A stretch of 64,000 nucleotides of DNA, taken from the NCBI GenBank assembly GCA_036925085.1, contig JAUPFP010000015.1:4740205-4804204 (forward strand), written 5' to 3'. The translations under genes and the position numbers were made by a program. The stretch's first letter is position 1. Each line of letters begins with the position of its first letter. The notes under the pieces are model-generated. The model was not told where the DNA came from. It saw nothing but the letters and a program-made list of their open reading frames with translations, and did not search any database. Source of the stretch: Brachycybe producta (taxonomy: Eukaryota > Arthropoda > Diplopoda > Playtdesmida > Andrognathidae). Shown here one piece after another: positions 1 to 64,000 of the stretch.

Positions 1-549
1 CATCACTGCATTCCAGACTTTACTGGGAATGCATCAAATCCAAAATTTCCATTCCCGCTCGTCTGGTTCACTTGCTATGAATTTTCAAAGTTACAGATAA
101 ATGAGCAAGCATAGACACTTCAATGACGCCCAATTTGAACTGGTGTAACTTTTGAAGCGTGCATTGCACACTGGAAATGAAGACATCACTGCATTCCAGA
201 CTTTACTGGGAATGCATCAAATCCAACATTTCCATTCCCGCTCGTCTGGTTCACTTGCTATGAATTTTCAAAGTTACAGATAAATGAGCAAGCATAGACA
301 CTTCAATGACGCCCAATTTGAACTGGTGTAACTTTTGAAGCGTGCATTGCACACTGGAAATGAAGACATCACTGCATTCCAGACTTTACTGGGAATGCAT
401 CAAATCCAACATTTCCATTCCCGCTCGTCTGGTTCACTTGCTATGAATTTTCAAAGTTACAGATAAATGAGCAAGCATAGACACTTCAATGACGCCCACT
501 TCGAACTGGTGTAACTTTTGAAGCGTGCATTGCACACTGGAAATGAAGA

Positions 550-1066
550 CATCACTGAATTCCAGGCTGCTCTTGCAATGTGATGCATCCAAAATTTCAA
601 TTCCCGCTCGTCTGTTTCACTTGCAATGAATTTTTGAAGTTATATAAATATTCCAAGAGGTCCAGAGTATGGTCCATGAATATTTTCAAAAAATGACAAG
701 AAATGAGTCTTTCAGATGCCCTGAAAAGCACCGAAATGAACTCAGGAGGGCCCAACAAATTTCAGAAGACCATGAAAACCCATAAATTCAAAAAAGTAAA
801 AATTGTCAAAAAATGAAATTCTTCCAAGAGTCTACTCTTGGAAATTTTTCAAAAAACGGCCAAAACTGAAAGTCTTCTAGATGCCTTGAAAAGCATTGAA
901 ATGAACTCAGGAGGGCCCAACAGACTTCAGATGACTATAAAAACCGTAAACCACTTGCAATGAATTTTCGAAGTTACAAATCCATGAGCAAGCATAGACA
1001 CTTCAATGACGCCCACTTCGAACTGGTGTAACTTTTGAAGCGTGCATTGCACACTGGAAATGAAGA
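550..1066 (+). repeat. Satellite long unit, subfamily L1 (type example)
   Basis: A 517-bp variant of the 183-bp monomer, used here as the reference copy. It starts with CATCACTGAATTCCAGGCTG instead of CATCACTGCATTCC. It contains a 334-bp insert bounded by two copies of CACTTGCAATGAATTTT (about 618 and 952). The insert is itself a diverged dimer of about 167 bp: the segment around GATGCCCTGAAAAGCACC (715) recurs as GATGCCTTGAAAAGCATT (880). A perfect 10-bp inverted repeat, TTCCAAGAGT / ACTCTTGGAA with a 2-nt centre, lies at 822-843. L1 is marked by CTGTTTCAC, GTTATATAAAT, AAGCATTGAAATG and ACTATAAAAACC. Confidence 0.93.
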
Positions 1067-2412
1067 CATCACTGCATTCCAGACTTTACTGGGAATGCAT
1101 CAAATCCAACATTTCCATTCCCGCTCGTCTGGTTCACTTGCTATGAATTTTCAAAGTTACAGATAAATGAGCAAGCATAGACACTTCAATGACGCCCAAT
1201 TTGAACTGGTGTAACTTTTGAAGCGTGCATTGCACACTGGAAATGAAGACATCACTGCATTCCAGACTTTTCTGGGAATGCATCAAATCCAAAATTTCCA
1301 TTCCCGCTCGTCTGGTTCACTTGCTATGAATTTTCAAAGTTACAGATAAATGAGCAAGCATAGACACTTCAATGACGCCCAATTTGAACTGGTGTAACTT
1401 TTGAAGCGTGCATTGCACACTGGAAATGAAGACATCACTGCATTCCAGACTTTTCTGGGAATGCATCAAATCCAAAATTTCCATTCCCGCTCATCTGGTT
1501 CACTTGCTATGAATTTTCAAAGTTACAGATAAATGAGCAAGCATAGACACTTCAATGACGCCCAATTTGAACTGGTGTAACTTTTGAAGCGTGCATTGCA
1601 CACTGGAAATGAAGACATCACTGCATTCCAGACTTTACTGGGAATGCATCAAATCCAACATTTCCATTCCCGCTCGTCTGGTTCACTTGCTATGAATTTT
1701 CAAAGTTACAGATAAATGAGCAAGCATAGACACTTCAATGACGCCCACTTCGAACTGGTGTAACTTTTGAAGCGTGCATTGCACACTGGAAATGAAAACA
1801 TCACTGAATTCCAGGCTGCTCTTGCAATGTGATGCATCCAAAATTTCAATTCCCGCTCGTCTGTTTCACTTGCAATGAATTTTTGAAGTTATATAAATAT
1901 TCCAAGAGGTCCAGAGTATGGTCCATGAATATTTTCAAAAAATGACAAGAAATGAGTCTTTCAGATGCCCTGAAAAGCACCGAAATGAACTCAGGAGGGC
2001 CCAACAAATTTCAGAAGACCATGAAAACCCATAAATTCAAAAAAGTAAAAATTGTCAAAAAATGAAATTCTTCCAAGAGTCTACTCTTGGAAATTTTTCA
2101 AAAAACGGCCAAAACTGAAAGTCTTCTAGATGCCTTGAAAAGCATTGAAATGAACTCAGGAGGGCCCAACAGACTTCAGATGACTATAAAAACCGTAAAC
2201 CACTTGCAATGAATTTTCGAAGTTACAAATCCATGAGCAAGCATAGACACTTCAATGACGCCCACTTCGAACTGGTGTAACTTTTGAAGCGTGCATTGCA
2301 CACTGGAAATGAAGACATCACTGCATTCCAGACTTTTCTGGGAATGCATCAAATCCAAAATTTCCATTCCCGCTCGTCTGGTTCACTTGCTATGAATTTT
2401 CAAAGTTACAGA

Positions 2413-2416
2413 TAAA
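2413..2416. repeat. Target-site duplication, left copy (TAAA)
   Basis: The uninterrupted satellite reads ACAGATAAATGAGC. On the left it reads ACAGATAAA followed by the LTR terminus TGTAAG, and on the right the LTR terminus CTAACA is followed by TAAATGAGC. TAAA is therefore duplicated. A 4-bp duplication is usual for Ty3/gypsy integration. It sits at monomer offset 98-101. Confidence 0.9.
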
Positions 2417-2425
2417 TGTAAGTTT

Positions 2426-2460
2426 CCGTTTTCACGGCTATCACAGTGGTGTTCTGTGAT
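2426..2460 (-). promoter_or_regulatory. Paired hairpins at the U5 end of the 3' LTR
   Basis: Two adjacent inverted repeats near the LTR edge: CCGT-tttc-ACGG at 2426-2437 and ATCACAG-(7 nt)-CTGTGAT at 2440-2460. The equivalent copy in the 5' LTR (19642-19676) would place them just before the PBS in genomic RNA, where retroelement leaders often fold. Function is inferred. Confidence 0.45.
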
Positions 2461-2617
2461 TCCCCTTTCAGCCAAATAGTACCTATTGGGTTTAGGGTTC
2501 GACCCTCCCAGCCAATGAAGGCTTATGTAGGGAATGGGTTTTGTAGTTTATCAGTGAGTGGTAGTAATTTTTTAATTTTCTTGGACTGGGCCTAATAAAG
2601 ATAACAAGAGTTGTTAA

Positions 2618-2628
2618 CCTTACCTTAG
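2618..2628 (-). other. U5 splice-donor-like sequence, 3' LTR copy
   Basis: Sense CTAAG|GTAAGG, identical to the candidate donor at 19839 in the 5' LTR. In this LTR it lies downstream of all genes and is probably unused. Confidence 0.3.
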
Positions 2629-2725
2629 ATGGCTTCTTGTTGTCTTCGGAGAATTATAGCTTCGTGAAAACACTTTCCTGGTCTCAGACTCAAAATCCAA
2701 ATTACATGAAAAACCAACTCCTAGG

Positions 2726-2731
2726 TTTATT
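2726..2731 (-). terminator. Candidate polyadenylation signal AATAAA in the 3' LTR
   Basis: TTTATT on the plus strand gives AATAAA in the sense direction. If used, R would end roughly at 2695-2715, leaving a U5 of about 280-300 nt. The choice is tentative: other AATAAA sites exist in this AT-rich LTR and no transcription start could be fixed. Confidence 0.35.
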
Positions 2732-2740
2732 TCTCAAAAC

Positions 2741-3140
2741 ACTTCACAAACTCAACTCAAAACAACTCTAAGTCCAAATGACTTCACAAACTCAATTCAA
2801 AATAATTCTAAGTCTAAATGACTTCACAAACTCAATTCAAAATAATTCTAAATCCAAATGACTTCACAAACTCAATTCAAAATAATTCTAAGTCCAAATG
2901 ACTTCACAAACTCAATTCAAAATAATTCTAAATCCAAATGATTTCACAAACTCAATTCAAAATAATTCTAAGTCTAAATGACTTCACAAACTCAATTCAA
3001 AATAATTCTAAGTCCAAATGACTTCACAAACTCAATTCAAAATAATTCTAAGTCCAAATGACTTCACAAACTCAATTCAAAATAATTCTAAGTCCAAATG
3101 ACTTCACAAACTCAATTCAAAATAATTCTAAGTCCTATTC
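2741..3140 (-). repeat. 40-bp minisatellite inside the 3' LTR, 10 units
   Basis: Ten exact-length 40-bp units, each starting ACTTCACAAACTCAATTCAA in plus orientation. Unit 1 is diverged (CTCAACTCAAAACAACTC). Units 3 and 5 end AAATCCAAATG, unit 6 starts ATTTCAC, and unit 10 runs into CTATTC. The AAATCC variants do not occur in the 5' LTR array. Confidence 0.95.
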
Positions 3141-4261
3141 TTTAAATTTCTTCTAAGTCTCATCCTCTAAATTTCTTCTAAGTTCTTTCTTCTTTCTTTT
3201 TACTAAATCTATAACATATGTCCTCTCTTCTAGAACTCCAATGTAGGACTCCCTCTAGAATACGATGTTCATCGCATCTTGTTTAGTCAGAAATGAATTT
3301 TAAGTATTCTGATTGGTTAGAATTAATTTTCTAAAATTAAAATAACCAATCGGTCAACTGGCTTTTGATCTTCTTCTACGAACATCTGCCTAATATGCAT
3401 CCGGTCGTAAAATTACAATTTGGATTTTTTATAAATTTTTTACGATCGTCGATACATACTGTTATTTCCATTAACCGTCATTTTCTATGAATTAGTATAG
3501 TTAACCTTTTAACTTTTCATCGAAAGTTTTAGTTTTCGGCAACTCATAACATTTCATTTGAATGACTAACATTCCCAATGTTCCTTTATTTGGTTTTCTA
3601 GGCCCTCCGAAATGTATTTCTATTTAAATACGATTTTGGCCCTTTTACCCCTACTCTGTTGAGAACCCTAACATCATACAACTCTTTCGCTACTTGTCGG
3701 TACCTCTTTTGGGTTATGTTTGACTTCACATATTGTTCCATTCATTTCATTATACTCATTCATAAGTTTCCTCTCTATAGTCTTCAATATACTCTATATA
3801 TTATTAACGGCCCTTTTCTTAATGTGTTGAGAACCTGTTATGTGCTTTACTTTTTCTTTTAAACTTTTTATTACTTTGCTGTTTTGCATATTGAAGAGAG
3901 TGTATGGTAAAAAGTATCTTGTTACACTTTTTCCATCCCTTCTTTCTTTTTATTTTTTTTCTATAATGACGTCATAATTATTTGTAAAACAGGTGGTCTT
4001 CTACCGTGTGAGTATGAAGTATAAACCATATGTTTTTCTTCTTTAAGTGTCACATTTAAACTTTTTCATTGTTCAACTTTACTTTTCTCTTATTTTACAC
4101 TCCACTAGGTAATCAGATTATATCAGGTTAATTAACCACTTCATCTATCTATCTATTACACTTTATAGTATGTTTTCCACTCTTTTCATTCTTTAATTAC
4201 ATTTAATTTTGTAAAAAAGTTTTTATTTAACATGGTACACTTATTTGGGCTCACCCTTCTA

Positions 4262-4560
4262 AAGTGTGTGTGGGTGGGTTTAGTCTTTCTATTTCCCCCC
4301 TCTCTTGTTTTCTTTAAAAACTTTTTATTACTTTTTACTTGTGTGGGTGGGTTTCTTTTTTGTTTCCCCCCTTTCTTTGACTTTCTTCTTGCTTCGTCAT
4401 TCTCTTATGGGTGGGTGGGTTTCTTTTACTTTTTTCAGCCTCTCCCTTTTTTGCCTCTGTTTACTATGAGTGTGTGTGTGTGGGTGTGATTCATTCATAC
4501 TTTATCCACCCCCTCTTTTACTACTACTTTCCCGCCATTTTTTATTTCCTCATTTTTTCT
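4262..4560 (-). repeat. Four degenerate GT/G-rich plus pyrimidine blocks in the 3' LTR
   Basis: A loose repeat of about 65-80 bp: a (GT)nGGGTGGGTTT-like head followed by C- and T-rich tracts such as CCCCCCTCTC. Heads lie near 4267, 4341, 4410 and 4469. The sense strand is purine-rich after CACCCAC boxes. The equivalent in the 5' LTR lies near 21643-21936. It could be a U3 regulatory array; no function is demonstrated. Confidence 0.5.
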
Positions 4561-4669
4561 TCTCTTTTTTACTTCTCTTTCATTGTTTCTCTTTCTAGCT
4601 CCGCCTCTTTCTCTTTTTACTTTATTTTAATTTTCTCTTTTACTAATTTCTGCCCCTCTTTCAAATTAT

Positions 4670-4708
4670 TGTTAGGTGTTGCTTTACTTATTTTTTCAAC
4701 ACCTAACA
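4670..4708 (-). repeat. Terminal 12-bp inverted repeat at the LTR edge (3' LTR)
   Basis: TGTTAGGTGTTG (4670-4681) and CAACACCTAACA (4697-4708) are perfect reverse complements around a 15-nt loop. The outer arm is the LTR terminus itself. The same arrangement is at 22046-22084. Confidence 0.85.
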
Positions 4709-4724
4709 TCCCTACCCCCTAAAA
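4709..4724 (-). promoter_or_regulatory. Polypurine tract (plus-strand primer site)
   Basis: The sense strand reads TTTTAGGGGGTAGGGA directly before the LTR terminus TGTTAGG. Position and composition are those of an LTR-retroelement PPT, where RNase H leaves the primer for second-strand synthesis. One T interrupts the purine run. Confidence 0.85.
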
Positions 4725-4970
4725 TGTTACTTCTCTTTATCAATGTCAATACAAAATCCCTTTCAATCCCTTTAATTAACTTTATGTTTATTAAGTGTGT
4801 ATAATCATATCTTGTATGATTTCTAAGTCAGCTCAGATTTTCTTGCTATCATCTTTGTGATATTTTATGCAAGGGAATTTCTTCCGAATCAATTTTCATT
4901 GGATCATTAAGACTTTACGTCTCACCAATATGATTCTGTCATCATTGCTGTTTTTTGTTTAGTATTCCTT

Positions 4971-5176
4971 TAGCCGACAGGATTATCTTCCATTATTTGG
5001 TCGACAGGATATACCCTTTTACATCATGTTTCCTATTTTCTCTTCACTTTACTTTTGCTTTGTCAACAGGATACTACTTCATTAGCCAACCGTTACATAG
5101 GTATTAGCATAATTTCTGCTTGGTTATATGGTCGACCGGATACACAGTCGATACAATTATATAGTCGACAGGATAT
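4971..5176 (+). repeat. Five copies of a motif complementary to the PBS
   Basis: On the plus strand, variants of GTCGACAGGATA occur near 4972 (GCCGACAGGATT), 5000 (GTCGACAGGATA), 5062 (GTCAACAGGATA), 5131 (GTCGACCGGATA) and 5163 (GTCGACAGGATA). The PBS, on the opposite strand, contains AGTCGACAGGAT. In the element's RNA these copies therefore read ATCCTGTCGAC, like the primer tRNA 3' end, and could pair with the PBS. Confidence 0.7.
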
Positions 5177-5340
5177 CTCCAATAATATATAAGTAATATT
5201 AAAATAAGCCTTGTTTTTGTTAGATAATCAGGATAATACTAATATAATACTAGTTTATAAGCAACATCATTCTATGTTCTATATATAAAGTCCACATATT
5301 TTCTTGTTTCCTTCGATATCAATTTCATCTTTGTTTCTTT

Positions 5341-5622
5341 ACTGTACCAATTCTATTTTCAAATTATTCTATGTTTTCTCTTCACTCTTCATTGGACATT
5401 AATTTCTTCATTTTTCTACTGTACCAATTCTATTTTCAAATTATTCTATGTTTTCCCTTCACTCTTCATTGGACATTAATTTCTTCATTTTTCTACTGTA
5501 CCAATTCTATTTTCAAATTATTCTATGTTTTCCCTTCACTCTTCATTGGACATTAATTTCTTCATTTTTCTACTGTACCAATTCTATTTTCAAATTATTC
5601 TATGTTTTCCCTTCACTCTTCA
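5341..5622 (-). repeat. 77-bp tandem repeat, about 3.7 copies
   Basis: Units starting ACTGTACCAATTCTATTTTC at 5341, 5418, 5495 and 5572 (last one partial). The copies are nearly identical; the first has TCTCTTC where the others have TCCCTTC. The unit length is not a multiple of 3, so the repeated plus-strand ORFs in it are artefacts. Confidence 0.93.
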
Positions 5623-6187
5623 CTCTCAAAAATGTTACATCCTAACCATCAAATCTAACCTAATAACACCTTAAATTTCACATCTAAAAACACACTATTT
5701 CCATTAAGTCTCTTCACACAAATAAGTTCAGAAATTCAGTCTTTCGTGCCATCACACTTGGTCATCTTTATATCTTCGTGATGCCTTTAATCATATGGAT
5801 TCCTGTGGTCTTCCACGCTGTCCATCTGCTGTCTTCTCTTAATTAGTCTCAGAAGTCTTGAATTCTCTCTTCATTGATGTCTTGATTCTTTTCATCTCTG
5901 ATGTCTTGAATTTTTTCCTTCTTTCCAACCTTTATGATGTTTAGAAATCATCCATGTTCATCTTTTTGTGTGATGTCATGGACTGATCTTTTCTTTGATG
6001 TCTTTCTTTAAACTGTTTTAGAAGTCTTTTTTGGTACATTTTCACAGATTTTATCACCTGGTAAAATGTCACAACTTCTACAGTATCGTTGTTGTAGATA
6101 ATTCTTCTCGATGTATATTATAGATGCAATATTGAGAAAATAATTTTCTCCCTTTCACTGTTGTTTCATAGTGAAAGATGAGTACAG

Positions 6188-7774
6188 TTATCTCATTCGC
6201 ATCATGCTGAGCACACATGAAAACACAAAACATGATCCTAATATACTTAGTCCGATCATGAACGGAGCGTAGAACATAGATCCCAAGCTTCCCAAAAAGT
6301 TTGGAAAGATTGATGAGAACGTAAATTCGTCGCCTGGAGAATATCCTCCAACAGATGTAACACGAGCATCGAAAGTTCTTTGAAGATTCAACTGTGGTTC
6401 TTCGAAGCATCCTTCAAATTTCTCGCACGACACTCCAACTCGCGATTGTAAACACACTTTATCGGAAATACATTTTTTACTAATCTGTATCTGTATATCA
6501 TATATTTTGGCACTAGTAGTGAGAGTGAGAGCTCTGGTACTCATAGGTATGTCTTCAAAGGTAATTGTTACTGTTCCTGGAAAACATGTGCTAATTGCTT
6601 CAATTTGCACTACTGCTAATATTGAGCAAGAATAACACCCCTGATGAGCTACTATTCTTAATATACGGGGACACACTCGAACTGTACTTAATATGACCTG
6701 ATAGTTTTCTACTATTAAATGTACTACTGCTGGGCTAGATACAATTAAAGAAGATTTCAATCGGCCTTCTTTGTCAACAAACACTTTATGATTCGTTAAT
6801 GCCATAGGTATTAGATTCCTTTTACTTTGCATCATTAATTCTAGATATGATTGTTGTTTCGTACAAGTCATTCGTGACTCAAAGAAACTACATTCTACCA
6901 TTCTTTTATCAAATAAAAAATCCTTTGATATGGCTTCACCAGCTTGTACATCCCCAATTTGGCCTCTATAGGGTCTTGAGAATTCTGCAGCTGTATCTAA
7001 ATAAGCTTCTGACCCATTCCCATGTTTGATTATCAAATGCTTGGAAATAATATCAGTTGCTTGATCAAAAACTCCAACTACTTCAACATATATTTGATCG
7101 GGCACTTCTTTTGCCGACCGGATTGCATATTTTGTCTCAGTATCATTATTCTTAATAGTCAATATTATTTTAGGGTGACACTTCATACTAGAAATTTTTC
7201 TTACTTCAAATACATTTTTATAATCAGGTTTCAAATACCATCGGAAATGATGACATGGTTGTCTACTGGCAATAAAACATGAAGTTCCAGAATCACCTGG
7301 AAAACAATCTGTTACTCCTGGCCAATCTAAAGCTTCTTTAGTTAACAATTCAAATTTGTAATCTGGGTGACAATGATCTCCCCATCCACAATACTTATTT
7401 TGAGGACATGCAATTTGATTTAAAGTGAATAGCTCGGTTGGAAATGTATAGTATAATCTTTCCGTTCGCCATTCACAATTTACACTTTCAAATCTTATTT
7501 CAACACTTGCAACATAGTTTTCTTGATGATCAGTTAGCCATAAACATGCAGTATACTCTAAATTGGTTAAAGTTACCTGTATTGATGTGGCTAGGGAACA
7601 TTTTTGTCCCTGATTCGTTTCTTGACATTCAGTAATTTGTGATTTTATCATTTCATGTTCTGTGCATTTCGCTTGTGCACTTGAAACCAAACTTAATAAA
7701 AATCTTATCAAAATTATTATAGTAATGACTGTTGGACTCAGGATACTATTTCTTGATAAAGTACCTGTTTCCAA
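6188..7774 (-). CDS. env: Envelope Gc-like glycoprotein (class II fusion type, phlebovirus-like); start unresolved
   Basis: Membrane glycoprotein frame of about 528 residues, resembling the Gc/G2 fusion glycoprotein of phleboviruses and of retroelement envelopes derived from them. Visible: a hydrophobic signal-like segment at about 15-32 ending AQA, a Cys-rich ectodomain with a CGWGDHC loop (129-135) that looks like a class II fusion loop followed by closely spaced Cys, then a C-terminal hydrophobic anchor (about 501-522) and a very short basic tail. The coordinate start is a TTG codon. The first in-frame ATG (7651) lies after the signal segment, so initiation at AUG would lose the signal. 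The frame is open back to 7810 and overlaps the end of the Gn-like frame by 20 nt, one base out of phase. Expression by recoding, by an unseen splice, or loss of function through an indel are all possible. Confidence 0.65.
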   Translation of the reverse strand: METGTLSRNSILSPTVITIIILIRFLLSLVSSAQAKCTEHEMIKSQITECQETNQGQKCSLATSIQVTLTNLEYTACLWLTDHQENYVASVEIRFESVNCEWRTERLYYTFPTELFTLNQIACPQNKYCGWGDHCHPDYKFELLTKEALDWPGVTDCFPGDSGTSCFIASRQPCHHFRWYLKPDYKNVFEVRKISSMKCHPKIILTIKNNDTETKYAIRSAKEVPDQIYVEVVGVFDQATDIISKHLIIKHGNGSEAYLDTAAEFSRPYRGQIGDVQAGEAISKDFLFDKRMVECSFFESRMTCTKQQSYLELMMQSKRNLIPMALTNHKVFVDKEGRLKSSLIVSSPAVVHLIVENYQVILSTVRVCPRILRIVAHQGCYSCSILAVVQIEAISTCFPGTVTITFEDIPMSTRALTLTTSAKIYDIQIQISKKCISDKVCLQSRVGVSCEKFEGCFEEPQLNLQRTFDARVTSVGGYSPGDEFTFSSIFPNFLGSLGSMFYAPFMIGLSILGSCFVFSCVLSMMRMR

Positions 7775-7790
7775 ATCATCATACTTATCT

Positions 7791-8879
7791 TTAACCTTTT
7801 TGACTATTTTTTACGGATCGACCACTAGCGACACCAATAACCATAGATACCTTTAAACACTTTTTTCCCATACGATATATAAACAATGAACACATAATAA
7901 ACCAAGATAATAAATTCCATAATGATTTCAACACTGCTTTGATATATAAAACAACAATACTAGTCATTAACATCAATAATATGATTATAGCATATGTTAG
8001 ATATGTTGGCATACATTGAATATTATAGACAAACTCATAACATAAAACACATTTTAATCTGTGACATATATCTTTACCTTCAATATGGAACTTTCCTTCC
8101 ATCATATGACCTTCTGTGGAAATGAAGATGATATGAAGGGTACCAGATTCCATACCAAATTCAGGATTTATAATAACCTGTTTCTTTTTTCCCACATGTA
8201 AACTTCTTTCTACTCCGTCTTTTCTAATTATAACTGTGCCTTCTGCACTTACTGTTATGACGGGATCATTAAATTTGATGAAGTTTACCCCTTCCTCAAT
8301 TTTGAACGTATCCATTCCCAATAAATTTCGCCCAATACGTTTTCTTTTCCTTCCATATTTTAACTCAGATGTGTTGAAGTAACATTCTCTATAAGATATT
8401 ATTTCAAATCCTTCTGATTCAATACCCTTTTTGTTCACATGTATTAATCTTGTATTTGCTCGAACTATTTCGCAATGACATTCTGTCTTCTTACTTGCGC
8501 ATTTTCTTGTGCTTTTGCAATATTGTTCTGTTCCTGAACAAGTATCATTTTTAGCACAACTACATGGCATTCCTCTATTTTGGCACTTATACATTTCACT
8601 GTTACCATTTGTTTCTTCTGTTTGCTTAACTTGAAATTCTACAGCTGATTCGCTTTTTCCCTCTTTACTTATTAATTTTGTAACCCATTTAACCATACAT
8701 TCTCTGCAACCATTTTGCGGGCACATTTTATCCGAATACGGTTCCGGACTGTTTATAACCGCTTCTTTGCAAACCTTTTCACCTTTCTTCCAATTACAAA
8801 TTTCGATGTCGTAATATTCCTGTCCCGTGACTGCTATCGTCCACAACAGCAAAATTCCAATCATCTTATCGAACGCCAT
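7791..8879 (-). CDS. env: Envelope Gn-like glycoprotein, N-terminal half of the env region
   Basis: 362 residues starting at a good ATG. N-terminal signal peptide (about 5-19, hydrophobic, cleavage near TGQ/E), then a Cys-rich ectodomain with clusters at 28-61 and 99-136. Possible N-glycosylation sites are NDT at 111 and NTS at 169. A strongly basic stretch at 177-181 (RKRKR) is a possible furin-type cleavage site. A transmembrane segment lies at about 293-313, followed by a second hydrophobic stretch at 320-335 and a short basic tail. This order (signal, ectodomain, anchor, tail, then an internal signal in the next frame) is that of a bunyavirus Gn-Gc precursor. Sequence similarity to any known Gn is not something I can assert. 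A splice acceptor 13 nt upstream of the ATG suggests translation from a spliced subgenomic RNA. Confidence 0.6.
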   Translation of the reverse strand: MAFDKMIGILLLWTIAVTGQEYYDIEICNWKKGEKVCKEAVINSPEPYSDKMCPQNGCRECMVKWVTKLISKEGKSESAVEFQVKQTEETNGNSEMYKCQNRGMPCSCAKNDTCSGTEQYCKSTRKCASKKTECHCEIVRANTRLIHVNKKGIESEGFEIISYRECYFNTSELKYGRKRKRIGRNLLGMDTFKIEEGVNFIKFNDPVITVSAEGTVIIRKDGVERSLHVGKKKQVIINPEFGMESGTLHIIFISTEGHMMEGKFHIEGKDICHRLKCVLCYEFVYNIQCMPTYLTYAIIILLMLMTSIVVLYIKAVLKSLWNLLSWFIMCSLFIYRMGKKCLKVSMVIGVASGRSVKNSQKG

Positions 8880-8891
8880 TTCTTCCTTTTA

Positions 8892-8908
8892 TCTGAAATA
8901 AACAAACT
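8892..8908 (-). other. Candidate splice acceptor for env mRNA
   Basis: The sense strand reads GTTTGTTTATTTCAG|ATAAAAG with the AG at 8894-8893. A pyrimidine-rich tract ending in CAG lies 13 nt before the env ATG, which fits a spliced env message as in other envelope-bearing gypsy elements. Confidence 0.6.
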
Positions 8909-9759
8909 TCTCATCTCCTAAAACCAAATCATTATACACTTATAACAAATAGTTAATCAATTTCCTCAACATCTTTAAACAACAATTTCAAACTCTTTAA
9001 AACAAAATCTCAATTCCTACAAACAATATTTCAATTTCATTAATCTCTTCTTCCTATATTCATTAGTAGTGGGTCTCCTGCCCCCTAAGCTTCTACTATT
9101 TCTATTAAATTCTTCTTTAGCATAATCTGTCAATCTTTACTAGCCTTTGTTGCTTTACAACAATTATTTTCCTAGCTTAGATCTTTAATGAGAACTTCTT
9201 TGATTCAATTTTATTTCTATACTCTCTTTTCAAAATATACTTATTTTCTCAACACTCACTATTTTTTTATCATTACTGTTTCAATCATTCTTAATTTTCC
9301 TTTTCATAATTCCGGACAGTCCGTCGTCCAACATTAATGTTTTAATTATTCTTATTTTCTTTTACTTATTTCCGGACAGTCCGTCGTCCAACACTAATGC
9401 TTTAATCACTCTTATTTCTATTTCTCTTAATTCCGGACAGTCCATTGTCCAACATTAATGCTTTAATAATTCCTAATTTTCTTCTTTCATTATTCCAGAC
9501 AGTCCGTCGTCTAACATTAATGCTTTAATTATTCTTATTTCTCTGTCATCTTTTTATCTTCATTAATTCAATAAACCATTCATTTTTACTCATTAGTCGT
9601 TAAATATAGATAAGCTAACTCAATGTCATGTTGTCTAACAATTCATTAACAATATCAATACTTTGTCCGCTAATCTAAACTCAAACATTTTTTCTCAAAA
9701 TCTCTATTATTTATCATAACTTTTTCATCATTTTCCTTTCAATGACTACCTTAACCGAA
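8909..9759 (-). other. Non-coding spacer between pol and env
   Basis: About 850 bp, AT-rich, with stops in all frames. It contains the 60-bp repeats at 9300-9550. If env is spliced, this spacer is intronic in the env message. Confidence 0.75.
9300..9550 (-). repeat. Four copies of a 60-62-bp repeat in the pol-env spacer
   Basis: Copies headed TCCGGACAGTCCGTCGTCCA start at 9311, 9371, 9432 and 9494, each followed by AACATTAATGCTTTAATTATTCTT-like sequence. The head can fold (GGAC-A-GTCC, or GGAC...GTCC). The head is better conserved than the tail in copies 1 and 2; copies 3 and 4 carry one or two changes. Confidence 0.88.
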
Positions 9760-12700
9760 TTATTTCTTACTCATTCTTTCTATCACACTTACTAATTTAA
9801 ACATCTTGTCTAACAATTGTCCTGCTACATTATCTTCTGGCTCTTCTTGACCAGTTTTTCTAGTATCTTCTTCAACTATAGAATCCTGTTCACTCTGAAT
9901 TTCTTCTTCTGATGCACTAATTTCTTGGGATTCCGAAATACTTGGAGGATGTCTATCTTCCTCTTGGGTATCCCTAGAATTTCCTTTATTCAATATCTCT
10001 TGCAACTTTTTACGTAACCTTGCTAAACTCAAATCTCCTTCATCTTCAGATTCGCCTGGTTCAACTCTAGGTGGATCTGGTAGTCTAGGTAATACTTCTG
10101 TCCTAGGTGTAATTCTTCTTGTTCTTACTGGTAATGGCGTAGCAAACTGTATGGAACCTTTACTTCGTAAATTATAACCACTAGTACTGGGTACGGCTTC
10201 TGTGTTCCGAATAATTCCCTTAGGTGTCTTAGTATTTACTGTAGGTACCTTTTCACAACAATAATCAATTTTATCTGCATTGTCTTCATCATCTTCATCT
10301 GAACTTGAATTACTCGATTCACTAGGCCTTTTGCCTTTTCTGCTTTGTTCTTTAGGTTCTTTCACCTTTTCTGTACAGTCCTCAATCTTTTCCCATGGAT
10401 TTTTTCCTTTTACTACTCTTAATCTCTCTTCATGAACTATTTGTACATCTTTGTGTCTATACATGTGCTTTATCTCAAAATTAACAGGTGATGTTTGTCT
10501 AATGACTCGATAAGGACCTTTGTTCAACTTCGCTAATTTTTTTGTTTTACCTTGTGCTACTTGTGGTACATTCAAATATACTTTTTCACCTACTTGTATT
10601 CCTTTATTTTTTCTTTTCTTTCCTTGATATCTAATTTGATTTTCAGCTGATTTTTCTAAACTCTCTTTTGCTATATCATGTATCTTTTGCATCCTATTTG
10701 CCACTACCTTTCCATAGTCTTCAGTGTTGTACACTGGCTGAGGTTCATCTCCTATTAAATCAAATGGTAAATTCATATCCTGTCCAAACAATAAAAAATA
10801 AGGTGTCTCCTTAGTGCTTGAATGCATCGCACTACGATATGCCATCAATACTAATGGAAGTTCCTCATCCCAATTTCTTTGTGAACTATCAACATAATGT
10901 GATAACATTGTTGTTAGTGTCCTGTTGAATCTCTCAACTAAACCATCTGTTTGCGGGTGATATGCTGACGTAAAAATCTTTTTAATTCCGAATGTCTCAC
11001 ACAGACTTTTCATAAGTTCAGACATAAAGTTTGCACCTCTGTCTGTTATTAGAGTCTGGGGACTACCATACCGTGAAATAATTTCTCTTACTAACAAATT
11101 TGCAATGGTTTCAGCTTTCTGATCTGGAATAGCAAATGCTTCTGGGTATCTTGTTAGATAATCACAAATAACTACAATGTATTTATTTCCATTCTGTGTA
11201 GTAGGTAAAGGACCTAGTATATCCATTCCAATTCTTTCAAATGGTTTGGATGGTGCTGGGAACTTACATAATGGACTTTTCCCATGTGGAATCTTTTTCT
11301 GATTACACGATACACAAGCTTCACAATATTGTTTCACATCTTTCTTTAAAGTTTCCCAATAAAATCTGTCTGCAACTTTGCTTGTTGTTTTTTCAATACC
11401 AAAATGACCTGCTGTAATATTATCATGACACATTTTCAACACATAATTTCTTTTACTCAAAGGGACTACAGTTCTTAATTTATTTTCGGATCTTTTTACT
11501 AACCAACCTTTTGTATTTAATTCTAAACCCAACTTATCAACTTTTTCTTTTACCTTTTTATCTACTGGACAACCATATAAACATTCCATGAAAGATTTCA
11601 ATTCTTCGCAATTTTCTTGATCTTTAGCAACCTCATGTTCTTCCCAAGTTTCTTGTTCATTTAACACATTTAATTCTTTACTTTCTACAGGATTTCGACT
11701 CAAAGCATCTGCATTAGTATTCTCTTTACCTTTTCTATATAAAACCTCAAAATCATATTGTTGTAACTGTAATGCCCATCTAGTTAACATAGCTTTATCT
11801 TTTTTCATAGTCATCAAGTATTTTAATGGTTGATGATCTGTGATAAGAGTAAACTTTCTTCCCATCAAGTAATATCGAAAATAATTTACACCATAAACAC
11901 ATGCTAATGCCTCTTTCCATGTCGTAGAATAATTTTGTTCTGATTTGGTGAGCTTCCTACTCGCATAAGATATTGGGTGTAATTGACCGTCAATCTTTTG
12001 TTCGAGGATTGCCCCGATTGCTTCATTACTTGCATCCGTAGTCAAATAAAATGGTCTTTCAAAATTTGGCATTATCAAAACTGGATATGTAATCAAACAT
12101 CCTTTTAATTTCTGAAAAGATTCTTCACAGTCTTTTGTCCAAAGAAATGGAGTATCTTTACTTAACAACTTTGTTAATGGACCTGCTAAACTTGCACAAT
12201 TTGGAATAAATTTTCTATAAAAGTTTACTAATCCCACAAAACTTTGTATTTTCTTGACACTTGTTGGTCTCGGAAAATTTTCTACTGCTTCTACTTTCTT
12301 TCCACCTGGTTGGAATTTCCCTTGTGTAAATGTATGTCCTAGATAGTTTATTTCCTTCTGTAGGAACAAACATTTTGTTGGTTTTGCTTTTAAGTTTGCA
12401 TTTCTAAGTCGCTCAAACACTAAATTTAACCTTTCATAATGTTCCTCTATAGTTTTACTGTATACAATAATATCATCCATGTAAACAAAACAAATTTTCC
12501 CTTTCAAATCACCTAATACATTATCCATAAGTCTCTGATATACACTTGGAGATGTTTTTAGTCCCATTGGACATCTGTTGAATTCATAGTGTCCAAAAGG
12601 TGTACTAAAACCTGTTTTTGCTTTATCTTCTTCTGTTATGGGAATCTGGTAAAAACCACTTGCCATGTCTAAAGTAGAAAAATAAACAGCTTCTCCTAAT

Positions 12701-13572
12701 TGATTACTTACTCCCAAAAGCTCTGGTAATGGATATTTATCACTAACAACCTTTAAATTCAATGCTCGATAATCAACAACTAATCTTTGACTCCCATCTG
12801 GTTTTCCTATAAGCATGCACGGTGCTGAGTAAGGACTTAACGATGGTCTAATTATTCCTGCATCTAATAACTCATCAATTTTCTCTTTCATAACTTCTTC
12901 TGATTTCTGTGGCAACTTGTATGGTCGTATAAAAACTGGAACTTGATCCACCATGTGGATTTCTTGTTCAACAACAGGTGTCGGTTTCAGTTCTTTAAGT
13001 GAACCTGCAAATATATCATCATTTTTCTCCAAAAATTTTCTTAATTGATTCTGATTCTCTGTCTCCGTTTTACTTACTACTTCTAATATCCATTCTTTAT
13101 CTCCCTTTTTCTGCAACATATTAATCATTTCATTTTTCTCTAAACTTCTTGTCTTAATTTTCATCCCATTATAACCAATTACATCAAGCAAGGGTTCATA
13201 TGTTAATCCTAACTGCTTTATCACATCTATGCCGAAAATCATCTGATATTTCTTTGGCAAATCTTCTGCACTCACGTATAAAGGAACCTTTTCCACTTTC
13301 TCTGCTGTAATACGTACGGGTATTTCATATAATCCCTTTGTACGAAACGGTGTACCATTCGCTGTGGTAATTATAACCTTAGCTTGATCAGTGATAGGCT
13401 TTATGTCTCGTGCTTTCCGTCCTTTTATCTTTTCAAATAAGGATTTGGAAATTATCGATATTCCTGCTCCTGTGTCGTATAGAATCTTTATCAGATTGTT
13501 TTTTGACTGAGCTAAAAAGATAGGACATGTTGTGTCATTCAGAATGTTTAATGTGACGCGGTTTTCATACAT
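9760..13572 (-). CDS. pol: Pol polyprotein: protease, reverse transcriptase, RNase H, integrase
   Basis: 1270 residues, intact. Protease with DTGA at 33-36. RT with LDMASGFYQI at 301-310 and the catalytic YMDD at 364-367. RNase H with TTDAS near 511-515, TDH at 578-580 and ADALSR near 621-626. Integrase with a zinc-binding H716/H723 and C753/C756 (or C750/C753), then D784, D844 and E880, giving the D-x35-E spacing of retroelement integrases. A GPY/F-like module (KGPYRVI) follows, then a tail of roughly 200 disordered, acidic and Ser-rich residues; I see no chromodomain. The ATG is 38 nt after the gag stop, but the frame is open back to 13623 and is -1 relative to gag, so a Gag-Pol fusion by frameshifting is as likely as reinitiation. 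The order PR-RT-RH-IN defines Ty3/gypsy. Confidence 0.97.
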   Translation of the reverse strand: MYENRVTLNILNDTTCPIFLAQSKNNLIKILYDTGAGISIISKSLFEKIKGRKARDIKPITDQAKVIITTANGTPFRTKGLYEIPVRITAEKVEKVPLYVSAEDLPKKYQMIFGIDVIKQLGLTYEPLLDVIGYNGMKIKTRSLEKNEMINMLQKKGDKEWILEVVSKTETENQNQLRKFLEKNDDIFAGSLKELKPTPVVEQEIHMVDQVPVFIRPYKLPQKSEEVMKEKIDELLDAGIIRPSLSPYSAPCMLIGKPDGSQRLVVDYRALNLKVVSDKYPLPELLGVSNQLGEAVYFSTLDMASGFYQIPITEEDKAKTGFSTPFGHYEFNRCPMGLKTSPSVYQRLMDNVLGDLKGKICFVYMDDIIVYSKTIEEHYERLNLVFERLRNANLKAKPTKCLFLQKEINYLGHTFTQGKFQPGGKKVEAVENFPRPTSVKKIQSFVGLVNFYRKFIPNCASLAGPLTKLLSKDTPFLWTKDCEESFQKLKGCLITYPVLIMPNFERPFYLTTDASNEAIGAILEQKIDGQLHPISYASRKLTKSEQNYSTTWKEALACVYGVNYFRYYLMGRKFTLITDHQPLKYLMTMKKDKAMLTRWALQLQQYDFEVLYRKGKENTNADALSRNPVESKELNVLNEQETWEEHEVAKDQENCEELKSFMECLYGCPVDKKVKEKVDKLGLELNTKGWLVKRSENKLRTVVPLSKRNYVLKMCHDNITAGHFGIEKTTSKVADRFYWETLKKDVKQYCEACVSCNQKKIPHGKSPLCKFPAPSKPFERIGMDILGPLPTTQNGNKYIVVICDYLTRYPEAFAIPDQKAETIANLLVREIISRYGSPQTLITDRGANFMSELMKSLCETFGIKKIFTSAYHPQTDGLVERFNRTLTTMLSHYVDSSQRNWDEELPLVLMAYRSAMHSSTKETPYFLLFGQDMNLPFDLIGDEPQPVYNTEDYGKVVANRMQKIHDIAKESLEKSAENQIRYQGKKRKNKGIQVGEKVYLNVPQVAQGKTKKLAKLNKGPYRVIRQTSPVNFEIKHMYRHKDVQIVHEERLRVVKGKNPWEKIEDCTEKVKEPKEQSRKGKRPSESSNSSSDEDDEDNADKIDYCCEKVPTVNTKTPKGIIRNTEAVPSTSGYNLRSKGSIQFATPLPVRTRRITPRTEVLPRLPDPPRVEPGESEDEGDLSLARLRKKLQEILNKGNSRDTQEEDRHPPSISESQEISASEEEIQSEQDSIVEEDTRKTGQEEPEDNVAGQLLDKMFKLVSVIERMSKK

Positions 13573-13610
13573 TCTCCCCCATTGACGCGTTCTATTCTTT
13601 GAAGGAGTTT

Positions 13611-13623
13611 CTAGTTTTCCGCC
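13611..13623 (-). other. Gag-Pol overlap and possible -1 frameshift site
   Basis: The pol frame opens right after an in-frame TAG at 13626-13624 and overlaps gag for 13 nt up to the gag TAG stop. Within it the gag codons read GAA AAC TAG preceded by G. The A-site part (AAAC) fits a -1 slip but the P-site part (GGA) is not a canonical heptamer. Reinitiation at 13572 is hindered by another ATG at 13585 that opens a 6-codon frame across it. Confidence 0.45.
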
Positions 13624-14822
13624 CTACCATTTGCTTGATTTCTTTGAACCCGATTCCCTGGGTTCTGTCTTGCCCCTAATCTACAAACATTTGCAAAATG
13701 ACCTTGCTTTCCACATTTAAAACATACTATGGGTTCACTTTGTCTTTGGACTTGTTTCATTCTACAATCCTTTGCATAATGACCCATTTTCCCACAATTA
13801 TAACATCCTTGGCCTCTCTGCCTTTCAATCTGCACATTTCTCTGTGTATTTCCAAAATTAGGAGCTCTACCATTAGGCTGAAAAGCTTGTGGCTGATTCC
13901 AATTTGGTTGTGGGTAACTCGGATTTCTCCATTGCTGTGGAATTGTTGGTTTTGACCAACACTCATTAGCATAATGTCCTCTCTTGTGACATCTGAAACA
14001 TTCAACATTTCGTTTATCCATCCTTTGATTACTTCCTTCCTCTTTCTTGGCATTCTCTTGAGCCTTTATTTTTTCTTGAAACTTCTGGTCCAATACTGCA
14101 ATGTCTTTAGTTCTCTGAGCATCCAATTGCTTTAATTTCTCTTCAAATTTCTTCAGCATCTCCTTTTCTTCAGTAATCGTCTCTATTACATTTATTCCAT
14201 ATTTCGCATGAACCAACTTCTCATTTTCTTCTTCCGCTAGAATGATTCTGATTGTTTCGTTCAAATCAGCAGGATTCCGTGAAAGTACAAATCTTTTTAT
14301 TCTTGGATGCAATCCTTTGATGATTTGATTTTGTATCATCCCATCTCTGACTGCTATCTGGTCGGCACTGGGATTTTCCTCGGTGAAGGCTCTTCCTCTG
14401 GTCTTTACTCTGGAAATATACTCAATAGCGCTTTCCGTGTTGCTCTGTTTTTCTTCTAAAAACTTCTGCATTGATACCAACTTAGGTTCGATTGGCTCGA
14501 ATCTTTGTATCATCAACGCTTTTAACTCTTCAATTGAGTTTATCTGTCGAATGCTTGGATGATCTCTGAAAAATTCCGCAGCAGGACCTCTGCACTTGGA
14601 TTTTATCAGAATGATCTGGAACTCTTCTGTCCATCTTGCTAAATTAGCTACACCTTCTATTTGCTCAAAAAACTCTTTGGCGGATGGTCCTTTTTCATCC
14701 CCAGAAAAATATGGTATTAACCCTGTGTGATGCATGTTAAGATTCGTATTTGCGTTACCTTCTGCACCACCATTGGAGTTACCGACTTCTCCATCATTGG
14801 AAGCCATTTTGTCTTCTTCCAT
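13611..14822 (-). CDS. gag: Gag with three CCHC zinc knuckles
   Basis: 403 residues, the structural protein that packages element RNA. Residues 1-30 are Asn/Gly-rich; 35-205 have the helical, Trp/Phe-containing character of the retrotransposon gag (capsid) domain; 213-262 are a charged coiled-coil-like stretch. Three perfect C-x2-C-x4-H-x4-C knuckles lie at 275-288, 340-353 and 367-380, separated by Gln/Asn/Pro-rich linkers. The ATG at 14822 is in a good position, 31 nt after the last accessory stop. Insect errantivirus Gag usually lacks such knuckles, so this element is probably from another gypsy lineage. The stop is TAG at 13611. Confidence 0.95.
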   Translation of the reverse strand: MEEDKMASNDGEVGNSNGGAEGNANTNLNMHHTGLIPYFSGDEKGPSAKEFFEQIEGVANLARWTEEFQIILIKSKCRGPAAEFFRDHPSIRQINSIEELKALMIQRFEPIEPKLVSMQKFLEEKQSNTESAIEYISRVKTRGRAFTEENPSADQIAVRDGMIQNQIIKGLHPRIKRFVLSRNPADLNETIRIILAEEENEKLVHAKYGINVIETITEEKEMLKKFEEKLKQLDAQRTKDIAVLDQKFQEKIKAQENAKKEEGSNQRMDKRNVECFRCHKRGHYANECWSKPTIPQQWRNPSYPQPNWNQPQAFQPNGRAPNFGNTQRNVQIERQRGQGCYNCGKMGHYAKDCRMKQVQRQSEPIVCFKCGKQGHFANVCRLGARQNPGNRVQRNQANGRAEN

Positions 14823-14853
14823 CTAATTTCCAAACAACTTTTAATTTTAATCT

Positions 14854-15153
14854 TTAATCTTCCCCTTCTAAGTCTCTTTGTACGAAAAAATCTATTCTTT
14901 CCTGTGTTTTTGCGGGGTGACCTAAGCGGGACAAATACTCATTAAAATCTATCAATTCTCTAACTGCTTTTTCATATGAACATGCAACTCTCCCAAATGC
15001 TATCTCTGGGTAATTTCTTTTATCAAAATGCCTATAATGTGTAACACACTTCCACCTATAATCTTGTCTATGATGGTGACACTGTGTTTTGAAACAATTT
15101 TTTAGTTCAGGACACCTATAAATCTTATCTTGATCATTAAAATTCTCGCTCAT
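14854..15153 (-). CDS. Accessory Cys/His protein C2 (type C), unknown function
   Basis: 99 residues. One finger-like motif: C14-x5-C20-x15-C36-x2-H39, followed by F and a NYPEIAFGR segment. An extra C/HHH cluster sits inside the loop. The tail is predicted helical and acidic (ends DLEGED). It closely matches C1 (16890-17180) in layout: both have W-K-C before the C-x2-H, the (D/N)YP-(E/F)-(I/V)A-(F/L)GR segment and an (E/F)-rich helix with E-Y. It is the last ORF before gag, with a 31-nt gap. I do not recognise the family; metal binding is inferred from the conserved Cys/His spacing only. Confidence 0.75.
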   Translation of the reverse strand: MSENFNDQDKIYRCPELKNCFKTQCHHHRQDYRWKCVTHYRHFDKRNYPEIAFGRVACSYEKAVRELIDFNEYLSRLGHPAKTQERIDFFVQRDLEGED

Positions 15154-15186
15154 TATTCTAAATTATTTTCTGACAATAAAACTTCT

Positions 15187-15423
15187 TTATCTAAATCGGT
15201 CAATATCTATTTCTGACTCTATGGAATATTCATCTAATTCATGCAATAATTCATTTAATGAGGTTAACAACTGTTTAACACGAAGCCAAAGTTCATATTC
15301 TTCTACTTGAAAAGCTCTATGATGTGTGAGACACACATAAATGTTCTCTATTTCTGTTAAATCAACAATATCACAACTAAACCTTAAGGGACACCATGGT
15401 AATAATTCTAAATCAACACTCAT
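15187..15423 (-). CDS. Accessory Cys/His protein A3 (type A), unknown function
   Basis: 78 residues. Starts with a short acidic leader then LPWCPLR; motif C11-x5-C17-x13-C31-x2-H34, followed by RAF..EEYE-W and a leucine-rich helix (LLTSLNELLHEL). It is a paralogue of A1 and A2, sharing LPWCP(L/I)R, the D/I-rich loop, (T)H.R.F and EY..W. The upstream gap to B2 is 42 nt and the downstream gap to C2 is 33 nt. The A3-C2 pair repeats the A1-C1 pair upstream. Function unknown. Confidence 0.75.
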   Translation of the reverse strand: MSVDLELLPWCPLRFSCDIVDLTEIENIYVCLTHHRAFQVEEYELWLRVKQLLTSLNELLHELDEYSIESEIDIDRFR

Positions 15424-15465
15424 TTTATTAAGAATTCAAACAAACACGCTTTTTTCCTTTATTTT

Positions 15466-15825
15466 TTATACTCCCAAATGTTCATTAAATATCTTTTGAT
15501 GAACTGCACATTGATACTGTTTAGGCCAAGTTTTTGGTGAAATTAAGACAAAAAAGCATTCGTCATGCAATGGACAATGATTACCAATTCTATCTGTTAA
15601 TAACTGAAGTTCTTCTAAGGGACTTTTACACTTAGTCTCAAAAATTACTCTGTTTACATTTGGATTTATACCACACATGTATAGATACTCAGGAAATGCA
15701 AAATTTACGTTGTGGACTTCGCATGTTACAAATTCTTGAAAATCTTCGTGTACTATACTACAACTTTTCCCAAAAGGACATCTATTGGCGTCTCGTTCCT
15801 TTTTCCTTTGTATGCTTAAATCCAT
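15466..15825 (-). CDS. Accessory Cys/His protein B2 (type B, two fingers), unknown function
   Basis: 119 residues with two motifs: C16-x5-C22-x12-C35-x2-H38 and C84-x5-C90-x15-C106-x2-H109. A basic leader (QRKKERDANR) precedes the first. The region between has Y-MCG and an EELQLL helix. It has the same length and finger placement as B1 (16114-16473), so the two are tandem paralogues despite low identity. It begins 59 nt after A2, the largest gap in the cluster. Function unknown. Confidence 0.75.
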   Translation of the reverse strand: MDLSIQRKKERDANRCPFGKSCSIVHEDFQEFVTCEVHNVNFAFPEYLYMCGINPNVNRVIFETKCKSPLEELQLLTDRIGNHCPLHDECFFVLISPKTWPKQYQCAVHQKIFNEHLGV

Positions 15826-15884
15826 ACCCTTTAAATATCACTCATTAATAAACCATAATATTTTCTGTCTATAACTAGAATTCT

Positions 15885-16106
15885 TTATACACTTTCTTCT
15901 TCTATTCTTATGAAAAAGCTATATATATCTTGCAATAGTTCACCTAGTGTTGTCAATAATGTTCTAACTTGAAGCCAATTTTCGTATTCTTCTATCTGAA
16001 AAGCCCTTTGGTGTGTAAAGCAAGCATATGTGTTATCTATGTTTCTTCTATCAATTATTACACAATTAAGTCTTATAGGACACCATGGTAATACATTTAA
16101 GTCCAT
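15885..16106 (-). CDS. Accessory Cys/His protein A2 (type A), unknown function
   Basis: 73 residues. LPWCPIR then C9-x5-C15-x13-C29-x2-H32, RAFQIEEYE-W and a leucine-rich helix, ending EEESV. It is closest to A3, sharing the HxRAFQ(I/V)EEYE-W core. The ATG is only 7 nt after the B1 stop. Unrecognised family; zinc binding inferred. Confidence 0.75.
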   Translation of the reverse strand: MDLNVLPWCPIRLNCVIIDRRNIDNTYACFTHQRAFQIEEYENWLQVRTLLTTLGELLQDIYSFFIRIEEESV

Positions 16107-16113
16107 ACCCCTT

Positions 16114-16473
16114 TTACATACGGATTACGTTAAAAAGAGTATTAATTACTGTTCCGTGTATAATGCACTGGAATTCCCTTGGAGCTTCGTTTTGTGTGAT
16201 GGCTACAAAGGCACAATTCCTAGCATAAGGACACGATTCCCATCTACTTATAATTATTCTTCGAATGTCTTCCTCAGTGTCTTGATCAGTACAATCAACA
16301 ACAGCTTGTATCGGGAAATAACCTTGATTAGCACACCTGTATACGTAATCTGCAGGTAAATACCAGAATTTATGGGTGAGGCATTCAATCCGTCCTATAG
16401 ATCGATGAAACTTAGTAATACAATCTGGTCCTATGGGGCACTGTAACCTATTCGTTTGATAATCCTCACTCAT
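16114..16473 (-). CDS. Accessory Cys/His protein B1 (type B, two fingers), unknown function
   Basis: 119 residues. First motif C12-x5-C18-x12-C31-x2-H34 with QCPIGPDC and W-YLP-DYVYRC after it; second motif C81-x5-C87-x15-C103-x2-H106. Between them is an acidic, Cys-containing linker. The first finger strongly resembles B'2 (QCPIGPYC...GR(I/V)-C). The ATG is 10 nt after the B'2 stop and the stop is 7 nt before A2. The B1-A2 pair is repeated downstream as B2-A3. Confidence 0.75.
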   Translation of the reverse strand: MSEDYQTNRLQCPIGPDCITKFHRSIGRIECLTHKFWYLPADYVYRCANQGYFPIQAVVDCTDQDTEEDIRRIIISRWESCPYARNCAFVAITQNEAPREFQCIIHGTVINTLFNVIRM

Positions 16474-16483
16474 ACTAAATATC

Positions 16484-16693
16484 TTAACTTTCTTTCTTTT
16501 CCTCTTCCTTTATTACCTTCAACTTCAAATTACTTGTCTCTTTAATTATAATTTTCTCTGGGATTTTTTCTGTCTGATACCAGGTATCATGTACAAAACA
16601 CTTAACTCGACCACTTTCTCGAAAAAATCTTACAATGCAATAAGGACCTATTGGGCACTGTGGTATGTTCCTACTAGTGTCTTCTAAGTTCAT
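16484..16693 (-). CDS. Accessory Cys/His protein B'2 (single finger), unknown function
   Basis: 69 residues. Motif C13-x5-C19-x12-C32-x2-H35, then a lysine/glutamate-rich tail ending EEEKKES. Its finger is very like the first finger of B1, but the second finger is absent, so it may be a C-terminally truncated B-type copy with a new charged tail. Its ATG lies inside the end of B'1 (20-nt overlap). Confidence 0.65.
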   Translation of the reverse strand: MNLEDTSRNIPQCPIGPYCIVRFFRESGRVKCFVHDTWYQTEKIPEKIIIKETSNLKLKVIKEEEKKES

Positions 16694-16874
16694 GCTTTTT
16701 TACTGATAAAATTTCCAACTTATCTTTCAAGTCACGATTACTTTGAATGTATTCAGTTTGAAAATGATTAAGATGACAAACACACTTCACCAAATTATCT
16801 CTTTTCTTTATAATAAAAACACAATTTAAACTAAATGGACAAGTTATACTTACTAAAGATTTTTTTCTACACAT
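16674..16874 (-). CDS. Accessory Cys/His protein B'1 (single finger), unknown function
   Basis: 66 residues. Motif C12-x5-C18-x12-C31-x2-H34 (ITCPFSLNC...KCVCH) followed by HF-TEY and a basic/charged helix. Loop length places it with the B-type first fingers. It starts 15 nt after C1 and its last 20 nt overlap the start of B'2. Confidence 0.65.
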   Translation of the reverse strand: MCRKKSLVSITCPFSLNCVFIIKKRDNLVKCVCHLNHFQTEYIQSNRDLKDKLEILSVKKHELRRH

Positions 16875-16889
16875 AATCTTTACTTCTTC

Positions 16890-17180
16890 TCAATTCCTGC
16901 TATTGAAAAAGTTTTTGATTTCAACCAGATTTGGATGTATGATAAATTGTCCAATATATTCACAAAATTCACTATATTCTATACTTGCTTCTAAATTGTT
17001 TGATCCAGGTCTTCCTAGTGCAACAAATGGGTAATCTCTAATATCAAACAGGTAATTGTGGCTCATACACTTCCACATATATGAATTGTCTGAGAAATCT
17101 GGAGCTCTGAAACAAATATTACTATAAGGGCATACAAAATCATTGGTTGAGGATACCTCGTATTCATCCACAAAACTCAT
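16890..17180 (-). CDS. Accessory Cys/His protein C1 (type C), unknown function
   Basis: 96 residues. Motif C17-x5-C23-x14-C38-x2-H41 followed by LF-IRDYPFVALGR and a Glu/Tyr/Phe helix (EYSEFCEYI). It is a paralogue of C2. Its ATG overlaps the A1 stop as ATGA (17177-17180), the classic arrangement for coupled termination-reinitiation. Function unknown. Confidence 0.75.
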   Translation of the reverse strand: MSFVDEYEVSSTNDFVCPYSNICFRAPDFSDNSYMWKCMSHNYLFDIRDYPFVALGRPGSNNLEASIEYSEFCEYIGQFIIHPNLVEIKNFFNSRN

Positions 17181-17416
17181 ATTTCAAATCCTACAAAATC
17201 AGTGGAATATCCATCTAATATCTGCCATAAATCGTGGACGGAAACAATTAATTCTTTAGCATTCATCCAAATATTATATTCGGCACCCTCAAATGTTCTC
17301 AAATGTGTAGTACATACAAAAATAACATCAATGTCACTCAAGTCAATGATATTACACTCTGGTCTTAATGGGCACCAGGGTAATATGCAAATGTCCTGCA
17401 ACATGCACTCATCCAT
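17177..17416 (-). CDS. Accessory Cys/His protein A1 (type A), unknown function
   Basis: 79 residues from the ATG at 17416; an in-frame TTG two codons earlier is not needed. Motif C15-x5-C21-x13-C35-x2-H38 in the LPWCPLR context, followed by R-F-GAEYN-W and a helix (ELIVSVHDLWQIL). It is the first Cys/His ORF in sense order, 36 nt after the proline-rich ORF, and overlaps C1 by ATGA. It is a paralogue of A2 and A3. Confidence 0.75.
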   Translation of the reverse strand: MDECMLQDICILPWCPLRPECNIIDLSDIDVIFVCTTHLRTFEGAEYNIWMNAKELIVSVHDLWQILDGYSTDFVGFEI

Positions 17417-17452
17417 AAACAAATTTTCTTAACCTTACATATATAATCACCT

Positions 17453-17872
17453 TTAAACGTGATATGGCAATCCGTCGTCTGCCAATCGTTCGTCCTGTGG
17501 CTCCGGTGGTTCTCTTTCCACGGGAGACGAAGGAGGTGCGATGAAACCAGCAAGATCCGATCTCACGTTAAAGATTGGAGTTCCGTGAAGATAAAATTGT
17601 GCCACTCCACTCTCCAAAAAATGTACCGGACTTGGTATCGGACTTGGTATTGAACTCGGTGTTGGGCTCACCGGAGACGGCAAGCTAAATCGTACCGACT
17701 GGTAACCCGCCAACGGTCTTAGGTTAGCCAAGAGTAAGTGATACGCTAATTCCGCCTCGTCGATGAATCTTTCTCGTCGCTCTCGGTACTCTTCCTCCGT
17801 TATAATTCTAGGGGAAACTCTGCACACTGGCTTAAAATTGTTCAGTTTACGGTCTTCTGGTGCTTCGGCCAT
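17453..17872 (-). CDS. Proline-rich ORF, first gene of the element, unknown function
   Basis: 139 residues from an ATG (17872). The N-terminal 60 residues are charged and helical (EEEYRERRERFIDEAELAYH), the middle is a Ser-Pro repeat region (PSPVSPTPSSIPSPIPSPV at about 76-94), and the C-terminus is acidic and Pro-rich (PPSSPVEREPPEPQDE). It lacks the Cys/His finger of the following ORFs. The stretch is visibly GC-richer than the AT-rich element around it. A splice-acceptor-like CTCTTTTCCAG lies just before the ATG. It could be a captured host segment or an old element gene; I cannot tell which. Confidence 0.6.
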   Translation of the reverse strand: MAEAPEDRKLNNFKPVCRVSPRIITEEEYRERRERFIDEAELAYHLLLANLRPLAGYQSVRFSLPSPVSPTPSSIPSPIPSPVHFLESGVAQFYLHGTPIFNVRSDLAGFIAPPSSPVEREPPEPQDERLADDGLPYHV

Positions 17873-17874
17873 AA

Positions 17875-17890
17875 CCTGGAAAAGAGCATT
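17875..17890 (-). other. Candidate splice acceptor before the first ORF
   Basis: The sense strand reads CTCTTTTCCAG|GTTATGG with the AG at 17877-17876, three bases before the proline-rich ORF's ATG. Joined to the LTR donor at 19839 it would remove the PBS and leader from a message for the accessory cluster. Confidence 0.45.
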
Positions 17891-18225
17891 ATTACGATTC
17901 TTTCATCCCCCCAAACACTCTAATAAGGCCCATTAATCGATTACCTAATTAATCAATTAATTACTTTATGCGCAATTATGTATGCAATTTTGTATGGGAG
18001 CGTGCGTATGTGTGTTGGGAGCAAATCTTAAAAACAAGTACAATACAAAAACAATTTGCAAAACAATTGAAACAAAACAACTCAGGCAATATGACTTAAT
18101 TTAATCATGCACTTAATAGGCCACTTAATATCTTTTAGGACCCCCAAAAATCTTGATCAAAATCAATAATAATGTACTCAACATATCCACTCACAACAAC
18201 AATATGGGTAAACCTAAGAATCTTC

Positions 18226-18257
<32 letters not shown>

Positions 18258-19609
18258 CATTAAACCATTAATTGACTTGCAAATTTCATTATCTTCTAAC
18301 CCCAAAGTATTTTAACCATGATAAGATGAACACAAAGATAAATGAGGTCTCTAGCAGTAATATCTACCTCCTCCCAATCAAATCCTCTAAACCAGAACAA
18401 GTCAGTTAACTTTATGCAACAATACACTAACAATTTCCAGCTCATTTCTTTGTTCACCAGTAAGTATTTTTATTTAACCCCAGAATGCTTTAATTGCCCA
18501 TAAAGCAATAAAGAAATAAGCAATCTCTTCGATTGCTATTTCTATGTTTGTCCAGTCCAATTCTTGTACTAGACAAACCTCGACAATTTTGGTAAAAATG
18601 AAACAAAACAGTCTTAGATACATAAAATAAAAAGGTTTTAGTTGCAAACAATAATTCTACTATAGTAACCCAAGAAAATAATATTTTGCAGGGTTCTACA
18701 ATTTTAATAAAGATTAAATACTAAACACAAAAATTCAAAACTCATTAAGATACAAATAATTTTCAAAATTTTGAAAATAATCCCATTTAAGTTGTGAAAG
18801 ATCTTCTAGTATCTTTTAGCCACAAATGTTATTTGATATAATTAATTCCAAAATAAGCAATCAGTTGAATTCCTCAAATAACCCTAATTAATCCAAACCC
18901 AAAAAAATTTTTTAGTTTTTCTGAATTAGCCAATTCACACATTAACAAATAAGATATTCCACACTTAATGAAGCAAATCAATTAACTTTTCTCAAAATTC
19001 AATTAATTTTCTCATGTTAATCTCAATTCCAATTCACCCCTAAAAAATTACAATTAAAATTCATAAAATATCTCAATCAGCTTTCTAAAAATCAATTCTC
19101 CCTAGAACATGCAAATTATTCTCAGTTTTACTTCATAAATTAATCCAACTCTGTCTATCACTCAATACTCATTTCTTTAACCTCTTTGTTCATCAATTTT
19201 AAAACAAGGTAAGCATGCACAATTTATTCTGTAATCCAAAAAAAAAATTTTTCATGTATTCACTTTTTAGATCCCAATCAACATAATCTAATAATTTGAC
19301 CATATAAGCTTCAAAACAACTCAATTGTCTCAACTGAACTTCTTTAAAATAACCCAACTGTTAACCAAAGCAACTAATGAATTATTTAAACACCAAACAA
19401 AAAAAAAATCAATCCAACCCAATTGAACTCAAACTAATTTTATTTATCCAAATTTAGCCCAACCAAATAATAGGAAAAAGACAATACACTTCAATAAAAT
19501 ACACTCTAAAAATCAAATTGCCATCCCAAAACCCCAACTAATGTTCCAATTGCTTTGCCACAAAACTTTCTAATAAAACAATTCAACCACCCAACCGATT
19601 TTTTAACTA
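17891..19609 (-). other. AT-rich 5' leader, non-coding
   Basis: About 1.7 kb between the PBS and the first ORF, with no coding frame of substance. Plus-strand composition is A/C/T-rich with few Gs, so the RNA sense strand is C-poor. It contains an A26 tract (sense) at 18232-18257 and a faint direct repeat of about 178 bp (around 18299 and 18477, both starting AACCCCA). Packaging and dimerisation signals would be expected here but none can be identified by eye. Confidence 0.7.
18232..18257 (-). repeat. A26 homopolymer in the leader (sense strand)
   Basis: Twenty-six uninterrupted T on the plus strand. In RNA this is an internal poly(A) tract about 380 nt upstream of the first ORF. Its length may be affected by sequencing error. 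Confidence 0.9.
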
Positions 19610-19627
19610 ATCCTGTCGACTGCGCCA
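19610..19627 (-). promoter_or_regulatory. Primer binding site, tRNA-Ser-like
   Basis: The sense strand reads TGGCGCAGTCGACAGGAT, five bases (AAAAG) after the 5' LTR terminus CTTACA. It starts with TGG (complement of CCA), and GCGCAGTCG fits the acceptor stem of animal serine tRNAs with a G discriminator. Several Drosophila gypsy-group elements use tRNA-Ser. The inner bases (ACAGG) differ from the serine isoacceptors I know, so the exact tRNA is uncertain. Confidence 0.75.
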
Positions 19628-19641
19628 CTTTTTGTAAGTTT

Positions 19642-19676
19642 CCGTTTTCACGGCTATCACAGTGGTGTTCTGTGAT
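19642..19676 (-). promoter_or_regulatory. Paired hairpins between U5 end and PBS
   Basis: Same inverted repeats as at 2426-2460 (CCGT/ACGG and ATCACAG/CTGTGAT). Here they would form about 15-50 nt upstream of the PBS in genomic RNA, a position where reverse-transcription initiation structures are common. Confidence 0.45.
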
Positions 19677-19833
19677 TCCCCTTTCAGCCAAATAGTACCT
19701 ATTGGGTTTAGGGTTCGACCCTCCCAGCCAATGAAGGCTTATGTAGGGAATGGGTTTTGTAGTTTATCAGTGAGTGGTAGTAATTTTTTAATTTTCTTGG
19801 ACTGGGCCTAATAAAGATAACAAGAGTTGTTAA

Positions 19834-19844
19834 CCTTACCTTAG
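19834..19844 (-). other. Candidate splice donor in U5
   Basis: The sense strand reads CTAAG|GTAAGG with the intron starting at 19839, a near-consensus donor located after the AATAAA signal and before the PBS. It could pair with acceptors at 17876 and 8893. Confidence 0.45.
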
Positions 19845-19956
19845 ATGGCTTCTTGTTGTCTTCGGAGAATTATAGCTTCGTGAAAACACTTTCCTGGTCT
19901 CAGACTCAAAATCCAAATTACATGAAAAACCAACTCCTAGGTTTATTTCTCAAAAC

Positions 19957-20516
19957 ACTTCACAAACTCAACTCAAAACAACTCTAAGTCCAAATGACTT
20001 CACAAACTCAATTCAAAATAATTCTAAGTCTAAATGACTTCACAAACTCAATTCAAAATAATTCTAAGTCCAAATGACTTCACAAACTCAATTCAAAATA
20101 ATTCTAAGTCTAAATGACTTCACAAACTGAATTCAAAATAATTCTAAGTCCAAATGACTTCACAAACTCAATTCAAAATAATTCTAAGTCTAAATGACTT
20201 CACAAACTCAATTCAAAATAATTCTAAGTCCAAATGACTTCACAAACTCAATTCAAAATAATTCTAAGTCTAAATGACTTCACAAACTGAATTCAAAATA
20301 ATTCTAAGTCTAAATGATTTCACAAACTCAATTCAAAATAATTCTAAGTCTAAATGACTTCACAAACTCAATTCAAAATAATTCTAAGTCCAAATGACTT
20401 CACAAACTCAATTCAAAATAATTCTAAGTCCAAATGACTTCACAAACTCAATTCAAAATAATTCTAAGTCCAAATGACTTCACAAACTCAATTCAAAATA
20501 ATTCTAAGTCCTATTC
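19957..20516 (-). repeat. 40-bp minisatellite inside the 5' LTR, 14 units
   Basis: Fourteen 40-bp units. Units 5 and 9 carry ACTGAATTC (absent from the left array), and unit 10 starts ATTTCAC like left unit 6. Units 10-14 therefore align with left units 6-10, while units 1-9 differ from left units 1-5 in number and variants. Confidence 0.95.
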
Positions 20517-21637
20517 TTTAAATTTCTTCTAAGTCTCATCCTCTAAATTTCTTCTAAGTTCTTTCTTCTTTCTTTTTACTAAATCTATAACATATGTCCT
20601 CTCTTCTAGAACTCCAATGTAGGACTCCCTCTAGAATACGATGTTCATCGCATCTTGTTTAGTCAGAAATGAATTTTAAGTATTCTGATTGGTTAGAATT
20701 AATTTTCTAAAATTAAAATAACCAATCGGTCAACTGGCTTTTGATCTTCTTCTACGAACATCTGCCTAATATGCATCCGGTCGTAAAATTACAATTTGGA
20801 TTTTTTATAAATTTTTTACGATCGTCGATACATACTGTTATTTCCATTAACCGTCATTTTCTATGAATTAGTATAGTTAACCTTTTAACTTTTCATCGAA
20901 AGTTTTAGTTTTCGGCAACTCATAACATTTCATTTGAATGACTAACATTCCCAATGTTCCTTTATTTGGTTTTCTAGGCCCTCCGAAATGTATTTCTATT
21001 TAAATACGATTTTGGCCCTTTTACCCCTACTCTGTTGAGAACCCTAACATCATACAACTCTTTCGCTACTTGTCGGTACCTCTTTTGGGTTATGTTTGAC
21101 TTCACATATTGTTCCATTCATTTCATTATACTCATTCATAAGTTTCCTCTCTATAGTCTTCAATATACTCTATATATTATTAACGGCCCTTTTCTTAATG
21201 TGTTGAGAACCTGTTATGTGCTTTACTTTTTCTTTTAAACTTTTTATTACTTTGCTGTTTTGCATATTGAAGAGAGTGTATGGTAAAAAGTATCTTGTTA
21301 CACTTTTTCCATCCCTTCTTTCTTTTTATTTTTTTTCTATAATGACGTCATAATTATTTGTAAAACAGGTGGTCTTCTACCGTGTGAGTATGAAGTATAA
21401 ACCATATGTTTTTCTTCTTTAAGTGTCACATTTAAACTTTTTCATTGTTCAACTTTACTTTTCTCTTATTTTACACTCCACTAGGTAATCAGATTATATC
21501 AGGTTAATTAACCACTTCATCTATCTATCTATTACACTTTATAGTATGTTTTCCACTCTTTTCATTCTTTAATTACATTTAATTTTGTAAAAAAGTTTTT
21601 ATTTAACATGGTACACTTATTTGGGCTCACCCTTCTA

Positions 21638-21940
21638 AAGTGTGTGTGGGTGGGTTTAGTCTTTCTATTTCCCCCCTCTCTTGTTTTCTTTAAAAACTTT
21701 TTATTACTTTTTACTTGTGTGGGTGGGTTTCTTTTTTGTTTCCCCCCTTTCTTTGACTTTCTTCTTGCTTCGTCATTCTCTTATGGGTGGGTGGGTTTCT
21801 TTTACTTTTTTCAGCCTCTCCCTTTTTTGCCTCTGTTTACTATGAGTGTGTGTGTGTGGGTGTGATTCATTCATACTTTATCCACCCCCTCTTTTACTAC
21901 TACTTTCCCGCCATTTTTTATTTCCTCATTTTTTCTTCTC
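21638..21940 (-). repeat. GT/G-rich plus pyrimidine blocks in the 5' LTR
   Basis: Same four degenerate blocks as at 4262-4560, here in the likely U3 of the functional promoter LTR. Confidence 0.5.
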
Positions 21941-22045
21941 TTTTTTACTTCTCTTTCATTGTTTCTCTTTCTAGCTCCGCCTCTTTCTCTTTTTACTTTA
22001 TTTTAATTTTCTCTTTTACTAATTTCTGCCCCTCTTTCAAATTAT

Positions 22046-22084
22046 TGTTAGGTGTTGCTTTACTTATTTTTTCAACACCTAACA
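22046..22084 (-). repeat. Terminal 12-bp inverted repeat at the LTR edge (5' LTR)
   Basis: TGTTAGGTGTTG at 22046-22057 and CAACACCTAACA at 22073-22084, perfect arms around 15 nt. The outer arm is the LTR end next to the target duplication. Confidence 0.85.
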
Positions 22085-22088
22085 TAAA
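22085..22088. repeat. Target-site duplication, right copy (TAAA)
   Basis: TAAA immediately after the LTR terminus, continuing into the satellite as TAAATGAGCAAGC at monomer offset 98, in perfect phase with the next monomer at 22171. Confidence 0.9.
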
Positions 22089-22902
22089 TGAGCAAGCATA
22101 GACACTTCAATGACGCCCAATTTGAACTGGTGTAACTTTTGAAGCGTGCATTGCACACTGGAAATGAAGACATCACTGCATTCCAGACTTTACTGGGAAT
22201 GCATCAAATCCAACATTTCCATTCCCGCTCGTCTGGTTCACTTGCTATGAATTTTCAAAGTTACAGATAAATGAGCAAGCATAGACACTTCAATGACGCC
22301 CAATTTGAACTGGTGTAACTTTTGAAGCGTGCATTGCACACTGGAAATGAAGACATCACTGCATTCCAGACTTTACTGGGAATGCATCAAATCCAACATT
22401 TCCTTTCCCGCTCGTCTGGTTCACTTGCTATGAATTTTCAAAGTTACAGATAAATGAGCAAGCATAGACACTTCAATGACGCCCAATTTGAACTGGTGTA
22501 ACTTTTGAAGCGTGCATTGCACACTGGAAATGAAGACATCACTGCATTCCAGACTTTTCTGGGAATGCATCAAATCCAAAATTTCCATTCCCGCTCGTCT
22601 GGTTCACTTGCTATGAATTTTCAAAGTTACAGATAAATGAGCAAGCATAGACACTTCAATGACGCCCAATTTGAACTGGTGTAACTTTTGAAGCGTGCAT
22701 TGCACACTGGAAATGAAGACATCACTGCATTCCAGACTTTACTGGGAATGCATCAAATCCAACATTTCCATTCCCGCTCGTCTGGTTCACTTGCTATGAA
22801 TTTTCAAAGTTACAGATAAATGAGCAAGCATAGACACTTCAATGACGCCCACTTCGAACTGGTGTAACTTTTGAAGCGTGCATTGCACACTGGAAATGAA
22901 GA

Positions 22903-25900
22903 CATCACTGAATTCCAGGCTGCTCTTGCAATGTGATGCATCCAAAATTTCAATTCCCGCTCGTCTGTTTCACTTGCAATGAATTTTTGAAGTTATATAA
23001 ATATTCCAAGAGGTCCAGAGTATGGTCCATGAATATTTTCAAAAAATGACAAGAAATGAGTCTTTCAGATGCCCTGAAAAGCACCGAAATGAACTCAGGA
23101 GGGCCCAACAAATTTCAGAAGACCATGAAAACCCATAAATTCAAAAAAGTAAAAATTGTCAAAAAATGAAATTCTTCCAAGAGTCTACTCTTGGAAATTT
23201 TTCAAAAAACGGCCAAAACTGAAAGTCTTCTAGATGCCTTGAAAAGCATTGAAATGAACTCAGGAGGGCCCAACAGACTTCAGATGACTATAAAAACCGT
23301 AAACCACTTGCAATGAATTTTCGAAGTTACAAATCCATGAGCAAGCATAGACACTTCAATGACGCCCACTTCGAACTGGTGTAACTTTTGAAGCGTGCAT
23401 TGCACACTGGAAATGAAGACATCACTGCATTCCAGACTTTACTGGGAATGCATCAAATCCAACATTTCCATTCCCGCTCGTCTGGTTCACTTGCTATGAA
23501 TTTTCAAAGTTACAGATAAATGAGCAAGCATAGACACTTCAATGACGCCCAATTTGAACTGGTGTAACTTTTGAAGCGTGCATTGCACACTGGAAATGAA
23601 GACATCACTGCATTCCAGACTTTTCTGGGAATGCATCAAATCCAAAATTTCCATTCCCGCTCGTCTGGTTCACTTGCTATGAATTTTCAAAGTTACAGAT
23701 AAATGAGCAAGCATAGACACTTCAATGACGCCCAATTTGAACTGGTGTAACTTTTGAAGCGTGCATTGCACACTGGAAATGAAGACATCACTGCATTCCA
23801 GACTTTTCTGGGAATGCATCAAATCCAAAATTTCCATTCCCGCTCATCTGGTTCACTTGCTATGAATTTTCAAAGTTACAGATAAATGAGCAAGCATAGA
23901 CACTTCAATGACGCCCAATTTGAACTGGTGTAACTTTTGAAGCGTGCATTGCACACTGGAAATGAAGACATCACTGCATTCCAGACTTTACTGGGAATGC
24001 ATCAAATCCAACATTTCCATTCCCGCTCGTCTGGTTCACTTGCTATGAATTTTCAAAGTTACAGATAAATGAGCAAGCATAGACACTTCAATGACGCCCA
24101 ATTTGAACTGGTGTAACTTTTGAAGCGTGCATTGCACACTGGAAATGAAGACATCACTGCATTCCAGACTTTTCTGGGAATGCATCAAATCCAAAATTTC
24201 CATTCCCGCTCGTCTGGTTCACTTGCTATGAATTTTCAAAGTTACAGATAAATGAGCAAGCATAGACACTTCAATGACGCCCAATTTGAACTGGTGTAAC
24301 TTTTGAAGCGTGCATTGCACACTGGAAATGAAGACATCACTGCATTCCAGACTTTTCTGGGAATGCATCAAATCCAAAATTTCCATTCCCGCTCATCTGG
24401 TTCACTTGCTATGAATTTTCAAAGTTACAGATAAATGAGCAAGCATAGACACTTCAATGACGCCCAATTTGAACTGGTGTAACTTTTGAAGCGTGCATTG
24501 CACACTGGAAATGAAGACATCACTGCATTCCAGACTTTACTGGGAATGCATCAAATCCAACATTTCCATTCCCGCTCGTCTGGTTCACTTGCTATGAATT
24601 TTCAAAGTTACAGATAAATGAGCAAGCATAGACACTTCAATGACGCCCACTTCGAACTGGTGTAACTTTTGAAGCGTGCATTGCACACTGGAAATGAAGA
24701 CATCACTGCATTCCAGACTTTACTGGGAATGCATCAAATCCAAAATTTCCATTCCCGCTCGTCTGGTTCACTTGCTATGAATTTTCAAAGTTACAGATAA
24801 ATGAGCAAGCATAGACACTTCAATGACGCCCAATTTGAACTGGTGTAACTTTTGAAGCGTGCATTGCACACTGGAAATGAAGACATCACTGCATTCCAGA
24901 CTTTACTGGGAATGCATCAAATCCAACATTTCCATTCCCGCTCGTCTGGTTCACTTGCTATGAATTTTCAAAGTTACAGATAAATGAGCAAGCATAGACA
25001 CTTCAATGACGCCCAATTTGAACTGGTGTAACTTTTGAAGCGTGCATTGCACACTGGAAATGAAGACATCACTGCATTCCAGACTTTACTGGGAATGCAT
25101 CAAATCCAACATTTCCATTCCCGCTCGTCTGGTTCACTTGCTATGAATTTTCAAAGTTACAGATAAATGAGCAAGCATAGACACTTCAATGACGCCCAAT
25201 TTGAACTGGTGTAACTTTTGAAGCGTGCATTGCACACTGGAAATGAAGACATCACTGCATTCCAGACTTTACTGGGAATGCATCAAATCCAACATTTCCT
25301 TTCCCGCTCGTCTGGTTCACTTGCTATGAATTTTCAAAGTTACAGATAAATGAGCAAGCATAGACACTTCAATGACGCCCAATTTGAACTGGTGTAACTT
25401 TTGAAGCGTGCATTGCACACTGGAAATGAAGACATCACTGCATTCCAGACTTTTCTGGGAATGCATCAAATCCAAAATTTCCATTCCCGCTCGTCTGGTT
25501 CACTTGCTATGAATTTTCAAAGTTACAGATAAATGAGCAAGCATAGACACTTCAATGACGCCCAATTTGAACTGGTGTAACTTTTGAAGCGTGCATTGCA
25601 CACTGGAAATGAAGACATCACTGCATTCCAGACTTTACTGGGAATGCATCAAATCCAACATTTCCATTCCCGCTCGTCTGGTTCACTTGCTATGAATTTT
25701 CAAAGTTACAGATAAATGAGCAAGCATAGACACTTCAATGACGCCCACTTCGAACTGGTGTAACTTTTGAAGCGTGCATTGCACACTGGAAATGAAGACA
25801 TCACTGAATTCCAGGCTGCTCTTGCAATGTGATGCATCCAAAATTTCAATTCCCGCTCGTCTGTTTCACTTGCAATGAATTTTTGAAGTTATATAAATAT

Positions 25901-28900
25901 TCCAAGAGGTCCAGAGTATGGTCCATGAATATTTTCAAAAAATGACAAGAAATGAGTCTTTCAGATGCCCTGAAAAGCACCGAAATGAACTCAGGAGGGC
26001 CCAACAAATTTCAGAAGACCATGAAAACCCATAAATTCAAAAAAGTAAAAATTGTCAAAAAATGAAATTCTTCCAAGAGTCTACTCTTGGAAATTTTTCA
26101 AAAAACGGCCAAAACTGAAAGTCTTCTAGATGCCTTGAAAAGCATTGAAATGAACTCAGGAGGGCCCAACAGACTTCAGATGACTATAAAAACCGTAAAC
26201 CACTTGCAATGAATTTTCGAAGTTACAAATCCATGAGCAAGCATAGACACTTCAATGACGCCCACTTCGAACTGGTGTAACTTTTGAAGCGTGCATTGCA
26301 CACTGGAAATGAAGACATCACTGCATTCCAGACTTTACTGGGAATGCATCAAATCCAACATTTCCATTCCCGCTCGTCTGGTTCACTTGCTATGAATTTT
26401 CAAAGTTACAGATAAATGAGCAAGCATAGACACTTCAATGACGCCCAATTTGAACTGGTGTAACTTTTGAAGCGTGCATTGCACACTGGAAATGAAGACA
26501 TCACTGCATTCCAGACTTTTCTGGGAATGCATCAAATCCAAAATTTCCATTCCCGCTCATCTGGTTCACTTGCTATGAATTTTCAAAGTTACAGATAAAT
26601 GAGCAAGCATAGACACTTCAATGACGCCCAATTTGAACTGGTGTAACTTTTGAAGCGTGCATTGCACACTGGAAATGAAGACATCACTGCATTCCAGACT
26701 TTACTGGGAATGCATCAAATCCAACATTTCCATTCCCGCTCGTCTGGTTCACTTGCTATGAATTTTCAAAGTTACAGATAAATGAGCAAGCATAGACACT
26801 TCAATGACGCCCACTTCGAACTGGTGTAACTTTTGAAGCGTGCATTGCACACTGGAAATGAAGACATCACTGCATTCCAGACTTTACTGGGAATGCATCA
26901 AATCCAACATTTCCATTCCCGCTCGTCTGGTTCACTTGCTATGAATTTTCAAAGTTACAGATAAATGAGCAAGCATAGACACTTCAATGACGCCCACTTC
27001 GAACTGGTGTAACTTTTGAAGCGTGCATTGCACACTGGAAATGAAGACATCACTGCATTCCAGACTTTACTGGGAATGCATCAAATCCAAAATTTCCATT
27101 CCCGCTCGTCTGGTTCACTTGCTATGAATTTTCAAAGTTACAGATAAATGAGCAAGCATAGACACTTCAATGACGCCCAATTTGAACTGGTGTAACTTTT
27201 GAAGCGTGCATTGCACACTGGAAATGAAGACATCACTGCATTCCAGACTTTACTGGGAATGCATCAAATCCAACATTTCCATTCCCGCTCGTCTGGTTCA
27301 CTTGCTATGAATTTTCAAAGTTACAGATAAATGAGCAAGCATAGACACTTCAATGACGCCCAATTTGAACTGGTGTAACTTTTGAAGCGTGCATTGCACA
27401 CTGGAAATGAAGACATCACTGCATTCCAGACTTTACTGGGAATGCATCAAATCCAACATTTCCATTCCCGCTCGTCTGGTTCACTTGCTATGAATTTTCA
27501 AAGTTACAGATAAATGAGCAAGCATAGACACTTCAATGACGCCCAATTTGAACTGGTGTAACTTTTGAAGCGTGCATTGCACACTGGAAATGAAGACATC
27601 ACTGCATTCCAGACTTTACTGGGAATGCATCAAATCCAACATTTCCTTTCCCGCTCGTCTGGTTCACTTGCTATGAATTTTCAAAGTTACAGATAAATGA
27701 GCAAGCATAGACACTTCAATGACGCCCAATTTGAACTGGTGTAACTTTTGAAGCGTGCATTGCACACTGGAAATGAAGACATCACTGCATTCCAGACTTT
27801 TCTGGGAATGCATCAAATCCAAAATTTCCATTCCCGCTCGTCTGGTTCACTTGCTATGAATTTTCAAAGTTACAGATAAATGAGCAAGCATAGACACTTC
27901 AATGACGCCCAATTTGAACTGGTGTAACTTTTGAAGCGTGCATTGCACACTGGAAATGAAGACATCACTGCATTCCAGACTTTACTGGGAATGCATCAAA
28001 TCCAACATTTCCATTCCCGCTCGTCTGGTTCACTTGCTATGAATTTTCAAAGTTACAGATAAATGAGCAAGCATAGACACTTCAATGACGCCCACTTCGA
28101 ACTGGTGTAACTTTTGAAGCGTGCATTGCACACTGGAAATGAAGACATCACTGAATTCCAGGCTGCTCTTGCAATGTGATGCATCCAAAATTTCAATTCC
28201 CGCTCGTCTGTTTCACTTGCAATGAATTTTTGAAGTTATATAAATATTCCAAGAGGTCCAGAGTATGGTCCATGAATATTTTCAAAAAATGACAAGAAAT
28301 GAGTCTTTCAGATGCCCTGAAAAGCACCGAAATGAACTCAGGAGGGCCCAACAAATTTCAGAAGACCATGAAAACCCATAAATTCAAAAAAGTAAAAATT
28401 GTCAAAAAATGAAATTCTTCCAAGAGTCTACTCTTGGAAATTTTTCAAAAAACGGCCAAAACTGAAAGTCTTCTAGATGCCTTGAAAAGCATTGAAATGA
28501 ACTCAGGAGGGCCCAACAGACTTCAGATGACTATAAAAACCGTAAACCACTTGCAATGAATTTTCGAAGTTACAAATCCATGAGCAAGCATAGACACTTC
28601 AATGACGCCCACTTCGAACTGGTGTAACTTTTGAAGCGTGCATTGCACACTGGAAATGAAGACATCACTGCATTCCAGACTTTACTGGGAATGCATCAAA
28701 TCCAACATTTCCATTCCCGCTCGTCTGGTTCACTTGCTATGAATTTTCAAAGTTACAGATAAATGAGCAAGCATAGACACTTCAATGACGCCCAATTTGA
28801 ACTGGTGTAACTTTTGAAGCGTGCATTGCACACTGGAAATGAAGACATCACTGCATTCCAGACTTTTCTGGGAATGCATCAAATCCAAAATTTCCATTCC

Positions 28901-31900
28901 CGCTCGTCTGGTTCACTTGCTATGAATTTTCAAAGTTACAGATAAATGAGCAAGCATAGACACTTCAATGACGCCCAATTTGAACTGGTGTAACTTTTGA
29001 AGCGTGCATTGCACACTGGAAATGAAGACATCACTGCATTCCAGACTTTTCTGGGAATGCATCAAATCCAAAATTTCCATTCCCGCTCATCTGGTTCACT
29101 TGCTATGAATTTTCAAAGTTACAGATAAATGAGCAAGCATAGACACTTCAATGACGCCCAATTTGAACTGGTGTAACTTTTGAAGCGTGCATTGCACACT
29201 GGAAATGAAGACATCACTGCATTCCAGACTTTACTGGGAATGCATCAAATCCAACATTTCCATTCCCGCTCGTCTGGTTCACTTGCTATGAATTTTCAAA
29301 GTTACAGATAAATGAGCAAGCATAGACACTTCAATGACGCCCACTTCGAACTGGTGTAACTTTTGAAGCGTGCATTGCACACTGGAAATGAAGACATCAC
29401 TGCATTCCAGACTTTACTGGGAATGCATCAAATCCAAAATTTCCATTCCCGCTCGTCTGGTTCACTTGCTATGAATTTTCAAAGTTACAGATAAATGAGC
29501 AAGCATAGACACTTCAATGACGCCCAATTTGAACTGGTGTAACTTTTGAAGCGTGCATTGCACACTGGAAATGAAGACATCACTGCATTCCAGACTTTAC
29601 TGGGAATGCATCAAATCCAACATTTCCATTCCCGCTCGTCTGGTTCACTTGCTATGAATTTTCAAAGTTACAGATAAATGAGCAAGCATAGACACTTCAA
29701 TGACGCCCAATTTGAACTGGTGTAACTTTTGAAGCGTGCATTGCACACTGGAAATGAAGACATCACTGCATTCCAGACTTTACTGGGAATGCATCAAATC
29801 CAACATTTCCATTCCCGCTCGTCTGGTTCACTTGCTATGAATTTTCAAAGTTACAGATAAATGAGCAAGCATAGACACTTCAATGACGCCCAATTTGAAC
29901 TGGTGTAACTTTTGAAGCGTGCATTGCACACTGGAAATGAAGACATCACTGCATTCCAGACTTTTCTGGGAATGCATCAAATCCAAAATTTCCATTCCCG
30001 CTCATCTGGTTCACTTGCTATGAATTTTCAAAGTTACAGATAAATGAGCAAGCATAGACACTTCAATGACGCCCAATTTGAACTGGTGTAACTTTTGAAG
30101 CGTGCATTGCACACTGGAAATGAAGACATCACTGCATTCCAGACTTTACTGGGAATGCATCAAATCCAACATTTCCATTCCCGCTCGTCTGGTTCACTTG
30201 CTATGAATTTTCAAAGTTACAGATAAATGAGCAAGCATAGACACTTCAATGACGCCCACTTCGAACTGGTGTAACTTTTGAAGCGTGCATTGCACACTGG
30301 AAATGAAGACATCACTGCATTCCAGACTTTACTGGGAATGCATCAAATCCAAAATTTCCATTCCCGCTCGTCTGGTTCACTTGCTATGAATTTTCAAAGT
30401 TACAGATAAATGAGCAAGCATAGACACTTCAATGACGCCCAATTTGAACTGGTGTAACTTTTGAAGCGTGCATTGCACACTGGAAATGAAGACATCACTG
30501 CATTCCAGACTTTACTGGGAATGCATCAAATCCAACATTTCCATTCCCGCTCGTCTGGTTCACTTGCTATGAATTTTCAAAGTTACAGATAAATGAGCAA
30601 GCATAGACACTTCAATGACGCCCAATTTGAACTGGTGTAACTTTTGAAGCGTGCATTGCACACTGGAAATGAAGACATCACTGCATTCCAGACTTTACTG
30701 GGAATGCATCAAATCCAACATTTCCATTCCCGCTCGTCTGGTTCACTTGCTATGAATTTTCAAAGTTACAGATAAATGAGCAAGCATAGACACTTCAATG
30801 ACGCCCACTTCGAACTGGTGTAACTTTTGAAGCGTGCATTGCACACTGGAAATGAAGACATCACTGAATTCCAGGCTGCTCTTGCAATGTGATGCATCCA
30901 AAATTTCAATTCCCGCTCGTCTGTTTCACTTGCAATGAATTTTTGAAGTTATATAAATATTCCAAGAGGTCCAGAGTATGGTCCATGAATATTTTCAAAA
31001 AATGACAAGAAATGAGTCTTTCAGATGCCCTGAAAAGCACCGAAATGAACTCAGGAGGGCCCAACAAATTTCAGAAGACCATGAAAACCCATAAATTCAA
31101 AAAAGTAAAAATTGTCAAAAAATGAAATTCTTCCAAGAGTCTACTCTTGGAAATTTTTCAAAAAACGGCCAAAACTGAAAGTCTTCTAGATGCCTTGAAA
31201 AGCATTGAAATGAACTCAGGAGGGCCCAACAGACTTCAGATGACTATAAAAACCGTAAACCACTTGCAATGAATTTTCGAAGTTACAAATCCATGAGCAA
31301 GCATAGACACTTCAATGACGCCCACTTCGAACTGGTGTAACTTTTGAAGCGTGCATTGCACACTGGAAATGAAGACATCACTGCATTCCAGACTTTACTG
31401 GGAATGCATCAAATCCAACATTTCCATTCCCGCTCGTCTGGTTCACTTGCTATGAATTTTCAAAGTTACAGATAAATGAGCAAGCATAGACACTTCAATG
31501 ACGCCCAATTTGAACTGGTGTAACTTTTGAAGCGTGCATTGCACACTGGAAATGAAGACATCACTGCATTCCAGACTTTTCTGGGAATGCATCAAATCCA
31601 AAATTTCCATTCCCGCTCGTCTGGTTCACTTGCTATGAATTTTCAAAGTTACAGATAAATGAGCAAGCATAGACACTTCAATGACGCCCAATTTGAACTG
31701 GTGTAACTTTTGAAGCGTGCATTGCACACTGGAAATGAAGACATCACTGCATTCCAGACTTTTCTGGGAATGCATCAAATCCAAAATTTCCATTCCCGCT
31801 CGTCTGGTTCACTTGCTATGAATTTTCAAAGTTACAGATAAATGAGCAAGCATAGACACTTCAATGACGCCCAATTTGAACTGGTGTAACTTTTGAAGCG

Positions 31901-34900
31901 TGCATTGCACACTGGAAATGAAGACATCACTGCATTCCAGACTTTACTGGGAATGCATCAAATCCAACATTTCCATTCCCGCTCGTCTGGTTCACTTGCT
32001 ATGAATTTTCAAAGTTACAGATAAATGAGCAAGCATAGACACTTCAATGACGCCCACTTCGAACTGGTGTAACTTTTGAAGCGTGCATTGCACACTGGAA
32101 ATGAAGACATCACTGCATTCCAGACTTTACTGGGAATGCATCAAATCCAAAATTTCCATTCCCGCTCGTCTGGTTCACTTGCTATGAATTTTCAAAGTTA
32201 CAGATAAATGAGCAAGCATAGACACTTCAATGACGCCCAATTTGAACTGGTGTAACTTTTGAAGCGTGCATTGCACACTGGAAATGAAGACATCACTGCA
32301 TTCCAGACTTTACTGGGAATGCATCAAATCCAACATTTCCATTCCCGCTCGTCTGGTTCACTTGCTATGAATTTTCAAAGTTACAGATAAATGAGCAAGC
32401 ATAGACACTTCAATGACGCCCAATTTGAACTGGTGTAACTTTTGAAGCGTGCATTGCACACTGGAAATGAAGACATCACTGCATTCCAGACTTTACTGGG
32501 AATGCATCAAATCCAACATTTCCATTCCCGCTCGTCTGGTTCACTTGCTATGAATTTTCAAAGTTACAGATAAATGAGCAAGCATAGACACTTCAATGAC
32601 GCCCAATTTGAACTGGTGTAACTTTTGAAGCGTGCATTGCACACTGGAAATGAAGACATCACTGCATTCCAGACTTTACTGGGAATGCATCAAATCCAAC
32701 ATTTCCATTCCCGCTCGTCTGGTTCACTTGCTATGAATTTTCAAAGTTACAGATAAATGAGCAAGCATAGACACTTCAATGACGCCCACTTCGAACTGGT
32801 GTAACTTTTGAAGCGTGCATTGCACACTGGAAATGAAGACATCACTGAATTCCAGGCTGCTCTTGCAATGTGATGCATCCAAAATTTCAATTCCCGCTCG
32901 TCTGTTTCACTTGCAATGAATTTTTGAAGTTATATAAATATTCCAAGAGGTCCAGAGTATGGTCCATGAATATTTTCAAAAAATGACAAGAAATGAGTCT
33001 TTCAGATGCCCTGAAAAGCACCGAAATGAACTCAGGAGGGCCCAACAAATTTCAGAAGACCATGAAAACCCATAAATTCAAAAAAGTAAAAATTGTCAAA
33101 AAATGAAATTCTTCCAAGAGTCTACTCTTGGAAATTTTTCAAAAAACGGCCAAAACTGAAAGTCTTCTAGATGCCTTGAAAAGCATTGAAATGAACTCAG
33201 GAGGGCCCAACAGACTTCAGATGACTATAAAAACCGTAAACCACTTGCAATGAATTTTCGAAGTTACAAATCCATGAGCAAGCATAGACACTTCAATGAC
33301 GCCCACTTCGAACTGGTGTAACTTTTGAAGCGTGCATTGCACACTGGAAATGAAGACATCACTGCATTCCAGACTTTACTGGGAATGCATCAAATCCAAC
33401 ATTTCCATTCCCGCTCGTCTGGTTCACTTGCTATGAATTTTCAAAGTTACAGATAAATGAGCAAGCATAGACACTTCAATGACGCCCAATTTGAACTGGT
33501 GTAACTTTTGAAGCGTGCATTGCACACTGGAAATGAAGACATCACTGCATTCCAGACTTTACTGGGAATGCATCAAATCCAACATTTCCATTCCCGCTCG
33601 TCTGGTTCACTTGCTATGAATTTTCAAAGTTACAGATAAATGAGCAAGCATAGACACTTCAATGACGCCCAATTTGAACTGGTGTAACTTTTGAAGCGTG
33701 CATTGCACACTGGAAATGAAGACATCACTGCATTCCAGACTTTACTGGGAATGCATCAAATCCAACATTTCCATTCCCGCTCGTCTGGTTCACTTGCTAT
33801 GAATTTTCAAAGTTACAGATAAATGAGCAAGCATAGACACTTCAATGACGCCCACTTCGAACTGGTGTAACTTTTGAAGCGTGCATTGCACACTGGAAAT
33901 GAAGACATCACTGAATTCCAGGCTGCTCTTGCAATGTGATGCATCCAAAATTTCAATTCCCGCTCGTCTGTTTCACTTGCAATGAATTTTTGAAGTTATA
34001 TAAATATTCCAAGAGGTCCAGAGTATGGTCCATGAATATTTTCAAAAAATGACAAGAAATGAGTCTTTCAGATGCCCTGAAAAGCACCGAAATGAACTCA
34101 GGAGGGCCCAACAAATTTCAGAAGACCATGAAAACCCATAAATTCAAAAAAGTAAAAATTGTCAAAAAATGAAATTCTTCCAAGAGTCTACTCTTGGAAA
34201 TTTTTCAAAAAACGGCCAAAACTGAAAGTCTTCTAGATGCCTTGAAAAGCATTGAAATGAACTCAGGAGGGCCCAACAGACTTCAGATGACTATAAAAAC
34301 CGTAAACCACTTGCAATGAATTTTCGAAGTTACAAATCCATGAGCAAGCATAGACACTTCAATGACGCCCACTTCGAACTGGTGTAACTTTTGAAGCGTG
34401 CATTGCACACTGGAAATGAAGACATCACTGCATTCCAGACTTTACTGGGAATGCATCAAATCCAACATTTCCATTCCCGCTCGTCTGGTTCACTTGCTAT
34501 GAATTTTCAAAGTTACAGATAAATGAGCAAGCATAGACACTTCAATGACGCCCAATTTGAACTGGTGTAACTTTTGAAGCGTGCATTGCACACTGGAAAT
34601 GAAGACATCACTGCATTCCAGACTTTTCTGGGAATGCATCAAATCCAAAATTTCCATTCCCGCTCGTCTGGTTCACTTGCTATGAATTTTCAAAGTTACA
34701 GATAAATGAGCAAGCATAGACACTTCAATGACGCCCAATTTGAACTGGTGTAACTTTTGAAGCGTGCATTGCACACTGGAAATGAAGACATCACTGCATT
34801 CCAGACTTTTCTGGGAATGCATCAAATCCAAAATTTCCATTCCCGCTCGTCTGGTTCACTTGCTATGAATTTTCAAAGTTACAGATAAATGAGCAAGCAT

Positions 34901-37900
34901 AGACACTTCAATGACGCCCAATTTGAACTGGTGTAACTTTTGAAGCGTGCATTGCACACTGGAAATGAAGACATCACTGCATTCCAGACTTTACTGGGAA
35001 TGCATCAAATCCAACATTTCCATTCCCGCTCGTCTGGTTCACTTGCTATGAATTTTCAAAGTTACAGATAAATGAGCAAGCATAGACACTTCAATGACGC
35101 CCACTTCGAACTGGTGTAACTTTTGAAGCGTGCATTGCACACTGGAAATGAAGACATCACTGCATTCCAGACTTTACTGGGAATGCATCAAATCCAAAAT
35201 TTCCATTCCCGCTCGTCTGGTTCACTTGCTATGAATTTTCAAAGTTACAGATAAATGAGCAAGCATAGACACTTCAATGACGCCCAATTTGAACTGGTGT
35301 AACTTTTGAAGCGTGCATTGCACACTGGAAATGAAGACATCACTGCATTCCAGACTTTACTGGGAATGCATCAAATCCAACATTTCCATTCCCGCTCGTC
35401 TGGTTCACTTGCTATGAATTTTCAAAGTTACAGATAAATGAGCAAGCATAGACACTTCAATGACGCCCAATTTGAACTGGTGTAACTTTTGAAGCGTGCA
35501 TTGCACACTGGAAATGAAGACATCACTGCATTCCAGACTTTACTGGGAATGCATCAAATCCAACATTTCCATTCCCGCTCGTCTGGTTCACTTGCTATGA
35601 ATTTTCAAAGTTACAGATAAATGAGCAAGCATAGACACTTCAATGACGCCCAATTTGAACTGGTGTAACTTTTGAAGCGTGCATTGCACACTGGAAATGA
35701 AGACATCACTGCATTCCAGACTTTTCTGGGAATGCATCAAATCCAAAATTTCCATTCCCGCTCGTCTGGTTCACTTGCTATGAATTTTCAAAGTTACAGA
35801 TAAATGAGCAAGCATAGACACTTCAATGACGCCCAATTTGAACTGGTGTAACTTTTGAAGCGTGCATTGCACACTGGAAATGAAGACATCACTGCATTCC
35901 AGACTTTACTGGGAATGCATCAAATCCAACATTTCCATTCCCGCTCGTCTGGTTCACTTGCTATGAATTTTCAAAGTTACAGATAAATGAGCAAGCATAG
36001 ACACTTCAATGACGCCCACTTCGAACTGGTGTAACTTTTGAAGCGTGCATTGCACACTGGAAATGAAGACATCACTGAATTCCAGGCTGCTCTTGCAATG
36101 TGATGCATCCAACATTTCAATTCCCGCTCGTCTGTTTCACTTGCAATGAATTTTTGAAGTTATATAAATATTCCAAGAGGTCCAGAGTATGGTCCATGAA
36201 TATTTTCAAAAAATGACAAGAAATGAGTCTTTCAGATGCCCTGAAAAGCACCGAAATGAACTCAGGAGGGCCCAACAAATTTCAGAAGACCATGAAAACC
36301 CATAAATTCAAAAAAGTAAAAATTGTCAAAAAATGAAATTCTTCCAAGAGTCTACTCTTGGAAATTTTTCAAAAAACGGCCAAAACTGAAAGTCTTCTAG
36401 ATGCCTTGAAAAGCATTGAAATGAACTCAGGAGGGCCCAACAGACTTCAGATGACTATAAAAACCGTAAACCACTTGCAATGAATTTTCGAAGTTACAAA
36501 TCCATGAGCAAGCATAGACACTTCAATGACGCCCAATTTGAACTGGTGTAACTTTTGAAGCGTGCATTGCACACTGGAAATGAAGACATCACTGCATTCC
36601 AGACTTTACTGGGAATGCATCAAATCCAACATTTCCATTCCCGCTCGTCTGGTTCACTTGCTATGAATTTTCAAAGTTACAGATAAATGAGCAAGCATAG
36701 ACACTTCAATGACGCCCAATTTGAACTGGTGTAACTTTTGAAGCGTGCATTGCACACTGGAAATGAAGACATCACTGCATTCCAGACTTTTCTGGGAATG
36801 CATCAAATCCAAAATTTCCATTCCCGCTCGTCTGGTTCACTTGCTATGAATTTTCAAAGTTACAGATAAATGAGCAAGCATAGACACTTCAATGACGCCC
36901 AATTTGAACTGGTGTAACTTTTGAAGCGTGCATTGCACACTGGAAATGAAGACATCACTGCATTCCAGACTTTTCTGGGAATGCATCAAATCCAAAATTT
37001 CCATTCCCGCTCGTCTGGTTCACTTGCTATGAATTTTCAAAGTTACAGATAAATGAGCAAGCATAGACACTTCAATGACGCCCAATTTGAACTGGTGTAA
37101 CTTTTGAAGCGTGCATTGCACACTGGAAATGAAGACATCACTGCATTCCAGACTTTACTGGGAATGCATCAAATCCAACATTTCCATTCCCGCTCGTCTG
37201 GTTCACTTGCTATGAATTTTCAAAGTTACAGATAAATGAGCAAGCATAGACACTTCAATGACGCCCACTTCGAACTGGTGTAACTTTTGAAGCGTGCATT
37301 GCACACTGGAAATGAAGACATCACTGCATTCCAGACTTTACTGGGAATGCATCAAATCCAAAATTTCCATTCCCGCTCGTCTGGTTCACTTGCTATGAAT
37401 TTTCAAAGTTACAGATAAATGAGCAAGCATAGACACTTCAATGACGCCCAATTTGAACTGGTGTAACTTTTGAAGCGTGCATTGCACACTGGAAATGAAG
37501 ACATCACTGCATTCCAGACTTTACTGGGAATGCATCAAATCCAACATTTCCATTCCCGCTCGTCTGGTTCACTTGCTATGAATTTTCAAAGTTACAGATA
37601 AATGAGCAAGCATAGACACTTCAATGACGCCCAATTTGAACTGGTGTAACTTTTGAAGCGTGCATTGCACACTGGAAATGAAGACATCACTGCATTCCAG
37701 ACTTTACTGGGAATGCATCAAATCCAACATTTCCATTCCCGCTCGTCTGGTTCACTTGCTATGAATTTTCAAAGTTACAGATAAATGAGCAAGCATAGAC
37801 ACTTCAATGACGCCCAATTTGAACTGGTGTAACTTTTGAAGCGTGCATTGCACACTGGAAATGAAGACATCACTGCATTCCAGACTTTTCTGGGAATGCA

Positions 37901-40900
37901 TCAAATCCAAAATTTCCATTCCCGCTCGTCTGGTTCACTTGCTATGAATTTTCAAAGTTACAGATAAATGAGCAAGCATAGACACTTCAATGACGCCCAA
38001 TTTGAACTGGTGTAACTTTTGAAGCGTGCATTGCACACTGGAAATGAAGACATCACTGCATTCCAGACTTTACTGGGAATGCATCAAATCCAACATTTCC
38101 ATTCCCGCTCGTCTGGTTCACTTGCTATGAATTTTCAAAGTTACAGATAAATGAGCAAGCATAGACACTTCAATGACGCCCACTTCGAACTGGTGTAACT
38201 TTTGAAGCGTGCATTGCACACTGGAAATGAAGACATCACTGAATTCCAGGCTGCTCTTGCAATGTGATGCATCCAACATTTCAATTCCCGCTCGTCTGTT
38301 TCACTTGCAATGAATTTTTGAAGTTATATAAATATTCCAAGAGGTCCAGAGTATGGTCCATGAATATTTTCAAAAAATGACAAGAAATGAGTCTTTCAGA
38401 TGCCCTGAAAAGCACCGAAATGAACTCAGGAGGGCCCAACAAATTTCAGAAGACCATGAAAACCCATAAATTCAAAAAAGTAAAAATTGTCAAAAAATGA
38501 AATTCTTCCAAGAGTCTACTCTTGGAAATTTTTCAAAAAACGGCCAAAACTGAAAGTCTTCTAGATGCCTTGAAAAGCATTGAAATGAACTCAGGAGGGC
38601 CCAACAGACTTCAGATGACTATAAAAACCGTAAACCACTTGCAATGAATTTTCGAAGTTACAAATCCATGAGCAAGCATAGACACTTCAATGACGCCCAA
38701 TTTGAACTGGTGTAACTTTTGAAGCGTGCATTGCACACTGGAAATGAAGACATCACTGCATTCCAGACTTTACTGGGAATGCATCAAATCCAACATTTCC
38801 ATTCCCGCTCGTCTGGTTCACTTGCTATGAATTTTCAAAGTTACAGATAAATGAGCAAGCATAGACACTTCAATGACGCCCAATTTGAACTGGTGTAACT
38901 TTTGAAGCGTGCATTGCACACTGGAAATGAAGACATCACTGCATTCCAGACTTTTCTGGGAATGCATCAAATCCAAAATTTCCATTCCCGCTCGTCTGGT
39001 TCACTTGCTATGAATTTTCAAAGTTACAGATAAATGAGCAAGCATAGACACTTCAATGACGCCCAATTTGAACTGGTGTAACTTTTGAAGCGTGCATTGC
39101 ACACTGGAAATGAAGACATCACTGCATTCCAGACTTTACTGGGAATGCATCAAATCCAACATTTCCATTCCCGCTCGTCTGGTTCACTTGCTATGAATTT
39201 TCAAAGTTACAGATAAATGAGCAAGCATAGACACTTCAATGACGCCCACTTCGAACTGGTGTAACTTTTGAAGCGTGCATTGCACACTGGAAATGAAGAC
39301 ATCACTGAATTCCAGGCTGCTCTTGCAATGTGATGCATCCAACATTTCAATTCCCGCTCGTCTGTTTCACTTGCAATGAATTTTTGAAGTTATATAAATA
39401 TTCCAAGAGGTCCAGAGTATGGTCCATGAATATTTTCAAAAAATGACAAGAAATGAGTCTTTCAGATGCCCTGAAAAGCACCGAAATGAACTCAGGAGGG
39501 CCCAACAAATTTCAGAAGACCATGAAAACCCATAAATTCAAAAAAGTAAAAATTGTCAAAAAATGAAATTCTTCCAAGAGTCTACTCTTGGAAATTTTTC
39601 AAAAAACGGCCAAAACTGAAAGTCTTCTAGATGCCTTGAAAAGCATTGAAATGAACTCAGGAGGGCCCAACAGACTTCAGATGACTATAAAAACCGTAAA
39701 CCACTTGCAATGAATTTTCGAAGTTACAAATCCATGAGCAAGCATAGACACTTCAATGACGCCCAATTTGAACTGGTGTAACTTTTGAAGCGTGCATTGC
39801 ACACTGGAAATGAAGACATCACTGCATTCCAGACTTTACTGGGAATGCATCAAATCCAACATTTCCATTCCCGCTCGTCTGGTTCACTTGCTATGAATTT
39901 TCAAAGTTACAGATAAATGAGCAAGCATAGACACTTCAATGACGCCCAATTTGAACTGGTGTAACTTTTGAAGCGTGCATTGCACACTGGAAATGAAGAC
40001 ATCACTGCATTCCAGACTTTTCTGGGAATGCATCAAATCCAAAATTTCCATTCCCGCTCGTCTGGTTCACTTGCTATGAATTTTCAAAGTTACAGATAAA
40101 TGAGCAAGCATAGACACTTCAATGACGCCCAATTTGAACTGGTGTAACTTTTGAAGCGTGCATTGCACACTGGAAATGAAGACATCACTGCATTCCAGAC
40201 TTTACTGGGAATGCATCAAATCCAACATTTCCATTCCCGCTCGTCTGGTTCACTTGCTATGAATTTTCAAAGTTACAGATAAATGAGCAAGCATAGACAC
40301 TTCAATGACGCCCACTTCGAACTGGTGTAACTTTTGAAGCGTGCATTGCACACTGGAAATGAAGACATCACTGAATTCCAGGCTGCTCTTGCAATGTGAT
40401 GCATCCAACATTTCAATTCCCGCTCGTCTGTTTCACTTGCAATGAATTTTTGAAGTTATATAAATATTCCAAGAGGTCCAGAGTATGGTCCATGAATATT
40501 TTCAAAAAATGACAAGAAATGAGTCTTTCAGATGCCCTGAAAAGCACCGAAATGAACTCAGGAGGGCCCAACAAATTTCAGAAGACCATGAAAACCCATA
40601 AATTCAAAAAAGTAAAAATTGTCAAAAAATGAAATTCTTCCAAGAGTCTACTCTTGGAAATTTTTCAAAAAACGGCCAAAACTGAAAGTCTTCTAGATGC
40701 CTTGAAAAGCATTGAAATGAACTCAGGAGGGCCCAACAGACTTCAGATGACTATAAAAACCGTAAACCACTTGCAATGAATTTTCGAAGTTACAAATCCA
40801 TGAGCAAGCATAGACACTTCAATGACGCCCACTTCGAACTGGTGTAACTTTTGAAGCGTGCATTGCACACTGGAAATGAAGACATCACTGCATTCCAGAC

Positions 40901-42680
40901 TTTACTGGGAATGCATCAAATCCAACATTTCCATTCCCGCTCGTCTGGTTCACTTGCTATGAATTTTCAAAGTTACAGATAAATGAGCAAGCATAGACAC
41001 TTCAATGACGCCCAATTTGAACTGGTGTAACTTTTGAAGCGTGCATTGCACACTGGAAATGAAGACATCACTGCATTCCAGACTTTTCTGGGAATGCATC
41101 AAATCCAAAATTTCCATTCCCGCTCGTCTGGTTCACTTGCTATGAATTTTCAAAGTTACAGATAAATGAGCAAGCATAGACACTTCAATGACGCCCAATT
41201 TGAACTGGTGTAACTTTTGAAGCGTGCATTGCACACTGGAAATGAAGACATCACTGCATTCCAGACTTTTCTGGGAATGCATCAAATCCAAAATTTCCAT
41301 TCCCGCTCATCTGGTTCACTTGCTATGAATTTTCAAAGTTACAGATAAATGAGCAAGCATAGACACTTCAATGACGCCCAATTTGAACTGGTGTAACTTT
41401 TGAAGCGTGCATTGCACACTGGAAATGAAGACATCACTGCATTCCAGACTTTACTGGGAATGCATCAAATCCAACATTTCCATTCCCGCTCGTCTGGTTC
41501 ACTTGCTATGAATTTTCAAAGTTACAGATAAATGAGCAAGCATAGACACTTCAATGACGCCCAATTTGAACTGGTGTAACTTTTGAAGCGTGCATTGCAC
41601 ACTGGAAATGAAGACATCACTGCATTCCAGACTTTTCTGGGAATGCATCAAATCCAAAATTTCCATTCCCGCTCGTCTGGTTCACTTGCTATGAATTTTC
41701 AAAGTTACAGATAAATGAGCAAGCATAGACACTTCAATGACGCCCAATTTGAACTGGTGTAACTTTTGAAGCGTGCATTGCACACTGGAAATGAAGACAT
41801 CACTGCATTCCAGACTTTACTGGGAATGCATCAAATCCAACATTTCCATTCCCGCTCGTCTGGTTCACTTGCTATGAATTTTCAAAGTTACAGATAAATG
41901 AGCAAGCATAGACACTTCAATGACGCCCAATTTGAACTGGTGTAACTTTTGAAGCGTGCATTGCACACTGGAAATGAAGACATCACTGCATTCCAGACTT
42001 TACTGGGAATGCATCAAATCCAACATTTCCATTCCCGCTCGTCTGGTTCACTTGCTATGAATTTTCAAAGTTACAGATAAATGAGCAAGCATAGACACTT
42101 CAATGACGCCCACTTCGAACTGGTGTAACTTTTGAAGCGTGCATTGCACACTGGAAATGAAGACATCACTGAATTCCAGGCTGCTCTTGCAATGTGATGC
42201 ATCCAAAATTTCAATTCCCGCTCGTCTGTTTCACTTGCAATGAATTTTTGAAGTTATATAAATATTCCAAGAGGTCCAGAGTATGGTCCATGAATATTTT
42301 CAAAAAATGACAAGAAATGAGTCTTTCAGATGCCCTGAAAAGCACCGAAATGAACTCAGGAGGGCCCAACAAATTTCAGAAGACCATGAAAACCCATAAA
42401 TTCAAAAAAGTAAAAATTGTCAAAAAATGAAATTCTTCCAAGAGTCTACTCTTGGAAATTTTTCAAAAAACGGCCAAAACTGAAAGTCTTCTAGATGCCT
42501 TGAAAAGCATTGAAATGAACTCAGGAGGGCCCAACAGACTTCAGATGACTATAAAAACCGTAAACCACTTGCAATGAATTTTCGAAGTTACAAATCCATG
42601 AGCAAGCATAGACACTTCAATGACGCCCAATTTGAACTGGTGTAACTTTTGAAGCGTGCATTGCACACTGGAAATGAAGA
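22903..42680 (+). repeat. Satellite domain with L1 long units only
   Basis: All eleven long units here are L1 (CTGTTTCAC, GTTATATAAAT, AAGCATTGAAATG, ACTATAAAAACC). The monomer before each L1 always carries CGCCCACTTCGAAC. Four successive long units (36070, 38234, 39300, 40366) share GATGCATCCAACATTTC instead of CCAAAATTTC and form a local sub-lineage. Confidence 0.9.
33906..38233 (+). repeat. Two 2164-bp higher-order repeats (long unit + 9 monomers)
   Basis: Long-unit starts at 33906, 36070 and 38234 are spaced exactly 2164 bp apart, with the same order of monomer variants by eye. Confidence 0.75.
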
Positions 42681-42863
42681 CATCACTGCATTCCAGACTT
42701 TACTGGGAATGCATCAAATCCAACATTTCCATTCCCGCTCGTCTGGTTCACTTGCTATGAATTTTCAAAGTTACAGATAAATGAGCAAGCATAGACACTT
42801 CAATGACGCCCAATTTGAACTGGTGTAACTTTTGAAGCGTGCATTGCACACTGGAAATGAAGA

Positions 42864-45800
42864 CATCACTGCATTCCAGACTTTACTGGGAATGCATCAA
42901 ATCCAACATTTCCATTCCCGCTCGTCTGGTTCACTTGCTATGAATTTTCAAAGTTACAGATAAATGAGCAAGCATAGACACTTCAATGACGCCCAATTTG
43001 AACTGGTGTAACTTTTGAAGCGTGCATTGCACACTTAAAATGAAGACATCACTGCATTCCAGACTTTTCTGGGAATGCATCAAATCCAACATTTCCATTC
43101 CCGCTCGTCTGGTTCACTTGCTATGAATTTTCAAATTTACAGATAAATGAGCAAGCATAGACACTTCAATAACGCCCAATTTGAACTGGTGTAACTTTTG
43201 AAGCGTGCATTGCACACTTAAAATGAAGACATCACTGCATTCCAGACTTTTCTGGGAATGCATCAAATCCAAAATTTCCATTCCCGCTCGTCTGGTTCAC
43301 TTGCTATGAATTTTCAAAGATACAGATAAATGAGCAAGCATAGACACTTCAATGACGCCCAATTTGAACTGGTGTAACTTTTGAAGCGTGCATTGCACAC
43401 TGCAAATGAAGACATCACTGCATTCCAGACTTTACTGGGAATGCATCAAATCCAACATTTCCATTCCCGCTCGTCTGGTTCACTTGCTACGAATTTTCAA
43501 AGTTACAGATAAATGAGCAAGCATAGACACTTCAATAACGCCCAATTTGAACTGGTGTAACTTTTGAAGCGTGCATTGCACACTGGAAATGAAGACATCA
43601 CTGCATTCCAGACTTTCCTGGGAATGCATCAAATCCAACATTTCCATTCCCTCTCGTCTGGTTCACTTGCTATGAATTTTCAAAGTTACAGATAAATGAG
43701 CAAGCATAGACACTTCAATGACGCCCAATTTGAACTGGTGTAACTTTTGAAGCGTGCATTGCACACTGGAAATGAAGACATCACTGCATTCCAGACTTTA
43801 CTGGGAATGCATCAAATCCAACATTTCCATTCCCGCTCGTCTGGTTCACTTGCTATGAATTTTCAAAGTTACAGATAAATGAGCAAGCATAGACACTTCA
43901 ATGACGCCCAATTTGAACTGGTGTAACTTTTGAAGCGTGCATTGCACACTGCAAATGAAGACATCACTGCATTCCAGACTTTACTGGGAATGCATCAAAT
44001 CCAACATTTCCATTCCCGCTCGTCTGGTTCACTTGCTATGAATTTTCAAAGTTACAGATAAATGAGCAAGCATAGACACTTCAATGATTTCCAATTTGAA
44101 CTGGTGTAACTTTTGAAGCGTGCATTGCACACTGGAAATGAAGACATCACTGAATTCCAGGCTGCTCTTGCAATGTGATGCATCCAAAATTTCAATTCCC
44201 GCTCGTCTGGTTCACTTGCAATGAATTTTTGAAGTTAAATAAATATTCCAAGAGGTCCAGAGTATGGTCCATGAATATTTTCAAAAAATGACAAGAAATG
44301 AGTCTTTCAGATGCCCTGAAAAGCACCGAAATGAACTCAGGAGGGCCCAACAAATTTCAGAAGACCATGAAAACCCATAAATTCAAAAAAGTAAAAATTG
44401 TCAAAAAATGAAATTCTTCCAAGAGTCTACTCTTGGAAATTTTTCAAAAAACGGCCAAAACTGAAAGTCTTCTAGATGCCTTGAAAAGCACTGAAATGAA
44501 CTCAGGAGGGCCCAACAGACTTCAGATGACTATGAAAACCGTAAACCACTTGCAATGAATTTTCGAAGTTACAAATCCATGAGCAAGCATAGACACTTCA
44601 ATGACGCCCAATTTGAACTGGTGTAACTTTTGAAGCGTGCATTGCACACTGGAAATGAAGACATCACTGCATTCCAGACTTTACTGGGAATGCATCAAAT
44701 CCAACATTTCCATTCCCGCTCGTCTGGTTCACTTGCTATGAATTTTCAAAGTTACAGATAAATGAGCAAGCATAGACACTTCAATGACGCCCAATTTGAA
44801 CTGGTGTAACTTTTGAAGCGTGCATTGCACACTGGAAATGAAGACATCACTGCATTCCAGACTTTACTGGGAATGCATCAAATCCAACATTTCCATTCCC
44901 GCTCGTCTGGTTCACTTGCTATGAATTTTCAAAGTTACAGATAAATGAGCAAGCATAGACACTTCAATGACGCCCAATTTGAACTGGTGTAACTTTTGAA
45001 GCGTGCATTGCACACTGGAAATGAAGACATCACTGCATTCCAGACTTTTCTGGGAATGCATCAAATCCAACATTTCCATTCCCGCTCGTCTGGTTCACTT
45101 GCTATGAATTTTCAAATTTACAGATAAATGAGCAAGCATAGACACTTCAATGATTTCCAATTTGAACTGGTGTAACTTTTGAAGCGTGCATTGCACACTG
45201 GAAATGAAGACATCACTGCATTCCAGACTTTTCTGGGAATGCATCAAATCCAAAATTTCCATTCCCGCTCGTCTGGTTCACTTGCTATGAATTTTCAAAG
45301 TTACAGATAAATGAGCAAGCATAGACACTTCAATGACGCCCAATTTGAACTGGTGTAACTTTTGAAGCGTGCATTGCACACTGGAAATGAAGACATCACT
45401 GCATTCCAGACTTTACTGGGAATGCATCAAATCCAACATTTCCATTCCCGCTCGTCTGGTTCACTTGCTATGAATTTTCAAAGTTACAGATAAATGAGCA
45501 AGCATAGACACTTCAATGACGCCCAATTTGAACTGGTGTAACTTTTGAAGCGTGCATTGCACACTTAAAATGAAGACATCACTGCATTCCAGACTTTTCT
45601 GGGAATGCATCAAATCCAACATTTCCATTCCCGCTCGTCTGGTTCACTTGCTATGAATTTTCAAATTTACAGATAAATGAGCAAGCATAGACACTTCAAT
45701 AACGCCCAATTTGAACTGGTGTAACTTTTGAAGCGTGCATTGCACACTTAAAATGAAGACATCACTGCATTCCAGACTTTTCTGGGAATGCATCAAATCC

Positions 45801-47923
45801 AAAATTTCCATTCCCGCTCGTCTGGTTCACTTGCTATGAATTTTCAAAGATACAGATAAATGAGCAAGCATAGACACTTCAATGACGCCCAATTTGAACT
45901 GGTGTAACTTTTGAAGCGTGCATTGCACACTGCAAATGAAGACATCACTGCATTCCAGACTTTACTGGGAATGCATCAAATCCAACATTTCCATTCCCGC
46001 TCGTCTGGTTCACTTGCTACGAATTTTCAAAGTTACAGATAAATGAGCAAGCATAGACACTTCAATAACGCCCAATTTGAACTGGTGTAACTTTTGAAGC
46101 GTGCATTGCACACTGGAAATGAAGACATCACTGCATTCCAGACTTTCCTGGGAATGCATCAAATCCAACATTTCCATTCCCTCTCGTCTGGTTCACTTGC
46201 TATGAATTTTCAAAGTTACAGATAAATGAGCAAGCATAGACACTTCAATGACGCCCAATTTGAACTGGTGTAACTTTTGAAGCGTGCATTGCACACTGGA
46301 AATGAAGACATCACTGCATTCCAGACTTTACTGGGAATGCATCAAATCCAACATTTCCATTCCCGCTCGTCTGGTTCACTTGCTATGAATTTTCAAAGTT
46401 ACAGATAAATGAGCAAGCATAGACACTTCAATGACGCCCAATTTGAACTGGTGTAACTTTTGAAGCGTGCATTGCACACTGCAAATGAAGACATCACTGC
46501 ATTCCAGACTTTACTGGGAATGCATCAAATCCAACATTTCCATTCCCGCTCGTCTGGTTCACTTGCTATGAATTTTCAAAGTTACAGATAAATGAGCAAG
46601 CATAGACACTTCAATGATTTCCAATTTGAACTGGTGTAACTTTTGAAGCGTGCATTGCACACTGGAAATGAAGACATCACTGAATTCCAGGCTGCTCTTG
46701 CAATGTGATGCATCCAAAATTTCAATTCCCGCTCGTCTGGTTCACTTGCAATGAATTTTTGAAGTTAAATAAATATTCCAAGAGGTCCAGAGTATGGTCC
46801 ATGAATATTTTCAAAAAATGACAAGAAATGAGTCTTTCAGATGCCCTGAAAAGCACCGAAATGAACTCAGGAGGGCCCAACAAATTTCAGAAGACCATGA
46901 AAACCCATAAATTCAAAAAAGTAAAAATTGTCAAAAAATGAAATTCTTCCAAGAGTCTACTCTTGGAAATTTTTCAAAAAACGGCCAAAACTGAAAGTCT
47001 TCTAGATGCCTTGAAAAGCACTGAAATGAACTCAGGAGGGCCCAACAGACTTCAGATGACTATGAAAACCGTAAACCACTTGCAATGAATTTTCGAAGTT
47101 ACAAATCCATGAGCAAGCATAGACACTTCAATGACGCCCAATTTGAACTGGTGTAACTTTTGAAGCGTGCATTGCACACTGGAAATGAAGACATCACTGC
47201 ATTCCAGACTTTACTGGGAATGCATCAAATCCAACATTTCCATTCCCGCTCGTCTGGTTCACTTGCTATGAATTTTCAAAGTTACAGATAAATGAGCAAG
47301 CATAGACACTTCAATGACGCCCAATTTGAACTGGTGTAACTTTTGAAGCGTGCATTGCACACTGGAAATGAAGACATCACTGCATTCCAGACTTTACTGG
47401 GAATGCATCAAATCCAACATTTCCATTCCCGCTCGTCTGGTTCACTTGCTATGAATTTTCAAAGTTACAGATAAATGAGCAAGCATAGACACTTCAATGA
47501 CGCCCAATTTGAACTGGTGTAACTTTTGAAGCGTGCATTGCACACTGGAAATGAAGACATCACTGCATTCCAGACTTTTCTGGGAATGCATCAAATCCAA
47601 CATTTCCATTCCCGCTCGTCTGGTTCACTTGCTATGAATTTTCAAATTTACAGATAAATGAGCAAGCATAGACACTTCAATGATTTCCAATTTGAACTGG
47701 TGTAACTTTTGAAGCGTGCATTGCACACTGGAAATGAAGACATCACTGCATTCCAGACTTTTCTGGGAATGCATCAAATCCAAAATTTCCATTCCCGCTC
47801 GTCTGGTTCACTTGCTATGAATTTTCAAAGATACAGATAAATGAGCAAGCATAGACACTTCAATGACGCCCAATTTGAACTGGTGTAACTTTTGAAGCGT
47901 GCATTGCACACTGGAAATGAAGA
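42864..47923 (+). repeat. 2530-bp tandem duplication
   Basis: A block with rare variants (CACACTTAAAATGAAG, CAATAACGCCC, CTACGAATTTTC, CCCTCTCGTC, CAATGATTTCC and an L2 long unit) occurs at 42864-45393 and again at 45394-47923. Matching features are offset by exactly 2530 bp, for example 43036/45566 and 44145/46675. Confidence 0.85.
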
Positions 47924-50900
47924 CATCACTGAATTCCAGGCTGCTCTTGCAATGTGATGCATCCAAAATTTCAATTCCCGCTCGTCTGGTTCACTTGCAA
48001 TGAATTTTTGAAGTTAAATAAATATTCCAAGAGGTCCAGAGTATGGTCCATGAATATTTTCAAAAAATGACAAGAAATGAGTCTTTCAGATGCCCTGAAA
48101 AGCACCGAAATGAACTCAGGAGGGCCCAACAAATTTCAGAAGACCATGAAAACCCATAAATTCAAAAAAGTAAAAATTGTCAAAAAATGAAATTCTTCCA
48201 AGAGTCTACTCTTGGAAATTTTTCAAAAAACGGCCAAAACTGAAAGTCTTCTAGATGCCTTGAAAAGCACTGAAATGAACTCAGGAGGGCCCAACAGACT
48301 TCAGATGACTATGAAAACCGTAAACCACTTGCAATGAATTTTCGAAGTTACAAATCCATGAGCAAGCATAGACACTTCAATGACGCCCAATTTGAACTGG
48401 TGTAACTTTTGAAGCGTGCATTGCACACTGGAAATGAAGACATCACTGCATTCCAGACTTTACTGGGAATGCATCAAATCCAACATTTCCATTCCCGCTC
48501 GTCTGGTTCACTTGCTATGAATTTTCAAAGTTACAGATAAATGAGCAAGCATAGACACTTCAATGACGCCCAATTTGAACTGGTGTAACTTTTGAAGCGT
48601 GCATTGCACACTGGAAATGAAGACATCACTGCATTCCAGACTTTTCTGGGAATGCATCAAATCCAAAATTTCCATTCCCGCTCGTCTGGTTCACTTGCTA
48701 TGAATTTTCAAAGTTACAGATAAATGAGCAAGCATAGACACTTCAATGACGCCCAATTTGAACTGGTGTAACTTTTGAAGCGTGCATTGCACACTGGAAA
48801 TGAAGACATCACTGCATTCCAGACTTTTCTGGGAATGCATCAAATCCAACATTTCCATTCCCGCTCGTCTGGTTCACTTGCTATGAATTTTCAAATTTAC
48901 AGATAAATGAGCAAGCATAGACACTTCAATGATTTCCAATTTGAACTGGTGTAACTTTTGAAGCGTGCATTGCACACTGGAAATGAAGACATCACTGCAT
49001 TCCAGACTTTTCTGGGAATGCATCAAATCCAAAATTTCCATTCCCGCTCGTCTGGTTCACTTGCTATGAATTTTCAAAGATACAGATAAATGAGCAAGCA
49101 TAGACACTTCAATGACGCCCAATTTGAACTGGTGTAACTTTTGAAGCGTGCATTGCACACTGGAAATGAAGACATCACTGAATTCCAGGCTGCTCTTGCA
49201 ATGTGATGCATCCAAAATTTCAATTCCCGCTCGTCTGGTTCACTTGCAATGAATTTTTGAAGTTAAATAAATATTCCAAGAGGTCCAGAGTATGGTCCAT
49301 GAATATTTTCAAAAAATGACAAGAAATGAGTCTTTCAGATGCCCTGAAAAGCACCGAAATGAACTCAGGAGGGCCCAACAAATTTCAGAAGACCATGAAA
49401 ACCCATAAATTCAAAAAAGTAAAAATTGTCAAAAAATGAAATTCTTCCAAGAGTCTACTCTTGGAAATTTTTCAAAAAACGGCCAAAACTGAAAGTCTTC
49501 TAGATGCCTTGAAAAGCACTGAAATGAACTCAGGAGGGCCCAACAGACTTCAGATGACTATGAAAACCGTAAACCACTTGCAATGAATTTTCGAAGTTAC
49601 AAATCCATGAGCAAGCATAGACACTTCAATGACGCCCAATTTGAACTGGTGTAACTTTTGAAGCGTGCATTGCACACTGGAAATGAAGACATCACTGCAT
49701 TCCAGACTTTACTGGGAATGCATCAAATCCAACATTTCCATTCCCGCTCGTCTGGTTCACTTGCTATGAATTTTCAAAGTTACAGATAAATGAGCAAGCA
49801 TAGACACTTCAATGACGCCCAATTTGAACTGGTGTAACTTTTGAAGCGTGCATTGCACACTGGAAATGAAGACATCACTGCATTCCAGACTTTTCTGGGA
49901 ATGCATCAAATCCAAAATTTCCATTCCCGCTCGTCTGGTTCACTTGCTATGAATTTTCAAAGTTACAGATAAATGAGCAAGCATAGACACTTCAATGACG
50001 CCCAATTTGAACTGGTGTAACTTTTGAAGCGTGCATTGCACACTGGAAATGAAGACATCACTGCATTCCAGACTTTACTGGGAATGCATCAAATCCAACA
50101 TTTCCATTCCCGCTCGTCTGGTTCACTTGCTATGAATTTTCAAAGTTACAGATAAATGAGCAAGCATAGACACTTCAATGACGCCCACTTCGAACTGGTG
50201 TAACTTTTGAAGCGTGCATTGCACACTGGAAATGAAGACATCACTGAATTCCAGGCTGCTCTTGCAATGTGATGCATCCAAAATTTCAATTCCCGCTCGT
50301 CTGTTTCACTTGCAATGAATTTTTGAAGTTATATAAATATTCCAAGAGGTCCAGAGTATGGTCCATGAATATTTTCAAAAAATGACAAGAAATGAGTCTT
50401 TCAGATGCCCTGAAAAGCACCGAAATGAACTCAGGAGGGCCCAACAAATTTCAGAAGACCATGAAAACCCATAAATTCAAAAAAGTAAAAATTGTCAAAA
50501 AATGAAATTCTTCCAAGAGTCTACTCTTGGAAATTTTTCAAAAAACGGCCAAAACTGAAAGTCTTCTAGATGCCTTGAAAAGCATTGAAATGAACTCAGG
50601 AGGGCCCAACAGACTTCAGATGACTATAAAAACCGTAAACCACTTGCAATGAATTTTCGAAGTTACAAATCCATGAGCAAGCATAGACACTTCAATGACG
50701 CCCAATTTGAACTGGTGTAACTTTTGAAGCGTGCATTGCACACTGGAAATGAAGACATCACTGCATTCCAGACTTTACTGGGAATGCATCAAATCCAACA
50801 TTTCCATTCCCGCTCGTCTGGTTCACTTGCTATGAATTTTCAAAGTTACAGATAAATGAGCAAGCATAGACACTTCAATGACGCCCAATTTGAACTGGTG

Positions 50901-53900
50901 TAACTTTTGAAGCGTGCATTGCACACTGGAAATGAAGACATCACTGCATTCCAGACTTTACTGGGAATGCATCAAATCCAACATTTCCATTCCCGCTCGT
51001 CTGGTTCACTTGCTATGAATTTTCAAAGTTACAGATAAATGAGCAAGCATAGACACTTCAATGACGCCCAATTTGAACTGGTGTAACTTTTGAAGCGTGC
51101 ATTGCACACTTAAAATGAAGACATCACTGCATTCCAGACTTTTCTGGGAATGCATCAAATCCAACATTTCCATTCCCGCTCGTCTGGTTCACTTGCTATG
51201 AATTTTCAAATTTACAGATAAATGAGCAAGCATAGACACTTCAATAACGCCCAATTTGAACTGGTGTAACTTTTGAAGCGTGCATTGCACACTTAAAATG
51301 AAGACATCACTGCATTCCAGACTTTTCTGGGAATGCATCAAATCCAAAATTTCCATTCCCGCTCGTCTGGTTCACTTGCTATGAATTTTCAAAGATACAG
51401 ATAAATGAGCAAGCATAGACACTTCAATGACGCCCAATTTGAACTGGTGTAACTTTTGAAGCGTGCATTGCACACTGCAAATGAAGACATCACTGCATTC
51501 CAGACTTTACTGGGAATGCATCAAATCCAACATTTCCATTCCCGCTCGTCTGGTTCACTTGCTACGAATTTTCAAAGTTACAGATAAATGAGCAAGCATA
51601 GACACTTCAATAACGCCCAATTTGAACTGGTGTAACTTTTGAAGCGTGCATTGCACACTGGAAATGAAGACATCACTGCATTCCAGACTTTCCTGGGAAT
51701 GCATCAAATCCAACATTTCCATTCCCTCTCGTCTGGTTCACTTGCTATGAATTTTCAAAGTTACAGATAAATGAGCAAGCATAGACACTTCAATGACGCC
51801 CAATTTGAACTGGTGTAACTTTTGAAGCGTGCATTGCACACTGGAAATGAAGACATCACTGCATTCCAGACTTTTCTGGGAATGCATCAAATCCAAAATT
51901 TCCATTCCCGCTCGTCTGGTTCACTTGCTATGAATTTTCAAAGATACAGATAAATGAGCAAGCATAGACACTTCAATGACGCCCAATTTGAACTGGTGTA
52001 ACTTTTGAAGCGTGCATTGCACACTGGAAATGAAGACATCACTGAATTCCAGGCTGCTCTTGCAATGTGATGCATCCAAAATTTCAATTCCCGCTCGTCT
52101 GGTTCACTTGCAATGAATTTTTGAAGTTAAATAAATATTCCAAGAGGTCCAGAGTATGGTCCATGAATATTTTCAAAAAATGACAAGAAATGAGTCTTTC
52201 AGATGCCCTGAAAAGCACCGAAATGAACTCAGGAGGGCCCAACAAATTTCAGAAGACCATGAAAACCCATAAATTCAAAAAAGTAAAAATTGTCAAAAAA
52301 TGAAATTCTTCCAAGAGTCTACTCTTGGAAATTTTTCAAAAAACGGCCAAAACTGAAAGTCTTCTAGATGCCTTGAAAAGCACTGAAATGAACTCAGGAG
52401 GGCCCAACAGACTTCAGATGACTATGAAAACCGTAAACCACTTGCAATGAATTTTCGAAGTTACAAATCCATGAGCAAGCATAGACACTTCAATGACGCC
52501 CAATTTGAACTGGTGTAACTTTTGAAGCGTGCATTGCACACTGGAAATGAAGACATCACTGCATTCCAGACTTTACTGGGAATGCATCAAATCCAACATT
52601 TCCATTCCCGCTCGTCTGGTTCACTTGCTATGAATTTTCAAAGTTACAGATAAATGAGCAAGCATAGACACTTCAATGACGCCCAATTTGAACTGGTGTA
52701 ACTTTTGAAGCGTGCATTGCACACTGGAAATGAAGACATCACTGCATTCCAGACTTTTCTGGGAATGCATCAAATCCAAAATTTCCATTCCCGCTCGTCT
52801 GGTTCACTTGCTATGAATTTTCAAAGTTACAGATAAATGAGCAAGCATAGACACTTCAATGACGCCCAATTTGAACTGGTGTAACTTTTGAAGCGTGCAT
52901 TGCACACTGGAAATGAAGACATCACTGCATTCCAGACTTTACTGGGAATGCATCAAATCCAACATTTCCATTCCCGCTCGTCTGGTTCACTTGCTATGAA
53001 TTTTCAAAGTTACAGATAAATGAGCAAGCATAGACACTTCAATGACGCCCACTTCGAACTGGTGTAACTTTTGAAGCGTGCATTGCACACTGGAAATGAA
53101 GACATCACTGAATTCCAGGCTGCTCTTGCAATGTGATGCATCCAAAATTTCAATTCCCGCTCGTCTGTTTCACTTGCAATGAATTTTTGAAGTTATATAA
53201 ATATTCCAAGAGGTCCAGAGTATGGTCCATGAATATTTTCAAAAAATGACAAGAAATGAGTCTTTCAGATGCCCTGAAAAGCACCGAAATGAACTCAGGA
53301 GGGCCCAACAAATTTCAGAAGACCATGAAAACCCATAAATTCAAAAAAGTAAAAATTGTCAAAAAATGAAATTCTTCCAAGAGTCTACTCTTGGAAATTT
53401 TTCAAAAAACGGCCAAAACTGAAAGTCTTCTAGATGCCTTGAAAAGCATTGAAATGAACTCAGGAGGGCCCAACAGACTTCAGATGACTATAAAAACCGT
53501 AAACCACTTGCAATGAATTTTCGAAGTTACAAATCCATGAGCAAGCATAGACACTTCAATGACGCCCAATTTGAACTGGTGTAACTTTTGAAGCGTGCAT
53601 TGCACACTGGAAATGAAGACATCACTGCATTCCAGACTTTACTGGGAATGCATCAAATCCAACATTTCCATTCCCGCTCGTCTGGTTCACTTGCTATGAA
53701 TTTTCAAAGTTACAGATAAATGAGCAAGCATAGACACTTCAATGACGCCCAATTTGAACTGGTGTAACTTTTGAAGCGTGCATTGCACACTGGAAATGAA
53801 GACATCACTGCATTCCAGACTTTACTGGGAATGCATCAAATCCAACATTTCCATTCCCGCTCGTCTGGTTCACTTGCTATGAATTTTCAAAGTTACAGAT

Positions 53901-56900
53901 AAATGAGCAAGCATAGACACTTCAATGACGCCCAATTTGAACTGGTGTAACTTTTGAAGCGTGCATTGCACACTTAAAATGAAGACATCACTGCATTCCA
54001 GACTTTTCTGGGAATGCATCAAATCCAACATTTCCATTCCCGCTCGTCTGGTTCACTTGCTATGAATTTTCAAATTTACAGATAAATGAGCAAGCATAGA
54101 CACTTCAATAACGCCCAATTTGAACTGGTGTAACTTTTGAAGCGTGCATTGCACACTTAAAATGAAGACATCACTGCATTCCAGACTTTTCTGGGAATGC
54201 ATCAAATCCAAAATTTCCATTCCCGCTCGTCTGGTTCACTTGCTATGAATTTTCAAAGATACAGATAAATGAGCAAGCATAGACACTTCAATGACGCCCA
54301 ATTTGAACTGGTGTAACTTTTGAAGCGTGCATTGCACACTGCAAATGAAGACATCACTGCATTCCAGACTTTACTGGGAATGCATCAAATCCAACATTTC
54401 CATTCCCGCTCGTCTGGTTCACTTGCTACGAATTTTCAAAGTTACAGATAAATGAGCAAGCATAGACACTTCAATAACGCCCAATTTGAACTGGTGTAAC
54501 TTTTGAAGCGTGCATTGCACACTGGAAATGAAGACATCACTGCATTCCAGACTTTCCTGGGAATGCATCAAATCCAACATTTCCATTCCCTCTCGTCTGG
54601 TTCACTTGCTATGAATTTTCAAAGTTACAGATAAATGAGCAAGCATAGACACTTCAATGACGCCCAATTTGAACTGGTGTAACTTTTGAAGCGTGCATTG
54701 CACACTGGAAATGAAGACATCACTGCATTCCAGACTTTTCTGGGAATGCATCAAATCCAAAATTTCCATTCCCGCTCGTCTGGTTCACTTGCTATGAATT
54801 TTCAAAGATACAGATAAATGAGCAAGCATAGACACTTCAATGACGCCCAATTTGAACTGGTGTAACTTTTGAAGCGTGCATTGCACACTGGAAATGAAGA
54901 CATCACTGAATTCCAGGCTGCTCTTGCAATGTGATGCATCCAAAATTTCAATTCCCGCTCGTCTGGTTCACTTGCAATGAATTTTTGAAGTTAAATAAAT
55001 ATTCCAAGAGGTCCAGAGTATGGTCCATGAATATTTTCAAAAAATGACAAGAAATGAGTCTTTCAGATGCCCTGAAAAGCACCGAAATGAACTCAGGAGG
55101 GCCCAACAAATTTCAGAAGACCATGAAAACCCATAAATTCAAAAAAGTAAAAATTGTCAAAAAATGAAATTCTTCCAAGAGTCTACTCTTGGAAATTTTT
55201 CAAAAAACGGCCAAAACTGAAAGTCTTCTAGATGCCTTGAAAAGCACTGAAATGAACTCAGGAGGGCCCAACAGACTTCAGATGACTATGAAAACCGTAA
55301 ACCACTTGCAATGAATTTTCGAAGTTACAAATCCATGAGCAAGCATAGACACTTCAATGACGCCCAATTTGAACTGGTGTAACTTTTGAAGCGTGCATTG
55401 CACACTGGAAATGAAGACATCACTGCATTCCAGACTTTACTGGGAATGCATCAAATCCAACATTTCCATTCCCGCTCGTCTGGTTCACTTGCTATGAATT
55501 TTCAAAGTTACAGATAAATGAGCAAGCATAGACACTTCAATGACGCCCAATTTGAACTGGTGTAACTTTTGAAGCGTGCATTGCACACTGGAAATGAAGA
55601 CATCACTGCATTCCAGACTTTTCTGGGAATGCATCAAATCCAAAATTTCCATTCCCGCTCGTCTGGTTCACTTGCTATGAATTTTCAAAGTTACAGATAA
55701 ATGAGCAAGCATAGACACTTCAATGACGCCCAATTTGAACTGGTGTAACTTTTGAAGCGTGCATTGCACACTGGAAATGAAGACATCACTGCATTCCAGA
55801 CTTTACTGGGAATGCATCAAATCCAACATTTCCATTCCCGCTCGTCTGGTTCACTTGCTATGAATTTTCAAAGTTACAGATAAATGAGCAAGCATAGACA
55901 CTTCAATGACGCCCACTTCGAACTGGTGTAACTTTTGAAGCGTGCATTGCACACTGGAAATGAAGACATCACTGAATTCCAGGCTGCTCTTGCAATGTGA
56001 TGCATCCAAAATTTCAATTCCCGCTCGTCTGTTTCACTTGCAATGAATTTTTGAAGTTATATAAATATTCCAAGAGGTCCAGAGTATGGTCCATGAATAT
56101 TTTCAAAAAATGACAAGAAATGAGTCTTTCAGATGCCCTGAAAAGCACCGAAATGAACTCAGGAGGGCCCAACAAATTTCAGAAGACCATGAAAACCCAT
56201 AAATTCAAAAAAGTAAAAATTGTCAAAAAATGAAATTCTTCCAAGAGTCTACTCTTGGAAATTTTTCAAAAAACGGCCAAAACTGAAAGTCTTCTAGATG
56301 CCTTGAAAAGCATTGAAATGAACTCAGGAGGGCCCAACAGACTTCAGATGACTATAAAAACCGTAAACCACTTGCAATGAATTTTCGAAGTTACAAATCC
56401 ATGAGCAAGCATAGACACTTCAATGACGCCCAATTTGAACTGGTGTAACTTTTGAAGCGTGCATTGCACACTGGAAATGAAGACATCACTGCATTCCAGA
56501 CTTTACTGGGAATGCATCAAATCCAACATTTCCATTCCCGCTCGTCTGGTTCACTTGCTATGAATTTTCAAAGTTACAGATAAATGAGCAAGCATAGACA
56601 CTTCAATGACGCCCAATTTGAACTGGTGTAACTTTTGAAGCGTGCATTGCACACTGGAAATGAAGACATCACTGCATTCCAGACTTTACTGGGAATGCAT
56701 CAAATCCAACATTTCCATTCCCGCTCGTCTGGTTCACTTGCTATGAATTTTCAAAGTTACAGATAAATGAGCAAGCATAGACACTTCAATGACGCCCAAT
56801 TTGAACTGGTGTAACTTTTGAAGCGTGCATTGCACACTTAAAATGAAGACATCACTGCATTCCAGACTTTTCTGGGAATGCATCAAATCCAACATTTCCA

Positions 56901-59900
56901 TTCCCGCTCGTCTGGTTCACTTGCTATGAATTTTCAAATTTACAGATAAATGAGCAAGCATAGACACTTCAATAACGCCCAATTTGAACTGGTGTAACTT
57001 TTGAAGCGTGCATTGCACACTTAAAATGAAGACATCACTGCATTCCAGACTTTTCTGGGAATGCATCAAATCCAAAATTTCCATTCCCGCTCGTCTGGTT
57101 CACTTGCTATGAATTTTCAAAGATACAGATAAATGAGCAAGCATAGACACTTCAATGACGCCCAATTTGAACTGGTGTAACTTTTGAAGCGTGCATTGCA
57201 CACTGCAAATGAAGACATCACTGCATTCCAGACTTTACTGGGAATGCATCAAATCCAACATTTCCATTCCCGCTCGTCTGGTTCACTTGCTACGAATTTT
57301 CAAAGTTACAGATAAATGAGCAAGCATAGACACTTCAATAACGCCCAATTTGAACTGGTGTAACTTTTGAAGCGTGCATTGCACACTGGAAATGAAGACA
57401 TCACTGCATTCCAGACTTTCCTGGGAATGCATCAAATCCAACATTTCCATTCCCTCTCGTCTGGTTCACTTGCTATGAATTTTCAAAGTTACAGATAAAT
57501 GAGCAAGCATAGACACTTCAATGACGCCCAATTTGAACTGGTGTAACTTTTGAAGCGTGCATTGCACACTGGAAATGAAGACATCACTGCATTCCAGACT
57601 TTACTGGGAATGCATCAAATCCAACATTTCCATTCCCGCTCGTCTGGTTCACTTGCTATGAATTTTCAAAGTTACAGATAAATGAGCAAGCATAGACACT
57701 TCAATGACGCCCAATTTGAACTGGTGTAACTTTTGAAGCGTGCATTGCACACTGCAAATGAAGACATCACTGCATTCCAGACTTTACTGGGAATGCATCA
57801 AATCCAACATTTCCATTCCCGCTCGTCTGGTTCACTTGCTATGAATTTTCAAAGTTACAGATAAATGAGCAAGCATAGACACTTCAATGATTTCCAATTT
57901 GAACTGGTGTAACTTTGAAGCGTGCATTGCACACTGGAAATGAAGACATCACTGAATTCCAGGCTGCTCTTGCAATGTGATGCATCCAAAATTTCAATTC
58001 CCGCTCGTCTGGTTCACTTGCAATGAATTTTTGAAGTTAAATAAATATTCCAAGAGGTCCAGAGTATGGTCCATGAATATTTTCAAAAAATGACAAGAAA
58101 TGAGTCTTTCAGATGCCCTGAAAAGCACCGAAATGAACTCAGGAGGGCCCAACAAATTTCAGAAGACCATGAAAACCCATAAATTCAAAAAAGTAAAAAT
58201 TGTCAAAAAATGAAATTCTTCCAAGAGTCTACTCTTGGAAATTTTTCAAAAAACGGCCAAAACTGAAAGTCTTCTAGATGCCTTGAAAAGCACTGAAATG
58301 AACTCAGGAGGGCCCAACAGACTTCAGATGACTATGAAAACCGTAAACCACTTGCAATGAATTTTCGAAGTTACAAATCCATGAGCAAGCATAGACACTT
58401 CAATGACGCCCAATTTGAACTGGTGTAACTTTTGAAGCGTGCATTGCACACTGGAAATGAAGACATCACTGCATTCCAGACTTTACTGGGAATGCATCAA
58501 ATCCAACATTTCCATTCCCGCTCGTCTGGTTCACTTGCTATGAATTTTCAAAGTTACAGATAAATGAGCAAGCATAGACACTTCAATGACGCCCAATTTG
58601 AACTGGTGTAACTTTTGAAGCGTGCATTGCACACTGGAAATGAAGACATCACTGCATTCCAGACTTTACTGGGAATGCATCAAATCCAACATTTCCATTC
58701 CCGCTCGTCTGGTTCACTTGCTATGAATTTTCAAAGTTACAGATAAATGAGCAAGCATAGACACTTCAATGACGCCCAATTTGAACTGGTGTAACTTTTG
58801 AAGCGTGCATTGCACACTGGAAATGAAGACATCACTGCATTCCAGACTTTTCTGGGAATGCATCAAATCCAACATTTCCATTCCCGCTCGTCTGGTTCAC
58901 TTGCTATGAATTTTCAAATTTACAGATAAATGAGCAAGCATAGACACTTCAATGATTTCCAATTTGAACTGGTGTAACTTTTGAAGCGTGCATTGCACAC
59001 TGGAAATGAAGACATCACTGCATTCCAGACTTTTCTGGGAATGCATCAAATCCAAAATTTCCATTCCCGCTCGTCTGGTTCACTTGCTATGAATTTTCAA
59101 AGATACAGATAAATGAGCAAGCATAGACACTTCAATGACGCCCAATTTGAACTGGTGTAACTTTTGAAGCGTGCATTGCACACTGGAAATGAAGACATCA
59201 CTGAATTCCAGGCTGCTCTTGCAATGTGATGCATCCAAAATTTCAATTCCCGCTCGTCTGGTTCACTTGCAATGAATTTTTGAAGTTAAATAAATATTCC
59301 AAGAGGTCCAGAGTATGGTCCATGAATATTTTCAAAAAATGACAAGAAATGAGTCTTTCAGATGCCCTGAAAAGCACCGAAATGAACTCAGGAGGGCCCA
59401 ACAAATTTCAGAAGACCATGAAAACCCATAAATTCAAAAAAGTAAAAATTGTCAAAAAATGAAATTCTTCCAAGAGTCTACTCTTGGAAATTTTTCAAAA
59501 AACGGCCAAAACTGAAAGTCTTCTAGATGCCTTGAAAAGCACTGAAATGAACTCAGGAGGGCCCAACAGACTTCAGATGACTATGAAAACCGTAAACCAC
59601 TTGCAATGAATTTTCGAAGTTACAAATCCATGAGCAAGCATAGACACTTCAATGACGCCCAATTTGAACTGGTGTAACTTTTGAAGCGTGCATTGCACAC
59701 TGGAAATGAAGACATCACTGCATTCCAGACTTTACTGGGAATGCATCAAATCCAACATTTCCATTCCCGCTCGTCTGGTTCACTTGCTATGAATTTTCAA
59801 AGTTACAGATAAATGAGCAAGCATAGACACTTCAATGACGCCCAATTTGAACTGGTGTAACTTTTGAAGCGTGCATTGCACACTGGAAATGAAGACATCA

Positions 59901-62900
59901 CTGCATTCCAGACTTTTCTGGGAATGCATCAAATCCAAAATTTCCATTCCCGCTCGTCTGGTTCACTTGCTATGAATTTTCAAAGTTACAGATAAATGAG
60001 CAAGCATAGACACTTCAATGACGCCCAATTTGAACTGGTGTAACTTTTGAAGCGTGCATTGCACACTGGAAATGAAGACATCACTGCATTCCAGACTTTT
60101 CTGGGAATGCATCAAATCCAACATTTCCATTCCCGCTCGTCTGGTTCACTTGCTATGAATTTTCAAATTTACAGATAAATGAGCAAGCATAGACACTTCA
60201 ATGATTTCCAATTTGAACTGGTGTAACTTTTGAAGCGTGCATTGCACACTGGAAATGAAGACATCACTGCATTCCAGACTTTTCTGGGAATGCATCAAAT
60301 CCAAAATTTCCATTCCCGCTCGTCTGGTTCACTTGCTATGAATTTTCAAAGATACAGATAAATGAGCAAGCATAGACACTTCAATGACGCCCAATTTGAA
60401 CTGGTGTAACTTTTGAAGCGTGCATTGCACACTGGAAATGAAGACATCACTGAATTCCAGGCTGCTCTTGCAATGTGATGCATCCAAAATTTCAATTCCC
60501 GCTCGTCTGGTTCACTTGCAATGAATTTTTGAAGTTAAATAAATATTCCAAGAGGTCCAGAGTATGGTCCATGAATATTTTCAAAAAATGACAAGAAATG
60601 AGTCTTTCAGATGCCCTGAAAAGCACCGAAATGAACTCAGGAGGGCCCAACAAATTTCAGAAGACCATGAAAACCCATAAATTCAAAAAAGTAAAAATTG
60701 TCAAAAAATGAAATTCTTCCAAGAGTCTACTCTTGGAAATTTTTCAAAAAACGGCCAAAACTGAAAGTCTTCTAGATGCCTTGAAAAGCACTGAAATGAA
60801 CTCAGGAGGGCCCAACAGACTTCAGATGACTATGAAAACCGTAAACCACTTGCAATGAATTTTCGAAGTTACAAATCCATGAGCAAGCATAGACACTTCA
60901 ATGACGCCCAATTTGAACTGGTGTAACTTTTGAAGCGTGCATTGCACACTGGAAATGAAGACATCACTGCATTCCAGACTTTACTGGGAATGCATCAAAT
61001 CCAACATTTCCATTCCCGCTCGTCTGGTTCACTTGCTATGAATTTTCAAAGTTACAGATAAATGAGCAAGCATAGACACTTCAATGACGCCCAATTTGAA
61101 CTGGTGTAACTTTTGAAGCGTGCATTGCACACTGGAAATGAAGACATCACTGCATTCCAGACTTTTCTGGGAATGCATCAAATCCAAAATTTCCATTCCC
61201 GCTCGTCTGGTTCACTTGCTATGAATTTTCAAAGTTACAGATAAATGAGCAAGCATAGACACTTCAATGACGCCCAATTTGAACTGGTGTAACTTTTGAA
61301 GCGTGCATTGCACACTGGAAATGAAGACATCACTGCATTCCAGACTTTACTGGGAATGCATCAAATCCAACATTTCCATTCCCGCTCGTCTGGTTCACTT
61401 GCTATGAATTTTCAAAGTTACAGATAAATGAGCAAGCATAGACACTTCAATGACGCCCAATTTGAACTGGTGTAACTTTTGAAGCGTGCATTGCACACTG
61501 GAAATGAAGACATCACTGCATTCCAGACTTTACTGGGAATGCATCAAATCCAACATTTCCATTCCCGCTCGTCTGGTTCACTTGCTATGAATTTTCAAAG
61601 TTACAGATAAATGAGCAAGCATAGACACTTCAATGACGCCCAATTTGAACTGGTGTAACTTTTGAAGCGTGCATTGCACACTGCAAATGAAGACATCACT
61701 GCATTCCAGACTTTACTGGGAATGCATCAAATCCAACATTTCCATTCCCGCTCGTCTGGTTCACTTGCTATGAATTTTCAAAGTTACAGATAAATGAGCA
61801 AGCATAGACACTTCAATAACGCCCAATTTGAACTGGTGTAACTTTTGAAGCGTGCATTGCACACTGGAAATGAAGACATCACTGCATTCCAGACTTTTCT
61901 GGGAATGCATCAAATCCAACATTTCCATTCCCGCTCGTCTGGTTCACTTGCTATGAATTTTCAAATTTACAGATAAATGAGCAAGCATAGACACTTCAAT
62001 GATTTCCAATTTGAACTGGTGTAACTTTTGAAGCGTGCATTGCACACTGGAAATGAAGACATCACTGAATTCCAGGCTGCTCTTGCAATGTGATGCATCC
62101 AAAATTTCAATTCCCGCTCGTCTGGTTCACTTGCAATGAATTTTTGAAGTTAAATAAATATTCCAAGAGGTCCAGAGTATGGTCCATGAATATTTTCAAA
62201 AAATGACAAGAAATGAGTCTTTCAGATGCCCTGAAAAGCACCGAAATGAACTCAGGAGGGCCCAACAAATTTCAGAAGACCATGAAAACCCATAAATTCA
62301 AAAAAGTAAAAATTGTCAAAAAATGAAATTCTTCCAAGAGTCTACTCTTGGAAATTTTTCAAAAAACGACCAAAACTGAAAGTCTTCTAGATGCCTTGAA
62401 AAGCACTGAAATGAACTCAGGAGGGCCCAACAGACTTCAGATGACTATGAAAACCGTAAACCACTTGCAATGAATTTTCGAAGTTACAAATCCATGAGCA
62501 AGCATAGACACTTCAATGACGCCCAATTTGAACTGGTGTAACTTTTGAAGCGTGCATTGCACACTGGAAATGAAGACATCACTGCATTCCAGACTTTACT
62601 GGGAATGCATCAAATCCAACATTTCCATTCCCGCTCGTCTGGTTCACTTGCTATGAATTTTCAAAGTTACAGATAAATGAGCAAGCATAGACACTTCAAT
62701 GACGCCCAATTTGAACTGGTGTAACTTTTGAAGCGTGCATTGCACACTGGAAATGAAGACATCACTGCATTCCAGACTTTTCTGGGAATGCATCAAATCC
62801 AACATTTCCATTCCCGCTCGTCTGGTTCACTTGCTATGAATTTTCAAATTTACAGATAAATGAGCAAGCATAGACACTTCAATGATTTCCAATTTGAACT

Positions 62901-64000
62901 GGTGTAACTTTTGAAGCGTGCATTGCACACTGGAAATGAAGACATCACTGAATTCCAGGCTGCTCTTGCAATGTGATGCATCCAAAATTTCAATTCCCGC
63001 TCGTCTGGTTCACTTGCAATGAATTTTTGAAGTTAAATAAATATTCCAAGAGGTCCAGAGTATGGTCCATGAATATTTTCAAAAAATGACAAGAAATGAG
63101 TCTTTCAGATGCCCTGAAAAGCACCGAAATGAACTCAGGAGGGCCCAACAAATTTCAGAAGACCATGAAAACCCATAAATTCAAAAAAGTAAAAATTGTC
63201 AAAAAATGAAATTCTTCCAAGAGTCTACTCTTGGAAATTTTTCAAAAAACGACCAAAACTGAAAGTCTTCTAGATGCCTTGAAAAGCACTGAAATGAACT
63301 CAGGAGGGCCCAACAGACTTCAGATGACTATGAAAACCGTAAACCACTTGCAATGAATTTTCGAAGTTACAAATCCATGAGCAAGCATAGACACTTCAAT
63401 GACGCCCAATTTGAACTGGTGTAACTTTTGAAGCGTGCATTGCACACTGGAAATGAAGACATCACTGCATTCCAGACTTTACTGGGAATGCATCAAATCC
63501 AACATTTCCATTCCCGCTCGTCTGGTTCACTTGCTATGAATTTTCAAAGTTACAGATAAATGAGCAAGCATAGACACTTCAATGACGCCCAATTTGAACT
63601 GGTGTAACTTTTGAAGCGTGCATTGCACACTGGAAATGAAGACATCACTGCATTCCAGACTTTTCTGGGAATGCATCAAATCCAACATTTCCATTCCCGC
63701 TCGTCTGGTTCACTTGCTATGAATTTTCAAAGTTACAGATAAATGAGCAAGCATAGACACTTCAATGACGCCCAATTTGAACTGGTGTAACTTTTGAAGC
63801 GTGCATTGCACACTGCAAATGAAGACATCACTGCATTCCAGACTTTACTGGGAATGCATCAAATCCAACATTTCCATTCCCGCTCGTCTGGTTCACTTGC
63901 TATGAATTTTCAAAGTTACAGATAAATGAGCAAGCATAGACACTTCAATAACGCCCAATTTGAACTGGTGTAACTTTTGAAGCGTGCATTGCACACTGGA
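44145..64000 (+). repeat. Satellite domain with L2 long units and interspersed L1
   Basis: L2 long units (CTGGTTCACTTGCAATG, GTTAAATAAAT, AAGCACTGAAATG, ACTATGAAAACC) start at 44145, 46675, 47924, 49173, 52037, 54901, 57947, 59196, 60445, 62060 and 62943. L1 units occur at 50239, 53103 and 55967. The last two L2 units share ACGACC in place of ACGGCC. L2 units never follow a CACTTCG monomer. Confidence 0.9.
49173..57946 (+). repeat. 2864-bp super-repeat (L2 + 3 monomers + L1 + 7 monomers), about 3 copies
   Basis: L2 at 49173, 52037 and 54901 and L1 at 50239, 53103 and 55967 alternate with exact 2864-bp periodicity. Internal marker CACTTAAAATG also repeats at about 51110, 53974 and 56838. The third copy has eight instead of seven monomers after L1. 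Confidence 0.85.

Follow-up and report, generated by a model that had tools for sequence, protein, structure and literature searches.

We were curious to see what surrounds a run of small Cys/His-containing reading frames in a 64,000-nt stretch of the Brachycybe producta genome (contig JAUPFP010000015.1, positions 4,740,205 to 4,804,204; hereafter the window). The run belongs to a Ty3/gypsy provirus, where it separates leader from gag; the provirus also has phlebovirus-type Gn/Gc env ORFs. Read in the direction of the element, its features are as follows (window positions; E-values from Pfam).

19633..22084, minus strand: 5' LTR, ~2.45 kb, with a 40-bp tandem array
19610..19627, minus strand: primer-binding-site-like stretch immediately internal to the 5' LTR, read by eye
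17453..17872, minus strand: leader ORF, 139 aa, proline-rich, without the finger motif
17177..17416, minus strand: accessory ORF, class C, 79 aa, acidic
16890..17180, minus strand: accessory ORF, class A, 96 aa
16674..16874, minus strand: accessory ORF, class D, 66 aa, basic
16484..16693, minus strand: accessory ORF, class E, 69 aa, similar to the first half of class B
16114..16473, minus strand: accessory ORF, class B, 119 aa, two fingers
15885..16106, minus strand: accessory ORF, class C, 73 aa
15466..15825, minus strand: accessory ORF, class B, 119 aa, two fingers
15187..15423, minus strand: accessory ORF, class C, 78 aa
14854..15153, minus strand: accessory ORF, class A, 99 aa
13611..14822, minus strand: gag, 403 aa, CCHC knuckles (zf-CCHC 5.2e-14; Retrotrans_gag 6.4e-4, below cut-off)
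9760..13572, minus strand: pol, 1270 aa, protease/RT/RNase H/integrase (RVT_1 8.2e-36, RNase H 1.7e-38, rve 5.4e-13)
7791..8879, minus strand: Gn-like env ORF, 362 aa (Phlebovirus_G1 6.1e-5, below cut-off)
6188..7774, minus strand: Gc-like env ORF, 528 aa (Phlebovirus_G2 1.9e-30)
2417..4708, minus strand: 3' LTR, ~2.29 kb

The two LTRs differ by 9 mismatches in 1969 aligned bp (99.5% identity) and by the copy number of the 40-bp array. They are flanked by TAAA at 2413-2416 and 22085-22088, which reads as a 4-bp target-site duplication; the insertion site is a 183-bp satellite array. The primer-binding-site-like stretch may be of the tRNA-Ser type. All pol domains scored over their cut-offs except the protease, which fell just under (gag-asp_proteas, 4.7e-6, 27.5 bits against 28.2). 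As in Metaviridae, LTRs with a short target duplication are combined with the order PR-RT-RNase H-integrase and an envelope gene. The Gc open frame spans 899-900 aa in ten 99%-identical copies, a length that could accommodate Gn too, whereas it spans 540 aa in the window copy, where the env frame therefore seems interrupted. By hand count, 17 of 18 copies of at least 93% identity had a Gc match on the same strand ~7.6-8.1 kb downstream. The window holds a recently inserted env-bearing Ty3/gypsy element. Errantiviruses and insect endogenous retroviruses have a gag-pol-env Ty3/gypsy layout, a 4-bp target duplication and a baculovirus-type Env. The window element resembles this group in the layout and the target duplication (described in part in PMC12992720), but it differs from it in its phlebovirus-type Gn/Gc, its LTRs of >2.2 kb and its large upstream cassette.

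The first-pass annotation had described nine ORFs of 66-119 aa with the pattern C-x5-C-x(12-15)-C-x2-H, and we recovered the same nine, all on the minus strand across 14854-17416 and all starting with ATG. Its total of eleven motifs was reproduced, with two in each 119-aa ORF. The CP it had called usual at the first Cys is present in 11 of 11 motifs, and the aromatic residue four positions after the His in 10 of 11 (the exception, an Ile, is in the second motif of ORF 16114-16473). The DNA is AT-rich with many short ORFs. Ten ORFs of at least 60 aa were observed, nine with the motif, against a mean of 0.7 per shuffle in 1000 mononucleotide shuffles of the region, and no shuffle produced a motif-bearing ORF of that length. 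Across the window and four related elements (L015, L017, L019 and L046), 36 motifs had a middle spacing of 10-17, counted with a pattern that demanded CP-x4-C...C-x2-H and is hence blind to exceptions. The first motif of ORF 4049 in L017, spotted by eye, is CP-x3-C.

For each ORF the predicted product is a small zinc protein, whose one or two sites have the form C-x5-C-x(10-17)-C-x2-H. The finger had been called unrecognised, and searches of Pfam, NCBIfam and PDB sequences indeed returned no convincing match. The CCCH spacing (C-x8-C-x5-C-x3-H) does not occur in the window ORFs; the best CCCH-type Pfam match among 35 fingers was 0.0041 in one member, and the class D protein of L046 gave a weak half-match to Nab2-type CCCH (E = 0.014, below cut-off). 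Profile searches with the finger ORFs gave no match to a DNA-binding family above cut-off. HIV Vif, which has an HCCH zinc motif, and further accessory proteins of lentiviruses are likewise small with an unusual zinc site, but their ligand order and spacing differ from those of the window ORFs. Two AlphaFold2 models built from only two or three window sequences were poor (mean pLDDT 54.5 and 57.7) and too weak to bear out a coherent metal site, and fold searches with them gave no match at E<=0.001. An IMG/VR match to class C (L063) was rejected as antisense to phage ORFs.

The proposal that these ORFs form one family holds for classes A, B and C, the classes covered by our hhalign comparison of single pairs (A2-A1, E = 1.3e-5, probability 80; A3-A1, 2.4e-5, 76; A2-A3, 1.9e-4, 48). 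All four ligands of each aligned finger are invariant across element lineages in three class alignments, with a mean column identity of 44%-50%. The suggestion of purifying selection was borne out: dN/dS (omega) between copies was 0.21-0.48 for the finger ORFs over 11 pairs (p<0.05 in 10 of 11), away from the ratio near 1 that had been named as evidence against it. These pairs, from matches of at least 70% identity, were retained from the 21 of a first run that mixed paralogues, the rest being dropped; most between-lineage pairs are saturated for dN/dS. Omega was 0.04-0.41 for gag (the eight pairs with a gag comparison) and 0.09, 0.06 and 0.16 for the leader ORF against L032, L023 and L024. 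Tests on class D alone (p=0.12), on a C+A fusion (46 codons; p=0.31) and on the L018 pair (p=0.10) were not significant. The nine ORFs are genes maintained by purifying selection.

An absence of related ORFs from sibling elements, the other outcome named in advance as adverse, was likewise not seen. Beyond the window family, six further lineages in the same 295-Mb genome (L013/14, L015/16, L017/18/20/22/30, L019, L026 and L046, by our own sorting) have related cassettes. The finger family has duplicated, diverged and fused within a modular leader-gag cassette, and related lineages have other sets. In two of five env-bearing relatives that we opened (L042/L048 and L043/L049), the stretches read contained no cassette ORF, so that the cassette is dispensable or lost there. 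In the gag tree, where row L048 forms a long branch, one branch of eight is well supported. Non-finger ORFs adjoining the cassette in L017 and L019 have basic KKRR/AKRKR ends.

The cassette may be expressed from a polycistronic RNA. Several of its ORFs overlap or almost touch (in the window, the overlaps of two pairs measure 4 and 20 nt). Of four elements inspected, three have a possible splice acceptor directly ahead of the leader ORF, and in the window a YAG stands 3 nt upstream of the leader ATG. Strong acceptor-like sites were not enriched near ORF starts (1/5 in the window, 1/7 in L015, 0/1 in L017 and 0/9 in L019).

Other env-bearing lineages (L047, L058 and L060-L062) have a GTSF1-like ORF in the cassette slot. 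GTSF1/Asterix is a CHHC double zinc finger protein and PIWI cofactor (PMC9539491 and PMC9385479, each in part), and the element ORFs are like it in having CPx4(H/C)...Hx3C (5/5) and ED/EN-W motifs (EDWDKE in 2/5), but they have no clear second GTSF1 finger. The L047 finger is CPx4Hx10Hx3C; the other four alignment members have Cys for the first His. Mouse GTSF1 (6x46) was the top PDB match of the L047 ORF, with E = 1.3e-5 as a single sequence and 0.0018 as a profile (0.57 for a second GTSF1 chain, 9nhb). The similarity of L047-type ORFs extends into the tryptophan region, where W98/W107/W112 of GTSF1 bind PIWI (PMC9385479, in part): in EDWDKDLWEQ, the first tryptophan is aligned in L047 and the second is replaced by Gln, the numbers W107/W112 being assigned from spacing. 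The Pfam CHHC model (PF05253) did not match the element ORFs; it had seven matches across the host genome, none at these ORFs, of which three were over cut-off (C24 twice, C9), and the C24 reading frame looks like the host GTSF1. An IMG/VR search with the GTSF1-like alignment gave no match.

Among the loci scanned, no element combined a clear GTSF1-like gene with finger ORFs; CPWNxxC...Hx3C leader ORFs (L015/L019) and 'ERDWDLQ' ORFs (L017/L019) are only suggestive of such a gene beside fingers. Derivation of the finger family from CHHC/GTSF1 was considered and rejected for lack of profile support (hhalign probability 1.8-5.8). The GTSF1/U11-48K CHHC finger (CPx4Hx9Hx3C) is found in none of the nine window ORFs, whose second pair is C-x2-H.

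A Bcl-2-like gene stands among the fingers in two cassette lineages and recurs in Maverick-like DNA elements of this genome. The L017 ORF matched Pfam Bcl-2 (PF00452) at 1.9e-5, its 25.6 bits lying below the gathering cut-off of 31.4, and a Maverick relative (L057) scored 42.6 bits. The L017 ORF has an alignment to Bcl-2/Bcl-xL in PDB that covers the BH1-BH2 region (E = 0.0023) and has in addition a hydrophobic C-terminal anchor (hydropathy 2.48 at residue 137); pooled omega for the Bcl-2-like ORF was 0.22. In contrast to the viral and host Bcl-2 family, the L017 gene sits in an LTR element and its relatives in Maverick-like DNA elements.

The statement in the first-pass annotation that Ty3/gypsy elements have few or no genes before gag needs correction. 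In the Drosophila MDG1 group (412, mdg1, Stalker2, Tabor and Blood), two small accessory ORFs, sORF1 and sORF2, precede gag, are under selection and have detected peptides, and full-length transcripts are not spliced (PMC11952523, in part). The window element is like that group in having selected small ORFs between leader and gag, but the MDG1 group has two such ORFs and no Env (same source, in part), whereas the window element has nine paralogues of one finger family and a Gn/Gc env. None of the nine has the central transmembrane helix of an MDG1-type sORF2 (a FAST-like fusogen): the maximum 19-residue Kyte-Doolittle mean was 0.28-1.27. Small pre-gag ORFs were thus already known (PMC11952523, in part), and what is new here is an unusually rich version. 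At the level of titles and abstract openings, our literature searches turned up no transposon that bears either a GTSF1-like gene or a zinc cassette of nine genes.

What might the finger proteins do? We put at about one in two the probability that they are a selected cassette of predicted zinc proteins with a host-directed, counter-defence role. In related elements this slot is occupied by a GTSF1-like gene or, interspersed with the fingers, by one resembling Bcl-2, from which we infer that the finger proteins would act in trans on the host cell and not as virion structural proteins; these siblings give indirect support for a role against host silencing. The slot is most likely a counter-defence or regulatory cassette, whose finger proteins would most likely dampen silencing in the germline, cell death or further host defences. 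Lentiviral accessory proteins, which counter host defences, offer a comparison. Because no homology between the GTSF1-like and finger families was detectable, the argument is solely one of position and association. It is possible, but doubtful, that the proteins instead assist the genomic RNA of the element itself (in its export from the nucleus, its packaging, its translation or its reverse transcription), like CERV of Cer1 and Rev-type factors. Small zinc proteins often bind RNA, the cassette adjoins gag, class D was basic in 4/4 tested, and the Nab2-type half-match points the same way; CERV, required for gRNA nuclear export of Cer1 (PMC10309623, in part), is a precedent. However, class C was acidic in 6/6 and class A acidic or neutral in 5/5 tested, and such differing charges make one common RNA-coating role unlikely. 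Moreover, gag already has zinc knuckles, two of the five relatives have no cassette in the stretches read, and several paralogues with lineage turnover suit arms-race genes better than a single RNA chaperone.

That the proteins regulate transcription or chromatin, of the host or of the element, from within the nucleus, like subnuclear sORF1 of the MDG1 group, is unlikely: the position is the same (PMC11952523, in part), and zinc fingers and the basic ends of neighboring L017/L019 ORFs would suit it, but no DNA-binding family was matched above cut-off. The least probable reading is one of drifting duplicates or non-coding by-products whose Cys pattern arose by chance; AT-rich DNA full of short ORFs and the class D test lend it something. 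The shuffles, the invariant ligands and omega values well under 1 speak against it, and over the pooled copy pairs omega refutes it for classes A, B, C and E.

Extending the counter-defence reading, we tentatively suggest that in a clade of infectious-type Ty3/gypsy viruses the pre-gag slot might be a gene-capture site. Captured GTSF1 would poison or divert PIWI-piRNA silencing, Maverick-derived Bcl-2 would block the suicide of infected germ cells, and home-grown zinc proteins, up to nine per element, would have taken over such roles in the window lineage. The Bcl-2-like gene common to this retroelement group and Maverick-like elements suggests that genes have passed between two classes of integrated virus that are not related. 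Should the GTSF1-like and zinc proteins act on PIWI silencing, they would offer a direct way into the question of whether transposons of animals code for proteins that antagonise the piRNA pathway.

The finger ORFs, small accessory genes with the motif C-x5-C-x(12-15)-C-x2-H, belong to one LTR element:

2417-22084, minus strand: single LTR element, flanked by a 4-bp TAAA duplication

The element is a recent insertion, as its LTRs differ at just nine of 1969 aligned bp (longest aligned piece); both LTRs contain 40-bp arrays, in unequal copy number. The insertion site is a 183-bp satellite array, which has a longer-period pattern at 1-2416 and from 22085 to at least 28000 (to the right of 28000, the satellite is visible in the composition profile only). 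From the 5' LTR, the order is a leader ORF (139 aa), nine finger ORFs, gag with zinc knuckles, pol (protease, RT, RNase H, and integrase), a Gn-like env ORF (Phlebovirus_G1 match of 6.1e-5, below cut-off), and a Gc-like env ORF (Phlebovirus_G2, 1.9e-30). The env frame of this copy seems to be broken between Gn and Gc (window 6188-8879), because its Gc open frame spans 540 aa versus 899-900 aa in ten 99%-identical copies.

The nine ORFs and eleven motifs upstream of gag all matched the first-pass annotation, and 1000 shuffles of the region yielded zero motif-bearing ORFs of 60 aa or more. We sorted the ORFs by sequence and length into class A (∼100 aa), class B (∼119 aa, two fingers), class C (∼73 aa), class D (short and basic), and class E (half of B); classes A, B, and C were linked to each other by hhalign. 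The family, reported at first pass as unrecognised, remains so: profiles and single ORFs had no convincing match in Pfam, NCBIfam, or PDB sequences, the lowest PDB values being 0.046, between the class A profile and a ribosomal protein, and 0.18, between the finger profile and half of the mex-5 CCCH finger. A literature search of titles and abstract openings returned no report of the family, which may be described elsewhere.

Related ORFs in sibling elements, set as a check on the family, were found in several divergent lineages of the same genome. Searching the genome (295.3 Mb, 442 contigs) with one class-B ORF gave 73 matches, of which 18 had at least 93% identity and were all stop-free; by hand count, 17 of these 18 have a same-strand Gc match ∼7.6-8.1 kb downstream, the exception being C1:12322955. 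Similar arrays of finger ORFs (cassettes) occur at divergent loci of this genome (L015/L016, L017 and kin, L019, L013/L014, L026, and L046), with five finger ORFs in L015, seven in L017 and kin, only two in L046, and six in L019, including a 200-aa fusion of classes C and A (L019:3620-4222).

The finger ORFs are genes under selection. Nei-Gojobori counts on copy pairs (matches with at least 70% identity) gave dN/dS values of 0.34, 0.36, 0.25, and 0.31 for the window against L032, L023, L024, and L031; 0.45 for L015-L016; 0.35, 0.31, 0.31, and 0.21 for L017 against L018, L020, L022, and L030; and 0.48 and 0.26 for L019 against L028 and L029. The proposed purifying selection was thus borne out (0.21-0.48, P < 0.05 in 10 of 11 pairs; L018, P = 0.10). 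Values pooled over non-independent pairs were 0.19 for class C, 0.35 for A, 0.36 for B, 0.43 for E, 0.47 for D (P = 0.12), 0.47 for the C+A fusion (46 codons, P = 0.31), and 0.19 for gag. Several compared copies are damaged by stops, which should push dN/dS up, so the values are conservative.

Related elements carry other genes in the slot between leader and gag. Env-bearing relatives with Gc ∼50%-57% identical have an ORF of 136-153 aa:

L047:135-596: putative GTSF1-like ORF; also in L058, L060, L061, and L062

It immediately precedes gag in both elements whose gag was read (L047 and L050/L062) and has 47 matches in the genome. In PDB it matches mouse GTSF1 best, at 1.3e-5 with L047 and 0.0018 with the alignment; a second GTSF1 chain scored 0.57 against the alignment. 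One CHHC-type finger is kept (CPx4H in L047 and CPx4C in the remaining four), with E(N/D)WExE in all five ORFs and EDWDKE in two. As the Pfam CHHC model gives no match, we name these ORFs GTSF1-like with moderate confidence. GTSF1 function is reported to require finger 1 for RNA binding and W98/W107/W112 for PIWI binding (PMC9385479). Among five env-bearing relatives examined around the expected slot position (four over an extended stretch), one has finger ORFs (L046), two have the GTSF1-like ORF only, and two have neither; in one of the latter (L048), gag is damaged. Leader ORFs L015:2465-2806 and L019:2263-2949 carry CPWNxxC...Hx3C, a pattern similar to the CCHC form of the GTSF1-like finger. 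ORFs L017:3760-4041 and L019:4737-5171 share ERDWDLQ and a basic C-terminus, and are possibly a remnant of the GTSF1-like C-terminal part.

Amid the finger ORFs of L017-type elements and the L026 lineage lies a further gene:

L017:3040-3513: Bcl-2-like ORF within the LTR-element cassette; also in L018, L020, L022, L026, and L030

Its dN/dS is 0.22 (pooled over L017 pairs), and it has at least 150 genome matches. The four match sites examined (L054-L057) look like Maverick/Polinton-like DNA elements: two ORFs downstream, L054 and L057 encode an ATPase that matches Pox_A32 and Adeno_IVa2, L056 has an ORF resembling it by eye, and L055 has the same neighbour ORFs and stops short of the ATPase. 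L056 also carries two Bcl-2-like genes in tandem. In a small tree, rooted at midpoint only, five retroelement copies cluster (85/92) and nest in a branch that also includes three Maverick copies (92/91). This favours, not decisively, transfer from Maverick to retroelement. Adintoviruses carry Bcl-2-like genes; a literature search listed 12 papers, of which none mentioned both.

The finger ORFs probably bind zinc, given their invariant ligands. The suggested coherent metal site was not confirmed by structure prediction: two models from window sequences were poor and neither had a fold match at E ≤ 0.001. Class C is acidic (six of six tested) and class D basic (four of four), and this variation in charge suggests different partners. 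The leader-ORF start has a YAG no more than 3 nt away in the window, L015, and L019, and none in L017; strong acceptor-like sites were not enriched before the remaining ORFs of these four. ORFs overlap by 4-74 nt in cassettes, and our guess is that downstream ORFs would be translated by re-initiation or leaky scanning.

Like the window element, the Drosophila MDG1 group is reported to have small selected ORFs before gag, two in number, with peptides detected and one a FAST-like fusogen (PMC11952523). Additional captured ORFs, in the position of an ORF3, are reported in rotifer LTR elements (PMC5408684). Titles and abstract openings returned by our literature search mentioned no LTR element with a GTSF1-like or Bcl-2-like gene. 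TART elements reportedly target the piRNA machinery (title of PMC7785250). Judging by the company they keep in the slot of related elements, the finger proteins may serve as a trans-acting counter-defence against the host.
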